Notes under the pieces: generated by a model
What the model was told of the DNA's origin: nothing
What the model saw: the letters and a program-made list of their open reading frames with translations, nothing else
The model's database searches: none
DNA from: an uncultured Pelagibacteraceae bacterium
Lineage (GTDB): Bacteria; Pseudomonadota; Alphaproteobacteria; Pelagibacterales; Pelagibacteraceae
Reading direction: 5' to 3'
Length of the DNA: 64,000 bases
Assembly: GCA_902524545.1 (NCBI GenBank)
Contig: CABZDW010000006.1
Location: forward strand, 1-64,000
Translations under genes and position numbers: made by a program
Shown here: positions 1 to 64,000 of the stretch, in pieces
How the letters are laid out: every line of letters starts with the position of its first letter
Numbering within the stretch: position 1 is the first letter of the stretch

Positions 1-1
1 T

Positions 2-562
2 ACCCCAGGTAGTCCAAGAATCGTTATTATCTCTTATTCAATGAATTATGGAGTTGGTAGATGTGTATGGTCTGCACTAGGAGATGTATCTGCAAATTTA
101 GTTCAAGCTACCTTAGTAATATTTGTGATTGGATCCTTTTTTTCAGAAAGCTCAATATTTTTAAATATTTTTAAATGGATAGGAATAATTTATTTATTAT
201 ATCTTGCTTATGATATTTATAAGTCTAGGCCCAACGATATAAAAAATAAAATAGAGATAAAAAAAAGTAACTTATCTTTTTTTAAAGATGGTTTTATTGT
301 TGCAGGGACAAGTCCTAAAGCATGGATGTTTTTTCCTTTTATATTTCCCCAGTTTATTGATTTTAGCTCAAACTATTTGAGTCAATTTATAATACTAATT
401 ACAACTTATATTGTATTAGATTTTTTATCTTTGATTGGTTATGCAATTCTTGCGCAGAAATTAATAATATGGATAAAAGCAAATCCAAAAACAATTAATA
501 CAATCTCTGCGAGTGTTTTAGTAGTTATTGCATTAATAATTGTTGTTACTCAACAATATTAG
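2..562 (+). CDS. LysE/RhtB family amino-acid exporter, 5' partial
   Basis: The frame is open from base 2, before the ATG at 41, and reads TPGSPRIVIISYSMNYG. This resembles the TPGP segment near the N terminus of LysE/RhtB exporters, so the gene starts outside the window and the ATG at 41 is probably internal. The remaining protein is very hydrophobic with about five membrane segments, and the part beginning KDGFIVAGTSPKAWMFFPFIFPQF matches the second half of the LysE fold. The family exports amino acids such as lysine, threonine or homoserine across the inner membrane. The substrate cannot be told here. It is followed by a 91-base gap and the LIV binding-protein gene. Confidence 0.8.
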   Translation, partial: TPGSPRIVIISYSMNYGVGRCVWSALGDVSANLVQATLVIFVIGSFFSESSIFLNIFKWIGIIYLLYLAYDIYKSRPNDIKNKIEIKKSNLSFFKDGFIVAGTSPKAWMFFPFIFPQFIDFSSNYLSQFIILITTYIVLDFLSLIGYAILAQKLIIWIKANPKTINTISASVLVVIALIIVVTQQY

Positions 563-581
563 AACTTTTCATCAGTAATTT

Positions 582-613
582 TTGACACTTGCATTAGTGT
601 GATTTTCTTTATT
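582..613 (+). promoter_or_regulatory. Possible promoter of the first LIV binding-protein gene
   Basis: A perfect TTGACA lies at 582-587 in the gap before the binding-protein gene, and an AT-rich TTTATT stands about 20 bases further on as a weak -10 candidate. The -35 overlaps a short inverted repeat, ACACT-TGCATT-AGTGT (585-600), which could be an operator. The -10 is poor and the spacing long, so this is tentative. Confidence 0.3.
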
Positions 614-653
614 TAATTAAAAATTAATTAATTAATAACAAAAGGAAATAAAA

Positions 654-1892
654 ATGAGATTAAATAAAATAATTTTAAGTTTTATTTCTGCATTAGCGAT
701 TTTATTCTCAACTTCAGTTGTATCACTTGCAAAAGTAGTTGGTGATAAGATTGTATTAGGTGCAGCTATTTCATTAACTGGAAAATATTCATCTAATGGT
801 GTTCATACTCAAAACGGTTACAACATGGCCGTTGATAGAATTAACAGTATGGGTGGAGTTAAAGTTGGTGGAAAAACTTATAAGTTTGACATTATTTATT
901 ATGATGATGAGTCAAACCCAAAAAGAGCAGCACAACTTGCAGAAAGACTTATATCACAAGATGGTGTTGAGTTTATGCTTGGGCCATACAGTTCAGGATT
1001 AACTAAAGCAATAGCTCCAGTAACTGAAAAGTATGGTGTTCCAATGGTTGAAGCAAATGGCGCATCTAGATCTTTGTTTACAAAAGGTTACAAATATTTA
1101 TTTGCAGTTTTAGCTCCTGCTAATTTATATCTTGATGTTGCTATTGATTTAGCGGTCGAAAAGAATAATGGAAAAGGTGTATCAGTTGCGATGGCATTTG
1201 AACAGGATGCGTTTTCACAAGACGTGAGACTCGGCGTTTTAGATGCAATTAAAAGAACAGGCTCTAAAAAAGTAATCGATGATAAATTACCAAAAGAGCT
1301 AAACGATATGGCAGCGACTTTAGTAAAAGTGAAACAAATGAAACCAGATGTTTTAGTGGTTTCAGGCCATACTAAAGGTGCATTAACTGCTATTAGACAA
1401 ATATCTGAGATGAAAGTAGACGTTCCAATGTTAGCTATGACACACTGTGATGCAGCTAAATTATCAAAGCAACATGGAAAAAACTCACAATATGCTCTAT
1501 GTGCTTCTCAGTGGCATAAAACACTTACTTATAAAGACGACTTTTTTAAAGACGGTATGACTTATGATGCAGACTTTACTAAAGAGTTTGGTTATGCGCC
1601 TCCATATCAAGCAGCGGAGTCATCAGCAGCTCTATTGGTATTTAAAGACGCATTTGAGAGAGCAAATTCTTTCGATCAAAAGAAAGTAAGAGATGCTCTT
1701 GCGGCTACGAACATGCAAACTTTTTATGGAAACATAAAGTTTGCTGAAGGTGGTCAGAATGTTGATAAACCAATGGTGCTATTCCAAGTAATGTGTGATG
1801 ATGCAGGAAAATGTGAAAATAAAGTTGTTGCTCCAACTAAATGGGCATCAGCTAAGTTAATTCACCCAATTCCTTCATGGTCTAAAAGATAA
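654..1892 (+). CDS. ABC transporter substrate-binding protein, LIV (branched-chain amino acid type), system 1
   Basis: This is a periplasmic type I binding protein (412 aa) that would deliver an amino acid or related ligand to the permease encoded downstream. A signal peptide ends near VVSLA, and the mature start, GDKIVLGAAISLTGKYSSNG, is the usual first strand of LivJ-like receptors. The motif DDESNPKRAAQLAERLI and the following FMLGPYSSG are also typical. A good ribosome site (AAAGGAA) precedes the ATG. Four cysteines in the C-terminal half could form disulfides. A strong hairpin terminator separates it from livH, which would keep receptor levels above permease levels. The ligand is unknown, and the adjacent glutarate hydroxylase leaves room for a non-branched-chain substrate. 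Confidence 0.88.
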   Translation: MRLNKIILSFISALAILFSTSVVSLAKVVGDKIVLGAAISLTGKYSSNGVHTQNGYNMAVDRINSMGGVKVGGKTYKFDIIYYDDESNPKRAAQLAERLISQDGVEFMLGPYSSGLTKAIAPVTEKYGVPMVEANGASRSLFTKGYKYLFAVLAPANLYLDVAIDLAVEKNNGKGVSVAMAFEQDAFSQDVRLGVLDAIKRTGSKKVIDDKLPKELNDMAATLVKVKQMKPDVLVVSGHTKGALTAIRQISEMKVDVPMLAMTHCDAAKLSKQHGKNSQYALCASQWHKTLTYKDDFFKDGMTYDADFTKEFGYAPPYQAAESSAALLVFKDAFERANSFDQKKVRDALAATNMQTFYGNIKFAEGGQNVDKPMVLFQVMCDDAGKCENKVVAPTKWASAKLIHPIPSWSKR

Positions 1893-1906
1893 AAACAAAT
1901 CTATAG

Positions 1907-1944
1907 ATACCCCCTAATATATTATATTTAGGGGGTATTTTTTT
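1907..1944 (+). terminator. Intrinsic terminator/attenuator between binding-protein gene and livH
   Basis: ATACCCCCTAA and TTAGGGGGTAT-type arms pair around an AT-rich loop and are followed by a run of T. It lies only 12 bases before the livH start, so it probably acts as a partial terminator that lowers permease expression relative to the receptor. Confidence 0.85.
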
Positions 1945-1955
1945 AAAGGTTCATT

Positions 1956-2849
1956 ATGGATTTCATGGTCTTCCAATATCCGATGATTTCCGTTCAAGCA
2001 TGTTTGGACGGAGTTTTACTTGGAATTTTATTTGCATTGATTGCATATGGTATGGCACTTCAATGGGGAGTAATGAATATAATTAATATTGCTCAAGGAG
2101 ATCTTGTTATATTAGGTGGATACATTGCTTACTTCATGTATCTGTATGGAATTCATCCAGCTTGGGGAGTTATTGTTTCTCCGGTAGTAATGTATTTTGT
2201 TGGTATAGCAATTTACAAACTTGTAATTAATAAAGTGGTAGACAGAGATTTATTTATTTCTATTTTAGCAACTTTTGGAATAAGCATTCTATTCATGCAA
2301 TTAATGAACTTCGCATTTGGAGCAGATGTTGTCCTTGCAAATTCAGATTACGGAACAACTATGTTGTTCAATAATAATGTTGTGCTACCTAATTCAAAAA
2401 TATTTTCAGCATTCATAAGTATTTTGTTTGCTGTTTGCTTAGTTATTTATATGAAAAAATCTAAACTTGGTCGTGCGATTAGAGCTACAGCGCAAAATGC
2501 AAGAGCAGCAAAGATTTTAGGTGTAGATACAGAAAAAGTGTATGCAGCTACTTTCGGTATTAATGCAGCTCTTTGTGGTGTTGCTGGGGCATTAATATCT
2601 ATTACTTTTACAATTCACCCTTATATGGGACTTCCATACACAATTAGATCTTTCATGATTGTCATTGTTGCAGGATTAGGAAACTTACCTGGTGTTGCAA
2701 TGTCAGGGATGGGCTTAGGTGTATTTGAAGAATTTGCAGATTACATACTGGGCACAGAATTTAGAATTGGGTCAGTATTTTTATTGTTAGTTTTAATACT
2801 TGTTTATAGAAGATTTAAACTTTCAAGAAAAAGAGAGTATTTAAAATGA
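1956..2849 (+). CDS. livH: LIV-type ABC transporter permease, LivH family, system 1
   Basis: This inner-membrane permease subunit (297 aa) has about eight hydrophobic segments. The N-terminal motif GVLLGILFALIAYGMALQWGVMNIINIAQGD is the hallmark of LivH, and GRAIRATAQNARAAKILGVD is the cytoplasmic coupling loop that contacts the ATPases. It overlaps livM by 4 bases (ATGA), indicating translational coupling in the operon livH-livM-livG-livF-azlC-azlD-glaH. Its length is normal for the family. The transported ligand cannot be read from the sequence. Confidence 0.92.
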   Translation: MDFMVFQYPMISVQACLDGVLLGILFALIAYGMALQWGVMNIINIAQGDLVILGGYIAYFMYLYGIHPAWGVIVSPVVMYFVGIAIYKLVINKVVDRDLFISILATFGISILFMQLMNFAFGADVVLANSDYGTTMLFNNNVVLPNSKIFSAFISILFAVCLVIYMKKSKLGRAIRATAQNARAAKILGVDTEKVYAATFGINAALCGVAGALISITFTIHPYMGLPYTIRSFMIVIVAGLGNLPGVAMSGMGLGVFEEFADYILGTEFRIGSVFLLLVLILVYRRFKLSRKREYLK

Positions 2850-3904
2850 GTATTAGCAAAAATAATCTAATTTTATATATTGGAATATTAACTTTTGGTA
2901 TAGCAGCTCCATTCTTGTTTCCGGCTTTTAAAGTTCAACTTTCAATTCTTTGTGTATTAATAGTTTTAGCAACCACATGGAACATTCAAGGTGGTGAAAT
3001 GGGCTATAATTCTTTTGGTAATATTTTATTTTATGGACTTGGAATGTATCTGTGTGCATCTGTTCAAGTTGGAATGTTTTTTCCATTAGCTGAGTGGACA
3101 GAAAGCGGTGGTGAAAAAACTTTTGTACATACACCTACGCAATTTTTTCAAGGAATGGCTTTTGGGTTACTAGTTGCAGCGTTTGTACCAGCCATTGTAG
3201 CAGGTCTAATTGGATACTCTATTTTAGGACTAAGAGGACATTACTTTGCAATTTGCACATTAGGCTTAGGTGTTGCAGCAGGTGAAATTTCTGGAGGAAT
3301 TGAAATAATTGGAGCTGGACAGGGTTTCACTACTCCACCATTTCCTGATGTAGGAAGTTTAGATTCAAGAGGTGAATTTTTCTATTTCTTAAGTTTTTTT
3401 GTTTTAGTACTGACTTTCATAACTGTGAGAGGAATTTACTCAACTAGATTTAAATTAATTCTAAATGCAATTAGAGATAATGAGGATAAAGCTGAGGCTA
3501 TGGGAATTGAAACAATGAAGTATAAGATAGTTGGATGGATGATATCAGCTTTCTTCTGTGGTTTAGCTGGAGGAATCATGGGTGGCTTAGTTGGATATAT
3601 CGATTCAACCGATGTTGCTTTTGATGGAAGAGAGATGGGAGTATTCATGGTTTTAATGGCAATCTTAGGTGGAAAAGGAACCTTATGGGGACCAATAATT
3701 GGTGCAACAGTGTTTCATATTTTTAAAGAGGGGTTTTGGACATTCTTTTTAGGTTGGCAATATGTTGCGCTAGGAGTTTTAATTGTAGTTATCGTTATTT
3801 ATTTCCCAGAGGGAATAATGGGATGGTTGAGAGAAAAATACCCTGAAAGATTTGGTGAGGTTGTGGATGAAAAAGATCGTAAAGCACAGGTGGAGCTCAA
3901 ATGA
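2846..3904 (+). CDS. livM: LIV-type ABC transporter permease, LivM family, system 1
   Basis: This is the second permease half (352 aa). It carries the LivM motifs GLRGHYFAICTLGLGVAAGEI and RFKLILNAIRDNEDKAEAMGIE (coupling loop), then GGIMGGLVGYIDS and GGKGTLWGPIIGA near the C terminus. It would pair with the LivH protein to form the channel. Unlike the LivM of system 2 it is intact. It overlaps livH by 4 bases at its start and livG by 4 bases at its end. Confidence 0.92.
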   Translation: MSISKNNLILYIGILTFGIAAPFLFPAFKVQLSILCVLIVLATTWNIQGGEMGYNSFGNILFYGLGMYLCASVQVGMFFPLAEWTESGGEKTFVHTPTQFFQGMAFGLLVAAFVPAIVAGLIGYSILGLRGHYFAICTLGLGVAAGEISGGIEIIGAGQGFTTPPFPDVGSLDSRGEFFYFLSFFVLVLTFITVRGIYSTRFKLILNAIRDNEDKAEAMGIETMKYKIVGWMISAFFCGLAGGIMGGLVGYIDSTDVAFDGREMGVFMVLMAILGGKGTLWGPIIGATVFHIFKEGFWTFFLGWQYVALGVLIVVIVIYFPEGIMGWLREKYPERFGEVVDEKDRKAQVELK

Positions 3905-4641
3905 GTATTTTAGAAGTTAGCAACGTAAGTAAATCATTTGGTGGTGTAAAAGCTAATGTAGATATTTCAATGAATGTTGAAAAAGGCAGAATAGTTGGAT
4001 TAATTGGTCCCAATGGATCAGGTAAAACAACACTGTTTAATTCAATAGTTGGAACGTACCCAATTGATAATGGTTCAATTAAGTTTAATGATAAGGAAGT
4101 TTCGGATCTACCAGTTCCGGTTATTGCAAAACTTGGATTGTTAAGAACTTTTCAACAAACCCGAATTTATGGAAAATTAAATTGTGTAGAAAATATGCTA
4201 ATCAGCCACAAAGGAAGTGATGAGAGCTTAATGAAGATTTTTTCAACGATTCCTAAAGGACTTAAAGATAAGGCAGAAAATTTATTAAATTTTGTAGGTT
4301 TATATCAAAAAAGGAATTTGAGAGCAGGCGATTTATCTTTTGGACAACAAAAATTATTAGAACTGGCTATGGCATTAATGAATGAACCAGAAATGTTATT
4401 ATTAGATGAGCCAACAGCTGGGATTAATCCAACATTAATTAATGGAATTATAGATAGATTAATTAAAGTAAATCAAGATTTTGGAATTACTCTTTTGGTC
4501 ATTGAACACAATATGAGAGTGATAATGCAACTAGCAGAAAATATTTTTTGTTTGGCTCACGGAAAGATGCTAGCCAATGGTTCACCAGATGAAATAAAAA
4601 GTGACAAAAGTGTAATAGATGCGTATCTGGGAGCTCAATAA
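3901..4641 (+). CDS. livG: LIV-type ABC transporter ATP-binding protein, LivG family, system 1
   Basis: This is a cytoplasmic ATPase subunit (246 aa). Walker A GPNGSGKT lies at residues 36-43, the signature is LSFGQ (145-149), Walker B is MLLLDE (165-170) and the H-loop is in VIEHNM near 204. The signature differs from the usual LSGGQ in having phenylalanine at the third position, which is tolerated in some ABC proteins. The LRTFQQTRIY segment is characteristic of LivG. It overlaps both neighbours by 1-4 bases, so the subunits are likely made together. Confidence 0.92.
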   Translation: MSILEVSNVSKSFGGVKANVDISMNVEKGRIVGLIGPNGSGKTTLFNSIVGTYPIDNGSIKFNDKEVSDLPVPVIAKLGLLRTFQQTRIYGKLNCVENMLISHKGSDESLMKIFSTIPKGLKDKAENLLNFVGLYQKRNLRAGDLSFGQQKLLELAMALMNEPEMLLLDEPTAGINPTLINGIIDRLIKVNQDFGITLLVIEHNMRVIMQLAENIFCLAHGKMLANGSPDEIKSDKSVIDAYLGAQ

Positions 4642-5426
4642 TGACAAATCAGTATGAGGTTTTAGGAAAAGCTCCAACAGCAGAAGAGCTAAAAAATTTA
4701 GCTCCAGATGAAATTCATTTAACAATCAAAAATTTAAATGCTGGTTATGGCAAAATGGAAATACTTCATAACTTTGATTTATTCGTAAAAAAGGCTCAGT
4801 CGTTATGTTTGATTGGACCAAATGGTGCAGGTAAATCAACAATACTTCATTCAATATATGGGTTTACAAACATTTTTTCTGGACAAATTGAATTAGATGG
4901 AAAAGAAATTACAAATCTTACACCAGCTGAAAAATTAAAATCGGTAGGTATTGCGTACATTCTTCAAGATAATTCAGTATTCCCTGACATGACAGTTGAG
5001 GAAAACTTATTAATGGGTGGATATATTAAAGAAAATACAGATGAGTCTTATCAAGAGGCAGAGAGAATATTTGAAAAATATGAAAGATTAAGGAATAGAA
5101 GAAATCAACCTGCTAAAGTACTATCTGGTGGGGAGAGACGTTTGCTAGAAATTTCCAGAGCTTTAGTAATGAAACCTTCTGTGCTATTAGTCGATGAACC
5201 ATCAATTGGATTGGAGCCAAGATATATTGAAATGGTATTTGAAATTTTAAGAGATCTTCAAGAGAATGAAAAAAAAACAATCATCTTAGTTGAGCAAAAT
5301 GCAAAAAAAGGACTTGAGTTTGCTGATATTGGTTATGTTTTAGTCTCTGGTCAAACAGCAATTGCTGGTAAAGGTGATGATCTTTTAAGTAATCCTGATG
5401 TGGGTCGCCTTTTTCTAGGTGGTTAA
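4641..5426 (+). CDS. livF: LIV-type ABC transporter ATP-binding protein, LivF family, system 1
   Basis: This is the second ATPase subunit (261 aa). Walker A GPNGAGKST lies at residues 59-67, the signature LSGGE at 161-165 and Walker B VLLVDE at 181-186, with a VEQNA H-loop typical of LivF in which glutamine replaces histidine. It has an N-terminal extension of about 25 residues before the usual start of the fold. That extension is not seen in the LivF of system 2. Its stop codon overlaps the azlC start by one base. Confidence 0.92.
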   Translation: MTNQYEVLGKAPTAEELKNLAPDEIHLTIKNLNAGYGKMEILHNFDLFVKKAQSLCLIGPNGAGKSTILHSIYGFTNIFSGQIELDGKEITNLTPAEKLKSVGIAYILQDNSVFPDMTVEENLLMGGYIKENTDESYQEAERIFEKYERLRNRRNQPAKVLSGGERRLLEISRALVMKPSVLLVDEPSIGLEPRYIEMVFEILRDLQENEKKTIILVEQNAKKGLEFADIGYVLVSGQTAIAGKGDDLLSNPDVGRLFLGG

Positions 5427-6130
5427 TGATCAACACAAAATATTTTTTAAAGGGTTTTAAGTCAATAAAAGGTGTAGGAAGTCCAGCTATTGCTCTAGCA
5501 GCTAGTTTTGTTGCAATTGGTGCATTATTAAAAAGTTTAGGTTTCACAGTTAAAGAAAGCATTTTTTCTACTCTTTTGACATATGCTTTACCTGGATCGT
5601 TAGTGATGGCTGAGTCAATGTTAATTGGGGCGTCATTGATAAATATTTTTTTAGCTGTTTGGTTAGTTAATGCAAGATTATACCCAATGACCGTAGCACT
5701 AATGCCTTTATTGTTACATGAAAATCAACCTAGATGGAAATATTATTTATCATGTCACTTCATTGCTGTCTCCTCTTGGCTTATTATGAAAGACAATTAT
5801 GAAGTAATTGAAAAAAAAAATAGGATAGATTTTTGGATAGGTATTGGGACAGCAACATGGTCTGTTGCAATATTTGCAACAGTTGTTGGCTATATAGCAT
5901 CTGATTTTCTCAATAAAGATATCCTTATTGGTTTAGCTATAATTAATCCAATCTATTTTACTTGCATGATGTTAAGTGCAATGAAAACTATTCAAATAAC
6001 TTTATCCGTCACCTTAGGAGCGATTATAGGTCCAATGTTTTATTTCTTATCTCCTGAGTGGTGCATTTTATTTGGTGGTTTTTTTGCAGGTACAATTGCT
6101 TTTTTAATTGGAGAAAAAAATGGCGAATAA
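5426..6130 (+). CDS. azlC: AzlC family permease (branched-chain amino acid efflux, large subunit)
   Basis: AzlC proteins together with AzlD form exporters of branched-chain amino acids or analogues such as azaleucine. This 234-aa protein has multiple hydrophobic segments and the family-like SLGFTVKESIFSTLLTYALPGSLVMAESMLIGAS region, followed by NARLYPMTVALMPLL. It begins on the stop codon of livF and overlaps azlD by 11 bases. An exporter pair inside an importer operon is unusual. It may act as a relief valve or handle a product made from the imported ligand. Confidence 0.85.
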   Translation: MINTKYFLKGFKSIKGVGSPAIALAASFVAIGALLKSLGFTVKESIFSTLLTYALPGSLVMAESMLIGASLINIFLAVWLVNARLYPMTVALMPLLLHENQPRWKYYLSCHFIAVSSWLIMKDNYEVIEKKNRIDFWIGIGTATWSVAIFATVVGYIASDFLNKDILIGLAIINPIYFTCMMLSAMKTIQITLSVTLGAIIGPMFYFLSPEWCILFGGFFAGTIAFLIGEKNGE

Positions 6131-6443
6131 CATTATAATCATAATTATAGTCACGTCTTTAGCAACATATCTTTCAAGATTTTTAGGTGTTGTAAGTGCA
6201 GAAAAAATCAAAGAAACTTCAAAAATGTTTAGATGGTTTAATTGCCTAGCATACTCAACTCTAGCGGCACTTATTACAAGAATGATAATTTTTCCATCAG
6301 GATCTTTAAATGAAGTAGACTACTTTATAAGATTTATAGTTGTTTTTTTAGCTATAATTATTTTTTATATAACTAAAAAAAATCTAGTTTATCCAACTCT
6401 TTTATCTGGTATCATATTATCAATTTTTAATATTTATTTATGA
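6120..6443 (+). CDS. azlD: AzlD family small membrane protein (efflux partner of AzlC)
   Basis: This protein of about 107 aa has three to four membrane segments and a TSLATYLSRFLG motif near the N terminus, as expected for AzlD, the small partner of AzlC. The ORF track starts at a TTG (6108). The ATG at 6120 is preferred because GGAG stands just upstream as a ribosome site. Its TGA overlaps the ATG of the glutarate hydroxylase gene, so the last three genes of the operon are translationally coupled. Confidence 0.8.
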   Translation: MANNIIIIIIVTSLATYLSRFLGVVSAEKIKETSKMFRWFNCLAYSTLAALITRMIIFPSGSLNEVDYFIRFIVVFLAIIIFYITKKNLVYPTLLSGIILSIFNIYL

Positions 6444-7366
6444 TAGAAAAAATTGATGGCTTTGAAATTAGTTTTAACGATAAATCCTCTAGGATAATAA
6501 ACATTGATATAGGTGAAGAAATTTTAAATAAACTCATTTTTCCATTTAATAAATTTGATATTACAGCTTTAGAGTACAAGCCTTTTACTAGATTCACCAT
6601 TGCTAAAAGCTTAGATGATTTGAGTGAAAATAGATTATCTAAATTTATAAATAAGATTGTTCGAGATAGAAATACGGGTTGCTTTATAATTAAACCAAAA
6701 AACCTAATTTCTAAAATAGATAATAATTTTTTGGTAAAACTCTCTACAGCAGTAGCACATTTAATTGGTGTACCTAATCATGATGCTATGGCTGGAAAAT
6801 ATTACGCAAGATTTCATGTTAAGCATGAGGATAAAAGTGATTCTTATCTTAGAAAAGCTTATACAAACATGGATCTGCACACCGATGGAACTTATGTAAA
6901 AGAAAAAACTGATTGGTTATTGATGTCAAAACTAGAAGAAAAAAATGTTGAAGGAGGAGAGTCTGCCATGTTACATCTTGATGATTGGGAGCATTGTGAT
7001 GAGTTATTTAATGATCCATCTGCAAAAGAGAATTTTATTTGGGGATCTCCTAAAAGTAAAAATATTGATTATAAAGTTGAACATCCAGTATTTTCATCTG
7101 ATAAAAATGGTAGAGCCCAAATTTCTTATATTGATCAATTTCCTGAACCGAAAAATATGAGACAAGGAGTTTTTTTACAAAAATTGTCTGACAGTCTAGA
7201 GGAAAGTAATCATAAGATAATTACAAGACTTCCAGTGGGTTCTTCTGTAATAGCTAATAATTATTTTTGGCTACATGGAAGAAAGCCTTTTAAGGAAAAT
7301 ATAGACTTGAGCAGAGAACTTTTGAGAATAAGAGGGTCTTTTTTTAAGGATACAAACTCAATTTAA
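6440..7366 (+). CDS. glaH: Glutarate 2-hydroxylase (GlaH/CsiD family Fe(II)/2-oxoglutarate dioxygenase)
   Basis: GlaH (formerly CsiD) converts glutarate plus 2-oxoglutarate and oxygen to L-2-hydroxyglutarate, succinate and CO2, in the lysine-to-succinate route. The 308-aa protein matches my recollection of E. coli CsiD over most of its length: TALEYKPFTRF, LSTAVAHLIGVPNHDAMAGKY, DKSDSYLR, LLHLDDWEH-like and FWLHGR segments. The iron ligands are visible as H147 and D149 (DLHTDGTYV) and H279 (WLHGR), with an arginine near 292 for 2-oxoglutarate. It is the last gene of the LIV/AzlCD operon and is followed by a hairpin. The usual partner lhgO is not adjacent. Confidence 0.9.
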   Translation: MIEKIDGFEISFNDKSSRIINIDIGEEILNKLIFPFNKFDITALEYKPFTRFTIAKSLDDLSENRLSKFINKIVRDRNTGCFIIKPKNLISKIDNNFLVKLSTAVAHLIGVPNHDAMAGKYYARFHVKHEDKSDSYLRKAYTNMDLHTDGTYVKEKTDWLLMSKLEEKNVEGGESAMLHLDDWEHCDELFNDPSAKENFIWGSPKSKNIDYKVEHPVFSSDKNGRAQISYIDQFPEPKNMRQGVFLQKLSDSLEESNHKIITRLPVGSSVIANNYFWLHGRKPFKENIDLSRELLRIRGSFFKDTNSI

Positions 7367-7396
7367 ATTAGAAATTCTTGAAAAAACTAGATTATT

Positions 7397-7430
7397 TTAT
7401 GTTGTATTATTGCAACATAAATTATTTTTT
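7397..7430 (+). terminator. Intrinsic terminator after the liv-azlCD-glaH operon
   Basis: TTATGTTG and CAACATAA form an eight-base-pair perfect stem around an eight-base loop, followed by ATTATTTTTT. The stem is AT-rich and so only moderately stable. Confidence 0.6.
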
Positions 7431-7443
7431 GTCTTTTAAACTT

Positions 7444-7462
7444 GAAAATTGTCGCAATTTTC
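7444..7462. repeat. Short perfect inverted repeat upstream of the outer-membrane protein gene
   Basis: GAAAATTG-TCG-CAATTTTC is an eight-base-pair perfect palindrome with a three-base spacer, in the 160-base gap before the barrel gene. It has no T tract immediately after it. It could be a regulator binding site or an mRNA hairpin. Nothing else recognisable is in this gap apart from the terminator before it. Confidence 0.4.
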
Positions 7463-7527
7463 TTAAAAAATTTGATTTTTAATGATATGAGTCTCTCAAA
7501 ATTAACATTTAAACAAGGATAATAACA

Positions 7528-8226
7528 ATGAAAAAATTTTTAATAGCAGCAGTTGTGCTTTTAGGATCTATGTCTCTTGCTAACGCAGAGAGATTTAGCA
7601 TAGGTGTAACTGTTACTGGTGGAGTGTTTGAAGCAGATGGAGCATCAGAAATTTTCTCTGGTGATCACGCAGGTAACAGATCATCTTCTAAAGTGACAAA
7701 AAATACTGCGAGTGAGGGTGAAGATGCTGAAGCAGCAGTTGCAATGGGATCTATTTTTGTGGAAATCAACGCAAATGAAAAGTTTTCTCTTGGAGTAAGT
7801 TATGTGCCACATTCAATGGACTCTGAGACTACAGAAAACGTCCAAAATATTGTACCAGGCGGTACTGGGAATGATTCAAAATCAACTAACACAGTTAAAC
7901 TTTCATTTGATGATTTAACTACTGTGTACGCTTTATTAAACGCAACTGATAATATTTACGCAAAAATTGGTTATGTTGAAGTAGAAGTAGTAACTGATGA
8001 AAATCTAGCAACAGGTGGTGCATATGGTAACACTGATTTAGATGGCTATACAATTGCTTTAGGATATAGCATGGATTTAGCTGATGGAATGTTTGCAAGA
8101 TTTGAAGCTAGCTACATGGATTTAGATGGAGCTACTGTAACAAACGATAATGACGCAACAAAATCTGTTAAAGCAGATGGTATTTCTGGATACGGTGCAG
8201 GAATATCACTTGGAAAAACATTCTAA
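7528..8226 (+). CDS. Predicted outer-membrane beta-barrel protein
   Basis: This 232-aa protein has a clear signal peptide (MKKFLIAAVVLLGSMSLANA) and a mature part rich in alternating hydrophobic/polar stretches, Gly, Ser, Thr and Asp. It ends in GAGISLGKTF, with the C-terminal phenylalanine typical of proteins inserted by the Bam machinery. Those features support a small barrel of the OmpW/opacity-protein size class. I cannot assign a precise family or substrate. It has its own strong terminator and a ribosome site (AAGGATAA), so it is probably a single-gene, well-expressed unit. Asp/Glu-rich loops fit a surface-exposed marine porin-like protein. Confidence 0.7.
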   Translation: MKKFLIAAVVLLGSMSLANAERFSIGVTVTGGVFEADGASEIFSGDHAGNRSSSKVTKNTASEGEDAEAAVAMGSIFVEINANEKFSLGVSYVPHSMDSETTENVQNIVPGGTGNDSKSTNTVKLSFDDLTTVYALLNATDNIYAKIGYVEVEVVTDENLATGGAYGNTDLDGYTIALGYSMDLADGMFARFEASYMDLDGATVTNDNDATKSVKADGISGYGAGISLGKTF

Positions 8227-8258
8227 GTATAATTAAGATAGTTTAAATTGTTAATTCT

Positions 8259-8289
8259 AAACCCCCTCTTTTGAGGGGGTTTTTTTTTG
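8259..8289 (+). terminator. Intrinsic terminator after the outer-membrane protein gene
   Basis: AAACCCCCTC-TTTT-GAGGGGGTTT is a perfect ten-base-pair stem followed by eight or more T residues. It is the clearest rho-independent terminator in the window. Confidence 0.93.
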
Positions 8290-8338
8290 TTTTAATTAAA
8301 TAGAGGAATTTTATTAAAAATTAAATTATTATCATTTG

Positions 8339-9097
8339 ATGAATCTTGGTTTTATAGGAACAGGAAATATTGTTTCAGACGTTATAATTGGCATAAGTAA
8401 GTCAAAAATTAAATATAAAAAAATAATCATTTCACCAAGAAATAAAAAAAAAGCACTTTACTTAAAAAAAAATTTAAAAAATATTATTATAGCTAAAGAC
8501 AACCAAGAGGTTGTAAATAAAGCTGATTTGGTTTTTCTTGGAATTTTACCTAAAGTTGGAGAAGTAATATTACCTAAACTTCAATTTAGAAATAAGCAAA
8601 TTATAGTAAGTTTTATGTCAACTACAAAATATCTAAAATTAAAAAAATTGATTAAGACAAAATCTATAATAATTAGAGCTATTCCTATGCCACCAATTAG
8701 ATTGGGGAAAGGTCCTGTAGCAATTTTTCCACCAAATAAAAAAATAAAAAGTTTTTTTGATAAAATTGGTACAACTATTGAAATTAAAAACGAAAAATTA
8801 TCAAAGAATTTTTGGACTATTTCAGGAACTATGGCATCATTTTATGAATTATTGAATATTTTATCAAAGTGGTTGATTAGAAAAAAAACCAATAGTCTAG
8901 ATTCACAAAAATACGTAACTTTGTTATATTCAGCTCTGGCAGAGTTGGCACTGACGAATTCCTCTAAGCCACTTAAAAATTTAGTCGACGAACAAACACC
9001 AGGAGGACTAAATTGGCAGGGTGTAAACGAATTAAGAAAATCAGGCTATTATAGATTATTAGAAAAATCACTTAAGAAGATTTATAAAAGATTATAA
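8339..9097 (+). CDS. ProC-like NAD(P)-binding reductase (pyrroline-5-carboxylate reductase family)
   Basis: The N terminus MNLGFIGTGNIVSDVI is a Rossmann dinucleotide motif of the ProC type. The C-terminal part, LVDEQTPGGLNWQGVNELRKSGYY, resembles the conserved TSPGGTT-AL---G segment of the ProC dimerisation domain, but with changes. ProC reduces pyrroline-5-carboxylate to proline with NAD(P)H. At about 252 aa it is slightly short, and the motif drift means it may act on a related imine or be a ProC paralogue. The ORF track starts at TTG (8336), but the ATG at 8339 is the simpler start. It sits 12 bases before the second LIV transporter, with which it is probably co-transcribed. Confidence 0.65.
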   Translation: MNLGFIGTGNIVSDVIIGISKSKIKYKKIIISPRNKKKALYLKKNLKNIIIAKDNQEVVNKADLVFLGILPKVGEVILPKLQFRNKQIIVSFMSTTKYLKLKKLIKTKSIIIRAIPMPPIRLGKGPVAIFPPNKKIKSFFDKIGTTIEIKNEKLSKNFWTISGTMASFYELLNILSKWLIRKKTNSLDSQKYVTLLYSALAELALTNSSKPLKNLVDEQTPGGLNWQGVNELRKSGYYRLLEKSLKKIYKRL

Positions 9098-9109
9098 TCT
9101 GTCTCAGGA

Positions 9110-9895
9110 ATGCAAGATAATATTTTAGATATAAAAAACTTATCAAAATATTTTGGTGGATTGGCCGCTATATCTAATTGTTCTTTAAAAGTAAAGAAAG
9201 GAACTATAACTGGAATAATAGGACCCAACGGCTCAGGCAAAACAACTCTGTTTAATCTAATCGCTGGTAATTTAAAATCATCTACTGGAAGTGTTTTATT
9301 TAATAATGAAAATATTACTAATATTCCGTCTTATGAATTATTTTCAAAAGGACTGCTAAGAACTTTTCAAATAGCACATGAATTTACAAATTTATCAGTG
9401 TTAGAAAATTTGATGATGGTACCAGGTAACCAGTCTGGAGAAAAGCTGATGAATGCTTTATTGAAGCCTGGATTAGTTGCAAAAGAGGAAATTCAAATAA
9501 AAGAAAAAGCAATTGAAGTGGTTGATTTTCTAAATTTAAGTCATTTAAAGAATGAATTAGCAGGAAATCTCTCTGGAGGACAAAAAAAATTATTAGAATT
9601 AGGAAGAACGATGATGGTGGATGCAAAATTGGTCTTATTAGATGAGGTTGGTGCAGGCGTAAATAGAACCTTATTAAAAGATTTAGGGACAGCTATTGAG
9701 AAATTAAACAAAGAGAAAGGCTATACCTTTTGTATGATTGAACATGACATGGATTTTATTGGAAGGTTATGTGATCCAGTAATTGTAATGGCAGAGGGAT
9801 CTGTTTTATTTGAGGGTTCGGTTGAAGATGCAAAAAAAGATGAGAGAGTTATTCAGAGTTATTTAGGCAGAGGTTCAAAACTAAAAGATAATTAA
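9110..9895 (+). CDS. livG: LIV-type ABC transporter ATP-binding protein, LivG family, system 2
   Basis: This is a 261-aa ATPase subunit. Walker A GPNGSGKT lies at residues 38-45, the signature LSGGQ at 154-158 and Walker B LVLLDE at 174-179, with an IEHDM H-loop. The LLRTFQIAHEF segment identifies it as LivG. An AGGA ribosome site stands directly before the ATG. The gene order here is G-F-H-M, whereas system 1 is H-M-G-F, so the two systems are separate lineages rather than a recent duplication. Confidence 0.92.
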   Translation: MQDNILDIKNLSKYFGGLAAISNCSLKVKKGTITGIIGPNGSGKTTLFNLIAGNLKSSTGSVLFNNENITNIPSYELFSKGLLRTFQIAHEFTNLSVLENLMMVPGNQSGEKLMNALLKPGLVAKEEIQIKEKAIEVVDFLNLSHLKNELAGNLSGGQKKLLELGRTMMVDAKLVLLDEVGAGVNRTLLKDLGTAIEKLNKEKGYTFCMIEHDMDFIGRLCDPVIVMAEGSVLFEGSVEDAKKDERVIQSYLGRGSKLKDN

Positions 9896-9897
9896 AT

Positions 9898-10605
9898 ATG
9901 GCATTTTTTGAGGGAAAAAACATGACAGGTGGATACGGCAAGGGTCCAGACATAATCAATTCATGCACTGTTAATGTTGAAAAAGGGGAAATAGTATCAA
10001 TTCTTGGACCTAATGGTGCAGGAAAATCTACTGCAATGAGAGCAATGTTAGGTTTATTAAATCTAAAATTAGGCTCTGTAATTATTGATGGAAAGGACAT
10101 TTCAAAACTTTCCCCACAAGATAGAGTAAAAGAAGGAATTTCGTTTGTACCACAAACTAAAAATGTATTTGCAGGATTGACAGTTGAGGAAAATCTAGAG
10201 ATGGGAGCCTTTTTAGTTACTCAAGATTATACGAAAGTTATTGATGAAATTTATAATCTTTTTCCGATTTTGAGTGAAAAAAGAAAACAATTTGTAGGAG
10301 AGTTATCAGGAGGTCAAAGACAACAAGTTGCGTTAGGAAGAGCTCTAATGATTAAGCCGTCTGTCCTTATGTTAGACGAACCAACTGCTGGAGTTTCTCC
10401 AATAGTGATGGATGAACTTTTTGATCATATTATAAAAGTAAAAAAAACAAATGTTGCAATTTTAATGGTTGAACAGAATGCAAAGCAAGCTCTCAATATT
10501 TCTGATAGAGGATATGTATTAGTCAATGGAGAAAATCGTTATTCGGGGACAGGGGAAGAATTACTTAATGATCCAAGAGTAAGAAGCTCTTTTTTAGGTG
10601 GTTAA
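9898..10605 (+). CDS. livF: LIV-type ABC transporter ATP-binding protein, LivF family, system 2
   Basis: This 235-aa ATPase subunit carries Walker A GPNGAGKS (residues 37-44), signature LSGGQ (136-140) and Walker B VLMLDE (156-161). The VEQNAKQAL sequence replaces the usual H-loop histidine with glutamine, as LivF proteins commonly do. Its length is standard and it lacks the N-terminal extension of the system 1 LivF. The start is two bases after the livG stop, and its own stop abuts the livH ATG with no gap. Confidence 0.92.
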   Translation: MAFFEGKNMTGGYGKGPDIINSCTVNVEKGEIVSILGPNGAGKSTAMRAMLGLLNLKLGSVIIDGKDISKLSPQDRVKEGISFVPQTKNVFAGLTVEENLEMGAFLVTQDYTKVIDEIYNLFPILSEKRKQFVGELSGGQRQQVALGRALMIKPSVLMLDEPTAGVSPIVMDELFDHIIKVKKTNVAILMVEQNAKQALNISDRGYVLVNGENRYSGTGEELLNDPRVRSSFLGG

Positions 10606-11616
10606 ATGGATTTTCTAAATGCAATAATTCTTTTATTAAATTATATATTTGTTCCTGCTCTTGCTTATGGATCTCAATTAGCTATTGGAGCTATATTTGT
10701 AACTTTAATTTATGGAATTCTGCGTTTTGCAAACTTTGCAACTGGAGATATGATGTCTTTTGGTACAATGATTGCCATCCTTTTTACTTGGTACTTTCAG
10801 TCGATTGGCTTATCACTTGGTTTTTTACCCACTGCACTTTTAGCAATCCCTTTTGCAATTCTGTTTATGGGTTTATACATGCTAATTATTGATAATTTTG
10901 TATTTAAATATTACAGGTTAAACAAAAGTCCTCCAGTCCAATTAGCAATGGTGAGTATTGGAGTAATGTTTGTTACCCAGGCAGTAGTAAGAATTATAAT
11001 TGGTCCATCGGATAGAAGATTTTTTGATGGTGAGAAATTTTTGATTAAAGCTAATGAGTTTAAGGAAATGACAGGTTTGAATGAGGGACTTGCTATTAAG
11101 TCAACTCAAGTAATTACAATTGTTGTTACTTTAATTTTAGTTTCGACTTTATTCTGGTTTTTAAACAAAACTAAAACTGGAAAAAGTATGAGAGCTTATT
11201 CTGACAATGAGGATTTAGCATTACTTTCTGGAATAGATCCAAAAAGGATTGTTATGATAACTTGGATGATTGCTGCAATTTTAGCAACAATAGGTGGTGT
11301 TTTGTATGGTTTAGATAAAAGTTTTAAACCATTCACTTATTTTAATAACATGCTCCCAATATTTGCTGCTGCTATAGTTGGGGGAATTGGTAATCCTTTT
11401 GGAGCTTTCCTTGGAGGTTACGTAATTGCTTTTTCTGAAATACTTCTGACTTACGCATATAAGAAATTCTTTATGTATGTGTTACCAGAAAGCATGGAAC
11501 CAGATGGTTTAATTCAATTACTTTCAACTGATTATAAATTTGCAGTATCTTTTTCAATATTGGTAATTGTATTGCTTTATCGTCCATCTGGAATATTTAA
11601 AGGAAAGATATTGTGA
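10606..11616 (+). CDS. livH: LIV-type ABC transporter permease, LivH family, system 2
   Basis: This 336-aa inner-membrane permease has eight or so hydrophobic stretches. AIGAIFVTLIYGILRFANFATGDMMSFG is the conserved LivH N-terminal motif, and GKSMRAYSDNEDLALLSGID is the coupling loop. It is longer than the system 1 LivH because of a larger periplasmic loop around residues 125-160. The start codon follows directly on the livF stop. Its last codon overlaps the GTG of livM by 4 bases. Confidence 0.92.
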   Translation: MDFLNAIILLLNYIFVPALAYGSQLAIGAIFVTLIYGILRFANFATGDMMSFGTMIAILFTWYFQSIGLSLGFLPTALLAIPFAILFMGLYMLIIDNFVFKYYRLNKSPPVQLAMVSIGVMFVTQAVVRIIIGPSDRRFFDGEKFLIKANEFKEMTGLNEGLAIKSTQVITIVVTLILVSTLFWFLNKTKTGKSMRAYSDNEDLALLSGIDPKRIVMITWMIAAILATIGGVLYGLDKSFKPFTYFNNMLPIFAAAIVGGIGNPFGAFLGGYVIAFSEILLTYAYKKFFMYVLPESMEPDGLIQLLSTDYKFAVSFSILVIVLLYRPSGIFKGKIL

Positions 11617-12984
11617 GAAAAAATTTAAATGTAATTGCAGCTTACAGTATTATGATGGGATTAATTATCCTTGTTGGTATATTTCAATCTTGGAATATTG
11701 CTTTATCCATCTTTAATTTATGTTTGATCTCAGCTGTCATGACTATGGGTGCTAATATTCAATGGGGTTATGCTGGTTTAATTAACTTTGGAATAATGGG
11801 CTTTACAGCATTAGGCGGTCTAGCTGCAGTTTTAATTTCTGTAAATCCAGTTCAAGAGGCTTGGAGTGCAGGGGGCACCAATATTCTATTAAGTCTATTT
11901 CTTATTATTGGAATTGTTTTAGCTGTTAGATTTGTTCTTAAAAGATATCAGAAATCTAAAATTAGAAATTATATAATCGCTGTAATTATCATTTCAGGAA
12001 TAATTATTATACGACTTGTCTCTGAACCTGGTATTGAAGCAATTGAGGAAGTAAATCCGGCAAGAACTGGATTTCTAGGTGGGCTAGGGCTTCCAATAAT
12101 TTTTTCTTGGATTGTGGGCGCTTTCTTTGCAGGAGGATTAGCTTTTGTAATTGGAAAAGTAGCCTTAGGATTAAGAGCTGATTATTTGGCAATTGCAACT
12201 TTGTTGATCTCAGAAATAGTAATAGCAATTATTAAACATGAAGATTGGTTAACTAGAGGTGTAAAAAATGTTATCGGTTTAAAACGTCCTGCTCCATATG
12301 AAGTCAACTTACAAGAAACAGAATGGTTTATAAATCTGGTTGAAAAATTTAATTCAGGAAAATTAGCTTTGATTTCTGATATCACAGAAAGACAAGTAGC
12401 TCTTAATCAATTTGTAATTGAGGGATCATCAGTATTTGTAAAACTTTGCTATTCAGGTTTATTTTTTAGTTGTTGTGATTATTCTTTTAATCTTAACTCA
12501 GAAAGCTCTTTACTCTCCTTGGGGAAGAATGATGAGAGCTATTAGAGATAATGAAGAAGCTGCTAACGCAATGGGAAAAAATGTGGTTAAACAACATCTA
12601 TTAATTTTTGTTTTAGGATCAGCTATAGTTGGTATTGCGGGAGCTATGCTTGTCACTCAAGATGGATTATTTACACCAGGAAGTTATAGACCTTTAAGAT
12701 ATACTTTTTTAATTTGGGTAATGGTTATTGTTGGTGGAAGTGGAAACAATTTTGGAGCAATTCTTGGAGGTTTTGTAGTTTGGTTCTTATGGATTGAGGC
12801 AGCACCAATTGGATTATATTTAGTCAATCTAACAACAGCAGGTTTAGAAGATACCCATTTTTTAAAAGTTCATTTAATTGAAAGTGTTCCTTATTTCAGA
12901 TTTTTAATGATGGGAATAGGTTTATTATTAATTATGAGATATAGACCAAAGGGTATACTTCCTGAAAAAATAGAAATAAAATAA
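11613..12984 (+). pseudogene. livM: LIV-type ABC transporter permease, LivM family, system 2, interrupted by a +1 frameshift
   Basis: Two ORFs (11613-12545 and 12475-12984) together make one LivM. The first reads from a GTG start to ...FVKLCYSGLFF and then drifts into non-family sequence. The second frame supplies LVVVIILLILTQKALYSPWGRMMRAIRDNEEAANAMG, the conserved coupling loop, and the C-terminal half. Removing one T from the six-T run at 12462-12467 gives GLFLVVVIILL and restores a protein of about 456 aa. This may be a sequencing error, a real mutation, or a frameshift rescued by slippage. All other subunits of the system are intact, which favours an error or a recent event. Confidence 0.88.
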
Positions 12985-12988
12985 AATT

Positions 12989-13060
12989 ATGAAATATATT
13001 ATTACAGGTGCTGCCATTGCTTGGGCTTTATATATGGCAGATAAATATTTATTTTTTTAA
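12989..13060 (+). CDS. Possible 23-residue membrane peptide after livM
   Basis: An ATG four bases after the livM stop opens a frame of 23 codons (MKYIITGAAIAWALYMADKYLFF) ending in TAA. It reads as a single membrane-spanning helix with basic and acidic residues at the interface. It would be the last cistron of the transporter operon and lies directly before the shared terminator. Small membrane peptides of this kind often accompany transporters, but there is no homology evidence here, so coding is uncertain. Confidence 0.4.
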   Translation: MKYIITGAAIAWALYMADKYLFF

Positions 13061-13097
13061 AAAAAACCCCCAACATCAAAGATGTCAGGGGTTCAAT
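13059..13097 (-). terminator. Intrinsic terminator between convergent livM and the second binding-protein gene
   Basis: AACCCC...ACATC-AAA-GATGT...GGGGTT forms a long stem with a small internal mismatch. On the minus strand it is followed by eight T residues, so it ends the binding-protein transcript. On the plus strand the stem may also stop livM transcription, although the following tract is less T-rich. Confidence 0.85.
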
Positions 13098-13111
13098 TCT
13101 TTTAAGATAAA

Positions 13112-14302
13112 TTATCTTTGTTTTTTAGTTTTGAATTTACCGCCTTTAACTTCTTGTTCTAAGAAAGAACCTTCAGCTTCACCGACGCTAGTAAAAGTAA
13201 CTCCAGTTGCACCTTCGTAGTCAACTTTTTTACCTTTAGCTAATAAATCTAAACCTTTTTTAAGTTCACCTGGGTAAATTTTTGTTCCAGGACCATTAGC
13301 AACATCCATTACATTTTTTGCAATTGATGCTCTGTCAGTTGAGTTACCTGCTTGCATTGCTAAAACTATTAAAGCGGCAGCATCATATGACTCGCCTGTG
13401 TAAGGACCAGAACTATCAATACCAGCTGCACTTGCTACTTTAGCAAATACTCCAGCACCTTTTCCAGTTGAACCAGGTAATGAACCAAAAGATTTATTTA
13501 AATCTTTACCAAATGCATCAACTAATGATTGACCAATCATACCATCTGATAAAATAAATCTATCAAATGCACCTGAGTCTAAAGATGCTTGGATAATACC
13601 TTTACCACCTTGGTCTAAGTAACCGATTACAGCTACTGCATCTCCACCTGCTGAAGCAAGTGTTGCTACTTCAGATGAGTAGTCTGCTTTACCGTCTTCG
13701 TGTGCAGTTACTGTAGTAACTTTAATACCATGAGCTTCAACAGCTGCTTTGTAAACATCTGCTAAACCTTTTCCATAGTCGTTATTTGTGTAAGTAATTG
13801 CTACACTTTTAATTTTTCTGTCTTTAGTAACATCAGCTAAGATTTGACCACCTCTTGCATCTGAAGGAGCTGTTCTAAAAAAATATCCTTTATCGTCTAG
13901 AGTCGTTAAACCTGGAGATGTTGCTGAAGGTGAAATCATTACAACACCATTTGGCACTGCAACATTAGATGCAATCGCACCCGTTACACCTGAACAATCA
14001 GCTCCCATAATTGCTGTAACACCTTGTGATATAACTCCTTCAGCTGCTGCAGTTGCTGCTGCTGAGTCTACACAAGTTGAGTCTGCTCTAATTGATTTAA
14101 TTTTTTTTCCCCCTAATAGTGACCCTGAGTCCGAAGCTTCTTTGAAAGCTAATTCAGCAGAGGCAGCCATAGCAGGTGTTAAGGACTCAATAGGACCAGT
14201 AAATCCTAAGATAATCCCCATTTTAATTGAATGACCATCTGCTATCACATTTGTTCCAAAACTCGATACAAATATAAATGCAGCAATAATTAATTTTTTC
14301 AT
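13112..14302 (-). CDS. ABC transporter substrate-binding protein, LIV type, system 2
   Basis: This 396-aa periplasmic receptor has a signal peptide ending near NVIADG. The mature start IKMGIILGFTGPIESLTPAMAASAELAFKEAS is typical of LivJ-like type I binding proteins. GVTAIMGADCSGVTGAIASNVAVPNGVVMISPSATSPGLT is the conserved ligand-site region with its serine/threonine cluster. It points toward the livGFHM genes from the opposite strand and is most likely their receptor. The two cysteines (STCVDS and ADCSG) could form a disulfide, as in LivJ. Its separate promoter in the 124-base gap at 14303-14426 would permit higher expression than the permease. Confidence 0.88.
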   Translation of the reverse strand: MKKLIIAAFIFVSSFGTNVIADGHSIKMGIILGFTGPIESLTPAMAASAELAFKEASDSGSLLGGKKIKSIRADSTCVDSAAATAAAEGVISQGVTAIMGADCSGVTGAIASNVAVPNGVVMISPSATSPGLTTLDDKGYFFRTAPSDARGGQILADVTKDRKIKSVAITYTNNDYGKGLADVYKAAVEAHGIKVTTVTAHEDGKADYSSEVATLASAGGDAVAVIGYLDQGGKGIIQASLDSGAFDRFILSDGMIGQSLVDAFGKDLNKSFGSLPGSTGKGAGVFAKVASAAGIDSSGPYTGESYDAAALIVLAMQAGNSTDRASIAKNVMDVANGPGTKIYPGELKKGLDLLAKGKKVDYEGATGVTFTSVGEAEGSFLEQEVKGGKFKTKKQR

Positions 14303-14426
14303 TATTATCCTTTTATTGTTAACAATTTTTTTAAAAACTAAATTAAAAACTAATTTAAGAAACTTTCAATAAGCAAATTATTTAATTTTTCTTAAAAAAT
14401 TGTTATTTTATCAACAAATAATATAG

Positions 14427-15038
14427 TTAAAAATATTTTTTGAAAGTTTCGTTAATTGATAGGACACCATAATCGTTTAATCCACCAATAATCAGCTGTA
14501 ATGCAACTAATAAAATAAAACCTAAACCAACATAGGCAATCCAAAGATGTCTTTGAATATAATTCGCTAAATATGTAGCTAATGCACCAGTTAGAACGAC
14601 TGACAAGATCAGTCCAAACATCATGTAACCAAAGTTACCTTTTGCAGCACCAACAACCCCAATCACGTTGTCAAAGCTAATAGTTATGTCTGCAAAAAGG
14701 ACTTTATAAATACTTTTAATAAATGATGGTTCCTTTGATTTTTTTGTTGGCGATTTAATTTTTTTAATCTCGAACAAGTCCTTTCTCAAATCATTCACAA
14801 TCCATATTAATAAAAGTCCTCCAATAATTTTAACCCAATAAAATTGGAAAAGATAAGTTGCAAAAACTGCAAATAAAACTTTGAAAACAAGTGCACCTAC
14901 CACACCCCAAAAAATAATCAATTTTCTATTTTTAGGTACAAAGTTCGCAGCTATTAAACCAATTATAATCGCATTATCTGCAGCTAAAATTATATCAATA
15001 AAGATAATTTGTAGGAGTATGAGAGATTCTTCTAACAA
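14427..15038 (-). CDS. TerC/YjbE-family integral membrane protein
   Basis: This 203-aa membrane protein has about seven hydrophobic segments. The paired acidic motifs DIILAADNAIIIGL (N-terminal) and ADITISFDNVIGVVGAAKG (central) are the signature of the TerC/YkoY/YjbE group. Members are tied to manganese or calcium efflux, or to metal loading of exported enzymes. A hydrophilic linker around residues 92-108 separates the two halves. The neighbours give no hint of the metal. Function beyond metal-ion transport is inference. Confidence 0.82.
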   Translation of the reverse strand: MLEESLILLQIIFIDIILAADNAIIIGLIAANFVPKNRKLIIFWGVVGALVFKVLFAVFATYLFQFYWVKIIGGLLLIWIVNDLRKDLFEIKKIKSPTKKSKEPSFIKSIYKVLFADITISFDNVIGVVGAAKGNFGYMMFGLILSVVLTGALATYLANYIQRHLWIAYVGLGFILLVALQLIIGGLNDYGVLSINETFKKYF

Positions 15039-15097
15039 TGTATTATTATTTGAAAGATGATTATAATTATCTAGATTTTATTGTCTATTAATAGAAA

Positions 15098-15586
15098 TTA
15101 ATATTTTGATTTTTTACCAGCAATGACTGCCTTTAGTTCCTCATACTCTTCACAATTGCAACTTTTTAAAACTTCAAGTCTTTCAACAGCAAGGTTATGT
15201 CTGTTTGTGGCAACATATAGTTCACCCAGATATTCATTAATACCGATGTGTTTTGGATTAATTTTTAATCCTTGCAAATAATACTTTTCTCCATTTTCAA
15301 AATCACCAAGTTTTCGAGTGGTAAAACCAAGGTAATTTAATGTGTCTGGTTTGTTTGGAAAATTTTTGTTAGATTGAATTAATAATTTTTGAGCCTTCTC
15401 GTATCTTTTTTTTGCTTTATCTAATTTGTCTTTTTTTTCAAAGTTTTTCGCTGCATTAATATGAGTAACAGCCATGTCATATTTAGTTTCAGTCTTTGAA
15501 GAGTCACTATCGCTAGAACCAGCTGCAAAAGAGTTAGTAACTAAAAATATTGAGACTATTATAGAAATAAAAAATTTTTTTATCAT
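15098..15586 (-). CDS. Exported tetratricopeptide-repeat protein
   Basis: This 162-aa protein has a signal peptide (MIKKFFISIIVSIFLVTNSFA) followed by a Ser/Asp-rich linker and about two to three TPR units. The clearest is PDTLNYLGFTTRKLGDFENGEKYYLQGLKINPKH, with the preceding AKKRYEKAQKLL as a partial unit. TPR proteins are scaffolds for protein-protein contacts, here in the periplasm. The ATG overlaps the stop of pxpA (ATGA), so it is translated with that gene, but a link to 5-oxoproline metabolism is not evident. C-terminal cysteines (SCNCEE) are notable. Confidence 0.7.
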   Translation of the reverse strand: MIKKFFISIIVSIFLVTNSFAAGSSDSDSSKTETKYDMAVTHINAAKNFEKKDKLDKAKKRYEKAQKLLIQSNKNFPNKPDTLNYLGFTTRKLGDFENGEKYYLQGLKINPKHIGINEYLGELYVATNRHNLAVERLEVLKSCNCEEYEELKAVIAGKKSKY

Positions 15587-16362
15587 ATAAATTTCTTCAT
15601 TTTATTTAAAGTTTTAAGCGTTAGCCCATTATACAGTAAATTTTTTTTTATTGATTTAGCGGTTTCTAACGAACTAATATTATCACCATGTATGCATACA
15701 GAATCAATTTCACAAGCTATTTGTTTCCCACTGTGACAATTAAGTGACTGGGTTTGAACCATTTTTAATACGTGTCTTTTAGCCTGCTCTGGGTCAGTAA
15801 TTAAAGCATAAGGCTTTTTTCTTGATACAAGATTTCCATCATCCTCATAATTTCTGTCTGCAAATATTTCACAAGCAATTTTCATATCTAACTTTTTAGC
15901 AGCGTGTTGCATTTTAGATCCAGTTGGTACTAAATAAATCAACTCTGGATTTATTCTTTTGATTACTTTTGCTAATGTTGTTGCTAAATCGATATCCTCG
16001 CACGCCATATTATTTAAAGCACCATGCGGCTTTATATGAGTAACATTTTCACCATGGTTAGATGAAATTGTTTGAAGAATTTCATATTGATCAATTATTA
16101 ATTTTTCTATCTCTGAGTCAGATAAATCCATTCTCTCTCTGCCAAAATTTTCAGGATCATTAAAAGATGGATGCGCTCCAATACTAACACCATTTTTTTT
16201 TGATATATTTACAATTGTATTCATAGTTTCTTCATCACCCGCATGATATCCACATGCTACATTTGCTGAATTAACTATTTCAAGTAATTCAGGATCATAT
16301 TTGTTAGAATGATGTTTAGATTTTTCCCCTAAATCACAATTTATATTAATTTCCATACTCAC
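15583..16362 (-). CDS. pxpA: 5-oxoprolinase subunit A (LamB/YcsF family)
   Basis: PxpA with PxpB and PxpC cleaves 5-oxo-L-proline to glutamate using ATP. The protein is 259 aa, the normal length. Family motifs are INCDLGE at the N terminus, NVACGYHAGDEETM, GAHPSFNDPENFGRE, HIKPHGALNNM and CEIFADRNYEDDGNLVSR. The start could be at the first ATG or the one two codons in. It is transcribed away from pxpB with only about 21 bases between them, which differs from the common co-directional order. The TPR gene follows with an overlap. Confidence 0.92.
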   Translation of the reverse strand: MSMEININCDLGEKSKHHSNKYDPELLEIVNSANVACGYHAGDEETMNTIVNISKKNGVSIGAHPSFNDPENFGRERMDLSDSEIEKLIIDQYEILQTISSNHGENVTHIKPHGALNNMACEDIDLATTLAKVIKRINPELIYLVPTGSKMQHAAKKLDMKIACEIFADRNYEDDGNLVSRKKPYALITDPEQAKRHVLKMVQTQSLNCHSGKQIACEIDSVCIHGDNISSLETAKSIKKNLLYNGLTLKTLNKMKKFI

Positions 16363-16383
16363 TATTCTTCAGTATAACATGGC

Positions 16384-17058
16384 ATGTTAATAAATATATC
16401 AAATCTTGGTGACGCAGCTTTATACTGTGACTTTGGAAAAGAAGTAAATAGAAAGATTAATAGTCAAGTAATAAGATATTTTAAAACTATTCTAAAAAAA
16501 AATATTGTAGGAGTTAATAATCTAGCTCCGTCATATAATAAATTAATAATTTCCTTCGATCTAAAAAAAATTAATTTTAATAAACTCAAAAAAATAATTG
16601 ATAACATTGAAATTATTGAAGATGATGGTCTTCAATATAAAAAGTTTGAAATTCCCGTTTGTTGTGAAAAAGATTTTTCCTTAGATATAAACAGACTCGA
16701 AGAAAAACTTCAGATGAAAGAGGAAAAAATATATGAAAATTTTTTTGAAAAAGAATTTTTTTGCTATATGACAGGTTTTATTGCAGGAATGCCTTTTCTT
16801 GGAGACTTAGACGAAAATTTAAGAGCAAAGCGTCTTGATACTCCTAGGGTTAAGGTACCAAAAGGTTCAATTGGTATAACCGAGCAATTTGCAAATATCT
16901 ATACATTTGAAAGTCCTGGGGGGTGGAATATTATTGGTAATACTCCTCTGAATATTTTTAATAGCTCTAAAGAAAATGAGCCTAATTTAATTAATCCAGG
17001 TGACTCAGTTTTATTCAAAAGAATTACAAAAGAGGAATATCAAAATTATCATGAGTAA
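16384..17058 (+). CDS. pxpB: 5-oxoprolinase subunit B (KipI/allophanate hydrolase subunit 1 family)
   Basis: This 224-aa protein resembles PxpB/KipI. Visible family segments are the N-terminal NLGDAALYCDFG, the central EIPVCCEKDF (usually IPVCYGGEFGPDL), and the conserved GFIAGMPFLGDLDENLRAKRLDTPRVKVPKGSIGI plus ESPGGWNIIGNTPL. PxpB binds PxpC to form the 5-oxoproline-activating part of the complex. The central linker is shorter and less conserved than usual. It overlaps the pxpC start by 8 bases. Confidence 0.9.
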   Translation: MLINISNLGDAALYCDFGKEVNRKINSQVIRYFKTILKKNIVGVNNLAPSYNKLIISFDLKKINFNKLKKIIDNIEIIEDDGLQYKKFEIPVCCEKDFSLDINRLEEKLQMKEEKIYENFFEKEFFCYMTGFIAGMPFLGDLDENLRAKRLDTPRVKVPKGSIGITEQFANIYTFESPGGWNIIGNTPLNIFNSSKENEPNLINPGDSVLFKRITKEEYQNYHE

Positions 17059-17996
17059 AAATTATTTTGAAATTATAAGAGCTGGTATTAATTCAACTTT
17101 CCAAGATATTGGTAGAAACAATCTCTACCACATAGGAGTTCCATTTAGTGGGGCCATGGATAATAGAAATTATTTATTAGCTAATAAACTTGCTGGAAAT
17201 AATGATAACTACCCTGTGATAGAATTTGCTTATCAGGGCCCTCATTTGAAATATTATGGAGATAAGTTAAATATTGCTATCACTGGTGATGTGACTTTTA
17301 AAATTAAAAAAGGTGATAATTCAATTGATGGACAATGTTATCAAACTTTTATTTTAGAAAATAACGATGAGCTAGATATTATATCGACAAATAGATCTGT
17401 ATATGGATATCTAGCAATAAGTGGTAAATTTGATTTAAAATATCAATGGTCTAGTTGCTCAATAAATACAAAAGCAAAAATAGGTTCTAACAAAGGAGAA
17501 AAAATATCTGATAATCAAAGGATTAGACTTAAAGAAATTAATATATATTTTGAAAATAAAAAATTAAATTATATTAATACAAAGATAGAAAATATTAGAG
17601 TAATTAAGGGAACAAATTTCAATTATTTTTCCGAAGAAGGAAAAAAAAATCTTTTTTAAAAATGAATTCAAAGTTTCTAAATTATCTGACCGCATGGGAA
17701 TGAGACTAGAGGGAAAAAAAATAGAAAACATTGTAGATACCAATATTAAATCCGAGGGTTTGATTAAAGGGGTAATACAAGTACCGGCAGATGGTAATCC
17801 AATTATCATGCTTTCGGATCATGGTACTATTGGGGGCTATCCTAAAATTGGTGTAGTTATAAGTGCTGATTATGACAAATTAGTTCAACTAACACCTGGC
17901 TCAAGAGTCAAATTTCAAGAGGTCGATTTAGATAGTGCAGAAAATCTTTTTAAATTGTATGAATTAGAAACTCAAAATTTAATTTCACAACTTTAA
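17051..17996 (+). pseudogene. pxpC: 5-oxoprolinase subunit C (KipA family), interrupted by a +1 frameshift
   Basis: Two ORFs form one PxpC/KipA. The first begins at ATG 17051 (FEIIRAGINSTFQDIGRNNLYHIGVPFSGAMD, the classic N terminus) and runs into a stop just after a nine-A run. The second carries SDRMGMRLEGKKIE and the C-terminal GVIQVPADGNPIIMLSDHGTIGGYPKIGVV. Deleting one A from 17641-17649 gives EGKKIFFKNEFKVSKLSDRMG without interruption, a protein of about 314 aa. PxpA and PxpB look intact. A homopolymer sequencing error is the simplest reading, but a true mutation or slippage cannot be excluded. Confidence 0.88.
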
Positions 17997-18874
17997 TGAA
18001 TATTTTAAAAAGTTTACCTGGTCCATCACTCATATTTTTTGGTGCTCTAAGTTTGAGCTTTGGTGGACTAATAGTTAAATCATTTGAAGGGGCAACGTTG
18101 TGGCAGATATTATTTTGGAGATCTTTATTTTTTTCTATTACTGTCCTAACTTTTTTGATTATCAGTTACAAAAGTAAAGTTTTAAAATCATTTTATAACT
18201 CTGGATTACCGGGCTTTATTGGTGGATTAATATTATCCATTGGTTTTTGTGGTTATGTTTTTGCAATGTATAATACTACAGTTGCTAACACTAATTTTAT
18301 TATATCTCTTCAAATTTTATTTTTAGCAATATTTGGTTTCTTTTTCTTAAAAGAAAAAATTAATTTAATAACATTAATATCAATAATTCTAGCAATGTCT
18401 GGGGTATTGTTAATGGTTGGAAATTCATTATCTTCAGGAGAATTATCTGGAAATTTAGCAGCTTTCACAATGCCAATTACATTTGCAGTTTTGATAATTA
18501 TCGTCAGGAAATTTCCATCTGTCGATATGGTCCCAGCACAATTCGTTGCAGGTATTAGCTCATGTCTTATTGGTTTATCACTTTCACCTACTATAATAAT
18601 TTCACCTCATGATATTTTTTTAGGTTTTTTGGCTGGATTTTTTCAAATAGGTTTTGGTTTTATATTTATAACTATTGGTGCGAGAACAACACCTTCTGCA
18701 ATGGTTGGAATAATCATGTTATCCGAATCTGTTCTTGGTCCTATTTGGGCCTTTCTTTTTGTAAGCGAAATACCATCACTATATGGGTTGATAGGAGGAG
18801 GGATAATACTTTTTGCAGTATTACTGCAGTTTTATACGCTTTTAAAAAAGCCAAAGGCAATCGTTTCCAATTGA
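17996..18874 (+). CDS. EamA/DMT superfamily permease
   Basis: This 292-aa protein has ten predicted membrane segments in the two-fold EamA repeat. The first repeat ends near FFFLKEKINLITLISIILAMSGVLLMVG and the second near LSESVLGPIWAFLFVSEIPSLYGLIGGGIIL, each with the ...E...P-W...EK-like pattern of the drug/metabolite transporters. The substrate is unknown. Its ATG overlaps the stop of pxpC by one base, so it may export or import a product linked to 5-oxoproline or glutamate turnover. The gcv promoter -35 overlaps its stop codon. Confidence 0.85.
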   Translation: MNILKSLPGPSLIFFGALSLSFGGLIVKSFEGATLWQILFWRSLFFSITVLTFLIISYKSKVLKSFYNSGLPGFIGGLILSIGFCGYVFAMYNTTVANTNFIISLQILFLAIFGFFFLKEKINLITLISIILAMSGVLLMVGNSLSSGELSGNLAAFTMPITFAVLIIIVRKFPSVDMVPAQFVAGISSCLIGLSLSPTIIISPHDIFLGFLAGFFQIGFGFIFITIGARTTPSAMVGIIMLSESVLGPIWAFLFVSEIPSLYGLIGGGIILFAVLLQFYTLLKKPKAIVSN

Positions 18875-18899
18875 CATTTTAAGTTACTTATAGGACTAT
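18871..18899 (+). promoter_or_regulatory. Promoter of the gcvTHP operon
   Basis: TTGACA (18871-18876) is followed by a 17-base spacer and GACTAT (18894-18899), giving a good sigma-70-type promoter. Transcription would begin at about 18906, just at the start of the glycine riboswitch. The -35 overlaps the stop codon of the preceding permease gene. Confidence 0.7.
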
Positions 18900-18904
18900 T
18901 GATA

Positions 18905-19053
18905 CACGGGAGAGACTACAGATTATCGTGGCGCCGAAGGAGCAACTACCCAGGAATCTCTCAGGCGAAAAGGACCGTAACATATTAACTCTGGAAAGAG
19001 ATTTAGTTCTCGCCGAAGGAGCAAAACTCTCAGGCAAATATACAGATGGGTAT
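18905..19053 (+). promoter_or_regulatory. Tandem glycine riboswitch (gcvT element)
   Basis: Two consecutive aptamers are visible. The first (about 18905-18979) contains CGGGAGAGAC, GCGCCGAAGGAGCAA and CTCTCAGGCGAAAAGGACCG. The second (about 18987-19052) contains CTCTGG, CGCCGAAGGAGCAA and CTCTCAGGCAAATATACAGA. These are the hallmark conserved strings of the glycine riboswitch, joined by a short linker. The gcvT ATG follows about 12 bases later, which suggests control of translation initiation: glycine binding would turn on the glycine cleavage genes. No terminator hairpin is visible after it. Confidence 0.96.
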
Positions 19054-19064
19054 AATGAGTTAAT

Positions 19065-20168
19065 ATGGAAATAAAAAAAACATCTCTTTACCAATTACAC
19101 CAAGATTGTAACGCCAAGTTTGTTGAATTTGCTGGTTATCAGATGCCAATCCAATATTCTAAAGGTATTGTAGAGGAGCATAAATTCACAAGAAATCACT
19201 CAGGCATTTTTGATGTTTCACATATGGGTCAATTATTTATTTATGGTGGTGATGAACTAATTAAAGATTTAGAAAAAATTTTTCCATTAGATTTGAAAAA
19301 CTTGAAATTAAATCATTCTAAGTACAGCTTCTTAATGGATAAAGATGCTGGGATACAAGATGATTTAATCATTACAAAAATTAATGAAGGTTTTTTAGTA
19401 ATTCTTAATGCAGCGTGTAAAAAAGATGATTTTAAAATTTTACAGGAATTGTTAAACGAAAAGTATAAAATGGTCTTAGATGAAAATAGATCCTTAATTG
19501 CGATTCAGGGACCTAAATCATCACAAATCTTAAATGAAGTTTTTAGTGGGGTAAAAGATTTAAATTTTATGTCTGGAGACTGGTTCTTATTTAATAATCA
19601 GAAAGTATACATTACTCGATCAGGGTATACAGGTGAAGATGGTTTTGAGATATCAATTCCAAATAATTTTGCAGATAAATTGACTAGAGAATTGATTGAT
19701 AAAGGCTCAAGTTTAGTGGGTTTAGGAGCAAGAGATACTCTAAGGTTAGAAGCTGGCTTATGCTTGTACGGTCATGATCTTGATAAAGATAAAACTCCGG
19801 TTGAGGCAAATTTAAAGTGGGCAATTTCAAAAGAGAGAATATCTAAAGGAGACTTTATTGGTTCAGACATTATTATTAAACAATTAAATAATGGTGTAAC
19901 AAAAATTAGAGTTGGAATTAAACCTGAGGGAAGAATTATTGCTAGAGAAAAAACAAAAATATTTAATCAATCAGATGTTCATATTGGAGAAATTACCAGT
20001 GGTTCATTTGGGCCAAGTGTAAATGGACCTGTAGCAATGGGATATGTGGAAAATGAATTTTCAAAAAAAAATACTAAAGTATTCTTAGAGGTAAGAGGTA
20101 AAAAATATGCGGCAAGTGTTTGTAGTTTACCGTTTTATAAAAAAAGTTATGTAAAAGGACCGAATTAA
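19065..20168 (+). CDS. gcvT: Glycine cleavage system T protein (aminomethyltransferase)
   Basis: GcvT moves the methylene group from lipoylated GcvH to tetrahydrofolate, releasing ammonia and 5,10-methylene-THF. The 367-aa protein shows [48 protein letters not shown] and [22 protein letters not shown], all family hallmarks, with the folate-site aspartate in the DVSHMGQ region. It is the first gene after the glycine riboswitch. It overlaps gcvH by one base. Confidence 0.97.
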
Positions 20169-20548
20169 TGAGCGAGGTGAAATATTCTAAAGAACATGAA
20201 TGGATAAAATTAGAGGGTGATATTGCAACAATTGGCATAACAAAACATGCAACAGAAATGCTAGGAGATATTGTCTTTGCAGAGCTTCCAGAAAAAGGCG
20301 CTGGTGTAGAAAAAGATGGAACAGCAGGAGTTGTAGAGTCTACTAAAGCTGCAAGCGATGTCTATACCCCGGTAAGCGGTGAAGTTGTTGATACAAACCA
20401 AGAGATTGTGGATGATCCATCAAAAATAAATCAAGATCCTGAAAATTCTGCATGGTTCTTTAAATTAAAAATTAGAGATAAATCTGAAATGAACTCACTA
20501 ATGAATAAAGATGATTATGATAAATTTGCAAAGGAGAATAGTAATTAA
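20168..20548 (+). CDS. gcvH: Glycine cleavage system H protein
   Basis: GcvH is the lipoyl carrier that shuttles the aminomethyl group between the P, T and L proteins. The 126-aa protein has the family's start ([24 protein letters not shown]), ...[12 protein letters not shown]... and the lipoylation motif [19 protein letters not shown], with the modified lysine in ESTKA near residue 60. It sits between gcvT (1-base overlap) and gcvP (no gap), so the three proteins are co-expressed. Confidence 0.98.
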
Positions 20549-23419
20549 ATGCTACATAATTCTGAAAAAGATTTTATAAAAAGACATATTGGTCCATCTG
20601 AAGAGGATCAATTAAAAATATTAAAAAAATTAAATTATAAATCATTAGATGATTTTATTGATAATACTGTTCCAGAAAAAATACAGTTTAAGGGTGAACT
20701 TAATATTGGTGAGTCTAATTCAGAGTATGAAGCATTAAGAAAATTAAAAGCAATTTCAAAGAAAAATCAAATTTACTCAAATTTTATAGGCATGGGTTAC
20801 TATGGAACTTATACACCATATGTAATTTTAAGAAATATATTAGAAAATCCAGGTTGGTATACCTCTTATACACCTTATCAGCCAGAGGTAGCACAAGGAA
20901 GATTGGAAATGCTTTTAAACTTCCAACAAATGATCGTTGATTTTACAGGAATGGATATTGCAAATGCATCTTTACTTGATGAAGGTACAGCGGCAGCAGA
21001 GGCTATGGGTTTAAGTTATAGACTTGATAAAAGTGATAGTAATTTAGTCTTTGTCTCAGAAAATTGCCACCCTCAAACTGTTGAGATTATAAGAACTAGA
21101 GCAGAGCCTATGGGTCTCGAAGTTCTTGTTGGAAATGAAGACAAAGTTTTAGGACAATTAAAAGAGGATATTGTTTGTGGAATATTACAGTATCCTGGAA
21201 CCTTAGGAGACATTAAAGATCCAAGCGAGGCGATAAGTAAAATTCATAAAAAAAATGGTAAAGCTATTTTAGCTTGTGATCTTCTTGCGCTTGCTAAACT
21301 TAAAACGCCGAGAGAACTTGGGGCTGATATTGCAGTTGGCAGTTCACAAAGATTTGGTATTCCAATGGGTTATGGAGGACCACATGCAGCATTTTTTGCA
21401 ACAAAAGATGAATACAAAAGATCTATGCCAGGTAGAATAGTTGGTGTTTCAGTAGATAGACATGGAAACAAGGCCTATAGATTGTCACTACAAACTAGAG
21501 AGCAACATATTAGAAGAGACAAAGCTACAAGTAACATTTGTACTGCTCAAGCATTGTTAGCCATAGTATCAGCAGCCTATGCTATTTATCATGGTCCAGA
21601 TGGAATTAAGAAAATTTCTGAGAGAGTCTCTCAATTGGCAAAAAATTTTGCTGATAAAATAAAACAATCTGGATATGAAATATATTCTGATTACTTTTTT
21701 GATACTGTTACAATTATTACCAAAGATAAGACTGATCAAATTTATAAAAATGCTTTAAATCAAAAAGTCAATATACGAAAAGTAAACACTGAAATGCTTG
21801 CTGTTTCTTTTGATGAGAAAAAAAATGTTTATAGAGTAAATCAACTTTTAAAGATTTTTAATGCTGCTGAGTCTATAAAAAAGGAAGATCCAACAGTAAG
21901 TTTACCCAATTTACCAAAAAGTTTATTAAGAACTTCTAAATATTTAGAACATCCTGTTTTTAACTCATATCGTTCTGAGACAGAAATGCTTAGATATCTT
22001 AAAAAGTTAGAGGATAAGGATATAGCTCTCAACAGAACCATGATAGCATTAGGTTCTTGCACTATGAAATTAAATGCTACCGCAGAAATGATACCTATTT
22101 CATGGAGAGAATTAGCTGAGCCTCATCCATTTGTGCCTATTGAGCAGATGGAGGGATATAGGACATTATTCACTGATTTAAAAAACTGGTTAAGATCAAT
22201 TACTGGTTTTTCGGGAGTTTCACTTCAACCAAATGCAGGTGCTCAAGGCGAATATGCAGGACTAATGGTAATTAGAAAATATCATTTAGATAGAGGTGAA
22301 AAAAATAGAAACATATGTTTAATACCAAGCTCTGCACATGGAACCAATCCTGCTAGTGCACAAATGGTTGGAATGAAAGTGGTTGTAGTTAGTTGTGATA
22401 AAGAAGGCAATGTTGATTTTGATGACTTAAAGAAAAAAGTGGAGCTTCATTCAGAAAATTTAGGGGCTTTGATGGTTACATATCCATCTACTCATGGAGT
22501 GTTTGAAGAAAAAATTATGGATATATGTGAACTAATTCATAAACATGGCGGGCAAGTTTACATGGATGGGGCAAATTTAAATGCACTGGTTGGTATAGCC
22601 AAACCTGGAAATTTTGGTCCGGACGTTTGCCATATAAATTTACATAAAACATTTTGTATCCCTCATGGTGGGGGTGGACCAGGTATGGGACCTATTGCAT
22701 GTAAAAAACATCTACAAGTTTATTTGCCTAATCATCCAGTTGTTAAAGATTGTGGTCCAGCAACGGGAATTGGAGCTGTGTCTGCCGCTCCATGGGGAAG
22801 TTCAAGCATTTTGTCAATTTCTTGGATGTATATAAAAATGATGGGATCAGAGGGACTAAAACTAGCTTCTAAAGTTGCGATACTAAATGCAAATTATATT
22901 GCTGAAAGACTGAAAGATCATTATCCAATCTTATACAAAGGTTCTAATGGTAATGTTGCTCATGAGTGTATAATTGATATTAGGTCAATTAAATCAGAAA
23001 CGGGAGTCACTGAGGAAGATATCGCGAAAAGATTAATTGATTTTGGTTTTCATGCACCAACAATGTCTTGGCCTGTGGCTGGAACAATGATGATTGAACC
23101 TACAGAAAGTGAGAACTTGTCAGAGCTTGACAGGTTTTGTGATACTCTAATTAAAATTAAACAAGAAATTGATCTAATTAAAACTGGTAAATTTGATAAA
23201 GTTGATAATCCAATTAAAAACGCTCCTCATACTGACACTGAGTTGGCTTCTGATAATTGGACACACAAATATTCTAGAGAGCAAGCTGCTTACCCAGCAA
23301 AATTTCTAAAAGTAAACAAATTTTGGCCACCAGTTGCAAGAGTAGATAATGTTTATGGTGATAAAAATATTTTCTGTACATGTCCTAGCATGGATGAATT
23401 TAAAGAAGATGCAGCATAA
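20549..23419 (+). CDS. gcvP: Glycine dehydrogenase (decarboxylating), P protein
   Basis: GcvP is the PLP enzyme that decarboxylates glycine and loads the remaining aminomethyl group onto GcvH. This is the single-chain form (956 aa) with N- and C-terminal halves of the same fold. It shows DFIKRHIGPSEEDQ at the start, NIGMGYYGT-like FIGMGYYGTYTP, and the catalytic PLP lysine in NLHKTFCIPHGGGGPGMGP. The GSCTMKLNATAEM motif marks the start of the C-terminal half. With gcvTH it feeds the one-carbon pool, which in SAR11 is tied to a glycine requirement. Confidence 0.97.
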   Translation: MLHNSEKDFIKRHIGPSEEDQLKILKKLNYKSLDDFIDNTVPEKIQFKGELNIGESNSEYEALRKLKAISKKNQIYSNFIGMGYYGTYTPYVILRNILENPGWYTSYTPYQPEVAQGRLEMLLNFQQMIVDFTGMDIANASLLDEGTAAAEAMGLSYRLDKSDSNLVFVSENCHPQTVEIIRTRAEPMGLEVLVGNEDKVLGQLKEDIVCGILQYPGTLGDIKDPSEAISKIHKKNGKAILACDLLALAKLKTPRELGADIAVGSSQRFGIPMGYGGPHAAFFATKDEYKRSMPGRIVGVSVDRHGNKAYRLSLQTREQHIRRDKATSNICTAQALLAIVSAAYAIYHGPDGIKKISERVSQLAKNFADKIKQSGYEIYSDYFFDTVTIITKDKTDQIYKNALNQKVNIRKVNTEMLAVSFDEKKNVYRVNQLLKIFNAAESIKKEDPTVSLPNLPKSLLRTSKYLEHPVFNSYRSETEMLRYLKKLEDKDIALNRTMIALGSCTMKLNATAEMIPISWRELAEPHPFVPIEQMEGYRTLFTDLKNWLRSITGFSGVSLQPNAGAQGEYAGLMVIRKYHLDRGEKNRNICLIPSSAHGTNPASAQMVGMKVVVVSCDKEGNVDFDDLKKKVELHSENLGALMVTYPSTHGVFEEKIMDICELIHKHGGQVYMDGANLNALVGIAKPGNFGPDVCHINLHKTFCIPHGGGGPGMGPIACKKHLQVYLPNHPVVKDCGPATGIGAVSAAPWGSSSILSISWMYIKMMGSEGLKLASKVAILNANYIAERLKDHYPILYKGSNGNVAHECIIDIRSIKSETGVTEEDIAKRLIDFGFHAPTMSWPVAGTMMIEPTESENLSELDRFCDTLIKIKQEIDLIKTGKFDKVDNPIKNAPHTDTELASDNWTHKYSREQAAYPAKFLKVNKFWPPVARVDNVYGDKNIFCTCPSMDEFKEDAA

Positions 23420-23425
23420 TTATTG

Positions 23426-24664
23426 ATGAAAATTGCTGTAGTTGGCTCAGGCATTTCAGGATTAAGTGCTGCCTATTATCTATCAAAAAAAAATCACGTA
23501 GATTTATTTGAAAAAGAAGATCACTTTGGTGGTCATTCCAACACAATTGATCTAATGGTTGGAACCAAAAAAGTACCAGTAGATATTGGCTTCATTGTCT
23601 TTAATTTTGAAACTTATCCAAATCTAATTAATTTTTTTAATGAAAATAAAATTGAAATTGAAAAAAGCAACATGTCCTTTTCTGTATCAGTAGAAGACTC
23701 AAACTTTGAATACTGTGGAAAAGGATTAAATGGAATTTTTTCCAACAAGATGAATTTATTTAATATCAAATTTTTAAAAATGTTTTTTGATATTATAAAA
23801 TTTTATAAAAAATCCGACAAGCTAGATAATATAAATGAGAAAATCACATTGGGTGATTATTTGATTAAAAATAATCTTTCAAAAGAATTTATCAATTATC
23901 ATTTAATACCTATGGTGTCTGCAATCTGGTCGATGCCACCATATGCTGCAAACAAGATGCCTTTAAAATTCTTTTTAAAATTTTTTCAAAATCATGGATT
24001 ATTTAAACTTAAAAATAGACCACAATGGTACACAGTCTCAAATAGAAGCAGGTCGTATGTAAAAACAATTCTATCAAAAATTAGCGGAGAATATTTTAAG
24101 AATTATAAAGTTAATAAAATCATTAGTAAAACAAGTGGTATTGATTTGTATTACGGTGGAAAAAATGAATTTTTTGATTACGACAAAGTAATTATTGCAA
24201 CTCATGCGGACGAGGCATTATCAATGATTGAAAATCCAACTGATCAAGAGAAAGAAGTTTTGTCAAATTTCAGTTATAAAGAAAATTTGGCTTATATACA
24301 TACAGATGAGATAGTTATGCCAAGAAATAAGAATGCCTGGTGTGCTTGGAACTCATCTATGAAGAAAAATGAAATCGAAAAAAATTCAATCACCTATTGG
24401 TTAAATTTACTCCAAAATTTAGAGTGTGAAAAAAATATTTTTCTTACATTAAATCCATACCTCGATATTGATGAAACAAAAATTTTGCAAAAAGTTAAAT
24501 TCACTCATCCATATTTTGATCAATCTGCTTTAGATTATCAAAGTAAGCTTAAAAATTTGCAAAATAAAAGAAATATTCTTTTTTGTGGTAGTTATTTTGG
24601 TTACGGTTTTCATGAAGATGGAATAAAATCATCAATTGAAATGCTAAAAAACCTTGATGACTAG
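23426..24664 (+). CDS. FAD-dependent amine-oxidase-like oxidoreductase of the DUF1365/CFA cluster
   Basis: The N terminus MKIAVVGSGISGLSAAYYLSKKNHVDLFEKEDHFGGHSNT is a dinucleotide-binding motif of the NAD(P)/FAD amine-oxidase superfamily. The C terminus NILFCGSYFGYGFHEDGIKSSIE is the FAD-closing motif. The protein is about 412 aa. In proteobacteria this family is regularly beside DUF1365 and a cyclopropane-fatty-acid synthase homologue, as here, and is assumed to oxidise or desaturate a lipid acyl chain. The ORF track begins at a TTG; the ATG at 23426 is preferred. It overlaps the DUF1365 gene by 8 bases. Confidence 0.85.
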   Translation: MKIAVVGSGISGLSAAYYLSKKNHVDLFEKEDHFGGHSNTIDLMVGTKKVPVDIGFIVFNFETYPNLINFFNENKIEIEKSNMSFSVSVEDSNFEYCGKGLNGIFSNKMNLFNIKFLKMFFDIIKFYKKSDKLDNINEKITLGDYLIKNNLSKEFINYHLIPMVSAIWSMPPYAANKMPLKFFLKFFQNHGLFKLKNRPQWYTVSNRSRSYVKTILSKISGEYFKNYKVNKIISKTSGIDLYYGGKNEFFDYDKVIIATHADEALSMIENPTDQEKEVLSNFSYKENLAYIHTDEIVMPRNKNAWCAWNSSMKKNEIEKNSITYWLNLLQNLECEKNIFLTLNPYLDIDETKILQKVKFTHPYFDQSALDYQSKLKNLQNKRNILFCGSYFGYGFHEDGIKSSIEMLKNLDD

Positions 24665-25415
24665 TTCAATTTACAATGGAACGGTAACACACAAAAGATT
24701 TAAACCAAAAAAACATTATTTTAAGTACAGTGTATTTTCATTATTAATCGATTTATCTGATCTAAATAATCTAAATAAAAATACAAGATTTTTCTCGTAT
24801 AATCGATTTAATTTAATCAGTTTTTTTGACAAAGATCACGGTCATAGAGATGGCTCGTCTTTGACTGAATGGGTGAAAAAAAATTTAGAGGAAAATAATA
24901 TCTTTTCAAAAGATATAAGAATAAAGCTTTTGTGCTATCCAAGAATTTTTGGATATGTGTTTAATCCTCTTAGTGTTTTTTTTGTTTATGATCATAATGA
25001 AAATTTAATTTCAATATTATATGAGGTAAAAAATACTTTTGGAGAACAACATACTTATATTTTTAGAGTAGATAAAAATAACATGTCACAACACAACTGT
25101 TTTAAAAAATTTCATGTGTCTCCGTTTATTGAAATGAATTGTAATTATTTTTTTAGAATCCTAAAACCCTCTGAAAAAATTTCAGTTATTATTGATCAAT
25201 ATCAGCAAAATGAAAAAATTTTATTTGCATCACAAGAAGGAAAAAGGGCAGATTTTACAACCACAGAGTTACTTAAATCATATATAAAACACCCGTTAAT
25301 GACATTTAAAATTATATCTGCGATACATTTTGAAGCCTTTAAATTATGGCTCAAAGGAATAAAATTTGTAAAAAAAAAACTTAAGATTAAAAACAATATT
25401 ACTTTTGAGAATTAA
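24657..25415 (+). CDS. DUF1365 family protein
   Basis: This protein of about 252 aa has the DUF1365 features YNGTVTHKRFKPKKHYFKYSVFSLLIDLSDL at the start, LLCYPRIFGYVFNPLSVFFVYD in the middle, and KNTFGEQHTYIF. The biochemical role is unknown. The family is always near FAD oxidoreductases and CFA-synthase homologues, so it probably takes part in the same lipid modification. The ATG at 24657 is preferred to the TTG one codon earlier. Its stop overlaps the next ATG by one base. Confidence 0.88.
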   Translation: MTSSIYNGTVTHKRFKPKKHYFKYSVFSLLIDLSDLNNLNKNTRFFSYNRFNLISFFDKDHGHRDGSSLTEWVKKNLEENNIFSKDIRIKLLCYPRIFGYVFNPLSVFFVYDHNENLISILYEVKNTFGEQHTYIFRVDKNNMSQHNCFKKFHVSPFIEMNCNYFFRILKPSEKISVIIDQYQQNEKILFASQEGKRADFTTTELLKSYIKHPLMTFKIISAIHFEAFKLWLKGIKFVKKKLKIKNNITFEN

Positions 25416-26593
25416 TGGGATTATATAACTTTTCAGATCAAATCGTCTTCAAGATTTTAAAAGATATTAAGTATGGGTATTTAGAGATCACAAAATATAA
25501 TGGTGAATTATTAAAATTTGGAAACCCGAATAGTTCTTTAAAATCAGTTTTAAAAATAAAAAAGCCAAATTTTACTTTTAACCTAATAAAAGGAGGAAGT
25601 GTTGGTTTTGCAGAATCTTATATGAAGAATGAATTTGAAACTGATAATCTCTCAAACTTGATTGAAATTACTGCAAGAAATATTAAAATAATTTATAAAT
25701 TTTCGGGTCTATTTGACTTTCCAGTATTCAATTATGTAAGAAATATATTTATTAAGAACACTAGAAATCGAAGTAAAGATAACATTTCAAAACATTATGA
25801 CTTAGGCAATGAGTTTTTTGCACTATGGCTTGATAAAACTTTAACATATTCAAGTGCGATATTTGATGAGAAGAATAAAGATTTGTCTAATGCACAAAAT
25901 AATAAATATCAAAAATTAATCGATTTAATTAAACCGAACAATGGTGATAAAATCTTAGAGATTGGATGTGGCTGGGGTGGTTTTGCTGAATATTTAGGAA
26001 AAAAATATGATGTTAAATTGGATTGCATTACTATATCAAAAAAACAATTTGAGTATACAAAAAAAAGAATTCACGAATGTGGCTTAAACGAAAAAGTAAA
26101 TATTGAAATTAAAGATTATAGAGATTTAAAAAATAAATATAATTCAATAGCTTCAATAGAAATGATAGAAGCTGTTGGACAAAATTACCTAGAAAGTTAT
26201 TTTAAAACTATTAAAGACAATCTATCAGATGATGGAAGAGCTGCTATTCAGGCTATCACAATAGATGATAATATGTTTGACCGATATAAAAACAAGACAG
26301 ACTTTATCCAAAAATATATTTTTCCTGGAGGTTTTTTACCAAGTAAGAATATTATTAATAAATATGTCTCAGAAAATGGTCTAGCTATCAAGTCATATGA
26401 CTCCTACGCAGATCATTATTCTGATACATTAGCAATATGGAGAAATGAATTTAATAAGAAGTGGGATTTAATTAAGAAACAAGGATTTGATTTAACTTTT
26501 AAAAAAATGTGGGAATTTTACCTTTCTTATTGTGAGGCAGGATTTAAATCGAAAAATATAGATTTAATTCAATTTTCACTTCAAAATAAATGA
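25415..26593 (+). CDS. Cyclopropane-fatty-acyl-phospholipid synthase family methyltransferase
   Basis: This 392-aa SAM-dependent enzyme would transfer a methyl or methylene group to an unsaturated phospholipid acyl chain. The lipid-side motif HYDLGNEFFALWLDKTLTYSSAIF, the SAM-binding EIGCGWGGFAEYLGKK and the C-terminal YLSYCEAGFKSKNIDLIQFSL are all hallmarks of the CFA synthase family. The product could be a cyclopropane ring or, given the oxidoreductase partners, a methylated precursor of furan fatty acids, as described in Rhodobacter for related genes. That second option is inference. It is third in the run FAD oxidoreductase-DUF1365-methyltransferase-DUF3833. Confidence 0.9.
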   Translation: MGLYNFSDQIVFKILKDIKYGYLEITKYNGELLKFGNPNSSLKSVLKIKKPNFTFNLIKGGSVGFAESYMKNEFETDNLSNLIEITARNIKIIYKFSGLFDFPVFNYVRNIFIKNTRNRSKDNISKHYDLGNEFFALWLDKTLTYSSAIFDEKNKDLSNAQNNKYQKLIDLIKPNNGDKILEIGCGWGGFAEYLGKKYDVKLDCITISKKQFEYTKKRIHECGLNEKVNIEIKDYRDLKNKYNSIASIEMIEAVGQNYLESYFKTIKDNLSDDGRAAIQAITIDDNMFDRYKNKTDFIQKYIFPGGFLPSKNIINKYVSENGLAIKSYDSYADHYSDTLAIWRNEFNKKWDLIKKQGFDLTFKKMWEFYLSYCEAGFKSKNIDLIQFSLQNK

Positions 26594-26609
26594 TCTTTGA
26601 AGGAAATGA

Positions 26610-27158
26610 ATGATTAAACTAAAAAATAGCAAATCAATTTTATTGATAATTTTTCTTTTCTTAATTACAAACTGCTCAAAAAATAGCGCTATGAAACCAG
26701 AAGATTTTAAAAATAAAGAACCTAGATTAATTATTGAAAATTATTTGTCCGGCAATTTAAAAGCTTGGGGTGTGCTTCAAAATAGATCTGGAAAAGTCAC
26801 AAGACAATTTTCTGCAGATTTAAACGGAAAATGGGATGGTAAACAACTGATACTCGACGAAAAATTTAACTGGGATGATGGGGAAATTCAAACTAGACAA
26901 TGGCAGATAACTAAAATTGATGAAAATAATTATGAGGGTACGGCAGGAGATGTTGTTGGTAAAGCTAAAGGATATTCGTATGGTCCAGCCTTTAAATTTG
27001 AATATGTTTTATTAGTTCCAGTTAAAGGTAAAGAGATGAAAATTACTTTTGATGATTGGATTTTTAAACAAGATGAACGTGTAGCAATTAACAGGGCTAC
27101 AATGACTAAGTTTGGTTTCAAAGTCGCTGAATTAACTGTTGTTTTTGTAAAAGATTAA
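26610..27158 (+). CDS. DUF3833 family lipoprotein
   Basis: This 182-aa protein has a lipoprotein signal peptide with lipobox LITNC, so it would be anchored to a membrane on the periplasmic side. The remainder shows the DUF3833 pattern: YLSGNLKAWGVLQNRSGKVTRQFSADLNGKWDG and WQITKIDENNYEGTAGDVVGKAKG, ending in the MTKFGFKVAELTVVF strands. It probably forms a small lipid-binding barrel, but no activity is known. It follows the methyltransferase by 16 bases and belongs to the same conserved cluster. Its end overlaps the convergent SDR gene by 4 bases. Confidence 0.87.
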   Translation: MIKLKNSKSILLIIFLFLITNCSKNSAMKPEDFKNKEPRLIIENYLSGNLKAWGVLQNRSGKVTRQFSADLNGKWDGKQLILDEKFNWDDGEIQTRQWQITKIDENNYEGTAGDVVGKAKGYSYGPAFKFEYVLLVPVKGKEMKITFDDWIFKQDERVAINRATMTKFGFKVAELTVVFVKD

Positions 27159-27916
27159 TTTTTTTTTTGATATTTTGTAAGTTTCCCAATTAAGCCAAAA
27201 TAAATTTTGTTTGGTAAGAAACTTAATAATTTCAATATAGTTGTTAAAGATTTTGGAAAATGAATTTCAAAAGAATTTTTGTTTACTAAACCATCATAAA
27301 TTTTTTCTGCAGCATATTCAGAAGTTTTTAAGAAAGGCATTTTAAAATCATTTTTGTCAGTCATCGGTGTTTTAATAAAACCTGGTGAAACAAGACACAC
27401 CCGAACATTCGATCTACCAAAATCAAAATATAAACTTTCAGCTAAATTATTTAAAGCTGATTTTGATGGCCCATATCCAGTTGAATTAGGTAATCCTCGA
27501 TAACCAGCAATAGAGGAGACTATAGTTATTGTCCCACTTTTTCTATCTTTAAAATATTTTTCTACAGCTTTAATACTATTTAATGTTCCAAAAAAATTTA
27601 CTTTAAATACATTTTCAATTTGTTCAACATCAATATCTTTTTCTTTCTTGGGATCCCATGTTCCAGTTGAGAAAAAACAAATATCTACACTCTGGAAAAT
27701 ATCTACTATATTTTGAAAAACTTCTTTACATTTATTCTTATCGGTTACGTCTAATGGAAAAGAACTAATATTTTCATGCTCTCCACAAGTTTCTTTTAGT
27801 AAATTTTCACGTCTTGCAGATATTGCAACATTCCAACCTTCTTTGGCAAATTTTATTGCTAAAGCTTTACCAATTCCTGTGCTACCACCTGTAATCCAAA
27901 TAGTTTTTTTATTCAT
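27155..27916 (-). CDS. Short-chain dehydrogenase/reductase (SDR) of the lipid cluster
   Basis: This 253-aa Rossmann enzyme has the cofactor motif TGGSTGIGKALA near the N terminus and the catalytic serine, tyrosine and lysine as SSIAGYRGLPNSTGYGPSKSA. Two C-terminal hydrophobic stretches (TILKLLSFLPNKIYFGLIG) suggest membrane association. SDR enzymes of this type often accompany the amine oxidase/DUF1365/CFA cluster. The substrate is unknown, although a fatty-chain carbonyl would fit. It is convergent with the DUF3833 gene and divergent from tspO with fewer than 25 bases between. Confidence 0.85.
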   Translation of the reverse strand: MNKKTIWITGGSTGIGKALAIKFAKEGWNVAISARRENLLKETCGEHENISSFPLDVTDKNKCKEVFQNIVDIFQSVDICFFSTGTWDPKKEKDIDVEQIENVFKVNFFGTLNSIKAVEKYFKDRKSGTITIVSSIAGYRGLPNSTGYGPSKSALNNLAESLYFDFGRSNVRVCLVSPGFIKTPMTDKNDFKMPFLKTSEYAAEKIYDGLVNKNSFEIHFPKSLTTILKLLSFLPNKIYFGLIGKLTKYQKKN

Positions 27917-27925
27917 ATTATAAAG

Positions 27926-28408
27926 ATGTATAATACTAATATGCTAAAAAATAAATTTTATTCATTGATTCTTTTTTTAATTTTCACTTTTTCAGCATCA
28001 TTTATCGGTGGTTTAGTCTCTATAAGCTTCAAAGAGCCTTGGTACTCTGGACTTGTTAAATCGAATTATAATCCACCAGATTGGATATTTGCTCCTGTTT
28101 GGACAACACTTTACGTAATGATGACATTAGCTATTTGGTTCTTTTGGCACAGTAAACAAAGAGATATAAATACAATTTACATTTATTTTATACATATAGT
28201 TTTTAATGCAACTTGGAGCATTGTTTTTTTTGGACTACATCAAATATTTTTCGCATTAGTTGTTCTTATAATTTTGATAACTTTGATAATAATTTTGATC
28301 ATTAGATTTAAACGTGTCAATTTTGTAAGTTTTTACTTAATGATTCCATATTTACTTTGGTGTTTCTATGCTTTATTTCTTAATTATAACTTAATGGTAC
28401 TAAATTAA
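27926..28408 (+). CDS. tspO: TspO/MBR (tryptophan-rich sensory protein) family
   Basis: TspO is a five-helix membrane protein that binds porphyrins and other tetrapyrroles, tied to oxygen and light responses in alphaproteobacteria. This 160-aa form is rich in aromatic residues and has the family motif EPWYSGLVKSNYNPPDWIFAPVWTTLYVMM, followed by NATWSIVFFGLHQ. A second ATG at 27941 gives a form five residues shorter, and a TATAAT at 27929-27934 could produce a nearly leaderless mRNA. Its position beside a presumed photo-oxidative lipid cluster is suggestive. It abuts the next gene with no gap. Confidence 0.9.
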   Translation: MYNTNMLKNKFYSLILFLIFTFSASFIGGLVSISFKEPWYSGLVKSNYNPPDWIFAPVWTTLYVMMTLAIWFFWHSKQRDINTIYIYFIHIVFNATWSIVFFGLHQIFFALVVLIILITLIIILIIRFKRVNFVSFYLMIPYLLWCFYALFLNYNLMVLN

Positions 28409-29512
28409 ATGGATGATATTGTAATAGTTGGTGGGGGAATAATTGGTGTAGCTACTGCTTATTTTCTATCTAAAGAAGGAAGAAAAGTTAAAGTAATTGA
28501 GAGAGACCCAACTTATAAATCAGCATCTTTCCCTCTTTCTCTTGGCGGTTTTAGAAGACAATTTTTTCAAACAGAAAATATTTTGTTAGGTAAATTTGCC
28601 AGAGAATTTATTTTTCAAATACCAGAATTACTCAAAACGGAAAAAAATCCTAATCCTACAGCAAGCATGGTACCAAATGGATATTTATTAATGTTCGGCC
28701 CAGAACATGCAGACGAACAATATAGGGCTCTTGAAAATCATAAAGCATGTGACGCTGGAACAAAGAACATCAAAGGTGCCGAGTTGGATAAGTTTTTTCC
28801 TTATATAAACAAAGAAGGAATAGAAACGGCTACATTTACTGACAATAAAAGTGAAGGATGGATTGATCCTTTCCTTTTTCACACAGCATTAAAAAGTAAA
28901 GCGATAGAGCAAGGTGCAGAATTTGTTAAAGGTGAAGTTAAATCATTATCGGAAATAAATGCTAAAACGATAGTATCTGCCGCTGGATGTTGGACAAAAG
29001 AATTATTGGAAGATATTCCAGTTGAGCCTCAAAAGCACACAGTCTTTAGAGTTAAGTGTCCAAAACATATTCCTGAAATGCCATTAACCGGAGATTTAAC
29101 AACAGGAGTTTATTGGAGACCTGAAGGTAAAGAGTATTTAGCTGGTTCACCAAAATCAGTTTTTGATGCCACAGATCTCGAACCAGCTTGGGACGATTTT
29201 GAAGAATTGGTTTGGCCTGCTTTAGCTAAAAGAATTCCAGTATTTGAAGAACTGAAGTTAACTGGTGGTTGGGCAGGTTATTATGATTGTAATAGATTAG
29301 ATAATAATGCTGTTGTTGGAAAACATCCTAAATTTGAAAACGTATACTTAGCAACTGGTTTTACTGGAAGAGGGTTAATGCAAGCACCAGGAATTGGTAG
29401 AGCTTTAACAGAACTAATTACCACAGGCTCTTATCAATCGATTGATATTTCAAATATGGCTGTAGAGAGAGTATTAGGTACAAAAGCAAGGCCAGAACCT
29501 TACGTTTTATAA
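28409..29512 (+). CDS. FAD-dependent oxidoreductase, DAO family
   Basis: This 367-aa flavoprotein starts with DDIVIVGGGIIGVATAYFLSKEG, the FAD-binding motif of the D-amino-acid oxidase/sarcosine oxidase superfamily. The C-terminal part AVVGKHPKFENVYLATGFTGRGLMQAPGIGRALTELI is typical of the family. Such enzymes oxidise N-methylated or D-amino acids, giving an imine and sometimes formaldehyde. The substrate is not predictable here. It follows tspO directly and is 11 bases before the oxygenase-like gene. It could feed one-carbon or glycine metabolism nearby, which is inference. Confidence 0.85.
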   Translation: MDDIVIVGGGIIGVATAYFLSKEGRKVKVIERDPTYKSASFPLSLGGFRRQFFQTENILLGKFAREFIFQIPELLKTEKNPNPTASMVPNGYLLMFGPEHADEQYRALENHKACDAGTKNIKGAELDKFFPYINKEGIETATFTDNKSEGWIDPFLFHTALKSKAIEQGAEFVKGEVKSLSEINAKTIVSAAGCWTKELLEDIPVEPQKHTVFRVKCPKHIPEMPLTGDLTTGVYWRPEGKEYLAGSPKSVFDATDLEPAWDDFEELVWPALAKRIPVFEELKLTGGWAGYYDCNRLDNNAVVGKHPKFENVYLATGFTGRGLMQAPGIGRALTELITTGSYQSIDISNMAVERVLGTKARPEPYVL

Positions 29513-29523
29513 TAACTTTTTAA

Positions 29524-30225
29524 ATGCAAAAAATTTTTAATTTTTTTCCACTTACTGTTTATAAATCAACGCTCTCAATTTCAGAAAATGAAAAAAAAGA
29601 AATGATCGAAGAAGTTCGATCAATGGAAAAAAAAAGTAAAAATTTAGACTACAAATCAGCAAGTAAAGCCTGGACAGGAGATACCCAAGGATTTGAATAT
29701 CTGCACAACAATCCAAAATTTAAAAATTTATTTATTCAAATTAATAATTGTATTTTGGAATATTTAGAGAGTTTATCAGTTAATCATAAAAAGCTTGATC
29801 TTTATTTTCAGAGATCTTGGGCAACAATTTCAAAAAAAACAGAACATATTGATAATCATTCACATGACCAATCACATATTTCTATTGCATTTTATTTGAG
29901 GAAGCAAAAAGATGATGCTAAAATTATGTTTTTTGATAATTCTAAACATAATGAATTTATTCCCCAATTATTTAATTCAAGATCATTAGCTAAAGAAAAT
30001 ATTTTTAAAAAAAGAGATATATTAAATTCAAGTAAAGTTGTATTTGATACCAAAGAAGATGATCTGTTAATATTTCCTTCAAAAACAATTCATGGTACAG
30101 AACAAGGCAAATCTAATTCTGAGAGGATATCAATTTCGGCGGATATAGTATTTTTAGCAAAAGACTCATCAACACTAGAACATTTAGTTCCACCAGTCGA
30201 AAATTGGAAAAAATTTTCTAATTGA
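29524..30225 (+). CDS. Putative 2-oxoglutarate/Fe(II) oxygenase-like protein (TIGR02466 type)
   Basis: This 233-aa protein starts FNFFPLTVYKS and has SWATISKKTEHIDNHSHDQSHISIAFYLRKQ. This resembles the N-H-H-...-S-...-YL region of TIGR02466 proteins, which share the jelly-roll fold of 2OG-Fe(II) oxygenases. LLIFPSKTIHGTEQGKSNSERISISADIVFL supplies a distal histidine and an arginine in the expected order. The substrate is unknown, and similar proteins occur in marine phages and bacteria. It lies between the DAO oxidoreductase and convergent selO. Confidence 0.7.
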   Translation: MQKIFNFFPLTVYKSTLSISENEKKEMIEEVRSMEKKSKNLDYKSASKAWTGDTQGFEYLHNNPKFKNLFIQINNCILEYLESLSVNHKKLDLYFQRSWATISKKTEHIDNHSHDQSHISIAFYLRKQKDDAKIMFFDNSKHNEFIPQLFNSRSLAKENIFKKRDILNSSKVVFDTKEDDLLIFPSKTIHGTEQGKSNSERISISADIVFLAKDSSTLEHLVPPVENWKKFSN

Positions 30226-30233
30226 TAAAAAGA

Positions 30234-31688
30234 TTAAGTACCACAAAAGGTTTTATACTCTTTTGAAGAACTGTCCATTTTTAGATATTCTGAAATATTG
30301 TCTTGTTGTGTATATGGTTTTTTTAAAATTTCTAAAAGTTTATTGAATGACTCAAAATTGTTGTCATAAGCGTTTTCTAATGACTCCTCAACTTTATGAT
30401 TTCTGGGTATCACAATAGGATTAGCACTTCTCATTAATTTTATATATTTTTTTGGATTGTTATCATTTAATTTTAATCTTTCTTGCCAATTTTTTTTCCA
30501 GTTTCGAAAATTATTATCATTATATATTTTGTCGTCATATTCTTTAAGATTCATTAAATGACAAAAGGTATTTGTGTAATCTACTTTGTTCTGATGCATC
30601 CAAGTAAGCAAATCAACTATTAAGAATTTGTCTTTATTATCTGTACCTAACAATCCAAGTTTTTTTCTCATCATGTTCAACCATTTTTCCTCATATTTTT
30701 CTCCAAATGTATCAATTAATTTTGTTGCACTTTTTATTGCTTCTTTTTCATTTTTGTCGATTAAACGGATTAAACATTCAGCAAATCTTGAAAGATTCCA
30801 TTTTGTAATAGCTGGTTGATTACAGTAAGCATATCTTCCCATCTTATCAATTGAGCTAAAAACAGTTTTCGGATCATATCTATCCATGAACGCACACGGA
30901 CCATAATCAATTGTTTCCCCTGAAATTGTCATATTGTCTGTATTCATAACACCATGAATAAAACCAACACGCATCCAATTGACGACAAGATCAATTTGTT
31001 TATCAATAAGAGTTTCCAAAAGGTCCAAAGCTTTATTTTTTGAATTATCCAGACTTGGATAATGTCTTTTAACAACATAATCTAATAAAGTTTCCAACTC
31101 ATTTTTTTTATCACGTGCTGCAACATATTGAAAAGTTCCAACTCTAATATGACTTGAAGCAACTCTTGTTAAGATAGCACCTTGTAATGGATTTTCTCTC
31201 ATTATTTTTTCACCTGTTTTAGCTACTGCCAAACTTCTTGTCGAAGGAATATCTAGATTATGCATTGCTTCACTAATTATATATTCTCTTAGCATTGGAC
31301 CTAGTGCAGCTCTACCATCACCATTTCTAGAAAATGCAGTTTTTCCAGAACCTTTAAATTGAATGTCATATCTCTTGTTGCTATTTGTCAAATGCTCTCC
31401 GATTAGGACTGCTCTTCCATCCCCCAACATTGTGAAATGTCCAAACTGGTGGCCTGCATAAGCCTGAGCAATCGCATTACTTCCCTCCGGAAGGATATTA
31501 CCACAAAATAAAGCTGACAAATCACTTTTATTAATTTTAGTAAAGTCTAGATTTAATTCTTTAGCCAAATCTTGATTTACTAAAACTAATTCTGGATTTT
31601 TTACAGCGACGGGTTCAATATGCTCTTTAAATACATTAGATAATCTTGAATAAGAATTATCAAAATTCCAATTTATAGTATTCTTCAT
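30234..31688 (-). CDS. selO: Protein adenylyltransferase SelO (YdiU family)
   Basis: SelO is a pseudokinase-fold enzyme that transfers AMP to protein hydroxyls, with a role in redox stress. The 484-aa protein shows AQAYAGHQFGHFTMLGDGRAVLIGEH, FKGSGKTAFSRNGDGRAALGPMLREYIISEAMH, LRVASSHIRVGTFQY-like and FIHGVMNTDNMTISGETIDYGPCAFMD segments, the core of the family with the metal-binding N and D. The C terminus ends FCGT, so the C-terminal cysteine/selenocysteine position of other members is a cysteine here. Msr and glutathione genes in the window fit an oxidative-stress setting. Confidence 0.95.
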   Translation of the reverse strand: MKNTINWNFDNSYSRLSNVFKEHIEPVAVKNPELVLVNQDLAKELNLDFTKINKSDLSALFCGNILPEGSNAIAQAYAGHQFGHFTMLGDGRAVLIGEHLTNSNKRYDIQFKGSGKTAFSRNGDGRAALGPMLREYIISEAMHNLDIPSTRSLAVAKTGEKIMRENPLQGAILTRVASSHIRVGTFQYVAARDKKNELETLLDYVVKRHYPSLDNSKNKALDLLETLIDKQIDLVVNWMRVGFIHGVMNTDNMTISGETIDYGPCAFMDRYDPKTVFSSIDKMGRYAYCNQPAITKWNLSRFAECLIRLIDKNEKEAIKSATKLIDTFGEKYEEKWLNMMRKKLGLLGTDNKDKFLIVDLLTWMHQNKVDYTNTFCHLMNLKEYDDKIYNDNNFRNWKKNWQERLKLNDNNPKKYIKLMRSANPIVIPRNHKVEESLENAYDNNFESFNKLLEILKKPYTQQDNISEYLKMDSSSKEYKTFCGT

Positions 31689-31694
31689 AAAGAT

Positions 31695-32270
31695 TTATTG
31701 ACTCCAAATTCTTTTTAAAATTTCTTCTCTTCCACAAGCTTTTTTATAGCTAAGATATCTTTGTAATTTAATTTTATAAAAATCTTGATGGTATTCCTCT
31801 GCTTTATAAAATTTTTCAAAATTTCTTACATAAGTAACAACTTTTTTATCAAATTTTTTTTCCAACGCTATTATATCTTTTTCTATCAAAGTTTTTTCTT
31901 CTTCACTTTGATAAAATGCAACAGATCTATAGCTATATCCTTTATCACAAAATTGGCCATAGGCATCAAATGGATCAATATTAATCCAAAAATTTTTTAA
32001 CAATTCTTCATATGAAATAATTTCTTTGTCATAAATTATTTCTACAACTTCAAAGTGTCCAGTCTTTCCATATGTTACCTCTTTATAAGTTGGGTTTTCA
32101 GTGATACCACCTGAATATCCAGAAATAACTTCTTCAACCCCTTTTAATTTTTCAAACGACTCTTCAACACACCAAAAACATCCACCAGCAAAATATGCAT
32201 TATCTTTTTGAGCAGAATGAGAAAAATTTGAATTGATTAAAAAAAAGAGAATTATAAAAAAATATTTCAT
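31695..32270 (-). CDS. msrA: Peptide-methionine (S)-S-oxide reductase, exported form
   Basis: MsrA repairs methionine-S-sulfoxide in proteins. The catalytic motif GCFWCVEESFEKLKGV follows a signal peptide (MKYFFIILFFLINSNFSHS), so this enzyme acts in the periplasm or membrane. GYSGGITENPTYKEVTYGKTGHFEVVEI and YRSVAFYQSEEEK complete the core. At 191 aa including the signal it is normal in length. It is downstream of the formate dehydrogenase on the same strand and seven bases upstream of selO, another redox-stress gene, and they probably share a transcript. Confidence 0.94.
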   Translation of the reverse strand: MKYFFIILFFLINSNFSHSAQKDNAYFAGGCFWCVEESFEKLKGVEEVISGYSGGITENPTYKEVTYGKTGHFEVVEIIYDKEIISYEELLKNFWINIDPFDAYGQFCDKGYSYRSVAFYQSEEEKTLIEKDIIALEKKFDKKVVTYVRNFEKFYKAEEYHQDFYKIKLQRYLSYKKACGREEILKRIWSQ

Positions 32271-32310
32271 TAAATATCATAAACAAATTCATTATGATAA
32301 GTCCAGATTA

Positions 32311-32343
32311 TAAAGGTAGCTACTTTTCAGTAACTACCTTTAA
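32311..32343 (-). terminator. Probable terminator after the formate dehydrogenase gene
   Basis: AAAGGTAG-C-TAC and GTA-A-CTACCTTT pair around TTTTCA. On the minus strand it lies 12 bases beyond the stop of the formate dehydrogenase gene. The T tract after it is weak (TTTATAAT), so it may be a partial terminator or a 3' stability hairpin. Confidence 0.6.
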
Positions 32344-32354
32344 TAAGTTAAGAA

Positions 32355-33554
32355 TTATTTTTTTTTATATTTGGCTGCTTCTTCTGATCCGCCTGTAGCT
32401 GAACCTTTACTATATGAGTGAGCACCCATACCAGCTAACTGACCATCTTTAACAATTAGATATTGATTTCTAATCTCTTTACCTTCAAAGAAACATTCTA
32501 GTATCTCTCTTACTCCATCAGCATATCTTGATTGGGCTGTCAAAGAGGTTCCTGAAGTATGAGGTGTCATACCATGATGCGGCATGTTTCTCCACGCGTG
32601 ATCATTAGGTGCTGGCTGGGGAAACCACACATCTCCCGCATAACCACTTAATTGTCCACTCTTTAATGCTTTTGCAATTGCATCACGATTACAGATTTTT
32701 CCTCTTGCAGTGTTTACAATGTAAGCACCTTTTTTCATTTTACTTATCATTGTATCATCAAATAGATTTTCTGTTTCAGGATGAAGAGGGCAATTAATTG
32801 TTACCACATCACAGACTTTTACCATTGATTCTACTGACTCATGAAAAGTAAGATTCAATTCTTTTTCAACTGAATCAGGTAGTTTATGTCTATCAAAATA
32901 GTGTAAATGAACATCGAATGGCTTCATTTTTCTTAAAGCATCTAATCCAATACGTCCTGCAGCAACTGTTCCAATATGCATACCCTCAACGTCATATGAT
33001 CGTTGCACGGCATCAGCAATATTCCAACCACCCTCATTAACAATTCTATGTTGATTATGATAATCTCTAACCATCGAAACAATCATCATAACAATGTGTT
33101 CTGCCACCGATCTAGAATTACAGTAAGTTACCTCAACAACATCGATTTTATTATCCATTGCAGCTTGTAAATCAACGTGGTCTGAACCAATTCCTGCTGT
33201 GATTGCCATCTTAAGATTTTTAGCTTTAGCGATTCTCTCTTTTGTTAAATAATATGGAAAGAAAGGTTGAGAAATAACAATGTCAGCATCAACAATGTGT
33301 TTATCAGCTTCACATCCGTCTCCATCTTTACTGTTAGTTACTACTAATTCATGACCATTACTTTCCAAAAATTTTCTTAATCCAAGCTCCCCAGATACAC
33401 AACCGAGTAATTGTCCAGGAGTATAATCTCTCCCTTTTGGTGAAGGTAAAGTCATTCCATCTGGATATTTATCTATCTTAGGTAGTTGTGAAAGTGCATA
33501 TGATTTTGGCATTCCACCTTTTGGATCATCGTATAAAACGCATAATATTTTCAT
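32355..33554 (-). CDS. fdh: NAD-dependent formate dehydrogenase (metal-independent)
   Basis: This single-subunit enzyme oxidises formate to CO2 with NAD+. The 399-aa protein tracks the Pseudomonas-type enzyme as I remember it: VLYDDP near the start, TPGQLLGCVSGELGLRKFLESNG, ITAGIGSDHVDLQAA, EVTYCNSRSVAEHIVMMI, GTVAAGRIGLDAL (cofactor loop) and PHHGMTPHTSGTSLTAQSRYADG with the catalytic histidine. Asp in YFDRHKLP favours NAD over NADP. GGAGAA precedes the ATG. In SAR11, one-carbon units can be oxidised for energy, and this enzyme is the last step. Confidence 0.97.
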   Translation of the reverse strand: MKILCVLYDDPKGGMPKSYALSQLPKIDKYPDGMTLPSPKGRDYTPGQLLGCVSGELGLRKFLESNGHELVVTNSKDGDGCEADKHIVDADIVISQPFFPYYLTKERIAKAKNLKMAITAGIGSDHVDLQAAMDNKIDVVEVTYCNSRSVAEHIVMMIVSMVRDYHNQHRIVNEGGWNIADAVQRSYDVEGMHIGTVAAGRIGLDALRKMKPFDVHLHYFDRHKLPDSVEKELNLTFHESVESMVKVCDVVTINCPLHPETENLFDDTMISKMKKGAYIVNTARGKICNRDAIAKALKSGQLSGYAGDVWFPQPAPNDHAWRNMPHHGMTPHTSGTSLTAQSRYADGVREILECFFEGKEIRNQYLIVKDGQLAGMGAHSYSKGSATGGSEEAAKYKKK

Positions 33555-33623
33555 TTATTCTCCTGTATAATTATAAATTTATAAGCTATATCTAACCTCA
33601 TTTTGAGATCCCAAGCAAACAAA

Positions 33624-34088
33624 TTATTCTAAGTTTGGATAGGACTTTTTCAAAATAAATTTGTTAATAATTATTGCAAAAATAATAATTATTACTGACC
33701 CTGATATTACAGGACTTAGTAAGTAATTATAAGATACACCACCTATAATAACAATGATTGGATTGCCACCTGCTGGTGGATGAGTGATATTTAACAAGAT
33801 CATAAGTCCAACCCCAAATCCTACAGCCAATGGAATAGTTAAAAAAATTGGTAATGGAACAAAGTGTAAAAAAAGTAAACCTACAATTGAAGTGATTAAA
33901 TGACCAAAAAAAACATTTTTCGGTTGAGCAAATGGACTTTCGGGATATCCGTAAAGAAGTACCATTGACGAGCCAAATGAGGCTAATAAAAAAATTCCAA
34001 ATTCGGCTCTATAAGTTAAAAAAGTTAAAATTCCAATCGTAATAATAGAAAATAACCCAGCTAAAAAAGATTGTTTTGGATTACCCAT
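33624..34088 (-). CDS. HPP family membrane protein
   Basis: This 154-aa protein has about four to five hydrophobic segments and the family's namesake motif in NITHPPAGGNPIIVIIGG near residue 107. HPP proteins are small integral membrane proteins. Some cyanobacterial and plastid members take part in nitrite transport, and most are uncharacterised. It is 69 bases upstream of the formate dehydrogenase gene on the same strand and 3 bases after the NifU-like gene, so all may share a transcript. Function is unassigned. Confidence 0.85.
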   Translation of the reverse strand: MGNPKQSFLAGLFSIITIGILTFLTYRAEFGIFLLASFGSSMVLLYGYPESPFAQPKNVFFGHLITSIVGLLFLHFVPLPIFLTIPLAVGFGVGLMILLNITHPPAGGNPIIVIIGGVSYNYLLSPVISGSVIIIIFAIIINKFILKKSYPNLE

Positions 34089-34091
34089 ATA

Positions 34092-34490
34092 TTAACTCGA
34101 TACTATTTTTTTTAAAGCTTTGAAAGGTAACATTATACAATCTTTTTTGTTAATATTTTTCTTTTTAATTAGCTTTTTTAGAGAAATTAATTTCTTATCA
34201 GAAACTTTATAATTATCATCAAAATAAAATTCAGCCTCATCACATAAATTATTAATTTTTTCTTTTTGATTATTTATTGAAATTTTTGACAATAAACTAG
34301 CTGACGCTTGGCAGTATATACAAGATTTTCCCTGATATCCAAAGTCTAAGATTTTTTTATTCTTAATTAAAAGCTCTATTTGCATTTCATCTCCACACAA
34401 AGAATTTTTTAACTTTGAAATATGTGTTTTCTTCTCAATATTTCTATTATTATCTGTGTCAGCAGCAATTTTTAGCACCTCTAAATCCAT
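34092..34490 (-). CDS. NifU/IscU/SufU-like iron-sulfur scaffold protein
   Basis: This protein of about 132 aa carries the three cysteine sites of the NifU N-terminal domain: SLCGDEMQIELL, GKSCIYCQASASLLS and KKDCIMLPFKALKKI. It would assemble Fe-S clusters or act as a carrier. The sequence around the second cysteine has two cysteines (SCIYC), which is slightly unusual. The ORF track starts 11 codons earlier, but MDLEVLKIAADTDNNR is the usual family start. No other iron-sulfur assembly genes are visible near it, so it may be an accessory scaffold. Confidence 0.82.
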   Translation of the reverse strand: MDLEVLKIAADTDNNRNIEKKTHISKLKNSLCGDEMQIELLIKNKKILDFGYQGKSCIYCQASASLLSKISINNQKEKINNLCDEAEFYFDDNYKVSDKKLISLKKLIKKKNINKKDCIMLPFKALKKIVSS

Positions 34491-34633
34491 ATTAACTTTA
34501 ATTACATAACAAATAAAAACCAATCAAGACTTTATTCAAAATTCGTTAAACACAACTTTAAATGGAATAATAAATTTTAAGATCAAATTATTGATTGTTT
34601 TTTTAGCAAACTCTTCTAACGAAATTCGTGCTC

Positions 34634-34661
34634 ATAACTATCTCATTTTTGTTGTAGTTAT
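34634..34661. repeat. Inverted repeat in the gap upstream of the permease-amidinotransferase pair
   Basis: ATAACTA (34634-34640) and TAGTTAT (34655-34661) are perfect complements separated by 14 bases. In a 160-base gap between divergent genes such a spaced dyad may be an operator, but it could be chance in AT-rich DNA. Confidence 0.3.
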
Positions 34662-34686
34662 AAATTTTTAGATCTAATCTTCCGAG

Positions 34687-35592
34687 ATGATTGAATTAAA
34701 AAATCCAAAAATCGCAGTTCCAGTCGTCTTGTTTGCAGGAATTCTATGGTCATTTGGTCCTCTTGTTGTGAGATATATGGATAATCCAAATCAAGTACCA
34801 TGGCAATATATATTTGGAAGAGGGCTTACAATTTTTATTCTTTTGAATCTTTATCTTTATTTTGAAGAAGGGATTAAATTTTATAAAAATTATTTGAAGA
34901 TGGGATATTCAGGACTTATTGGTGGAACCGGGTTAGGAATTGCCATGATAAGTTTTATTTACTCAATTACTAATACCTCAGCTGCAATCACTTTACTTTG
35001 TTTGGCTGCAATGCCTTTTTTTACGGCACTTCTTGCCTTTCTATTTCTTAAGGAAAAAATTTCATTAAATGTTTGGATTTCTATTTTAATTGCAACTATT
35101 GGTATTATAATTATGGCTTTTGGTAGCTCTGGATCCAATTCTGTGGTTGGTTTTATTTTTGGAATGCTCTCGTCGATAGGATTTTCAGTTTTTTCTGTCA
35201 CCTTAAGGTGGAGAACAGAGACACCAAAGTTTACAACAGTAGCTTTTTCAGGATTTTTTTGTTTAGTTTTCGCGTCTATAATACTTTTAAGCACCAAACA
35301 GGTATTTTTTTCAACAAGTTATAACGGTGCATTATTTTCTCTTCATGGAACGTTAGTTTGTTTAGGATTAATTTTATATTCTATTGGTTCAAAAGCTATT
35401 CCAGCTGCTGAATTAACATTGTTGTCATTAACTGAAGTTATTGGTGGAATTTTTTGGGTTTGGTTACCTATATTAGGTATAAATGAAATACCTGATACTC
35501 CTACAATAGTCGGAGGTTTTTTTCTATTTATTTCATTAATTTATTATAGTTTATTAATGCGTTGGAATAAAAGATTTATAGCTTTAAATTAA
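34687..35592 (+). CDS. EamA/DMT superfamily permease
   Basis: This 301-aa protein has ten predicted helices in two EamA repeats. The first repeat ends near FLFLKEKISLNVWISILIATIGIIIMAFG and the second near LTEVIGGIFWVWLPILGINEIPDTPTIVGGFFLFISLI. It would move a small metabolite across the inner membrane, and the direction and substrate are unknown. It is ten bases upstream of the amidinotransferase gene on the same strand, suggesting a common transcript. An upstream 7-base-pair inverted repeat (ATAACTA...TAGTTAT) may be a regulatory site. Confidence 0.85.
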   Translation: MIELKNPKIAVPVVLFAGILWSFGPLVVRYMDNPNQVPWQYIFGRGLTIFILLNLYLYFEEGIKFYKNYLKMGYSGLIGGTGLGIAMISFIYSITNTSAAITLLCLAAMPFFTALLAFLFLKEKISLNVWISILIATIGIIIMAFGSSGSNSVVGFIFGMLSSIGFSVFSVTLRWRTETPKFTTVAFSGFFCLVFASIILLSTKQVFFSTSYNGALFSLHGTLVCLGLILYSIGSKAIPAAELTLLSLTEVIGGIFWVWLPILGINEIPDTPTIVGGFFLFISLIYYSLLMRWNKRFIALN

Positions 35593-35601
35593 TCTAGAAA
35601 C

Positions 35602-36723
35602 ATGAGTAAAGATAAAGTTATTGTTAATAGCTGGAATGAGTGGGATCCACTTAAACATGTTATTGTAGGAAAAGCAGATGGTTGCTGTATACCTGCTCCA
35701 GAACCTGCTTTAGATGCTAAAGTGCCTGAGGACTCAGCCATGAAAGGTTCTTATGGACCCCGAACTAAAGATACAATTGATAAAGCAAATGAATTATTAA
35801 ATAATTTTGCAGCAATGCTGGAAAAAAGAGGAATCAAAGTTGATCGACCTGTACCACTTAATCATAACCAAAAAATTTCTACTCCTGATTGGGCAGTCAA
35901 TAGTATGTTTGGCTGTATGCCTGCAAGAGATATTATACTTACAGTTGGTAATGAAATGCTTGAGGCCACAATGAGTTATAGGTGTAGATGGTTTGAATAT
36001 TTAAATTACAGACCTCTAATTAAAAAATACTTTGAACAAGACAAGAATATGCGTCATGAAACTGCACCAAAGCCAAGGTTAACAGACGCTGATTACCATG
36101 AAGATTATTTGTCAGACAAAATTGGAGTTCTAAAGAGACTTGAATGGACCGAGAAAAAATTTTTTGTAACAACAGAAGAAGAACCACTATTTGATGCTGC
36201 AGACGTTCTTAGATTTGGTAAAGACTTAGTTGTACAACACGGTTTTACAACAAATTTGAAGGGAATTGATTGGCTTAAAAGACATTTTAAAAATCATAGA
36301 GTTCACGCAGTAAACTTTCCTGGTGATCCGTATCCAATTCATATTGACGCAACTTTTACACCAATCAAAGAAGGGCTAATTATAAATAACCCTCAAAGGA
36401 GACTACCACAAGAGCAAAGAAAATTGTTTGAAGATAATGGATGGGAAATAATAGATAGCGCACAACCAGCGCATAATGAACCACCACCTCTTTGCTATTC
36501 GTCTGTATGGTTGTCAATGAATGTTTTAGTGCTTGATCCAAAAACAGTATGTGTTGAAAAAAGTGAAACTTATCAAGCCGAACAACTTAATAAATTAGGC
36601 ATGGAAGTTATTCCTGTAGATCTAAGAGATGCTTATGCTTTTGGAGGAGGCGTTCATTGTTGTACAGCTGATGTTTATAGAGAAGGTGATTTAAAGGACT
36701 ATTTTCCTAAACAAAGAAATTAG
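35602..36723 (+). CDS. Amidinotransferase (glycine amidinotransferase-like)
   Basis: Enzymes of this family move the amidino group of arginine to glycine or another amine, giving guanidinoacetate-type products and ornithine. The 373-aa protein has VNSWNEWDPLKHVIVGKADG at the start, FPGDPYPIHIDATFTPI with the catalytic histidine/aspartate region, and AFGGGVHCCTADVYREG with the active-site cysteine (two adjacent cysteines near 353-354; the first of these is the expected nucleophile, but this should be checked). The acceptor amine is unknown. The EamA permease directly upstream may transport its substrate or product. It ends convergent with the coiled-coil gene, with a 4-base overlap. Confidence 0.9.
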   Translation: MSKDKVIVNSWNEWDPLKHVIVGKADGCCIPAPEPALDAKVPEDSAMKGSYGPRTKDTIDKANELLNNFAAMLEKRGIKVDRPVPLNHNQKISTPDWAVNSMFGCMPARDIILTVGNEMLEATMSYRCRWFEYLNYRPLIKKYFEQDKNMRHETAPKPRLTDADYHEDYLSDKIGVLKRLEWTEKKFFVTTEEEPLFDAADVLRFGKDLVVQHGFTTNLKGIDWLKRHFKNHRVHAVNFPGDPYPIHIDATFTPIKEGLIINNPQRRLPQEQRKLFEDNGWEIIDSAQPAHNEPPPLCYSSVWLSMNVLVLDPKTVCVEKSETYQAEQLNKLGMEVIPVDLRDAYAFGGGVHCCTADVYREGDLKDYFPKQRN

Positions 36724-37457
36724 TTTTCTTTTGCTACATCTATTTTAAATTTTTCTAATCCTGAGGAAAAGTTTTTATCAACATTACTCTCTTTTTTCTC
36801 AAATGATTTTAATTTTTCTACTTCCCTTTGTCTTAACCTTTCCTCTCTTAAATTTTCCCTATGCTCTTTTGCTTTTTGCTCTTTATCGAATTTTTCTTCC
36901 CATTCTCTGATTTTTATATACTCCAATTCTTTTTGTTTTTCCTCTTCTTCTTTAATCATTTTTAAAGCTCTTTCTTTTCTTCTTTTCTCTTTGAGCTCAA
37001 AGTTTCTTTGTTCTTCTTCTCTAACTTTTAAATCAATATCTTTTCTATTTTGAGCCTCTTCTCTTAATTTTTGATCTTTTTCTTTGGCTCTTAATTCTTT
37101 ACTTATTGATATTAATTCTTCATCTTTTTTAACTAATCTTGTAGCTTCTAATTTTTGAGAATCTTCTTTAACTTTAATTTCTTTCTCTTTTAATTTTAAT
37201 TCATCTTCTACAAGTTTTAACTTGTTAGTCTCTTTAATTAGCCTCTCCTCCCAAACCTTGAGTTCTTTTCTCTCTTTTTGAATCAGATTTTTTTCTTTTA
37301 GTTTTTCTAATTTAATTTCTTTAATTTTATTAAGTTCTTTATTTTTTTTGTAATTAGAAAATGCATTACTTAAAAAAGATTTTGTAGCAAAAGTACTTAC
37401 TTTAGGTATTCCCGTCTTCTTTTTTGAATTTTTATGTCTAATTTTTTTTTTAATCAT
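36720..37457 (-). CDS. Lys/Glu-rich coiled-coil protein of unknown function
   Basis: I do not recognise a family. The 245-aa protein is made up mostly of Lys, Glu, Arg and Leu from about residue 40 to 225, in a pattern that predicts a long, highly charged helix (coiled coil or single alpha-helix). The first 35 residues are basic and hydroxylated (KKKTGIPKVSTFATKSF) and might fold separately. No signal peptide or membrane segment is seen. It overlaps the amidinotransferase stop by 4 bases on the opposite strand. It could be a structural, nucleic-acid-associated or translocation-related protein; none of these can be shown here. Confidence 0.6.
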   Translation of the reverse strand: MIKKKIRHKNSKKKTGIPKVSTFATKSFLSNAFSNYKKNKELNKIKEIKLEKLKEKNLIQKERKELKVWEERLIKETNKLKLVEDELKLKEKEIKVKEDSQKLEATRLVKKDEELISISKELRAKEKDQKLREEAQNRKDIDLKVREEEQRNFELKEKRRKERALKMIKEEEEKQKELEYIKIREWEEKFDKEQKAKEHRENLREERLRQREVEKLKSFEKKESNVDKNFSSGLEKFKIDVAKEN

Positions 37458-37470
37458 TTTTTTAAAAGCT

Positions 37471-37502
37471 TATTGAAACAAATATTTTAAATATTTTCAA
37501 TA
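37471..37502. repeat. AT-rich inverted repeat between the coiled-coil gene and cmk
   Basis: TATTGAAA (37471-37478) and TTTCAATA (37495-37502) are perfect complements around an AT-only centre. They lie in a 174-base gap between divergent genes. The gap otherwise holds only AT-rich sequence with no RNA gene that I can see. Confidence 0.3.
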
Positions 37503-37631
37503 ATACAGTTTAATATCTTTTAGAAATGTTGATTATTTTGAGTTTCAACCTACAAGTGATTAATTTCATTTTTAAATGAGAAATAGCATAATTTTTTTGC
37601 ATTAAATTAATCTAAACATTATTAAAGCTCA

Positions 37632-38267
37632 GTGAAAAAATTTAAAAAATTAATTATTGCCTGTGATGGGGAGTCGGCTAGTGGAAAAAGCACAGCCGCA
37701 AAACTTATTTCTAAAAAATACGGATTATTATTAATAAACTCAGGATTGTTATATCGTTTTGCCAGTAAAGAAATAATCAATAATAACCCAAAAAATAAAG
37801 TTACATTTTTAAAAAAAAAATTTAGAAATATTTCATACAAAAAAATTGTAAAATTAAATTTACACTCTGAAGAGATTAGTAACCATGTTGCTCTTCTCGC
37901 CAAAAATAACAATGTGAGAAAAATAGTAAATTTTTTTCAGAGAAAATTAATTAAAACAAATAAAAAAATTTGTGTAGAGGGAAGAGATATTGCTAGTAAA
38001 ATATTAGCCAAAAATCCAAAATATGATCTAGCTTTTTATTTTAAATGTAATATTAAGATTGCAAGTTATAGAAGGTGGATGGATGTCAAAAAAAAAGTTT
38101 CCCTAAAAACAGTGAAAAAATCTTTAATTAATAGAACTTATATGGACAAAAAAAGAAAACATAGTCCTTTAATTAAAGTAAGTGATGCAATTTTGATAAG
38201 AACAGATAGATTAAATAAAAAACAAGTTTTATCTAAAATGTCTGAGCACATAGAGAAGTTTAATTAA
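37632..38267 (+). CDS. cmk: Cytidylate kinase
   Basis: Cmk phosphorylates CMP and dCMP with ATP. The 211-aa protein has the P-loop ACDGESASGKSTAAKLISKKYGL near the N terminus and NSGLLYRFASKE, the nucleoside-binding segment (usually DTGAMYRA, so slightly divergent). The CVEGRDIASKILAKNPKYDLAFYFKCN stretch matches the VGRDIGT-V-P-A-K-F region of the family. The start is a GTG with no better ATG nearby. It is single and convergent with the MFS gene, three bases away. The low similarity in the second half is typical of streamlined genomes. Confidence 0.85.
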   Translation: MKKFKKLIIACDGESASGKSTAAKLISKKYGLLLINSGLLYRFASKEIINNNPKNKVTFLKKKFRNISYKKIVKLNLHSEEISNHVALLAKNNNVRKIVNFFQRKLIKTNKKICVEGRDIASKILAKNPKYDLAFYFKCNIKIASYRRWMDVKKKVSLKTVKKSLINRTYMDKKRKHSPLIKVSDAILIRTDRLNKKQVLSKMSEHIEKFN

Positions 38268-38269
38268 AA

Positions 38270-39553
38270 CTATTTAATTTCATCTTTAATTGGCTCTTCA
38301 ATAGGCTCTGTGGTAGGATTTAGCTCAATTCCAGCTGGTGTAATTGTTTGAGGCATTGCTACAAATTGAGAGTCTGGATTCTCTACTGTTTTTCTGATCC
38401 TCATTCTATAAATTCCAAAAAGACCTATTAAAGAATGAAAAATAAACAAAAAAACAAAAAATCCATTAGAACCAACTAAATCCATAAATATTGAACATAA
38501 AAAAGGGCCACTCATTGCACCCAAACCAAATGTGAATTGAAGACCCGCCCCTGCAGCAACAAATTTATCTTTTGTGATATAATCATTGGTATGCGCAAGA
38601 ATTAATGAAAACATGGGCAAACTACAAAAAGAAAACAAAATAAAAAATATGTAAAACCATTTTTTACTTGTCGCCAATCCATCAGGCAAATACATTTGCC
38701 CTGATACAAATATTGTGATTAAAGCAAAAGTTGCAGCTCCAAAAGTTGACATAACGATTACCTTTCTTCTATCATAAACATCAGATATTTTTCCGATAGG
38801 AAATTGGGCAATTGCACCAGAAATTGCTAGAAGAAAAGTTACAATTGAAATCTCTAAAATAGTAAAATTCATTGATGTTGCATAAACTGCTAGTAAAGTG
38901 AATAAAGCAGATTGTATTGTCCCATAAAAAAAAGAACTTACTATTCCAAATGGGGACACCTTATAAAGCTCATTAAAAGTCATAACATTAATCTTTTTAA
39001 AAGTCGGTGGTTTTTTTTTAGTTAGTAAAATAGGTATTAATGCTGCTGAAGTGATTACAGAAACTAATATGAATGGTTGAAAATTTTTTGGAGTACTAAA
39101 ATTTAACAAAAACATTCCAATACCAATTGACCCATAAAGGATGACCATATAAATTGATAAAACACTTCCTCTATTTTTATTAGTGGATCTATCATTAAGC
39201 CAACTTTCTGCGACTGTGTACATACAAACCATGCTTACTCCAGTTAATAGTCTTAAAAGGAACCATATAAATGGATGAATTAAAATTGAGTGAACTAGAA
39301 TTGTTAATGATGCTAAAGATGCGAATGCTGCAAAAACTCTCACATGACCAACTCTTGAAATAATATTAGGAATTGTCGCTGCGCCTATAAAATATCCAAT
39401 AAAATAACCTGACATCAAAAAACCGGTTGCTGTCAAACTAAATTCTTCCTGAACTGCTCTTACTCCAAGTAATGATCCTTGAAAGCCATAAGCCATCATT
39501 ATAAAGCTCATACCTAAAAATAATGCCCAAGAATTCTTTAAAACTTTATACAT
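38270..39553 (-). CDS. MFS transporter
   Basis: This 427-aa membrane protein has twelve hydrophobic stretches in two six-helix halves joined by a short loop near KKKPPTFKKINVM. The GYFIGYFIGAATIPNIISRVGHVRVFAAFASLASL region holds the MFS loop 2-3 motif, and QFPIGKISDVYDRRKVIVMS is its copy in the second half. The overall look is of the YcaD-like/drug-efflux group. The substrate is unknown. The C-terminal 30 residues are acidic and proline-rich and probably lie in the cytoplasm. Confidence 0.85.
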   Translation of the reverse strand: MYKVLKNSWALFLGMSFIMMAYGFQGSLLGVRAVQEEFSLTATGFLMSGYFIGYFIGAATIPNIISRVGHVRVFAAFASLASLTILVHSILIHPFIWFLLRLLTGVSMVCMYTVAESWLNDRSTNKNRGSVLSIYMVILYGSIGIGMFLLNFSTPKNFQPFILVSVITSAALIPILLTKKKPPTFKKINVMTFNELYKVSPFGIVSSFFYGTIQSALFTLLAVYATSMNFTILEISIVTFLLAISGAIAQFPIGKISDVYDRRKVIVMSTFGAATFALITIFVSGQMYLPDGLATSKKWFYIFFILFSFCSLPMFSLILAHTNDYITKDKFVAAGAGLQFTFGLGAMSGPFLCSIFMDLVGSNGFFVFLFIFHSLIGLFGIYRMRIRKTVENPDSQFVAMPQTITPAGIELNPTTEPIEEPIKDEIK

Positions 39554-39611
39554 AAAAGTGCGCTAATTATCTGCGATCTATTAGTAAATCAAGACTTAAT
39601 TGTGACAGTAA

Positions 39612-40490
39612 TTAAGATTTTCTCAATTTCAAAAATGAGTGAATAGCTATCGTTGCAACTATAACCACCCCACCTTGAAGTGTTTCAATACTAGGTTGCT
39701 CTTTTATAATAAACCAAACCCAAATTGGACCTATAATTGTCTCTAATAAGAAGAAAAGATTTACCTCAGCAGCAGGTATAAATCTTGGGGCAATCGTTAC
39801 CAAAACAAATGGTATAGCAACACATAAAATACACATTAAAGGTACAATGATTAAATCTTTTTCTATCAGTGTAAAACTTTCAATGAACAATAAGGCAAAA
39901 GTAGCAACAAATAGTTTACCCACAACCGCTGCTGGAACTAAATTTTTAGATTTTGCAGACCTGATAGTAACCGCACCTACTGCAAGACCAATAGCAGTAA
40001 TAAAACCCAAGATATCTCCATAAAAGTTACCTAATTTAAGGGAGTCAAAGAAAATATAAACAATTGCAGCAAAAGTAATAATTATCGAAACCCATGTCTT
40101 TCTATCAGGAGGTTCTTTTAAAAATAGTGCTCCTAGTATAGCTGATAGCATAGGTGCAGTCGCTATCATTACTAGTGTATTTGCAACATTAGTGTTTTGA
40201 ATAGAAACTACAAAAGTAATATTTGTAATACTGAAAGTAACCACATATATGATTCCGTGGTAACCACTCTTAAAAAGAGTCTTAAAAAAATTAAGTTTGT
40301 AGATTAACAACATCCCAAAAAAAACAGTTAAGAATGGAATTATTCCTCTATAAAAAACAAGACCCCAAGTATCAATATTAGAAAGTCTAATAAATAAAGA
40401 ATCGGGGGTTATGAACAGAACAGCGATAAATGCAAGCAATGACCCTTTTTGTTGGTCAGTGAAGTTTTTCATGCCTTTAGATATTTCCAA
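39612..40490 (-). CDS. EamA/DMT superfamily permease linked to glutathione synthesis genes
   Basis: This 292-aa protein has ten predicted helices in two EamA halves. Its first half ends near GALFLKEPPDRKTWVSIIITFAAIVYIFFDS and its second near FFLLETIIGPIWVWFIIKEQPSIETLQGGVVIV. The start overlaps the 3' end of gshB by 22 bases, so it is likely co-translated with glutathione synthesis. A role in exporting or recovering gamma-glutamyl compounds is possible, but this is inference from position. Confidence 0.85.
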   Translation of the reverse strand: MEISKGMKNFTDQQKGSLLAFIAVLFITPDSLFIRLSNIDTWGLVFYRGIIPFLTVFFGMLLIYKLNFFKTLFKSGYHGIIYVVTFSITNITFVVSIQNTNVANTLVMIATAPMLSAILGALFLKEPPDRKTWVSIIITFAAIVYIFFDSLKLGNFYGDILGFITAIGLAVGAVTIRSAKSKNLVPAAVVGKLFVATFALLFIESFTLIEKDLIIVPLMCILCVAIPFVLVTIAPRFIPAAEVNLFFLLETIIGPIWVWFIIKEQPSIETLQGGVVIVATIAIHSFLKLRKS

Positions 40491-41395
40491 AAAGTTTTGG
40501 CAAGATTAATCTTGGAAATATCAAATAAAGTTTTTAAACCAGTAGGAGAAGTAACATTTATATCTCCATTGAGTTTTTGATCAATAAAATCAATCCCAGC
40601 AAAATAAATTTTTCTTTTTTTCAAATCTTTGCCAATTAATTTAGATATGTTTTTTTCAAATTTTGTTAATTGAGTATTTTTTGCAGTTGCACCTTTGCTC
40701 ATGTTACTCAGATATGAGCCTTTTTTAGGCACTCTAGATATAACACCACATATTTTTCCATTAATTAAAAATACTCTTTTATCTCCTTTAATTATTTTGG
40801 GTAAATATTTTTGGCACATTATATAATCATGTTTTTTAATTAATCTTTGAATAAACTTTAATTTAAATTTGTTAAGTAAGTGAATATTATTTCCGCTAAA
40901 ACTATGGATAGGTTTTAAAATTACGTGCTTATTTTTTTTAAAAAAATCTTTAATTTCATTTATATTTTGAGTAAAAATTGTATTTGGCATAAACCTTTGA
41001 TATTTAACTGAATAGAGTTTTTCAGAAATATTTCTTATTGAAGTAGGATTGTTAATTATTTTTACTTTATGTTTAATTGTTTCAAGTATATATGTTGTTG
41101 AAATGTATTCTAGATTGAATGGTGGATCCTGTCTTATTAAAATATACTTACATTTAATAAGATTTAGTTTTTGTTTTTTTAAGATTTTGTAAAATTTTTT
41201 ATTATTGTAATTAAAATTTATAAAAAAACCTTCAGCTATAACTTTTGAGTCTATAATTGATAAATTTTTAGGATCATAATAAAAAATTTTATAATTTTTT
41301 TTTTGAATTTCGTTCGCTAAAAAAACACTTGTGTCTGTTTTTGGATTTAGTTTAGAGGGGTGGTTGCCCTGTATAGCAACAATTTTATTTGTCAT
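40469..41395 (-). CDS. gshB: Glutathione synthetase
   Basis: GshB joins gamma-glutamylcysteine to glycine using ATP. The 308-aa protein has YILIRQDPPFNLEYISTTYILE near residue 88, a hallmark of the family (usually MRQDPPFD-EY), then INNPTSIRNISEKLYS and HVILKPIHSFSGNNI (ATP-grasp lysine and loop). The C-terminal FAGIDFIDQKLNGDINVTSPTGLKTL carries the product-site and metal-site region. It overlaps gshA by 11 bases and the EamA gene by 22. The three genes appear to be one tightly packed unit. Confidence 0.9.
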   Translation of the reverse strand: MTNKIVAIQGNHPSKLNPKTDTSVFLANEIQKKNYKIFYYDPKNLSIIDSKVIAEGFFINFNYNNKKFYKILKKQKLNLIKCKYILIRQDPPFNLEYISTTYILETIKHKVKIINNPTSIRNISEKLYSVKYQRFMPNTIFTQNINEIKDFFKKNKHVILKPIHSFSGNNIHLLNKFKLKFIQRLIKKHDYIMCQKYLPKIIKGDKRVFLINGKICGVISRVPKKGSYLSNMSKGATAKNTQLTKFEKNISKLIGKDLKKRKIYFAGIDFIDQKLNGDINVTSPTGLKTLFDISKINLAKTFWKYLKA

Positions 41396-42680
41396 ATAAA
41401 TCTTTTAAATCATCGCTCTTAGAAAATTTATTAATCATATGATCTGCATTTGTTGTTCTATTATCAATAACTTTTTGCAAGTGATTTAAAAATAAAGTTT
41501 CATTTTTTCTGCTTTTATTTAGTATATCTCTACTATCTAATCCTTCTCTTGAGATTTTTAACAAATTTGATGCCCAATAAAAAAGGTCTTTACCCATCAA
41601 TTGAGTGTTAAAACCTTTTTGAGGAGCATCTAGATAAGCATTAATTATCTTATCTTTATCCCATGATGAAATTAGATTGTAAACTTCTTCCAAATTTCCA
41701 TATAACATTCCTATAAAAAATGCAGGTCCCGCACAAAGACAATCCCAGCCGCAAGTATCCATAGATCTTAATTCAATATATTTTTTTAATCTATTTTCAG
41801 TAAATATAGTGCTTAAGTGTAACGATAAATCACTTTCTGTTGGAAGACGATTTTTTATTTCATCTATTTTTCCATTCATAAAATCTTTAAAAATATATTT
41901 CTTACCTGAAATATAATTTTGCTTATCTTTTATAAATAAAATTGGAAAATTTATTATAAAATCAGCGTATTTTTCAAAATTTAAATTTTCAAAAAATAAT
42001 TTTGGAAGACCACCCCTGGAAGTATTTTGCCATACTTTGGATCTATAAGATAAGTAATTGCTATTTTTTTTTTCAACTATTGATGAATTAGCAAATAGAG
42101 CAATAGAAATTGGGACTATTGAATTTACTACTTTAAATTTTTTGAAAAAGTCTTCCTCTGAGGAATAATCAATATTTAATTGAGTTCCACAAGTTCTGTA
42201 CATCATATCCAGACTTAATTCTCCACCTAATGGCATATCCTTTGTCATTAATTTATATCTTTGTTTGGGATTGTTGGGAATTTCATAAAGCTTTGAAATG
42301 GGATCAAAACCAGTGCTTACAATTTCTATATCAAGCTTTTTTGTTACTTGTTTAAGTTCAAATAAATAATCATGAGATTCTGAGCACGCTTCATGAATAT
42401 TATTTAGTTTTTCTCCAGATAATTCAATTTGGTTCCCTGGCTCAAGAGTAATATTTTTATCTCCTTTATTTAAACCAACAATATTTCCACTTTCTTTGAT
42501 TGGACTCCAACCAAATCCAATTAAAGCAGAAAACATTTGTTTTACTTTTGAATAATCAATTCTTTTATTATTTTTGCTATCAAATAAAAATTTCTCATGC
42601 TCAATACCAATCTTGAAATTTTTCTTTTCTTTTATTCCAGATTTAAAGTATTCGATTATTTGTTCTTTAGAAATAGTCAT
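41385..42680 (-). CDS. gshA: Glutamate-cysteine ligase (plant/alphaproteobacterial GCS2 type)
   Basis: GshA makes gamma-glutamylcysteine, the first step of glutathione synthesis. The 431-aa protein shows NFKIGIEHEKFLFD, LEPGNQIELSGEKLNNIHEACSE, MYRTCGTQLNIDYSSEEDFFKKFKVVNSIVPISIALFANSS and YIELRSMDTCGWDCLCAGPAFFIGMLYG, which mark the GCS2/plant-like form, not the gammaproteobacterial one. It would be the first gene of gshA-gshB-EamA. The HD-domain gene is 25 bases upstream on the same strand. Confidence 0.92.
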   Translation of the reverse strand: MTISKEQIIEYFKSGIKEKKNFKIGIEHEKFLFDSKNNKRIDYSKVKQMFSALIGFGWSPIKESGNIVGLNKGDKNITLEPGNQIELSGEKLNNIHEACSESHDYLFELKQVTKKLDIEIVSTGFDPISKLYEIPNNPKQRYKLMTKDMPLGGELSLDMMYRTCGTQLNIDYSSEEDFFKKFKVVNSIVPISIALFANSSIVEKKNSNYLSYRSKVWQNTSRGGLPKLFFENLNFEKYADFIINFPILFIKDKQNYISGKKYIFKDFMNGKIDEIKNRLPTESDLSLHLSTIFTENRLKKYIELRSMDTCGWDCLCAGPAFFIGMLYGNLEEVYNLISSWDKDKIINAYLDAPQKGFNTQLMGKDLFYWASNLLKISREGLDSRDILNKSRKNETLFLNHLQKVIDNRTTNADHMINKFSKSDDLKDLYDK

Positions 42681-42705
42681 ATTTTAAAATATAGCCTTTA
42701 AAATT

Positions 42706-43263
42706 TTACAACGAAGAATACGGTTTTCTTGAAAAAATTTTTTTTACAAAGGGTTTAAAGAAATCTAATGATAAAGATTTATATTTTGGATCAAAAGAGT
42801 TTTGATCATATTTTTCACAAAAATTTACAGTATCTTGGTAATATTTATGATTTTTATACTCGTCTCTTTTATTCTTGTTCCCTCCTAAATGGTGAGCATA
42901 ATAATACATTTGAAACTCACCATGTTTTTCAACAATCCAATGAGTTTTTTCTGATACATACGGTTTAAGAACTGCCGCAGCATATTCTGAATGATTCATT
43001 GGTGCTAGTTCGTCACCAATATCATGTAATAGAGCAGCCACAATTATTTCATCACTTTCACCGTTTCTATAAGCTCTTGTAGCACTCTGAAGTGAATGTT
43101 CTAATCTTGAAACCTGGTATCCTTCCAAAGTTTCAGTAAGTCCAGACATAAATTTCAATATTCTGTCTGCTATTTTATTTGCAAAATCTTTTTCATGTTT
43201 ATCAAGAAAAAGATAATCCTCTTTGGTTCCATTTTTCATTTCTGTGAAACTTACTTTTTTCAT
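42706..43263 (-). CDS. HD-domain protein resembling PhnZ/TmpB-type diiron oxygenases
   Basis: This 185-aa protein has the HD metal ligands as RLEHSLQSA (His), ALLHDIGDE (His-Asp), NHSEYAA (His), VEKHGEFQ (His) and a late acidic residue after CEKYDQNSFD. The order and the string YQVSRLEHSLQSATRAYRNGESDEIIVAALLHDIGD closely resemble PhnZ, a mixed-valent diiron oxygenase that cleaves an organophosphonate. TmpB and related enzymes share this layout. Substrate cannot be inferred; a simple HD phosphohydrolase is the alternative. It lies between purF and gshA with gaps of 3 and 25 bases. Confidence 0.75.
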   Translation of the reverse strand: MKKVSFTEMKNGTKEDYLFLDKHEKDFANKIADRILKFMSGLTETLEGYQVSRLEHSLQSATRAYRNGESDEIIVAALLHDIGDELAPMNHSEYAAAVLKPYVSEKTHWIVEKHGEFQMYYYAHHLGGNKNKRDEYKNHKYYQDTVNFCEKYDQNSFDPKYKSLSLDFFKPFVKKIFSRKPYSSL

Positions 43264-43266
43264 AAA

Positions 43267-44748
43267 TTAATTATTTGATGCTGTGCTAAGTAAAGAAAGC
43301 TGTGTTATCTTACTATCTCCTAACTCATCAACGGGTTTTACAGGATAATCTCCAGTAAAATAATGATCTGTCAACTGTGGATAATTTTCATTTCTTTTAT
43401 CAAATCCAATAGCCCTATACATACCTTCAATAGATAAAAACTTTAATGATTTAGCACCAATGTATTCACAAATTTCATCGTTATTTTTATTTGCAGCTAA
43501 CAACTCTTTTTTTGTTGGTGTATCAACTCCATAGAAATCTGGGTATCTGATCTCGGGGCAAGCAATTCTCACATGTACCTCTTTTGCGCCAGCATCATAA
43601 AGCATTTTAACTATTTTATGAGATGTTGTTCCTCTAACTAAAGAGTCATCAACAAGAATAATCTTTTTGTTTTCTATTGTTGTTTGATTAGCATTAAGTT
43701 TTAACTTAACTCCCAAACTTCTTATTTTTTGACTTGGCTCAATAAAGGTTCTTCCAACGTAGTGATTTCTAATTAGCCCATGCTCATAATTTTTATTTAA
43801 GTGTTGCGCAAAACCCAAGGCAGCAGCATTTCCAGAATCAGGAACTGGAACAATGATATCAGCATCAATATTATTCTCTTTTGCCAATTCTTTTCCTAAA
43901 TTTTTACGATGTTCATATGCAGTTTTTCCACTCAAAATACTATCTGGCCTTGCAAAATAAATATATTCAAAAACACAAGGTCTAATTTTTTTTTCAGGAA
44001 ATGGTTTAATACTTTTTAATTTATCATTTTCAATTAAAACAATTTCACCATTATCAACTTCTCGTATAAATTTTGCACCTATAATATCTAGAGCGCATGT
44101 TTCAGATGCAAGAACATAATTATTTTTTAATTTACCTATGACTAGCGGCCTTATTCCATAAGGATCTCTTACACCTACTAGTAAATTTTGTGTCAACATA
44201 ACCAATGCATATCCACCTTGAATTTGAAATATTGCATCAATTATTTTATCAATAGTTTTTAATCTTTTTGATTTTGCAATAAGTTGAACAATAGTTTCAG
44301 TGTCAGAGGTTGTGTAAAAAATTGCACCGTCTTCAACAAGTTTATTTCTCAAATAAATCGAATTTGTTAAATTTCCATTGTGAGCTACTCCTATTCCACC
44401 GGCATTTGTATCTGCAAAAAAAGGCTGAATGTTTCTTAATGTATTGTTTCCGGTAGTACTGTATCGATTATGGCCGATTGCAAAATTTCCTTTCAGATTA
44501 TCTAGAACTTTTTCTTTATTAAAGTTGTCTCCAACTAATCCAAATCTTTTTTCTGAATAATATCTTTTTCCATCAAATGTCACTATTCCACACCCTTCTT
44601 GTCCTCGATGTTGGAGAGAGTGCAATCCAAGAGCAGCTAAAGCTGACGCATCTTTTACATTACTAATTCCAAATACACCACATTCCTCATTCAACTTTGT
44701 ATTATAAATCTTCAATTTTCTCTTTTGAGTCTTGATACGTTTTTTCAT
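43267..44748 (-). CDS. purF: Amidophosphoribosyltransferase
   Basis: PurF makes 5-phosphoribosylamine from PRPP and glutamine, the first step of purine synthesis. The 493-aa protein has the N-terminal glutamine amidotransferase cysteine after a propeptide (NEECGVFG), HSLQHRGQEGCGIVTFDG, and the PRPP site KIILVDDSLVRGTTSHKIV. The listed start gives a basic 22-residue extension overlapping cvpA by 47 bases. Internal TTG codons at 44715 and 44694 are also possible starts and would remove most of the overlap. The true N terminus is undecided. The HD gene follows after 3 bases. Confidence 0.95.
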   Translation of the reverse strand: MKKRIKTQKRKLKIYNTKLNEECGVFGISNVKDASALAALGLHSLQHRGQEGCGIVTFDGKRYYSEKRFGLVGDNFNKEKVLDNLKGNFAIGHNRYSTTGNNTLRNIQPFFADTNAGGIGVAHNGNLTNSIYLRNKLVEDGAIFYTTSDTETIVQLIAKSKRLKTIDKIIDAIFQIQGGYALVMLTQNLLVGVRDPYGIRPLVIGKLKNNYVLASETCALDIIGAKFIREVDNGEIVLIENDKLKSIKPFPEKKIRPCVFEYIYFARPDSILSGKTAYEHRKNLGKELAKENNIDADIIVPVPDSGNAAALGFAQHLNKNYEHGLIRNHYVGRTFIEPSQKIRSLGVKLKLNANQTTIENKKIILVDDSLVRGTTSHKIVKMLYDAGAKEVHVRIACPEIRYPDFYGVDTPTKKELLAANKNNDEICEYIGAKSLKFLSIEGMYRAIGFDKRNENYPQLTDHYFTGDYPVKPVDELGDSKITQLSLLSTASNN

Positions 44749-45259
44749 TTGGAAAAACTTTCAACAAATAATTACTACCTTTTTCAAGATATGGGAAGGT
44801 GAATGATTTGTCTAAATTTACTGGCCATTTATCGTAATTATACACAATATGTATTCCTGAAAATATACATATTGAGATAATATATGCTCGAATAAATCCA
44901 AAAAAGAATCCAAATATAGCATCTAAACTTCCAAGACCAGTATATTTAATTGCTCTACTTATCCCTTTATTAATCAATAGTATTAAAAAGATAATTATAA
45001 TAAAGATTGTTATTCCAAGACCTACATCAAGCACATATTCATTATCTATTATATTTTTGACGTATGGTTTTAATCTTGGGAATAGTATCAAAGTTATAAT
45101 ATATGCCAATAACCATTTTGACATTGAAAGTATGCTCAAGACAAATCCTTTACTGTAACATTTAATTAGTGAAAGAATAGTTATCAATATATAGATTAAA
45201 TCAATTGAAGAAATTGAATTAAAAATTTCTCCAAAAAATTCTAGAGTTATTTCAAACAT
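44702..45259 (-). CDS. cvpA: CvpA family membrane protein
   Basis: This 185-aa protein has about four membrane segments, with the family's N-terminal SIDLIYILITILSLIKCYSKGFVLSILSMSKWLLAYI and the central SRAIKYTGLGSLDAIFGFFFGFIRAYIISI stretch. CvpA was named for colicin V production but is usually encoded just before purF, as here; its molecular role is unclear, with envelope homeostasis suggested in other species. It is downstream of the RND-family gene's neighbourhood with only 6 bases to it. Confidence 0.85.
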   Translation of the reverse strand: MFEITLEFFGEIFNSISSIDLIYILITILSLIKCYSKGFVLSILSMSKWLLAYIITLILFPRLKPYVKNIIDNEYVLDVGLGITIFIIIIFLILLINKGISRAIKYTGLGSLDAIFGFFFGFIRAYIISICIFSGIHIVYNYDKWPVNLDKSFTFPYLEKGSNYLLKVFPNEKTYQDSKEKIEDL

Positions 45260-45265
45260 ATATTC

Positions 45266-47650
45266 TTATTTTCCAAAAGGCTTAAAAACTAATATTAAAG
45301 ATGGAAGTAAAGTTAAAACAGAAATCATCGCAAATAACATTGCTAATCCCGTGAAAATCCCAAAATAGATTGTAGGAATGAATTTAGATAAAACTAGAAT
45401 AGAAAAACCAAAGACTATTGTTATAGAAGTGTTAAGGATTGCAACACCAACTGATGAATGACAAGTTTTTAAAGTTTTCTTATAGTCATTAATATTGTTG
45501 AACTCTTCTTTGAATCTGTAAATATAATGTATGCTGTTATCAACAGCTATACCTATTGTTATAGCAGCGATTGTGATAGTCATCATATCCAAAGGTATCT
45601 CTAGCATACCTATCATTCCTAAAATAAAAAATGCTGCAATAAAGTTTGGAACAACTCCGATTAAAGATAACTTGATGTTTTTAAATAAGATTACAAACAT
45701 TCCAAAAATACCAAGCATAACTAGTCCCAAAGTAAGAATTTGAGATTTAAACAAGCTTTGTAATAAATTATTAAATAAGATCATCACCCCAGCCAATTTA
45801 TATCGATCTTGGTTTAATCCAAATTCATTTTGCAGGTCACGATTTATTTTTTTGATTAGCTTATTTCTTTTAAGATCTTTTTGAGAGTCGATTATTCTCA
45901 AACTTATTCGTGCCTCGTTATCTTTTATTGAAATATAAGGATCAATTATCTCAGTTTTAATATTCTCAGGTATTTTAGTGTACAAAACGCCCATCTCTAA
46001 AGTCCCAAGAGGTTTATTATTATTTAATTGAGTTGCAACATCAACTATTGATGAAAACGACAAGACTTTTCCTATTTCAGGAAGACTATCTAGATAATTA
46101 TGTATGTTGGAAATTGTCTCTATTTTATCTTTTGTAAACCAATACTTATCATCATTTTTTTCCTCATCACCCCAATCTTCAAATTCATCATCCTCCTCTA
46201 ATTTATCCTCTTTTTTTTCTGGAAATTTTAGAATTACCTCTAGGGGTGTTGTTCCACCCAGTTTTTCATCAATTAATTTCATACCTTTATAAATTTCTGT
46301 TTTTTTACTAAAATAATTTATAAAACTATTCTCAACTTCTAATTTACTTATCCCAATTATGCTTAAAATAATTACTATCCCAGTAATTATAAAAACTTGA
46401 TTTTTAAAATTAATAGAAATTTTTCCTAATAATGAAGTTATTTTGGAGTCAACATCCTCCTTTATAAGAGTCTTATTATCTTTTAAAAAACTTAATAAAC
46501 TTGGAAGCAAGGTAAAAGTAATAATAAATGATGTTATCAATCCAAAAGTCATCATTAAACCAAAATCTATGACTGGTTTAATTTCACTAAATATTAAAGA
46601 CAAAAAAGCGATAATAGTTGTTAAAGCTGTGTAGAGTATTGGCCAAAACATTTTTTTTGTAGTTAAAGAGATTATTTCATGTCTATTTTTATTAGGATAA
46701 AACTTTCTTAATTGTATAAATCTAGTACACATATGAATATTCATTGCCATTGTTAAAATTAACATCAGCGCAATAAAATTTGAGGAAATTACAGTAACTT
46801 TCCATCCGATAAGACCTAAAAGACCCATCATAATTATTACGGAAAAGAAACAACTACTTATTGGAACTACAACCCAAATTAAATTTCTAAAAACAAACCA
46901 CAAGGTTGCAATAATAAATGCAAGCACACCTAAACCAAAAACAATGATATCTCTTTTAATAAAAGTCATCATATCATCGGCGATCATTGGTATACCACCT
47001 AAATAAATTTTTCCTATGTCATCATAACTTTTGATCACCTCTCTAATTTCTAGAATATTATTATGATTCTTTTTTTTTATTTGATCTTTAAATATTTGAA
47101 TTTCCTTATCTGATTTATTTTCAATATCATTTAATTTTTCATTTTCTTTTATATTAACAATTATTCCACTTGTCTTTCCATCTTCACTAATAACAAAGTT
47201 CCTAAAAACTGGACTTGCTAAAATTTCTCTAAAACCTCTGTCTTTATCAACACCTTCATCTTTTAAAGTTTTAAAATTCATGAGTCTTTCTTGGAGAGGT
47301 GCATCAGAATTATTTAATAGAGGTATATCTAAAAGAGTAATTACACTATGTACCCAATTTAAGCTTTGAAGTTTGTATTTTAAACTCAGTAGATTGTTAA
47401 TTGCACTGTCGGTCACCATGCCATCATTAGGTGTATGAGTTAAAACTAAAAAATCTTTTGAACCATATCTGTTTGTTACTTCTTTTAAATACTCAAGATC
47501 AGGGTCACCCTCAATTAATAATGTCTCAGATGAAGCATCAAGCCTAAAATCTTTTGAGAAATATCCAAAACTAATTAAAGAAATTAATAGAATTATTAAA
47601 ATAGATTTTGGATTTTTTAAGATTGTATTTTGGTATAAATGATCAATCAT
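45266..47650 (-). CDS. RND superfamily exporter, MMPL/HAE3-like
   Basis: This 794-aa protein has the RND layout: one helix, a large periplasmic domain (about residues 35-235), five helices, a second helix-loop-helix set with a periplasmic loop (about 440-625), then five more helices. GIAVDNSIHYIYRFKEEFNN near 700 is the typical MMPL/SSD-like motif (usually GIGVDY-IH). The size and layout fit the HAE3/hopanoid-exporter-like group, used for lipids or hydrophobic compounds. The second loop holds a very acidic stretch (KLEEDDEFEDWGDEEKNDD). The substrate is unknown. Confidence 0.87.
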   Translation of the reverse strand: MIDHLYQNTILKNPKSILIILLISLISFGYFSKDFRLDASSETLLIEGDPDLEYLKEVTNRYGSKDFLVLTHTPNDGMVTDSAINNLLSLKYKLQSLNWVHSVITLLDIPLLNNSDAPLQERLMNFKTLKDEGVDKDRGFREILASPVFRNFVISEDGKTSGIIVNIKENEKLNDIENKSDKEIQIFKDQIKKKNHNNILEIREVIKSYDDIGKIYLGGIPMIADDMMTFIKRDIIVFGLGVLAFIIATLWFVFRNLIWVVVPISSCFFSVIIMMGLLGLIGWKVTVISSNFIALMLILTMAMNIHMCTRFIQLRKFYPNKNRHEIISLTTKKMFWPILYTALTTIIAFLSLIFSEIKPVIDFGLMMTFGLITSFIITFTLLPSLLSFLKDNKTLIKEDVDSKITSLLGKISINFKNQVFIITGIVIILSIIGISKLEVENSFINYFSKKTEIYKGMKLIDEKLGGTTPLEVILKFPEKKEDKLEEDDEFEDWGDEEKNDDKYWFTKDKIETISNIHNYLDSLPEIGKVLSFSSIVDVATQLNNNKPLGTLEMGVLYTKIPENIKTEIIDPYISIKDNEARISLRIIDSQKDLKRNKLIKKINRDLQNEFGLNQDRYKLAGVMILFNNLLQSLFKSQILTLGLVMLGIFGMFVILFKNIKLSLIGVVPNFIAAFFILGMIGMLEIPLDMMTITIAAITIGIAVDNSIHYIYRFKEEFNNINDYKKTLKTCHSSVGVAILNTSITIVFGFSILVLSKFIPTIYFGIFTGLAMLFAMISVLTLLPSLILVFKPFGK

Positions 47651-47670
47651 CTATCCAGTTATATTGTAAA

Positions 47671-49089
47671 TTAATTATTTTGAGTATCCTTAAATTTTGT
47701 AAATCTTTCTTCAAACTCAAGTGTTACTTTACCAATAGGACCATGTCGTTGTTTACCTATGATAATTTCGGCTAAATGTGCAACTTCGTTCATCTTTGCC
47801 TGCCATTCCGCGTGTTCTACTGTTGCTTCTCTAGGTTCTTTTCTTTGTAGATAATAGCCTTCTCTGTATACAAACATAACTACGTCTGCATCTTGTTCAA
47901 TTGAGCCAGATTCTCTTAAATCTGATAATTGTGGCTTATGGTCGTCTCTCTGTTCAACCTGTCTAGATAATTGAGATAATGCAAGAACAGGTACACCCAA
48001 TTCTTTAGCAACAGCTTTTAAACCTTGTGTTATTTGTGATATTTCTTGAACTCTACCATCCTTATTATTAAATGGGCCTTTCATTAATTGTATGTAGTCA
48101 ACAACAATTAAATCTAATCCATACAATCTTTTTATTCTTCTGGCTCTATTACTCATCGCAGCAATACTTATTGCTGGCGTTTCATCAATAAACAGTGGAA
48201 GTTCTGATATATTTTTGGAAGTTTCTAAAAATTGATCGAATTGTTCGTCTGAAATTCTTCCTCTTCTTATATCATTTGAACCTATTCTTGCTTGTTCTGA
48301 AATAATTCTGGTTGACAGTTGTTCTGAAGACATCTCTAATGAGAAAAAAGCTACCGTTGATTTTGTGCCACTCTCCTGAATTTTTTGAGCTGCATTAAAA
48401 GCTATATTAGTTGCGAGAGATGTTTTACCCATAGAGGGTCGTCCTGCTATAATAATTAAATCTGATTGATGAAGTCCACCTAATCTATCATCTAAATCTC
48501 TTAGACCTGTTGGAACACCCACAATTCCACCCTCGTTCTTATACGCTGCCGAAGCCATTTCAATAGTTTGCTTCATAGCATCATCAAATTTTATCAATGA
48601 TGAGCTGAATGTTCCTTTTTCGGCTAAGTCGTAGAGTAACTTTTCGGAATTCTCAATAATTTTTTGACCATTAGAATCAAGATTATTCTCTTTAGCATCA
48701 TCTATCATTTTTTCCGATATTTTAATTAACTCTCTTCTTACGTACATATCATATATTATTTTTGAATACTCGATTGCTTGTCTTACTGAAGTAGAAAATT
48801 TTGTAATCTTAACTAAATATTCTGGAATATTTAATTCATCCTTTTCATTCTCAAAATAATTTTTTAGCGTTATGGGATTAGCAAGCATGCCTTTATAGAT
48901 CATATTTTCAATTGCATCGAAAATTTTTTGGTGCATTGGATCATAGAAATTACTGTTTGAAACAATTGTATTGACTTCATCAAATATTTCATTGGTTACT
49001 AAAATTGATCCTATAACTGCTTGCTCTGCTTCAATATTATTTGGTAACTCTTTATAAGTTTCCTTAACAATACTAAAGTTATTTTCCAT
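47671..49089 (-). CDS. dnaB: Replicative DNA helicase DnaB
   Basis: DnaB is the hexameric helicase of the replication fork. The 472-aa protein has the N-terminal primase-interacting domain (PNNIEAEQAVIGSILVTNE, YDPMHQKIFDAI) and the RecA-like C-terminal domain with Walker A GRPSMGKTSLA, FFSLEMSSEQLSTR, and VVDYIQLM (Walker B), followed by LSQLSRQVEQR and LRESGSIEQDADVVMF. Its length is usual. It is co-oriented with rplI-rpsR-rpsF, 69 bases away, an arrangement common in bacteria. Confidence 0.97.
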   Translation of the reverse strand: MENNFSIVKETYKELPNNIEAEQAVIGSILVTNEIFDEVNTIVSNSNFYDPMHQKIFDAIENMIYKGMLANPITLKNYFENEKDELNIPEYLVKITKFSTSVRQAIEYSKIIYDMYVRRELIKISEKMIDDAKENNLDSNGQKIIENSEKLLYDLAEKGTFSSSLIKFDDAMKQTIEMASAAYKNEGGIVGVPTGLRDLDDRLGGLHQSDLIIIAGRPSMGKTSLATNIAFNAAQKIQESGTKSTVAFFSLEMSSEQLSTRIISEQARIGSNDIRRGRISDEQFDQFLETSKNISELPLFIDETPAISIAAMSNRARRIKRLYGLDLIVVDYIQLMKGPFNNKDGRVQEISQITQGLKAVAKELGVPVLALSQLSRQVEQRDDHKPQLSDLRESGSIEQDADVVMFVYREGYYLQRKEPREATVEHAEWQAKMNEVAHLAEIIIGKQRHGPIGKVTLEFEERFTKFKDTQNN

Positions 49090-49158
49090 AAGATTTTTAT
49101 ATTATAGAAAATAATAATATTTTAAATTTTAAAAAAAGCTGTGGATGAATTTGTATAA

Positions 49159-49617
49159 TTATTGAATAGTTTCTGCTGAATTTACTATGATCGTTACTTC
49201 AGCCTCAACTTCCGAGTGCAAAGAAATTTTTACTTTAAATTTTCCAATTGATTTAATTTCTTTAATCGGCTGTATCATTGAGGGTTTAATTTCAGTCTTA
49301 CTTGATTCATAAATTATTTTAGAAATTTCCGTTGGTTTTACTGAACCATATAATTCGTTATTTTCAGTGCTTAGTTTATTGACAGTGTATTCTTTTTTAT
49401 TAATCTTTTCAGAAATTTTTTTAGCACTATGTTTTTTTTCATCATCTTTTTTGGAAAGAGTTAATTTAATTTTTTCAACTTGTTTTATATTTTCTTTGGA
49501 GGCATATAACGCTTTTTTGTTGGCTATTAAAAAATTTCTAGCAAAACCTCTTTTTACATCTATTACTTCTCCAATAGATCCTATTCTTTTTAAATTTTCT
49601 AGCAATATTACTTTCAT
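49159..49617 (-). CDS. rplI: 50S ribosomal protein L9
   Basis: L9 binds 23S rRNA and supports reading-frame maintenance. The 152-aa protein has the conserved N-terminal domain [40 protein letters not shown], a long charged helix around residues 45-80, and a C-terminal domain with LYGSVKPTEISKII. The rpsR stop overlaps its ATG by one base. The length is that of typical L9. Confidence 0.97.
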   Translation of the reverse strand: MKVILLENLKRIGSIGEVIDVKRGFARNFLIANKKALYASKENIKQVEKIKLTLSKKDDEKKHSAKKISEKINKKEYTVNKLSTENNELYGSVKPTEISKIIYESSKTEIKPSMIQPIKEIKSIGKFKVKISLHSEVEAEVTIIVNSAETIQ

Positions 49618-49889
49618 TATATTAATGCTAAGTTTCTAGCTCTCTTAATACATAAGGCTAGTTCCCTCTGTTTTTTTTGTGAAACATTTGTAATTCTGGA
49701 GGGTAAGATTTTACCATTTTCTGAGATATATTTTTTTAAAAGTTTCACATTTTTATAGTCAACTTTTGGCGCACCCTTGACTGATAAAGGACAGTTTTTT
49801 TTAAATCTATATTTATTAGGTTGAAAAATACTTAATTTTGCAAAATTACTTTGCTTATTTTTTTTATTTCCACTTTGTTTTTTTGGCAT
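49617..49889 (-). CDS. rpsR: 30S ribosomal protein S18
   Basis: S18 contacts S6 in the 30S platform. The 90-aa protein has a lysine/asparagine-rich extension of about 20 residues, then the conserved core [60 protein letters not shown]. It is between rpsF (4-base gap) and rplI, in the standard order. Confidence 0.98.
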
Positions 49890-49893
49890 ACTT

Positions 49894-50256
49894 TTAGTTT
49901 TTAGATTTTTCTTTCTTGTCTATTTTTTCCAAATCATCATTTTTAAGAAAATAGTTTGTGTCAAGATCAAATTTTTTAACTCTTACAGTTAAATGTCTTA
50001 ATAATTTCTTATCAATAGCCTCATTTTTTTCTAATTGTTCAATTACTTTTCCGTTTCCCTTAATTTTAAAATGAATATAGCTCCCTTTTCTATTTTTTTT
50101 TATGAGATAAGATAAGTTTAAAAGACCCCAATTTTCAGTTTTAATTATTTTACCTTCATTTTGTTCAACAATTTTAGAATATTTGAGAGTTAGTTGTTTC
50201 AACTCAGTAGGTGATGTATCTTGCCTTGCTATAATAGTATGTTCGTATAAGTTCAT
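49894..50256 (-). CDS. rpsF: 30S ribosomal protein S6
   Basis: S6 binds S18 on the 30S platform. The 120-aa protein has [67 protein letters not shown], a standard S6 core, and a lysine-rich C-terminal tail. It is the first gene of rpsF-rpsR-rplI. The 85-base gap to fabD on the other strand holds the promoters for both directions. Confidence 0.97.
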
Positions 50257-50287
50257 ATTAAATTTTAATAAAAATTGAGGATATACT

Positions 50288-50293
50288 ATTATA
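50288..50293 (-). promoter_or_regulatory. Candidate -10 element for rpsF-rpsR-rplI
   Basis: On the minus strand a TATAAT stands 32-37 bases before the rpsF start, in the divergent gap. No good -35 is seen at 17 bases (TTTAAC is the closest). The surrounding ATTGAG...CTCAAT dyad (50274-50303) could also be a leader hairpin for S6/S18 feedback control, but this is a weak inference. Confidence 0.35.
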
Positions 50294-50341
50294 AACTCTC
50301 AATTACAATAGTTAAATAAAAAATAATTAAATAATTTTTAA

Positions 50342-51268
50342 ATGTTTTCTGTAATTTTTCCTGGCCAAGGTTCACAAATAGTGGGAATGGGAAAAGAGTT
50401 TTTTGATAAACATAAAATTGTAAAAAAGTTATTTAAAGAAGCTGATGAAACACTAGAATTTAATCTCTCCAAACTTATTTTAGAGGGTCCTAAAGAGAAG
50501 TTAGATCTTACAGTAAATACTCAACCGGCAATCTTTTTAATAAGCTATTCAATCTTTCAAGTAGCCAAAGAGGATTTCAATATTAATTTAAATGAAGCAA
50601 AATATTTTGCTGGTCACTCATTGGGTGAATATTCAGCATTATCATGTGCTGGATATCTGAACTTTACAGAAACTATAAAGATATTAAGAGTTAGAGGGCA
50701 CGCCATGCAAAATTCAATGCCAAAAGGTGAGGGTGGCATGCTGGCAATCTTGGGATTAAAAGTTGAAGAAGTTGAAAAAATTTTAAAAGATAACAAAAAT
50801 AATTTTGAGGCTCAAGTCGCTAATGATAATTCAGATGGTCAAATAGTTTTGAGTGGAAGAACAAAAGATTTGAAATTCCTAAGTGAATTTTTGAGGGAAA
50901 AAAAAATAAAGAACATTAAATTACCAGTTAGCGCACCCTTCCATTGTGATTTAATGAGTAAAGCTACTGAGGTGATGAAAAAAGAATTGCAGAAAATTGA
51001 TTTTAAACAATCCAAAAATATTCTAATTTCGAATGTTACAGCAAATGAAGTTAACAGCATTGAAGATTTAAAAAGTTTACTTATAGACCAAATTGAAAAA
51101 AAAGTTAGATGGAGAGAAAGTATAATAAATATGATAAATAAAGGAGTAAATCAATTTATTGAAATTGGTCCTGGCAAGGTACTTTCTGGTCTAGTTAAAA
51201 GAATTAATAAAAATGTAAAAATTTCTTCAATTAACAGTCAATCAGATATAAAAAGTTTAAATACATGA
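50342..51268 (+). CDS. fabD: Malonyl-CoA-acyl carrier protein transacylase
   Basis: FabD moves malonyl groups from CoA to ACP. The 308-aa protein has FPGQGSQIVGMGKEFFDKH at the N terminus, the catalytic serine in FAGHSLGEYSALSCAG, and the GQIVLSG-like and VSAPFHCDLM segments with the catalytic histidine. It is first in fabD-fabG-acpP-gmk and overlaps fabG by 4 bases. Confidence 0.97.
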   Translation: MFSVIFPGQGSQIVGMGKEFFDKHKIVKKLFKEADETLEFNLSKLILEGPKEKLDLTVNTQPAIFLISYSIFQVAKEDFNINLNEAKYFAGHSLGEYSALSCAGYLNFTETIKILRVRGHAMQNSMPKGEGGMLAILGLKVEEVEKILKDNKNNFEAQVANDNSDGQIVLSGRTKDLKFLSEFLREKKIKNIKLPVSAPFHCDLMSKATEVMKKELQKIDFKQSKNILISNVTANEVNSIEDLKSLLIDQIEKKVRWRESIINMINKGVNQFIEIGPGKVLSGLVKRINKNVKISSINSQSDIKSLNT

Positions 51269-52002
51269 ATGATTTAAAAAAAAATAATATTATCGTCACT
51301 GGTGCAACAGGAGGAATAGGGAATTCTATAGTAAAAAAATTATACGATGCTGGAGCTAATATTTTGGCCACTGGTACTAGAAATGAAAAGTTGGAAAAAC
51401 TAAAAAAAGAATTCCAAAATATACAAATATTGAAATTTGATATCTCACAATTCGAGGATTTAGAAAACTTTATCGATGACGCCACAAAACAGCTTGGAGG
51501 TAAACTTGATTGTATAATCAATAATGCAGGCATTACTCAAGATAACCTTGCTATACGTATGAGTATAAATGAGTGGAAAAAAGTAATAGATATTAACCTT
51601 ACTTCCACATTTTTAATCAGCAAGTTTGCAATAAAAAAAATGCTTAAAAATAAAAAAGGTAAAATTATAAACATTACATCTATAGTTGGACATACAGGAA
51701 ATTTAGGACAAACAAACTACACTGCCTCTAAGGCAGGAATTGTTGCTATGTCTAAAAGTTTAGCGATTGAATACGCAAAAAAAAATATTAATATTAATTG
51801 CGTATCACCAGGTTTTATTAAAACAGCAATGACAGATAAAATTGATGAAAAATATAAAGAGTTTATTATTTCAAAAATACCTTCTGCAAGGTTAGGAGAG
51901 CCTGAAGACGTCGCTAATGCAGTTATTTTTTTAGCATCCTCACAGTCTGACTACATAAATGGAGAGACATTGCATGTAAATGGGGGCATGTATATGGCTT
52001 GA
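51265..52002 (+). CDS. fabG: 3-oxoacyl-[acyl-carrier-protein] reductase
   Basis: FabG reduces 3-oxoacyl-ACP with NADPH. The 245-aa protein has the cofactor motif VTGATGGIGNSI, NNAGITQDNLAIRMS, and the catalytic ITSIVGHTGNLGQTNYTASKAG (S, Y, K). The C-terminal LASSQSDYINGETLHVNGGMYMA is typical. It overlaps fabD and is followed by acpP after 50 bases. Confidence 0.97.
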   Translation: MNDLKKNNIIVTGATGGIGNSIVKKLYDAGANILATGTRNEKLEKLKKEFQNIQILKFDISQFEDLENFIDDATKQLGGKLDCIINNAGITQDNLAIRMSINEWKKVIDINLTSTFLISKFAIKKMLKNKKGKIINITSIVGHTGNLGQTNYTASKAGIVAMSKSLAIEYAKKNININCVSPGFIKTAMTDKIDEKYKEFIISKIPSARLGEPEDVANAVIFLASSQSDYINGETLHVNGGMYMA

Positions 52003-52052
52003 CAATCTAAGTAATTAAACTAAGAACGATTTATAATAAAAAAAGGATCAAT

Positions 52053-52292
52053 ATGTCAGAAGATGTTTCAAGTAAAGTTAAAAAAATTGTAGCAGACCAT
52101 TTAGGAATTGATGAGTCGAAAGTTACTGAGGAGTCTAGTTTTATCGACGACTTAGGTGCTGATAGTCTAGATACTGTTGAGTTAGTAATGGCTTTTGAAG
52201 AAGAATTTGGGTCAGAAATTTCTGATAGTGAAGCAGAAAAAATTTTAACAGTCGGTGATGCAGTCAAATTTATTGAAGGCAAAGCTAATTAA
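52053..52292 (+). CDS. acpP: Acyl carrier protein
   Basis: This 79-aa acidic protein carries growing acyl chains on a phosphopantetheine arm attached to the serine in [23 protein letters not shown] strong AAAAAAGGA ribosome site precedes the ATG. It is followed by gmk after 10 bases; the frequent fabF-mltG genes are absent from this spot. Confidence 0.98.
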
Positions 52293-52302
52293 TAAATTTT
52301 AA

Positions 52303-52935
52303 ATGCCCTCATCAAAAGATGGGATAATGGTTATTCTGTCCTCTCCATCCGGAGCTGGTAAAACCACCTTAGTTAATTTGCTTTCAAAACAAAAAAATTT
52401 CGAAACTTCTATCTCTCATACAACAAGACAGCCTAGACCAGGCGAAATACCAAATAAAGATTATTTTTTTGTAAATGATACAGAATTTAAAAGGTTAATT
52501 AACAATCAAGAATTTTTAGAATACGCTAAAGTTTTTAATAATTACTACGGGACAACAATAACACCAATCATTGACAACTTAAATAAAGGAAAAAATGTTT
52601 TATTTGACATTGATTGGCAAGGTGCTGATCAAATCAAAAATAAGAAACTTAATTACAAGTTGATTACTTTTTTTATTTTGCCACCTAGTAAAGAAATTTT
52701 ATTTGAAAGACTCTCAAATAGAGATATGAAAGATAAACTTATTGTTGAGGAAAGAATGCAGCAATTTGGAAGAGATGTACTTCATTGGATAAATTATGAT
52801 TATGTCGTAATTAATGATGAATTGAATAATTGCTATACAAAAATAAAAAATTTAATAAATGCTGAAATTAAAAATGGACCAAAAGATTATGATCTTGATT
52901 ATATAAGAAATCACGTTGAGAAACTAACTTCTTAA
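52303..52935 (+). CDS. gmk: Guanylate kinase
   Basis: Gmk phosphorylates GMP to GDP. The 210-aa protein has the P-loop [18 protein letters not shown] and the GMP-binding [22 protein letters not shown], plus [14 protein letters not shown] and [17 protein letters not shown]. Its length is normal. It is ten bases after acpP and overlaps the convergent rsmA by 12 bases at the 3' end. Confidence 0.97.
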
Positions 52936-53709
52936 ATTCTCATACTCTTTGGTTAATTTAAAGTATGTTTCAAAATCTAAATTCTGAGGCCTGGAGTTTA
53001 GATCAACCCCAATTTTTGAGGCAGTATTATTGTTATCATTAAACAATTGGCGATAAGGTTTTTTAATCATTTTTCTTCTGTGCATAAAAAATATTCTTGT
53101 TATTTTTTCTAGATTTTTTGAATTTTTAAGTAAAAAAAATTTTTTTTTAGGTCTAAAAAGTAAAACAGTGCTATCAATTTTTGGTTTAGGTTGAAAACTT
53201 AGTGGACCAACATCACAAATCTTTTTTATATCCAGTCTCCAATTAGCTAAAATTGTCAATCTTCCATAATTTTTTGAATCAAAATTAGATATTATTCTTT
53301 CTGCCACTTCTTTTTGAAACATAAGTATAAGGTAATCAAACCATATTCTTTCCCCAATATTTAATATCCATTTACATAAGATTTCAGTGGAGATATTATA
53401 AGGCAAGTTACCAAAAACAGTTAAAGTTTCATCACTTAATGAGTTTTCATTTATCTTTAAGATATCTTTATTTATTACTTCAATTTTACTTCCAAATTTC
53501 TCATATAATGCGCTTGCCAAATTATTATCTTTTTCAACCACCAAAACTCTTTTTGGATTTTTTTTTAAAATTCCTTCAGTCAAATTACCTGTACCGGGGC
53601 CTACTTCGAGGATATTTTTATTTTTTAATTCTAGAATATTTACTATTTTATAAATTACGTCTTTATCAATAAGAAAGTTTTGTCCGAGGCTTTTTTTAGC
53701 CTTTATCAT
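52924..53709 (-). CDS. rsmA: 16S rRNA dimethyladenosine transferase (RsmA/KsgA)
   Basis: RsmA dimethylates two adenosines in helix 45 of 16S rRNA. The 261-aa protein has the start [17 protein letters not shown], the SAM motif [14 protein letters not shown], and the catalytic [11 protein letters not shown] motif, with VAERI and the C-terminal helix [13 protein letters not shown]-like segment. It overlaps pdxA by 4 bases and is the last gene of the lptF-lptG-lptD-surA-pdxA-rsmA run. Confidence 0.97.
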
Positions 53710-54638
53710 TTTTTGTCTAAAAACTCTAATGATCTTATTAAACTAATTGGATTTGAAATATTTTTTCCAATCATTTTTTCATTAGGGCCGTGGTCTGGTG
53801 TTACCCTTAAAAAAGGTAATCCCAAAGTTATATTAATAGCATCATATTCGAATATAGTTTTTATTGGTGTCAATACTTGGTCATGGTACATTCCAACAAT
53901 AATATCAAATTTATTTCTATTATTTTTTAAAAATATTGTATCTGCTGCAAAGGGACCCTTTACGTTTATCTTACTTTCTAAAGATTTGATAACTGGACTT
54001 ATAATTTTAATATCTTCATTAAATTCTAAAACACTTTCACAATGAGGATTTAAACCCACAACAGCTATTCTAGGTTTAAATCCTAAAAATTTTTTGTAAA
54101 AATCATTAATAATAATAATCTTTTCTTTGACCTTTTTTTTTGTAATTTTTTTTGCAACTAACTTTATAGGTAGATGTGTTGTCACAGGGCAAACTGATAA
54201 TTTTTTATTATAAATTAACATTGCAAATTGGTTTTGTTTAAAATTTTTAGCTACAAACTCAGTGATCCCAAGGTATTTCTTTTTTAAAGTTCTAGTTTTA
54301 TTTATCGGTCCATTAATCATTTTATAAGTTAAACCTTTTTTTATTAATTTGAATGCAACTTTGAAGCAATTATGTACATAATTATTAGAGGCTTGAAATT
54401 TTACATCAATTACATAAATCTTTTTTTTATAAAATTTTTTAGAAAAAGCTTTATCTAACTTTATTTGTTCAATATTTTTATTAAAATTGTGTTTTCTTAG
54501 TTCTTTATCCAAATTTTTTTTATCACAAATTAGAATCAAAGGACTTGAAAAAAATTTTGATCTAAGAGATTTAAAAAAAATTTCAAAAAAGACACTTCTT
54601 TTTTCTCCAGGAACTATTAAAATTGGATTAGAACTCAC
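53706..54638 (-). CDS. pdxA: 4-hydroxythreonine-4-phosphate dehydrogenase
   Basis: PdxA acts in vitamin B6 (PLP) synthesis. The 310-aa protein begins with a GTG and has NPILIVPGEKRSVFFEIFFKSL, MINGPINKTRTLKK, THLPIKLVAKKI (a metal-binding histidine) and GLNPHCE; the family usually reads GLNPHAGE, so this is a small divergence. The GMYHDQVLTPIKTI segment provides the other metal-ligand histidine. It overlaps the surA-like gene by 11 bases. Confidence 0.93.
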   Translation of the reverse strand: MSSNPILIVPGEKRSVFFEIFFKSLRSKFFSSPLILICDKKNLDKELRKHNFNKNIEQIKLDKAFSKKFYKKKIYVIDVKFQASNNYVHNCFKVAFKLIKKGLTYKMINGPINKTRTLKKKYLGITEFVAKNFKQNQFAMLIYNKKLSVCPVTTHLPIKLVAKKITKKKVKEKIIIINDFYKKFLGFKPRIAVVGLNPHCESVLEFNEDIKIISPVIKSLESKINVKGPFAADTIFLKNNRNKFDIIVGMYHDQVLTPIKTIFEYDAINITLGLPFLRVTPDHGPNEKMIGKNISNPISLIRSLEFLDKK

Positions 54639-55563
54639 TTATTGTACTGTTTAATTTAATTTTATTATAAAAAACGTTAGAAAACTTGTCTAATTGTTTT
54701 GATGTCTCTCTCATGATCATTTTATTAAGTTCTTTCTGCTTATCAAATTCAATATTTATTTCTTTAATATCATTTATTTTCAAAATTAAATAATTATTAC
54801 CTACTTTAATTGGATTACTATATGAATTTATTTTTAGGTTTTCTATTTCTTGATTTATTTCTATCGATAGATTATTTTGTTTAATCCAGCCAATTTTACC
54901 ACCCACTTTGGCACTGTCAGATATACTGTACAAATTAGCAGTATTTTCAAAACCGTTAATTTTTATACTTTCTAAAATTTTTTTTAATTGTTCTTCATAA
55001 GAAGAATTTTTGTTATTATCAAAAACTATCTCAGATATGTTATATTCAAAAGAAAATTCTTCCTTACTTATTTTTTCAATTTTATTGATTAGATCATTTT
55101 TATCAATTTTTACACTTTTAGAATATTTGGCATAAACTAAACTTTTCCATTCATTTTCAATTTCAATCTTTTTTTTAAGATCATTTATAGAAATATTAAA
55201 ATCATTTAAGTAATCTTCAAATTGGGACTCGTTTGAATAATTCAAATTTTGTATCATATTTTTTAAAACCTCATTAATTTGGGTATTTTGTAAATTTAAC
55301 TTTTTGTATTTAAGTATTTCACTTTTTCTAATCATTTCTTTAATCATTGACCTTTTAGCAAGTTCTAGCAGATCATTTTCGTTAATTTCGTTTAGTTTTG
55401 GATTTAGAGCTAAAAGATAATTACTTTCCTTTTCAAGATCATAAGTTGTAACAATCTGATCATTTATTTTCATGATGATTTGTAAATTAATTTTAGAATA
55501 AGAAAAATTATTAAAGAAAAAAAAAATCAAAACTAAAATAATAGTTTTTTTATTTAAGATCAT
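54628..55563 (-). CDS. surA: SurA-like periplasmic peptidyl-prolyl isomerase
   Basis: SurA is a chaperone for outer-membrane proteins. The 311-aa protein has a signal peptide (ILVLIFFFFNNFSYS) and the N-terminal domain with IIMKINDQIVTTYDLEKESNYLLA, then one parvulin-like domain (EYNISEIVFDN...ANLYSISDSAKVGGKIGWIKQNNLS). The E. coli form has two parvulin domains, so this is a shortened version. Its position between pdxA and lptD fits the surA-pdxA-rsmA arrangement. Confidence 0.85.
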   Translation of the reverse strand: MILNKKTIILVLIFFFFNNFSYSKINLQIIMKINDQIVTTYDLEKESNYLLALNPKLNEINENDLLELAKRSMIKEMIRKSEILKYKKLNLQNTQINEVLKNMIQNLNYSNESQFEDYLNDFNISINDLKKKIEIENEWKSLVYAKYSKSVKIDKNDLINKIEKISKEEFSFEYNISEIVFDNNKNSSYEEQLKKILESIKINGFENTANLYSISDSAKVGGKIGWIKQNNLSIEINQEIENLKINSYSNPIKVGNNYLILKINDIKEINIEFDKQKELNKMIMRETSKQLDKFSNVFYNKIKLNSTISEF

Positions 55564-57920
55564 TTCAAATTAGGAGTATTGAACCCACCAAATGGTAAAA
55601 TTGATAACTTAAATAGAAGATTTTCAGATGGCTTCAAATCTTGGTCACTATAATATTCTTTGTTATATTCTATGGCAGCAGTTAAACAATCATTTTGGAA
55701 TTGATAGATAAGATTATAATACTCTGTAAAGTTTTTTTCTTTATTTTCTCTAGTTTCAAAAATCAAACTATTTTTATCATTAAATTCATAACGTGTTTCG
55801 TTTTGTAAATAAGAAGTTTTTAAGTCGCTATTATTTTCATTCAAGTACTCAAATTTTGTAGTTAGATTTTTTAAGAAGTATTCAAAACCGAAAAGTTCAT
55901 AATTTTGGTCGACCAAATTGTTTTTCAGAGAAAAATCGTAATTAATTTTGATACTTTCAAAAGGATTATATTCAATTAACCCAACAAAATCTGAAGTTTT
56001 GTCACCTAAATTAGTTTTGGCTGGTAGGTCCTCATTTTCCTCTAATCGAAGATTATTTGCAAAACCAAATTTTATTTTTTGATTAAAATTTGATCTGTCT
56101 ATTTTAGTATATTCATAACCATATGTTGCTGATACTCCCCCCTCATTTATTTCATCCAAACCTAATCTGTTAATATCATAAATGTTATCATAATTTATTT
56201 TAGTATTATTTTTACGCACATCTTTTGTATGAAATGTACTTAGATTTAAAGTAAATTTTGGCGTGAGTGTGTAATTAAATTTATCAGTTTGTTTTTGAAG
56301 TGGGTAAGTATAATTATTCTGCAATGTGGGCATTATGCTACTTGTATCTTTATTTTTAAATTTTTTCGAATTTCTCGCTTCTGAGTTTACATTTTTGATT
56401 AAGATTTTTTTGTTATTTATAATCCCATTATTAAAATATTTTGAATCTGAATTAAATTCAAAGTTATTTATTAAAACTTTTTCGGTTATATTTGTATTAT
56501 AATTTTTATAATATCCATTTGATCTATAAGAATAATTATTATTAATATTTTTAGAAAAATTAAAATTTGGAACATATTCATATCTATCACTATCTATTTT
56601 ACTTAAGTCTTCATAAATATTTAAGTTAGTATTAATTGTTCGAGTTTCATCGTATAAATTTAAGTTTATGGAATTAATTAGATTAGAGGTATTATTTATG
56701 ATTGGACTTTCAATCTTATAGGCCTTTAAATATGTATCATCTGAGACTTGTTCTAGCTTAATATCTAGGTCAATATCTTCGAAATTTTCACTCTCATAAT
56801 TCTTTTTAAAATTATAAAATAAATGCCCCTTTGAACTTTTATCAGTTGAAACAAATTGACTGATATCTCCTATATGTTCAGATTTTCTATTTTTTTGCCT
56901 TAATTCAGACTGTAATAAGAATTTATCATCATTAAAAAATCTTGGACTTAATGTTATATCTTTATTTTCAGCTACGGCTATAAAGTAAGGCAATTTTAGA
57001 GATAACCCTGTTGTACTATTTTCCTGTAATCTTGGAATTAAAAATCCCGTTTGTCTTTTGACTGTTGGGTCAGGATGAAAAAACTTAGGAAAGTAGAATA
57101 CCTTTCTATCATAAATTTTTAGACTTGCGTCTTTGTAATAAATTATTTTTTTTGTTTTGTCATGTCTTATTTCATCTGCACTCATTTCCCATGGGGGGCA
57201 TTTATCTCTTTTTTTACAAAATGTAAAAGTTCCCTTTTTAACTATTGTATTTTTTTCATCACTAACCAAACTTCTTCCTTTTAATCTTGGTTCATTTTCT
57301 GAATTTTCTGAAATTTTAAAGTTTAGACCAATATCTTTTGCAACAATTTCTTTTTTATTTAAATCTAGATATGCAATTTCTAAATTAAATGTATTTTTAT
57401 TTCGATCTGTAACTTTAGTACTAGCTAACTTAATAATTTTATCTTTGGTATCGTAGTTAAATTCACTTACTTCATAGGTGTTATAAAATTCATCTATTAT
57501 TGTGGTATCACTCTCACCAAAAATTTTTTGGTTATTTATTTCGTAAGTAATTTTATCTGAGTAAACGACCAAATTATTCATTTTATCATCGATTCTTACA
57601 TTATCTGTGAAGTTAATTTTTCCATTTTCTAAATTATATTCAATTGTGTCTGATGCTATTTTCAGATTTATGTCAATTTTTGAAATTTTACCTTGACTTA
57701 CTATGATCAAAGATTGATCCTTGAAGTATTTTATCTTAACACCCTCTAAAACAATTCCGTTGCTTTTGATTTTTGCGATACCATTGTTTGCGATTGTTAA
57801 ATTTTGATTATCAATAACCTCAATATCTGAAGCCTCAAATTCAATTTCTTTAGCAAAGACCTTATTTAAGAAAAAGATTTGACAAAATATTAATGAAATT
57901 ATTAGAATATTATTTTTCAT
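55560..57920 (-). CDS. lptD: LPS-assembly protein LptD
   Basis: LptD inserts LPS into the outer membrane. The 786-aa protein has a signal peptide (LIFCQIFFLNKVFAKEI), an N-terminal OstA-type beta-taco (IEFEASDIEVIDNQNLTIANNGIAKI), a cysteine pair region TFCKKRDKCPPWEMSADEI, and a large C-terminal beta-barrel region. The late NDCLTAAIEYNKEYY matches the C-terminal LptD motif (N-C-T). The region between is Asn/Lys/Ile-rich and divergent. It overlaps surA (4 bases) and lptG (11 bases). Confidence 0.93.
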   Translation of the reverse strand: MKNNILIISLIFCQIFFLNKVFAKEIEFEASDIEVIDNQNLTIANNGIAKIKSNGIVLEGVKIKYFKDQSLIIVSQGKISKIDINLKIASDTIEYNLENGKINFTDNVRIDDKMNNLVVYSDKITYEINNQKIFGESDTTIIDEFYNTYEVSEFNYDTKDKIIKLASTKVTDRNKNTFNLEIAYLDLNKKEIVAKDIGLNFKISENSENEPRLKGRSLVSDEKNTIVKKGTFTFCKKRDKCPPWEMSADEIRHDKTKKIIYYKDASLKIYDRKVFYFPKFFHPDPTVKRQTGFLIPRLQENSTTGLSLKLPYFIAVAENKDITLSPRFFNDDKFLLQSELRQKNRKSEHIGDISQFVSTDKSSKGHLFYNFKKNYESENFEDIDLDIKLEQVSDDTYLKAYKIESPIINNTSNLINSINLNLYDETRTINTNLNIYEDLSKIDSDRYEYVPNFNFSKNINNNYSYRSNGYYKNYNTNITEKVLINNFEFNSDSKYFNNGIINNKKILIKNVNSEARNSKKFKNKDTSSIMPTLQNNYTYPLQKQTDKFNYTLTPKFTLNLSTFHTKDVRKNNTKINYDNIYDINRLGLDEINEGGVSATYGYEYTKIDRSNFNQKIKFGFANNLRLEENEDLPAKTNLGDKTSDFVGLIEYNPFESIKINYDFSLKNNLVDQNYELFGFEYFLKNLTTKFEYLNENNSDLKTSYLQNETRYEFNDKNSLIFETRENKEKNFTEYYNLIYQFQNDCLTAAIEYNKEYYSDQDLKPSENLLFKLSILPFGGFNTPNLK

Positions 57921-58989
57921 TAATCCTTATTAAACCAATTATTGAAATTATACTTAAAAAAATTATAGGAAAAAAGACTGACAAATAAATTGGTATTTTA
58001 TTTGTTAGTCCAAAAACACTAAAAATATTATTTATGTAATATATGATCACAGATAATGAGATACCCAATAAAACATGAAATATATATGGTTTATTTTTTT
58101 TTATGTTTAGCATGATAATTGATGAAATAATTACCAAAATAGCAAAATAAATAGGTAGTGATAAGATTTTAAGAAAATGTAAATCAATATCCTGTGAAGA
58201 ATAGCCTAACAACATGTTTTCTTTTTTTATATCAATTAATTGAAGTAAATTAAATGAATTGAGGTTCCTAAAAGCACTATTGATTTTATCAATATTAAAG
58301 TGGGTGTTTAATATTAAAGTGTTTTCTAACTGAATCTGACGATTATTTTTAAATATTATTGGATTTTCAATAATCCACTTGTCGTAAGTTATATCAACTT
58401 TTTTAGCAAAAATATTTTCTTTTAAATCAAAATTATTGTCAAATTTTGATATAAAAACATTTTCAAGAAAAGGATCTTTTTTTTCAGAACCATTTATTAT
58501 ATAAATCTGATTCTCTATTTCGTCTTTAATCCATATACCGTTATCATTAATATGTTTTAGGTATTTACCATCTTCAGAATAAATATTTTTAATATCAGAA
58601 TAAATAAATTTTAATTTCGAGGAAATAGGATAATAAATTGTAATTATTATTACACCAAATAGAAAAGAGCATATCGTTAAAAGTTTAATTAAATAAAAAT
58701 TATTTAAATTGTTTATTTTAATAAGTTCATTTTCTTTTGTTTTAATCAAATCCATAAAAAAAAGTTGTGCTGCGATTAAAATTACAAAGGGAAAGATTTC
58801 AAGCAGGGTAGTTGGTGCATTGAAAATTGCTAACATAAAAGGTAAGTAAAAAGCTGATGTCGATTCACTAAAAAAAGTAATTTCTTCAAAAATTGTCAGT
58901 GTAAACGATAAAGAAAAAAAGATGACACTAAGTATCAATAACTTTTTAAAAAATAAACTTATAAAATATCTATCTAGTGTTTTAACCAT
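57910..58989 (-). CDS. lptG: LPS export ABC transporter permease LptG
   Basis: LptG and LptF form the inner-membrane permease for LPS export. The 359-aa protein has two N-terminal-pair and C-terminal helices flanking a periplasmic beta-jellyroll, with the N-terminal TLDRYFISLFFKKLLILSVIFFSLSFTLTIFEEITF and NAPTTLLEIFPFVILIAAQLFFMDLIKTKENEL characteristic of the family. It overlaps lptF by 8 bases and lptD by 11, so LPS-assembly proteins are made together. Confidence 0.93.
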   Translation of the reverse strand: MVKTLDRYFISLFFKKLLILSVIFFSLSFTLTIFEEITFFSESTSAFYLPFMLAIFNAPTTLLEIFPFVILIAAQLFFMDLIKTKENELIKINNLNNFYLIKLLTICSFLFGVIIITIYYPISSKLKFIYSDIKNIYSEDGKYLKHINDNGIWIKDEIENQIYIINGSEKKDPFLENVFISKFDNNFDLKENIFAKKVDITYDKWIIENPIIFKNNRQIQLENTLILNTHFNIDKINSAFRNLNSFNLLQLIDIKKENMLLGYSSQDIDLHFLKILSLPIYFAILVIISSIIMLNIKKNKPYIFHVLLGISLSVIIYYINNIFSVFGLTNKIPIYLSVFFPIIFLSIISIIGLIRINEK

Positions 58990-60106
58990 AGTTAATTTTT
59001 GAAATTAAAAATTTATAAATTAAAAAATAGATCATCATTGGAAAAAATATAACTATAATAAATAATAATTGTGAGGTCTCTATATATCTCATCAGAATTT
59101 CCGATAAAACTAAAATTAAGAAGACATATAAAAAAACTTTTATGCACTTTAAAGAAAAATTATTTTCAATTTTTGAAAACGTTAATAAAAAACAACACAC
59201 TAATGTTAAAAGTGGAAAGTACATTGGTTTTACAAATCTTTTGTAAATCTCTTGTTTAATATTTTTTAAGCTATTAAAATCACAAAGAAACATTTCTTCC
59301 CTGTAAGTTATATTTTTCATAAGACTTACTGAACACTCTATAATTTTACTTGAGGGCAACTCTTGCATTTTTGCAATTTTAATCGTTCTAGATTCAAATT
59401 TTGATAAATCATAATCTATTTTATCGAATTCAAAACTTATCAATCTATTATTATTCGTACTTACTATTTTACCCTTTAATAATTTAAAAATTTTATTATC
59501 TCTACTATCTAAAAAGCCCTCGTTCGCATAAATTATTTGATTATCATCAGATGTTAAATCTAGTATATTTCCCTCTTGTATATATATATTCTTAAAAGAA
59601 TTTTTACCTGTTTTTTCATTTATAAATATGGTCAATCCAGAAACTGTGTCAATGAATTTTCCTTGCTTAATTAAATTGGGAAGAAAATCCATATTTGAAT
59701 TTTTTAAAAATTCTCGTGCTTTTAATTGACTCGATGGAGATATGAAGCTTCCAATTAAAATTTGGAGAAACATAACAATTATTGAGAAGTTAATTAAATT
59801 AGAAATAAATTTTTTTTTTGTAATACCATTAATCCAAAATATAAGTAATTCATTATTTCTTTCATATTTGATTAATTCAAAAAAAACAGAAATACCAAAT
59901 ACAAAAGGAAGAATTCTGTGAATTATTTTTGGAAAATTAAATAAATTGTAATAAAAATAGATTGTAAAATTGTGTCCATCATCAATTACAAAATCAAGGT
60001 AATTTGCTGCTTGAATTATCCAAACAATTAAACCTATAGTAAACGTTATAATTAGAGCTCTCAGAGATATGTCTAAAATTAATTTTCTAAAAAGTATTTT
60101 TTCCAT
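58982..60106 (-). CDS. lptF: LPS export ABC transporter permease LptF
   Basis: This 374-aa permease has the LptF/G layout of helices around a periplasmic domain. IWIIQAANYLDFVIDDGHNFTIYFYYNLFNFPKIIHRILPFVFGISVFFELIKYERNNELLIFW is the conserved first half. It is the first gene of the lptF-lptG-lptD-surA-pdxA-rsmA run and is divergent from pepA with a 60-base gap. The gene order is typical of alphaproteobacteria. Confidence 0.93.
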   Translation of the reverse strand: MEKILFRKLILDISLRALIITFTIGLIVWIIQAANYLDFVIDDGHNFTIYFYYNLFNFPKIIHRILPFVFGISVFFELIKYERNNELLIFWINGITKKKFISNLINFSIIVMFLQILIGSFISPSSQLKAREFLKNSNMDFLPNLIKQGKFIDTVSGLTIFINEKTGKNSFKNIYIQEGNILDLTSDDNQIIYANEGFLDSRDNKIFKLLKGKIVSTNNNRLISFEFDKIDYDLSKFESRTIKIAKMQELPSSKIIECSVSLMKNITYREEMFLCDFNSLKNIKQEIYKRFVKPMYFPLLTLVCCFLLTFSKIENNFSLKCIKVFLYVFLILVLSEILMRYIETSQLLFIIVIFFPMMIYFLIYKFLISKINYG

Positions 60107-60166
60107 TGAAATATAATTATTTTACTCATATATAGCACTATCTCGTATAGATTGTATTTAATTTTT

Positions 60167-61621
60167 ATGAATATTAAAGTTAATTTTAAAAAACAGACCA
60201 TTAGTAAAACCAATGCAAATTTAATATTATTTGCAGACGAAAAATTCAATATTACACATTTAAAAAAACATATCTCTAATTCTGAATATTCTTATCTTTC
60301 AGATTTGCTTAATAAAAAAGACCCTAAGAAAAAAATCTTAATTTTTGATATAAGTTCAAAAAAAAAAATAATTTTAATTTCACTTAAAAAAAATCTTATC
60401 GATACTGACGCAGAAAATTTAGGTGCCAAATGTTACATTATTTTAAATGAATTAAAAGAAACAGAATATAGTGTTAACTCAGATACTACTCCTAAAGGAT
60501 TAAAAAATATAATTGGACATTTTTTACATGGTATTAAGCTGAAATCATATAAATTTGAAAAATATAAAACAAAAAAAAATAAAAGTAATATTTCTATAAA
60601 TGTAATAGGTAAAAATGTTCCTAATCATAAAGATCAATTAAAATTTAATTCTATAGAAGAGGGTACTTTTTATACAAGAGATTTAGTCTCAGAACCTGGA
60701 AATGTGTTACACCCTGATGAATATGCTAAAAGAATAAAATCTTTGAGTAAGTTTGGCTTAAAGATAAAGATTTATAATGAAAAGGAATTAAAAAAATTAG
60801 GTATGAATACCTTGCTAGGTGTTGGTCAAGGTAGTGTCAGAGGATCTTATCTAGTGACAATGGAGTGGGATGGATCAAAAAATAAGTCTAAACCTTTAGC
60901 TTTTGTAGGAAAAGGAGTTTGTTTCGATACCGGTGGTATATCTTTAAAGCCAGCAAAGTTTATGGAAGACATGACCTATGATATGGCTGGATCCGCAGTA
61001 GTAGTTGGTTTAATGAAAAGCCTTGCAATGAGAAAAGCAAAAATTAATGCCGTTGGTGTAGTTGGTCTTGTTGAAAACATGCCAGGAGGTAATGCTCTTA
61101 GACCAGGAGATATTTTAAAGTCATACAGTGGAAAAACAGTTGAAGTATTAAATACTGATGCAGAAGGGAGATTAGTGCTTGCTGATGCTCTGACTTTTAC
61201 AGAGAAAAAGTTTAAACCTAAATTTATAGTGGATTTAGCAACTTTGACTGGAGCAATAATTGTTTCATTAGGATCTGAGTATGCAGGTTTATTTTCTAAC
61301 GATGATAAATTATCTAATCAGTTGGCTCAATCAGGGGAGCGTGTTGAGGAAAAAGTTTGGAGAATGCCTTTAAACAAAAATTATGATAAATTGATTAACT
61401 CAAAAAATGCAGATATGCAAAATATTAATTATGTTGGTGGTGCTGGGTCTACTACTGCAGCACAATTTTTACAAAGATTTATTTTAAACAAAACACCTTG
61501 GGCGCATTTAGATATTGCTGGAATGGCTTTTTCTAAATACGGGGGAGCTTTAAATTCAGGTGGTGCAACAGGTTACGGAGTTAGACTACTAAACAAACTT
61601 ATAGAGGATCATTACGAGTAA
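60167..61621 (+). CDS. pepA: Leucyl aminopeptidase (PepA/M17)
   Basis: This cytosolic metallopeptidase removes N-terminal residues from peptides. The protein of about 484 aa has the metal/active-site motif VLNTDAEGRLVLADALTF, and VGKGVCFDTGGISLKPAKFMEDMTYDMAGSAVVVG with the catalytic lysine/aspartate. Domains are an N-terminal regulatory part (about 1-160) and the M17 catalytic part. The ORF track starts at TTG (60152); the ATG at 60167 is simpler. It ends two bases before ndk. Confidence 0.95.
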   Translation: MNIKVNFKKQTISKTNANLILFADEKFNITHLKKHISNSEYSYLSDLLNKKDPKKKILIFDISSKKKIILISLKKNLIDTDAENLGAKCYIILNELKETEYSVNSDTTPKGLKNIIGHFLHGIKLKSYKFEKYKTKKNKSNISINVIGKNVPNHKDQLKFNSIEEGTFYTRDLVSEPGNVLHPDEYAKRIKSLSKFGLKIKIYNEKELKKLGMNTLLGVGQGSVRGSYLVTMEWDGSKNKSKPLAFVGKGVCFDTGGISLKPAKFMEDMTYDMAGSAVVVGLMKSLAMRKAKINAVGVVGLVENMPGGNALRPGDILKSYSGKTVEVLNTDAEGRLVLADALTFTEKKFKPKFIVDLATLTGAIIVSLGSEYAGLFSNDDKLSNQLAQSGERVEEKVWRMPLNKNYDKLINSKNADMQNINYVGGAGSTTAAQFLQRFILNKTPWAHLDIAGMAFSKYGGALNSGGATGYGVRLLNKLIEDHYE

Positions 61622-61622
61622 T

Positions 61623-62024
61623 ATGGAACAAACTTTATCAATTGTTAAACCAGATGCTGTAGAAAGAAATCTTGAAGGTGAAATTAAGGAAATATTTAAG
61701 AATAATGGTTTTCAAATCCTTAAAGAAAAAAAAATTCAAATTGAAAGGTCGGAAGCCGAAAAATTTTATAAAATACACGAAACAAAGCCATTTTATAACG
61801 ATTTATGTGAGTATCTTTCCTCTGGCCCAATAGTTGTTATGGTTCTTGAAAAAGAGAATGCAGTAAAGGGAAACAGAGAACTGATGGGAGCTACGAATCC
61901 AAAAGATGCAGATGATGGAACTATTCGAAAAAAATACGGGATTTCAATTGATAAAAATTCTGTGCATGGTTCAGATAGCCTTGAAAATGCAAAAATAGAA
62001 ATCAATTTTTTTTTTAAAGACTAG
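61623..62024 (+). CDS. ndk: Nucleoside diphosphate kinase
   Basis: Ndk balances nucleoside triphosphates. The 133-aa protein starts EQTLSIVKPDAVERNLEGEI and has the phosphorylated histidine in NSVHGSDSLENAKIEI. ELMGATNPKDADDGTIRKKYG is a conserved binding segment. It is coupled to pepA (one-base gap) and its end overlaps convergent purN by 4 bases. Confidence 0.98.
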   Translation: MEQTLSIVKPDAVERNLEGEIKEIFKNNGFQILKEKKIQIERSEAEKFYKIHETKPFYNDLCEYLSSGPIVVMVLEKENAVKGNRELMGATNPKDADDGTIRKKYGISIDKNSVHGSDSLENAKIEINFFFKD

Positions 62025-62587
62025 TAAAGAATTTTTGAAATAGCTGCCGGATAAAGTTTATGTTCTTCTTTAATGATTTTTCTGTCTAGTGAAATTTCAG
62101 TCTCATTTTTTGTAATTCTAACTTTTTTTTGAAGAATTACTTTTCCAGAGTCTAGTTTTGATGATACGTAATGAACCGTACAACCAGAGAATTTTTCATT
62201 ATTTTTTAAAGCTCTTAGACTAGTGTTTAAGCCTTTATATTTAGGCAGATATGACGGGTGAATGTTGATAATTATACCTTTAAATTTTTTTATGAAATTT
62301 TTTGATAGAATCCTCATAAATCCAGCAAGACAAATTAATTCTATATTTCTTTTTTTAAGAATTATTAAACATTTCTTTTCAGCAATTTTTATACTTTTGA
62401 AGCTAATTATCTTTTTTTTTATTTTATATTGATCAGCATATTTTAATCCAAAAGCCTTTTTATCTGAAATTACCAAATCGATTATAATTGGAGATTTTTT
62501 GGTTTTTGAGAATTTAATTAAATTATTTAAATTACTTCCTCTCCCCGAGATAAACACTGCAGTTTTTACTTTTTTAAGACCAGTCAA
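62021..62587 (-). CDS. purN: Phosphoribosylglycinamide formyltransferase
   Basis: PurN formylates GAR using 10-formyl-THF in purine synthesis. The 188-aa protein has KTAVFISGRGSNLNNLIK, CLAGFMRILS, NIHPSYLPKYKGLNTSLRAL and HYVSSKLDSGKVILQKKV with the catalytic asparagine, histidine and aspartate. The start is a TTG 14 bases inside the end of purM; no ATG is available nearby. It uses one-carbon units that gcv helps supply. Confidence 0.96.
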   Translation of the reverse strand: MTGLKKVKTAVFISGRGSNLNNLIKFSKTKKSPIIIDLVISDKKAFGLKYADQYKIKKKIISFKSIKIAEKKCLIILKKRNIELICLAGFMRILSKNFIKKFKGIIINIHPSYLPKYKGLNTSLRALKNNEKFSGCTVHYVSSKLDSGKVILQKKVRITKNETEISLDRKIIKEEHKLYPAAISKILY

Positions 62588-63602
62588 TTTTTCCGTTTAG
62601 TTTTACTTTATGTTTTCCAGACATAATTTTTCCAATAACATAAGGTTTAAATTTTTTTATAAAATGCTTTTTTATTTTGATTAAGTTTTTTGAATTAATT
62701 ATTAAAATAAAACCTACCCCACAATTAAAAGTTTTAAGCATTTCTCTATCACTTATTTTATTAGTCTTAAGCCAATTAAAAATTTTAAGGGGTTTAATTT
62801 TAGTTAAATTTATTTCTGCACATAGATTATTAGGTATAACTCTACTAATATTATCGGCTAACCCGCCACCAGTTATATTAGCGCAACCATTTAATAAATT
62901 CCTTTTTACAAGATTTAAGATTTCTTTTACATAAATTTTGGTCGGCTTTATTAGTTCTTTTTTAAGAAAGGAATCCTTTTTAATATTAATTTTTTTTAGT
63001 TTTAACAAATGTCTAACCAACGAAAAACCATTTGAATGTAGGCCACTAGATGGAACAGCTAAGATTAAATCTCCTTTTTTTATTTTATTTTTATTTAGTA
63101 TCTTTTTTTTATCTGTAATCCCAACTGCGAAACCCGCTATATCAAATTTTCCTTTCTCATAAGTATCTGGCATTTCGGCAGTCTCACCACCAACTAGACT
63201 ACATTGTGAAATATCACATCCTTTAATTATTCCGCGAATTATTGATTTCATTTTTTTTAAATCTATTTTATTAATTGAAATGTAGTCTAAAAAAAATAAA
63301 GGTTTTGCTCCTTGTACAATTAAATCATTTACACTCATAGCAACAAGATCTATTCCTATAGTGTCATATTTATTTAGTAAGTTTGCGACTTCAATTTTAG
63401 TTCCCACACCGTCAGTACAAGCCACTATTTTTGGATTTTTTATGTCTTTGGGCAAATTAGTGATAGAACCAAAACCACCAATATTAGCATTCTTTTTATT
63501 GCCTCTTTTTTTTGATGAAATATTAGATATGAAATTTACAAATTTATTTGCTGCACTAATATTGACCCCGCTTTTTTTATAGGTAAAGAGATTTTTATTC
63601 AT
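62574..63602 (-). CDS. purM: Phosphoribosylformylglycinamidine cyclo-ligase
   Basis: PurM closes the imidazole ring of purines (AIR synthase). The 342-aa protein has KSGVNISAANKFVN, VACTDGVGTKIEVANLLNKYDTIGIDLVAMSVNDLIVQGAKPLFFLDYIS and LVGGETAEMPDTYEKGKFDIAGFAVG, all core AIR synthetase motifs. It overlaps purN by 14 bases. It is divergent from the partial DUF2066 gene with 23 bases between. Confidence 0.97.
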   Translation of the reverse strand: MNKNLFTYKKSGVNISAANKFVNFISNISSKKRGNKKNANIGGFGSITNLPKDIKNPKIVACTDGVGTKIEVANLLNKYDTIGIDLVAMSVNDLIVQGAKPLFFLDYISINKIDLKKMKSIIRGIIKGCDISQCSLVGGETAEMPDTYEKGKFDIAGFAVGITDKKKILNKNKIKKGDLILAVPSSGLHSNGFSLVRHLLKLKKINIKKDSFLKKELIKPTKIYVKEILNLVKRNLLNGCANITGGGLADNISRVIPNNLCAEINLTKIKPLKIFNWLKTNKISDREMLKTFNCGVGFILIINSKNLIKIKKHFIKKFKPYVIGKIMSGKHKVKLNGKIDWS

Positions 63603-63625
63603 TAATATATGTTTTAAATTTAAGT

Positions 63626-64000
63626 ATGTATTATATCAAACATTTATATATTTTTTTTTCTACTCTAGCTGTAATAATATTTTTTTTTTCCACAGAGTTA
63701 GTTAAAGCTAAATCTTTTGAAATCAATGATATTGAAATTACAGAGCCATTTGAAATTAATTTTGATAAAAATAAAGTAATTGATTTAGGGTTTAAGAAAG
63801 CTTTTTTTGAGCTAGCTTATTCTCTTATAAAATCTCCGGATTTCAAAAAAATCGATAATATTAAATTAAATGAAATTAAAAGCATGGTTGAAACTTTCTC
63901 AATTAAAGAAGAAAAATTTATAGATCAAAAATATTACGTAAATTTGGGTGTTTCATTTAATAAAAAAAAAATTTTTAGATACTTAGAAAAAAAGAATATT
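63626..64000 (+). CDS. DUF2066 family exported protein, 3' partial
   Basis: The frame opens at ATG 63626 and stays open to the window end (125 codons), which is why the ORF track omits it. It begins with a signal peptide (MYYIKHLYIFFSTLAVIIFFFSTELVKAKS). The mature region EINDIEITEPFEINFDKNKVIDLGFKKAFFELAYSLIKSPDFKKI is reminiscent of DUF2066 proteins, which are commonly located beside purM in alphaproteobacteria. Function is unknown. The assignment rests on this partial sequence and on position. Confidence 0.65.
   Translation, partial: MYYIKHLYIFFSTLAVIIFFFSTELVKAKSFEINDIEITEPFEINFDKNKVIDLGFKKAFFELAYSLIKSPDFKKIDNIKLNEIKSMVETFSIKEEKFIDQKYYVNLGVSFNKKKIFRYLEKKNI

Follow-up and report, generated by a model that had tools for sequence, protein, structure and literature searches.

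A conserved livKHMGF-azlCD-glaH block in SAR11 bacteria and its possible role in uptake of a carboxylate tied to C5 metabolism

The window, a 64,000-nucleotide stretch of DNA, carries near its left end seven genes on the forward strand, livH, livM, livG, livF, azlC, azlD, and glaH, each overlapping the next by 1 to 11 bases (4, 4, 1, 1, 11, and 4 bases, in order), an arrangement described in a first-pass annotation and borne out by our reading of the sequence. The family assignments made there hold for every gene, all with profile scores above cut-off. LivH (1956..2849; BPD_transp_2, 124 bits) and LivM (2846..3904; BPD_transp_2, 99 bits) are LIV-type permeases, and LivG (3901..4641; ABC_tran, 102 bits, with BCA_ABC_TP_C) and LivF (4641..5426; ABC_tran, 106 bits) are the ATPases. 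The large and small subunits of an AzlCD (LIV-E) exporter are encoded by the adjoining genes azlC (5426..6130; Pfam AzlC, 76 bits versus 32) and azlD (6120..6443; Pfam AzlD, 53 bits versus 24); we place the azlD start at the ATG at 6120, the TTG at 6108 that is listed in the open reading frame table being less likely. GlaH (CsiD; 6440..7366) belongs to the Fe(II)/2-oxoglutarate-dependent glutarate 2-hydroxylases (CsiD, 460 bits versus 27; GlaH equivalog, 451 versus 333). The hairpin reported at the end of the operon was also found, and is AT-rich, lies at about 7396..7421 on the forward strand (fold of 7367-7450, z = -2.5), and is probably a weak terminator; the hairpin 3' of the next gene is stronger (z = -5.1).

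The livH-to-glaH core stands as described, but the true start of the unit is further upstream, with livK and usually lysE, both on the same strand. The livK gene (654..1892; Peripla_BP_6, 165 bits) codes for a periplasmic binding protein that belongs to a distinct HAAT/LIV-type subfamily and completes the five-gene LIV architecture and its domains. The lysE/rhtB-family amino-acid exporter gene (1..562; Pfam LysE, 66 bits versus 25.6), which lacks its 5' end at the contig start, is the customary first gene of the block among relatives, ahead of livK, and in genus g12 is overlapped by a gene coding for an Lrp/AsnC regulator. A forward-strand hairpin with a 13-bp stem followed by a T run separates livK from livH (1905..1940; fold z = -3.6), and has an equivalent in nearly all relatives, with a varying stem sequence; it is probably a terminator or attenuator that would keep LivK output above that of the permease. 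A second, canonical-looking LIV system is present nearby in the window (9110-14302).

The seven genes do stay together across SAR11 genomes, with the exact gene order present in 36 of 44 fetched loci (two more are cut or miscalled) and, in an overlapping set of 164 glaH loci scored by presence, liv and azlCD upstream of glaH in 153. Among 101 Pelagibacter genomes, 65 have both azlC and glaH, 34 have neither, two have glaH only, and none has azlC only. None of the 20 block-negative genomes tested has a full-length livK, and 14 genomes have a vacant site between the same flanking genes, with lysE left alone there at three loci (L157, L161, and L120). A tree of the flanking genes implies that the block changed state independently five or more times, and among related strains it is gained or lost almost as a single piece; this co-loss at one site, together with the conservation, rules out chance adjacency. 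The block is ancient in SAR11 and mostly vertically inherited, each genus coming out as a single clade in the tree of SAR11 GlaH proteins.

The three sub-blocks are nonetheless separable. There are examples of liv-azl without glaH (L109-L113, in the glaH-less genera, with liv-azlCD seen in g3, g10, and g11), of azl-glaH without liv (L055, L079, L080, L093, and L240), and of liv-glaH without azl (L222 and L226), and it is the azlCD-glaH pair that persists in genus g5 and at L093 and L240. In some relatives livKHMGF is replaced or accompanied by a carboxylate importer of the TRAP or TctCBA type: TRAP genes dctPQM occupy the livKHMGF slot beside azlCD-glaH at L240, a TAXI-TRAP system is near azlCD-glaH in g5, and tctCBA follows glaH in genera g4 (23 loci) and g6.

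The SAR11 GlaH proteins form one well-separated clade, about 45% identical to gammaproteobacterial GlaH, and glaH is otherwise nearly absent from the Alphaproteobacteria; a search of viral contigs yielded one distant match and no SAR11-like GlaH. Mapping onto Escherichia coli GlaH (PMC6265302) shows that the iron ligands H147, D149, and H279 correspond to His160, Asp162, and His292, R296 corresponds to the 2-oxoglutarate-binding Arg309, and R298 and G150 correspond to the glutarate-contacting Arg311 and Gly163, with R296, R298, and G150 invariant among six diverse SAR11 proteins. The product is thus predicted to be a glutarate hydroxylase with its catalytic residues kept.

LivK is 67 to 93% identical across SAR11 genera (77 to 93% in all but one), and its orthologues in other Alphaproteobacteria are 53 to 66% identical; to our knowledge, no ligand is known for this subfamily. 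In LivJ, we take Thr102 and Glu226 to be the alpha-amino site and Ser79 to be the alpha-carboxylate residue. When the LivK pocket is mapped to LivJ by sequence, at ~22% identity (the LivJ sequence was checked against PDB 1z15), S114 is at Ser79, which is kept and invariant in SAR11, and A137, H239, and T263 are at Thr102, Tyr202, and Glu226, respectively. In its five-gene ABC transporter layout and its fold the system matches E. coli LIV-I (LivJ/LivKHMGF), but its binding-protein pocket lacks the Thr102 and Glu226 equivalents, and it scores below every Liv equivalog cut-off; the other LIV binding protein of the window (13112-14302) retains the usual LivJ pocket pattern. As the LivJ alpha-amino residues are missing and carboxylate importers replace or join livKHMGF in some relatives, a ligand other than leucine, as the first-pass annotation had suggested, is likely.

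Naming that ligand is more difficult. The closest sequence and fold match of LivK is SAR11_0655 (PDB 8wch, L-pyroglutamate), which is also of SAR11 origin, but the two are only 23% identical and SAR11_0655 is encoded elsewhere (the second LivK match in genome G026, at 640 kb). The top fold-search matches bind pyroglutamate, amino acids, urea, and aromatic acids, and ligand naming by this route was dropped because they are so diverse. The neighbors of the LivK orthologues in other Alphaproteobacteria gave no answer either, as no consistent partner gene is present beside them. Neither azlCD nor glaH is found beside those orthologues, and with glaH nearly absent from the class outside SAR11, LivK may well bind a compound from outside the GlaH pathway.

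In E. coli, csiD (glaH) is in an operon with lhgO, gabD, gabT, and gabP, together with CsiR (PMC6265302). The SAR11 operon likewise encodes an importer (GabP in E. coli, LivKHMGF in SAR11) and a hydroxylase of this family in which every catalytic and substrate residue is kept, but lacks lhgO, gabD, gabT, gabP, and csiR, and has an ABC importer and AzlCD exporter instead; the glaH-lhgO pairing of gammaproteobacteria is missing at the SAR11 locus. Elsewhere in the source genome no LhgO is recognizable, the best score being 58 of 299 bits, whereas a GabD-like protein (489 of 646 bits) is present, as it is in block-negative genomes too. Two sets of weak LhgO matches in the source genome were set aside, the 817-residue matches aligning over only their first ~230 residues and a 423-residue protein (L004), presumably the sarcosine oxidase beta subunit, being unlike LhgO in sequence. 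The Pelagibacter genomes tested, some of them complete, have no lhgO homologue above cut-off, and no dedicated GabT was found in Pelagibacter (no match at 1e-60). LhgO is likewise not recognizable in the glaH-keeping genomes of g1 (Pelagibacter), g2, g4, and g5, but lhgO is present in G009, G012, and G022, and in G040 as a copy with an in-frame stop. Most of the GlaH-bearing SAR11 genera examined are thus without a recognizable next-step enzyme, and in Pelagibacter either a different enzyme must take the place of LhgO in converting L-2-hydroxyglutarate to 2-oxoglutarate or the product must leave the cell.

A place for SAR11 GlaH in the breakdown of cadaverine and lysine has already been reported; cadaverine is taken up by strains HTCC1062 and HTCC7211, for whose polyamine pathways a glutarate 2-hydroxylase ("gab") is listed, although the figure legend names ygaF (lhgO), for which the Pelagibacter genomes here have no homologue above cut-off (PMC8437039). 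We found no mention in that study of an operon shared with livKHMGF and azlCD, nor any publication on the linkage of glaH with these genes, and so it is the linkage, rather than the role of GlaH, that appears undescribed. The exporter genes resemble AzlCD/BrnFE/YgaZH in having both Pfam domains in adjoining, overlapping genes, but differ in lying in one operon with importer genes and glaH, and AzlC reaches 23.5 of the 332 bits set for the azaleucine-resistance equivalog (TIGR00346).

We tentatively favor a unit that takes up a small carboxylate, with or without an omega-amino group, linked to C5 metabolism (lysine, cadaverine, 5-aminovalerate, or glutarate), with AzlCD and LysE as overflow exporters. 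LivK, probably in excess owing to the hairpin 3' of its gene, would capture the ligand, putatively a non-alpha-amino carboxylate, and LivHMGF would import it; multipurpose aminotransferases and aldehyde dehydrogenases from other loci could then yield glutarate, which GlaH, given its residues, would convert with O2 and 2-oxoglutarate to L-2-hydroxyglutarate and succinate. AzlCD and LysE, judging from their families, may act as safety valves for surplus amino acids during import, and the overlapping genes would place importer, valve, and enzyme under a single control. This transporter, deeply conserved and annotated as "branched-chain amino acid", probably has a different cargo. It is inherited as one unit with an enzyme that acts on a specific C5 dicarboxylate, which provides a concrete list of candidate ligands. 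Few groups of marine organisms are as abundant as the SAR11 bacteria, whose substrates set much of marine carbon flux.

AzlCD-family relatives export branched-chain-type amino acids, and a more ordinary, if rather unlikely, account is amino-acid homeostasis, in which LivKHMGF imports branched-chain or neutral amino acids, AzlCD and LysE export the surplus, and GlaH is an unrelated passenger on the same promoter. This is consistent with liv-azlCD without glaH in g3, g10, and g11, with the Lrp/AsnC gene overlapping lysE in g12, and with the nearest solved LivK relatives, SAR11_0655 first, whose ligands are amino acids, amides, or aromatic acids. However, the alpha-amino residues are missing from LivK, a canonical-looking LIV system is next door, glaH is gained and lost along with the transporters, and azlCD-glaH persists without liv. 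The proposal of a deliberate import-modify-export route, with the imported compound hydroxylated by GlaH and a product such as L-2-hydroxyglutarate exiting via AzlCD, is not supported, and we reject it as the main reading and consider it very improbable. The persistence of azlCD-glaH in g5, L093, and L240, and the lack of a known product consumer in g1, g2, g4, and g5 would suit it, but azlCD is also retained by genera without glaH (g3, g10, and g11) and by the LhgO-bearing g9 and g12, AzlCD is an amino-acid exporter family, and we know of no hydroxy-acid transport by its members. Because azlCD stays with liv where glaH is missing (L109-L113) and azlCD-glaH stays where liv is missing (the five loci above), AzlCD cannot serve solely in export of the GlaH product.

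Without LhgO, the Pelagibacter glutarate branch run by the block could instead stop at L-2-hydroxyglutarate, with a C5 carboxylate being imported and converted and the product released to seawater or oxidized by an unrecognized enzyme; we regard this as improbable, but if true SAR11 would act worldwide as a source or sink for L-2-hydroxyglutarate. There is a small, slightly better chance that the family name misleads and SAR11 GlaH hydroxylates some other carboxylate or amino acid imported by LivKHMGF. Its well-separated clade, its divergence from the gammaproteobacterial enzymes, and its new gene context, mostly without LhgO, point in that direction, but none of the iron, 2-oxoglutarate, or glutarate-carboxylate residues has changed and the score is above the GlaH equivalog cut-off.

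The genes livH, livM, livG, livF, azlC, azlD, and glaH (1956 to 7366, forward strand) overlap successively by 4, 4, 1, 1, 11, and 4 bases, and each family assignment from livH to glaH is upheld by Pfam and NCBIfam. The first-pass annotation described these seven genes as a unit coupled by 1- to 11-base overlaps and ending in a hairpin, and the observation of a coupled operon stands; the hairpin 3' of glaH is also real, although AT-rich and weaker in folding. However, the unit is larger than described, with livK (654 to 1892) belonging to it upstream of livH, and a LysE-family gene, truncated by the contig edge, at its head. A hairpin with a 13-bp stem and a T run also follows livK (1905 to 1940; fold z = -3.6), and because a counterpart is present at this position in nearly all relatives, despite differing stem sequences, it is probably a conserved attenuator allowing an excess of LivK. 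The window forms the opening 64,000 bases of a contig, and its source genome is 1.06 Mb and 89% complete.

This block is a genuine operon that is old in SAR11 and whose genes are tightly co-inherited. The exact order livK-H-M-G-F-azlC-azlD-glaH is present in 36 of the 44 SAR11 relatives whose glaH neighborhoods were fetched (two more are cut or miscalled), and in 64 of 80 further named Pelagibacteraceae loci in a second collection, where 12 of the other 16 are truncated at contig ends yet fit the order. With 40 more loci included, liv and azl genes are both upstream of glaH in 153 of 164 loci, a total in which the collections overlap and loci are not all independent. Of the 101 Pelagibacter-like genomes in the sample, 65 carry both azlC and glaH and 34 carry neither; two have glaH without azlC (one a fragmented assembly, the other with glaH elsewhere), and no genome has azlC without glaH. 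Full-length livK is absent from all 20 tested Pelagibacter genomes that lack azlC and glaH (block-negative genomes), one of which has a 111-residue remnant. In 14 block-negative genomes there is an empty site, at which one flank, a glutaredoxin-like gene and a small gene, directly meets the other, proC-livGFHM2, sometimes with lysE left behind. In a phylogeny of the livGFH2 proteins from the flank, by which the window's nearest relatives lack the block, its state changes about seven times, at least five of them on well-supported branches; these independent changes are a better measure of association than the Fisher p value of 7e-25 for azlC/glaH co-occurrence, which ignores relatedness. Every SAR11 genus is a single clade in the GlaH tree, and glaH is therefore old in SAR11; only 1 of ∼380 other alphaproteobacterial genomes sampled has it, as a distant relative.

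The exceptions show that the operon has separable parts. There is liv-azlCD without glaH in three SAR11 genera (g3, g10, and g11; L109-L113), azlCD-glaH without liv in genus g5 (L055, L079, and L080) and at L093 and L240, and liv-glaH without azlCD at L222 and L226. The retention of azlCD without glaH leaves the proposed import-modify-export route unsupported. TRAP transporter genes dctPQM occupy the exact livKHMGF slot at L240, a TAXI-TRAP system is near azlCD-glaH in g5, and in g4 (23 loci) glaH is followed by tctCBA, nearly always immediately, whereas in g6 one gene separates the two. Because TRAP and Tct systems generally bring in organic acids, these arrangements point to a carboxylate as the imported compound. 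A second, unrelated association of a Tct-type importer with glaH is in a gammaproteobacterium, with tctCBA-like genes (named by eye) near glaH-lhgO (L073:3659-9348).

LivK is 77 to 93% identical among most SAR11 genera and has a confident predicted fold (pLDDT 87), with its closest resemblance, at 23% identity, to SAR11_0655 with pyroglutamate. In a ∼22% identity alignment with the verified Escherichia coli LivJ sequence, Ser79 is kept, and Thr102, Glu226, and Tyr202 are replaced by Ala, Thr, and His, respectively, strengthening the earlier proposal of a ligand other than leucine. The altered pocket (H239, K241, T263, H264, C265, and D/E266) recurs with few changes in other alphaproteobacterial LivK orthologues that accompany livHMGF without azlCD or glaH; judged from these sequences, the ligand is thus unlikely to be a standard alpha-amino acid, and it need not be specific to the GlaH pathway. 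A second LIV-type system adjoins the operon (9110 to 14302), with livGFHM forward-transcribed and a reverse-strand binding protein gene (13112 to 14302) whose product has the usual LivJ-like pocket pattern, keeping Thr and an acidic residue at the Thr102 and Glu226 positions. Its livM is split into overlapping frames (11613 to 12545 and 12475 to 12984) and is one full-length frame in relatives. Genes resembling pxpABC of 5-oxoprolinase (15583 to 17659; named by eye) are of interest since the nearest solved LivK relative binds pyroglutamate.

GlaH, a CsiD-type glutarate 2-hydroxylase, retains the iron ligands H147, D149, and H279, the arginine for 2-oxoglutarate (R296), and two residues for binding glutarate (R298 and G150), as mapped from the E. 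coli structure (PMC6265302), and because of these residues it likely hydroxylates glutarate. We propose that the compound taken up through LivK-LivHMGF would be a carboxylate or omega-amino carboxylate, that glutarate would arise through general aminotransferases and dehydrogenases and be hydroxylated by GlaH, and that AzlCD and LysE may relieve an amino acid surplus. The first-pass annotation raised the question of lhgO and gabD elsewhere in the genome; a GabD-like gene is present, but in block-negative genomes too, and LhgO, the next enzyme, was not found in the tested Pelagibacter (complete genomes included), g2, g4, and g5 genomes. Scores above or near the LhgO cut-off were confined to genomes of g9 and g12, in one of which the gene has an internal stop, and no GabT match passed in Pelagibacter. 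The g12 lhgO at L119 (G040:C1:239218-240342) has an in-frame TAA, reflecting either decay or sequencing error, and the copy in its relative G012 is intact. The families are known, and no description of the livKHMGF-azlCD-glaH combination was found in the literature searched, in keeping with its designation as an undescribed unit; GlaH in SAR11 is not itself new, since the cadaverine pathway already drawn for HTCC1062 and HTCC7211 includes a glutarate 2-hydroxylase (PMC8437039). A GlaH relative (45%) is next to IscU-like and other host-like genes on a viral-collection contig (L242:5001-5885), whose viral assignment is doubtful.

The operon in the window (654 to 7366) looks mosaic: livK-livM is nearest an HTCC7211-like locus (L052), livK having 91% DNA identity to L052 and also to L091, whereas azlCD-glaH is nearest L046/L045 (76 to 85%, versus 69 to 77% for L052), which suggests recombination within the operon. 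Additional genes are inserted at the same two junctions, livH|livM and azlD|glaH, of several relatives (L041, L046, L081, L089-L091, L095, L102, L104-L106, and L222), mostly encoding secreted proteins (alpha/beta hydrolases, MORN and pentapeptide repeats, an inverse autotransporter domain, and unknowns). Relatives of one insert turn up at different junctions depending on the genome, as though small cassettes were hopping between operon junctions. At L222:3456-4283, a PhyH-type gene between livH and livM codes for a second 2-oxoglutarate dioxygenase in the operon, and at L098:6773-10672, between azlD and glaH, there is an allantoin-type gene set (named by eye), with allantoinase-, allantoicase-, and ureidoglycolate lyase-like genes on the opposite strand and a permease gene on the operon strand. 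In g12, a gene for an Lrp/AsnC regulator overlaps lysE at the head of the cluster (L038:2514-3598 and L040); no other regulator gene was seen in linkage with it.

Follow-up and report, generated by a model that had tools for sequence, protein, structure and literature searches.

The furan fatty acid (FuFA) pathway is known to comprise UfaM, UfaD and UfaO, the last being a DUF1365 protein (Lemke et al., PMC7380195), and the orthologues of R. sphaeroides and R. palustris produce 9M5-FuFA from the 18:1 chains of phospholipids with O2 as the oxygen source (PMC7380195). R. palustris CGA009, a 9M5-FuFA producer, carries the genes as ufaD-ufaO-ufaM (RPA2571-2570-2569), matching the SAR11 locus described here in all three families and in their order (Lemke et al. 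2020). R. palustris differs in having FufM and producing the dimethyl acid too, and linkage of the ufa genes to gcv genes was seen in SAR11 alone; no FufM counterpart was identified in SAR11 in a comparison that left out the second CMAS. The oxidant-linked set of R. sphaeroides (RSP1091-1087 and RSP2143-2144) shares UfaD, UfaO, an RSP1088-like gene, an SDR and a UfaM-like enzyme with our locus. However, its ufaM is unlinked and adjoins the photolyase gene phrA, whereas ufaM lies inside the operon in SAR11; its operon includes a GPH symporter (RSP_1089) that was not seen in the SAR11 operon, and is controlled by RpoE/ChrR, while SAR11 has neither ChrR nor an ECF sigma. In R. sphaeroides, RSP1088 is dispensable for FuFA synthesis (PMC7380195), and the ufa enzymes both make the scavenger lipid and are required for RpoE to be fully activated (PMC7074977). 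Upstream, the closest described element is the glycine riboswitch-gcvT locus SAR11_0666 of HTCC1062 (PMC2704228), which matches ours in riboswitch class and in its place ahead of gcvT; the published table gives only gcvT as flanking gene, whereas the transcript predicted here runs on through ufaDOM and the DUF3833 gene.

The window analysed is a stretch of 64,000 nucleotides from an uncultured Pelagibacteraceae bacterium. We put the probability at roughly 0.86 that its cluster is a methylated FuFA pathway in which the RpoE/ChrR switch has been lost and ufaDOM forms the 3' part of a riboswitch-gcvTHP operon.

A conserved gene block encoding UfaD, UfaO and UfaM

The compact six-gene block described in the sequence-only reading was confirmed, with an ORF in the ORF list at the position claimed for each gene between 23426 and 28408, and its assignments to SAR11 and to gene families, the latter backed by strong Pfam matches, were also correct. 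Nine window-type genomes representing four Pelagibacterales genera were read, and every one kept the order gcvT-gcvH-gcvP-ufaD-ufaO-CMAS-DUF3833-SDR(-)-TspO; because it is conserved as a block, the arrangement is not a chance one. The SDR and TspO genes lie outside the predicted ufa transcript, the SDR gene being convergent to it.

Table 1 Features of the gcv-ufa locus in the window
Feature	Position	Strand	Evidence and remarks
Glycine riboswitch, tandem	18897..19055	+	Rfam RF00504; aptamers 18897-18987 and 18981-19055; heads gcv-ufa operon
gcvT, glycine cleavage T protein	19065..20168	+	ORF; synteny kept in nine genomes
gcvH, glycine cleavage H protein	20168..20548	+	ORF; 1-base overlap with gcvT; conserved synteny
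gcvP, glycine dehydrogenase	20549..23419	+	ORF; stop 6 nt upstream of ufaD
ufaD-like FAD amine-oxidase-fold desaturase	23426..24664	+	NAD_binding_8 E=3.7e-15, Amino_oxidase 1.5e-11; function predicted after PMC7380195
ufaO-like DUF1365	24657..25415	+	PF07103 E=1.8e-78; predicted to form the furan ring with O2
ufaM-like SAM-dependent fatty acyl methyltransferase	25415..26593	+	CMAS E=1.5e-83; UfaM-like clade
DUF3833 lipoprotein	26610..27158	+	PF12915 E=5.8e-61; probable RSP1088 counterpart
SDR, short-chain dehydrogenase	27155..27916	-	PF00106 (adh_short) E=1.3e-44; probable RSP1087 counterpart; convergent
TspO/MBR protein	about 27926..28408	+	PF03073 E=1.4e-37; conserved neighbour

All three enzymes of the FuFA pathway are encoded in the window, and the DUF1365 gene adjoins ufaD, their reading frames overlapping by 8 nt. 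Judged by synteny, family and clade, the genes at 23426-26593 are orthologues of ufaD, ufaO and ufaM. The window ufaD shared 34-41% identity with ufaO-adjacent ufaD genes of other Alphaproteobacteria, and the window ufaO 42-48% with the DUF1365 genes adjoining ufaD in the Alphaproteobacteria read. UfaD, a member of a broad FAD superfamily, has no family model of its own. The AlphaFold model of the window UfaO had a pLDDT of 91. Sequence search returned no solved-structure relatives of DUF1365, and the fold search gave weak beta-barrel matches (nitrobindin, FABP-like, nitrophorin), none at E<=0.001; a viral library searched for the fold yielded nothing useful.

By analogy with the described pathway, UfaM would methylate the double bond of phospholipid 18:1 acyl chains without cyclopropane closure, with a predicted conversion of cis-vaccenate into 11Me-12t-18:1, which UfaD would desaturate to the methylated conjugated diene 11Me-10t,12t-18:2. 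UfaO would then complete the furan ring with oxygen derived from O2, yielding 9M5-FuFA or a near homologue that may act as a singlet oxygen scavenger in the membrane. The FuFA product in SAR11 is a prediction, and so is its protective role; a search of the SAR11 fatty-acid literature found no furan acid or C19 data. The pathway might instead stop short of the furan, its product being a branched or methyl-diene acid and UfaO serving a different function in SAR11; of the three enzymes, UfaO shows the lowest conservation in distant Pelagibacterales (27-39%, sister genera and a further family, f2). We consider this very improbable: ufaO adjoins ufaD in each Pelagibacterales lineage sampled, and the UfaO key residues H12, R14, N126, Y134, K150 and H224 were invariant across 58 sequences, SAR11 included.

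The methyltransferase and the choice of product

The window methyltransferase belongs to the same fold family as E. coli Cfa and the Brucella CFA synthase and, like them, uses SAM to act on a double bond of an acyl chain, but it lacks their bicarbonate-site His and Cys and falls in a separate clade. In a quick tree search of CMAS proteins, it was placed in a UfaM-like clade of 63 sequences, apart from 28 CFA-like ones including E. coli Cfa (SH-aLRT 100). The position of E. coli Cfa H266, in the bicarbonate site, was Gln in 63/63 UfaM-like and His in 28/28 CFA-like proteins, and that of C139 was Ser in 54/63 and Cys in 28/28, respectively. The window protein has S139 and Q266 and so departs from the cyclopropane synthase bicarbonate site C139/E239/H266/I268/Y317.

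That it could nevertheless be an ordinary CFA synthase, whose cyclopropane acids are modified by the DUF1365 and FAD enzymes, is suggested by its retention of E239, I268 and Y317 and by its matches to CFA models (NCBIfam CPFASynBruc, 257 bits; PRK11705, 255 bits) as well as to CMAS. These scores are far below the curated cut-offs of 600 and 400, however, the changes His266->Gln and Cys139->Ser alter the bicarbonate site, the UfaM-like clade is distinct with full support, and the genome already has a second, CFA-type synthase elsewhere, so we regard this explanation as extremely improbable. The separate clade and altered active-site residues led us to reject a cyclopropane product. FuFA is strongly favoured as the product because the DUF1365 protein is UfaO (PMC7380195) and the methyltransferase is UfaM-like rather than CFA-like. 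The earlier link to furan fatty acids was therefore right, while the choice then left among cyclopropane, branched and furan acids now falls clearly towards furan and away from cyclopropane.

Relatives from named genomes likewise had Gln at position 266 (80/80), with ufaD and ufaO close by in 67 of them, and this Gln offers a one-residue mark for telling UfaM-like genes from those annotated as cyclopropane synthases. Genomes with ufaDO and no adjoining methyltransferase gene carry a UfaM-like gene at another locus. One genome (G442) has chrR-ecf-ufaD-ufaO-GPH-DUF3833-SDR and a separate photolyase-ufaM pair, like RSP_1093-1087 and RSP_2143-2144 of R. sphaeroides (PMC7074977), a layout that would fit membership of the biochemically tested UfaM in the same clade. 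When the UfaM of this R. sphaeroides-like genome was used to scan named genomes, the matches included Hyphomonas, Parvularculaceae, Photobacterium and Bdellovibrio, with neither R. sphaeroides nor R. palustris among them.

Loss of RpoE/ChrR and placement behind a glycine riboswitch

The proposed connection with the RpoE/ChrR regulon of R. sphaeroides was correct. Across Alphaproteobacteria, DUF3833, SDR, ECF sigma/ChrR and photolyase genes belong to the same cluster: among 39 other alphaproteobacterial ufaO loci, 32 had ufaD-ufaO-CMAS, and DUF3833 and SDR genes lay near ufaDO in 20 and 24, respectively. The absence of ChrR noted earlier was borne out: 0/118 Pelagibacterales genomes, and not the window's own, had a protein above the model cut-off (TIGR02451). 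No ECF-type sigma was found in the SAR11 genomes tested, which had RpoD/RpoH-type sigmas only. The genome thus does not hold the pair, ChrR and its ECF sigma, that marks the singlet-oxygen regulon, and on these searches both have been lost from SAR11. The earlier reading saw no photolyase here, but the same genome encodes one on a different contig, and in the sister SAR11 genera sampled photolyase sits directly beside ufaD, photolyase-ufaDOM replacing gcvTHP-ufaDOM. Proteorhodopsin occurs in almost all members of the order (139/152 genomes), and its association with ufaO was discarded as uninformative about a role in light for that reason.

A regulator had been suspected to be missing, but it is not merely absent: in this lineage the genes sit behind gcvTHP and a glycine riboswitch. 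RF00504 scored 60.0 bits in the window scan; the genome search gave scores of 60.0 and 44.8 bits for the two aptamers, both exceeding the gathering score, and contiguous co-directional genes follow the riboswitch through ufaM. From gcvT to the DUF3833 gene the widest gap is 16 nt, and the window scan found no terminator-like sites on the + strand at 18987-28500. The operon appears to start well upstream of 23426, at the riboswitch at 18897. The distance from riboswitch to ufaO was 5752-5790 nt in 15/15 genomes measured (four genera), gcvP was immediately 5' of ufaD in all window-type loci reaching that far, and ufaDOM directly followed gcvTHP throughout the lineage of the window, which spans four genera and contains the HTCC1062 type genome. 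The layout of the operon, like the gene identities, clade, active-site residues and loss of ChrR and ECF sigma, is read here from sequence, and from it we infer that ufaDOM is co-transcribed with gcvTHP and responds to glycine.

With the RpoE/ChrR switch lost and this 3' place in the gcvTHP operon, ufaDOM would most likely be expressed at a steady level that follows glycine cleavage rather than under light induction. A lack of induction by light or oxidants would therefore not contradict FuFA synthesis here. Alternatively, and compatibly with FuFA synthesis, the ufa genes may have their own promoter and join a photo-oxidative response by way of RpoH or some other factor, their linkage to gcv being mere packing. 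Unrelated genes are packed together in streamlined genomes, most SAR11 genomes tested keep one RpoH-sized sigma, the photolyase-ufaDOM arrangement is kept in sister genera, and there is a weak promoter-like match at 23323-23350; the terminator and promoter scans stay compatible with an internal promoter inside gcvP. This regulatory alternative seems to us unlikely, because the gcvP-ufaD junction and the head riboswitch are conserved across four genera and promoter-like matches were no commoner than in shuffles (44 vs 55). We found no expression data for HTCC1062 in the literature under the presumed locus tags SAR11_0668-0673. A step further, and proposed tentatively, SAR11 may make methylated FuFA as a standing part of the membrane, its synthesis tied to glycine cleavage via the riboswitch rather than to light stress; such coupling could bring the supply of methyl or one-carbon units into line with the first step, which consumes SAM.

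Implications for SAR11

The SAR11 ufaDOM enzymes are new members of an already known pathway; what is new is their regulator-free glycine-operon setting and their near-core presence in SAR11, ufaO being found in 125/151 high-quality genomes. Their retention without RpoE/ChrR, in a genome that ranks among the smallest of free-living organisms, suggests that the lipid is worth having for its own sake. The presence of the cluster in the HTCC1062 type genome yields a clear prediction for strains in culture. The cluster is a bacterial candidate source for marine furan acids, and if FuFA synthesis is indeed standing and glycine-coupled, the abundant SAR11 would supply the ocean with furan fatty acids on a large and overlooked scale.

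Gene block and its pathway counterparts

The window is part of contig 6 of a SAR11 (Pelagibacterales) genome, G000. All six genes named by the sequence-only reading are genuine open reading frames, each with strong family matches. The genes for the FAD enzyme, the DUF1365 protein and the CFA-like methyltransferase abut or overlap each other, the DUF3833 gene begins 16 nt after the methyltransferase gene, and the SDR gene is convergent to the ufa genes with TspO on its far side. A DAO-type FAD oxidoreductase gene adjoins TspO and occupies this position in most of the SAR11 loci read; in this genome it is followed by a TIGR02466-type 2OG-Fe(II) oxygenase gene. Beside the block lie the genes for SelO (a protein adenylyltransferase) and for MsrA, both tied to oxidative stress.

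Coordinates of the features discussed
Feature	Sequence	Position	Strand
Tandem glycine riboswitch, heading gcvT	window	18897-19055	
ufaO	window	24657-25415	
DAO-type oxidoreductase, 2OG-Fe(II) oxygenase	window	28409-30225	
SelO, MsrA	window	30234-32270	-
CFA-type methyltransferase (loci L101, L148)	contig 7, same genome (G000)	20479-21270	
Glycine aptamers	genome G011	498458-498615; 649787-649944	
Published intergenic regions (PMC2704228)	HTCC1062	498458-498706; 649763-649953	

In the Ufa pathway, studied in R. sphaeroides and R. palustris by Lemke et al., UfaD is the FAD enzyme and UfaO the DUF1365 protein, and R. palustris RPA2571, RPA2570 and RPA2569 are ufaD, ufaO and ufaM (PMC7380195), an order identical to that in the window. 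DUF3833 and SDR are most likely the counterparts of RSP1088 and RSP1087, which are dispensable for furan fatty acid synthesis (PMC7380195). RSP_1089 is a GPH symporter, RSP_1087 an SDR, and RSP_2143 (phrA) adjoins RSP_2144 (PMC7074977); this R. sphaeroides gene list agrees with the presence of a GPH transporter gene next to ufaDO in relatives. Gene families, ufaDOM order and placement in the UfaM-like clade bear out the earlier link to furan fatty acids; the genes are best read as a pathway for making them (probability about 0.86).

The AlphaFold model of UfaO, built with 58 UfaO sequences, was confident (pLDDT 91, pTM 0.90) and showed a mostly-beta fold. Fold search gave no clear solved-structure relative; its matches, to nitrobindin (the best, E=1.6e-3), FABP-like and nitrophorin barrels, were only weak. 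Across the 58 sequences H12, R14, N126, Y134, K150, Y164, H224 and K233 do not vary, and H132 is conserved in 97%; that the protein has a heme or metal site is our guess.

UfaM-like and CFA-like methyltransferases

Full-length CMAS proteins from 37 genomes fell into two kinds, and a quick tree of 91 sequences separated 63 UfaM-like from 28 CFA-like proteins, including E. coli Cfa, with support of 100. The UfaM-like group includes the methyltransferases adjoining ufaDO and the unlinked copies of genomes whose ufaDO has none beside it (G442, G404, G518, G515, G399). C139, E239, H266, I268 and Y317 of E. coli Cfa form the bicarbonate site. At position 266 all 63 UfaM-like proteins have Gln and all 28 CFA-like ones His; at position 139, 54 of the 63 UfaM-like proteins have Ser and all 28 CFA-like ones Cys. 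E239, I268 and Y317 are conserved in all. A scan of named genomes added 80 UfaM-like loci from several phyla, all with Gln266, and 67 of them have ufaD and ufaO close by. Without the bicarbonate base, the intermediate would shed a chain proton with no cyclopropane closure, which plausibly explains the UfaM product.

The window's genome carries one CFA-type copy on contig 7, with Cys139 and His266 equivalents intact, which groups with alphaproteobacterial CFA-type enzymes. It is a candidate true cyclopropane synthase, for which a FufM role is also conceivable; cyclopropane synthesis, if present, therefore has its own gene.

Assemblies under the labels Planctomycetaceae, Kiritimatiellota, Gemmatimonadetes, Acidobacteria and Bdellovibrio (L254, L263, L219, L206, L223) also contain Gln266 UfaM-like genes, so the pathway may extend well beyond Proteobacteria.

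Regulatory setting

Among 39 other alphaproteobacterial ufaO loci read, a methyltransferase adjoins in 32, and 33 carry an ECF sigma/ChrR or photolyase gene inside the stretch read, with ChrR above the NCBIfam cut-off in two. This linkage supports an ancestral cluster of photo-oxidative-stress type, in keeping with the proposed relation to RpoE/ChrR-type singlet-oxygen sets. The reported absence of a ChrR-like anti-sigma factor also held: none of 118 SAR11 genomes, nor the window's own, has ChrR over the cut-off, and the SAR11 genomes tested encode RpoD, usually with one RpoH-sized sigma factor. As to the absence of photolyase, none is linked to the block, but the gene is present elsewhere in this genome. 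Two other small-genome Alphaproteobacteria (1.2-1.4 Mb; L076 in G540, L077 in G739) retain ufaDOM, and the stretch read around it lacks ChrR, ECF sigma and photolyase genes, possibly a parallel loss of regulation.

SAR11 loci show two main arrangements. In genera g1, g5, g6 and g7, gcvP lies immediately 5' of ufaD, and DUF3833, SDR and TspO come after the ufa genes; in g2, g3, g4 and g8, photolyase immediately precedes ufaD-ufaO-ufaM without gcvP (L145, L146, L167, L169-L176), and DUF3833 was not found at these loci. Family f2 has ufaDOM with neither neighbour. The riboswitch lies 5752-5790 nt from ufaO in 15/15 gcvP-type genomes with both positions listed; the riboswitches found in g2, g3, g4 and g8 sit elsewhere. 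Since all gaps from gcvT to DUF3833 in the window are at most 16 nt and no plus-strand terminator-like site lies between them, riboswitch-gcvTHP-ufaDOM-DUF3833 is predicted to form a single transcript. Expression is likely glycine-coupled or constitutive, replacing RpoE/ChrR control.

Distribution in SAR11

UfaO was found in 307/397 Pelagibacterales genomes, 125/151 of the high-quality ones, and all eleven single-contig Pelagibacteraceae genomes listed (G001, G003, G005, G007, G009, G011, G013, G015, G020, G026, G158); many absences in fragmented genomes may therefore be assembly gaps. G011, which carries the entire block (locus L266), can very probably be equated with Ca. P. ubique HTCC1062, as its glycine aptamers lie inside the published regions of that strain. 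In the limited literature collection searched, no paper linked SAR11 to furan fatty acids; the one text with both words concerned dinoflagellate volatiles. The enzymes belong to a known pathway, and the novelty lies in its regulatory context and in its occurrence in SAR11.
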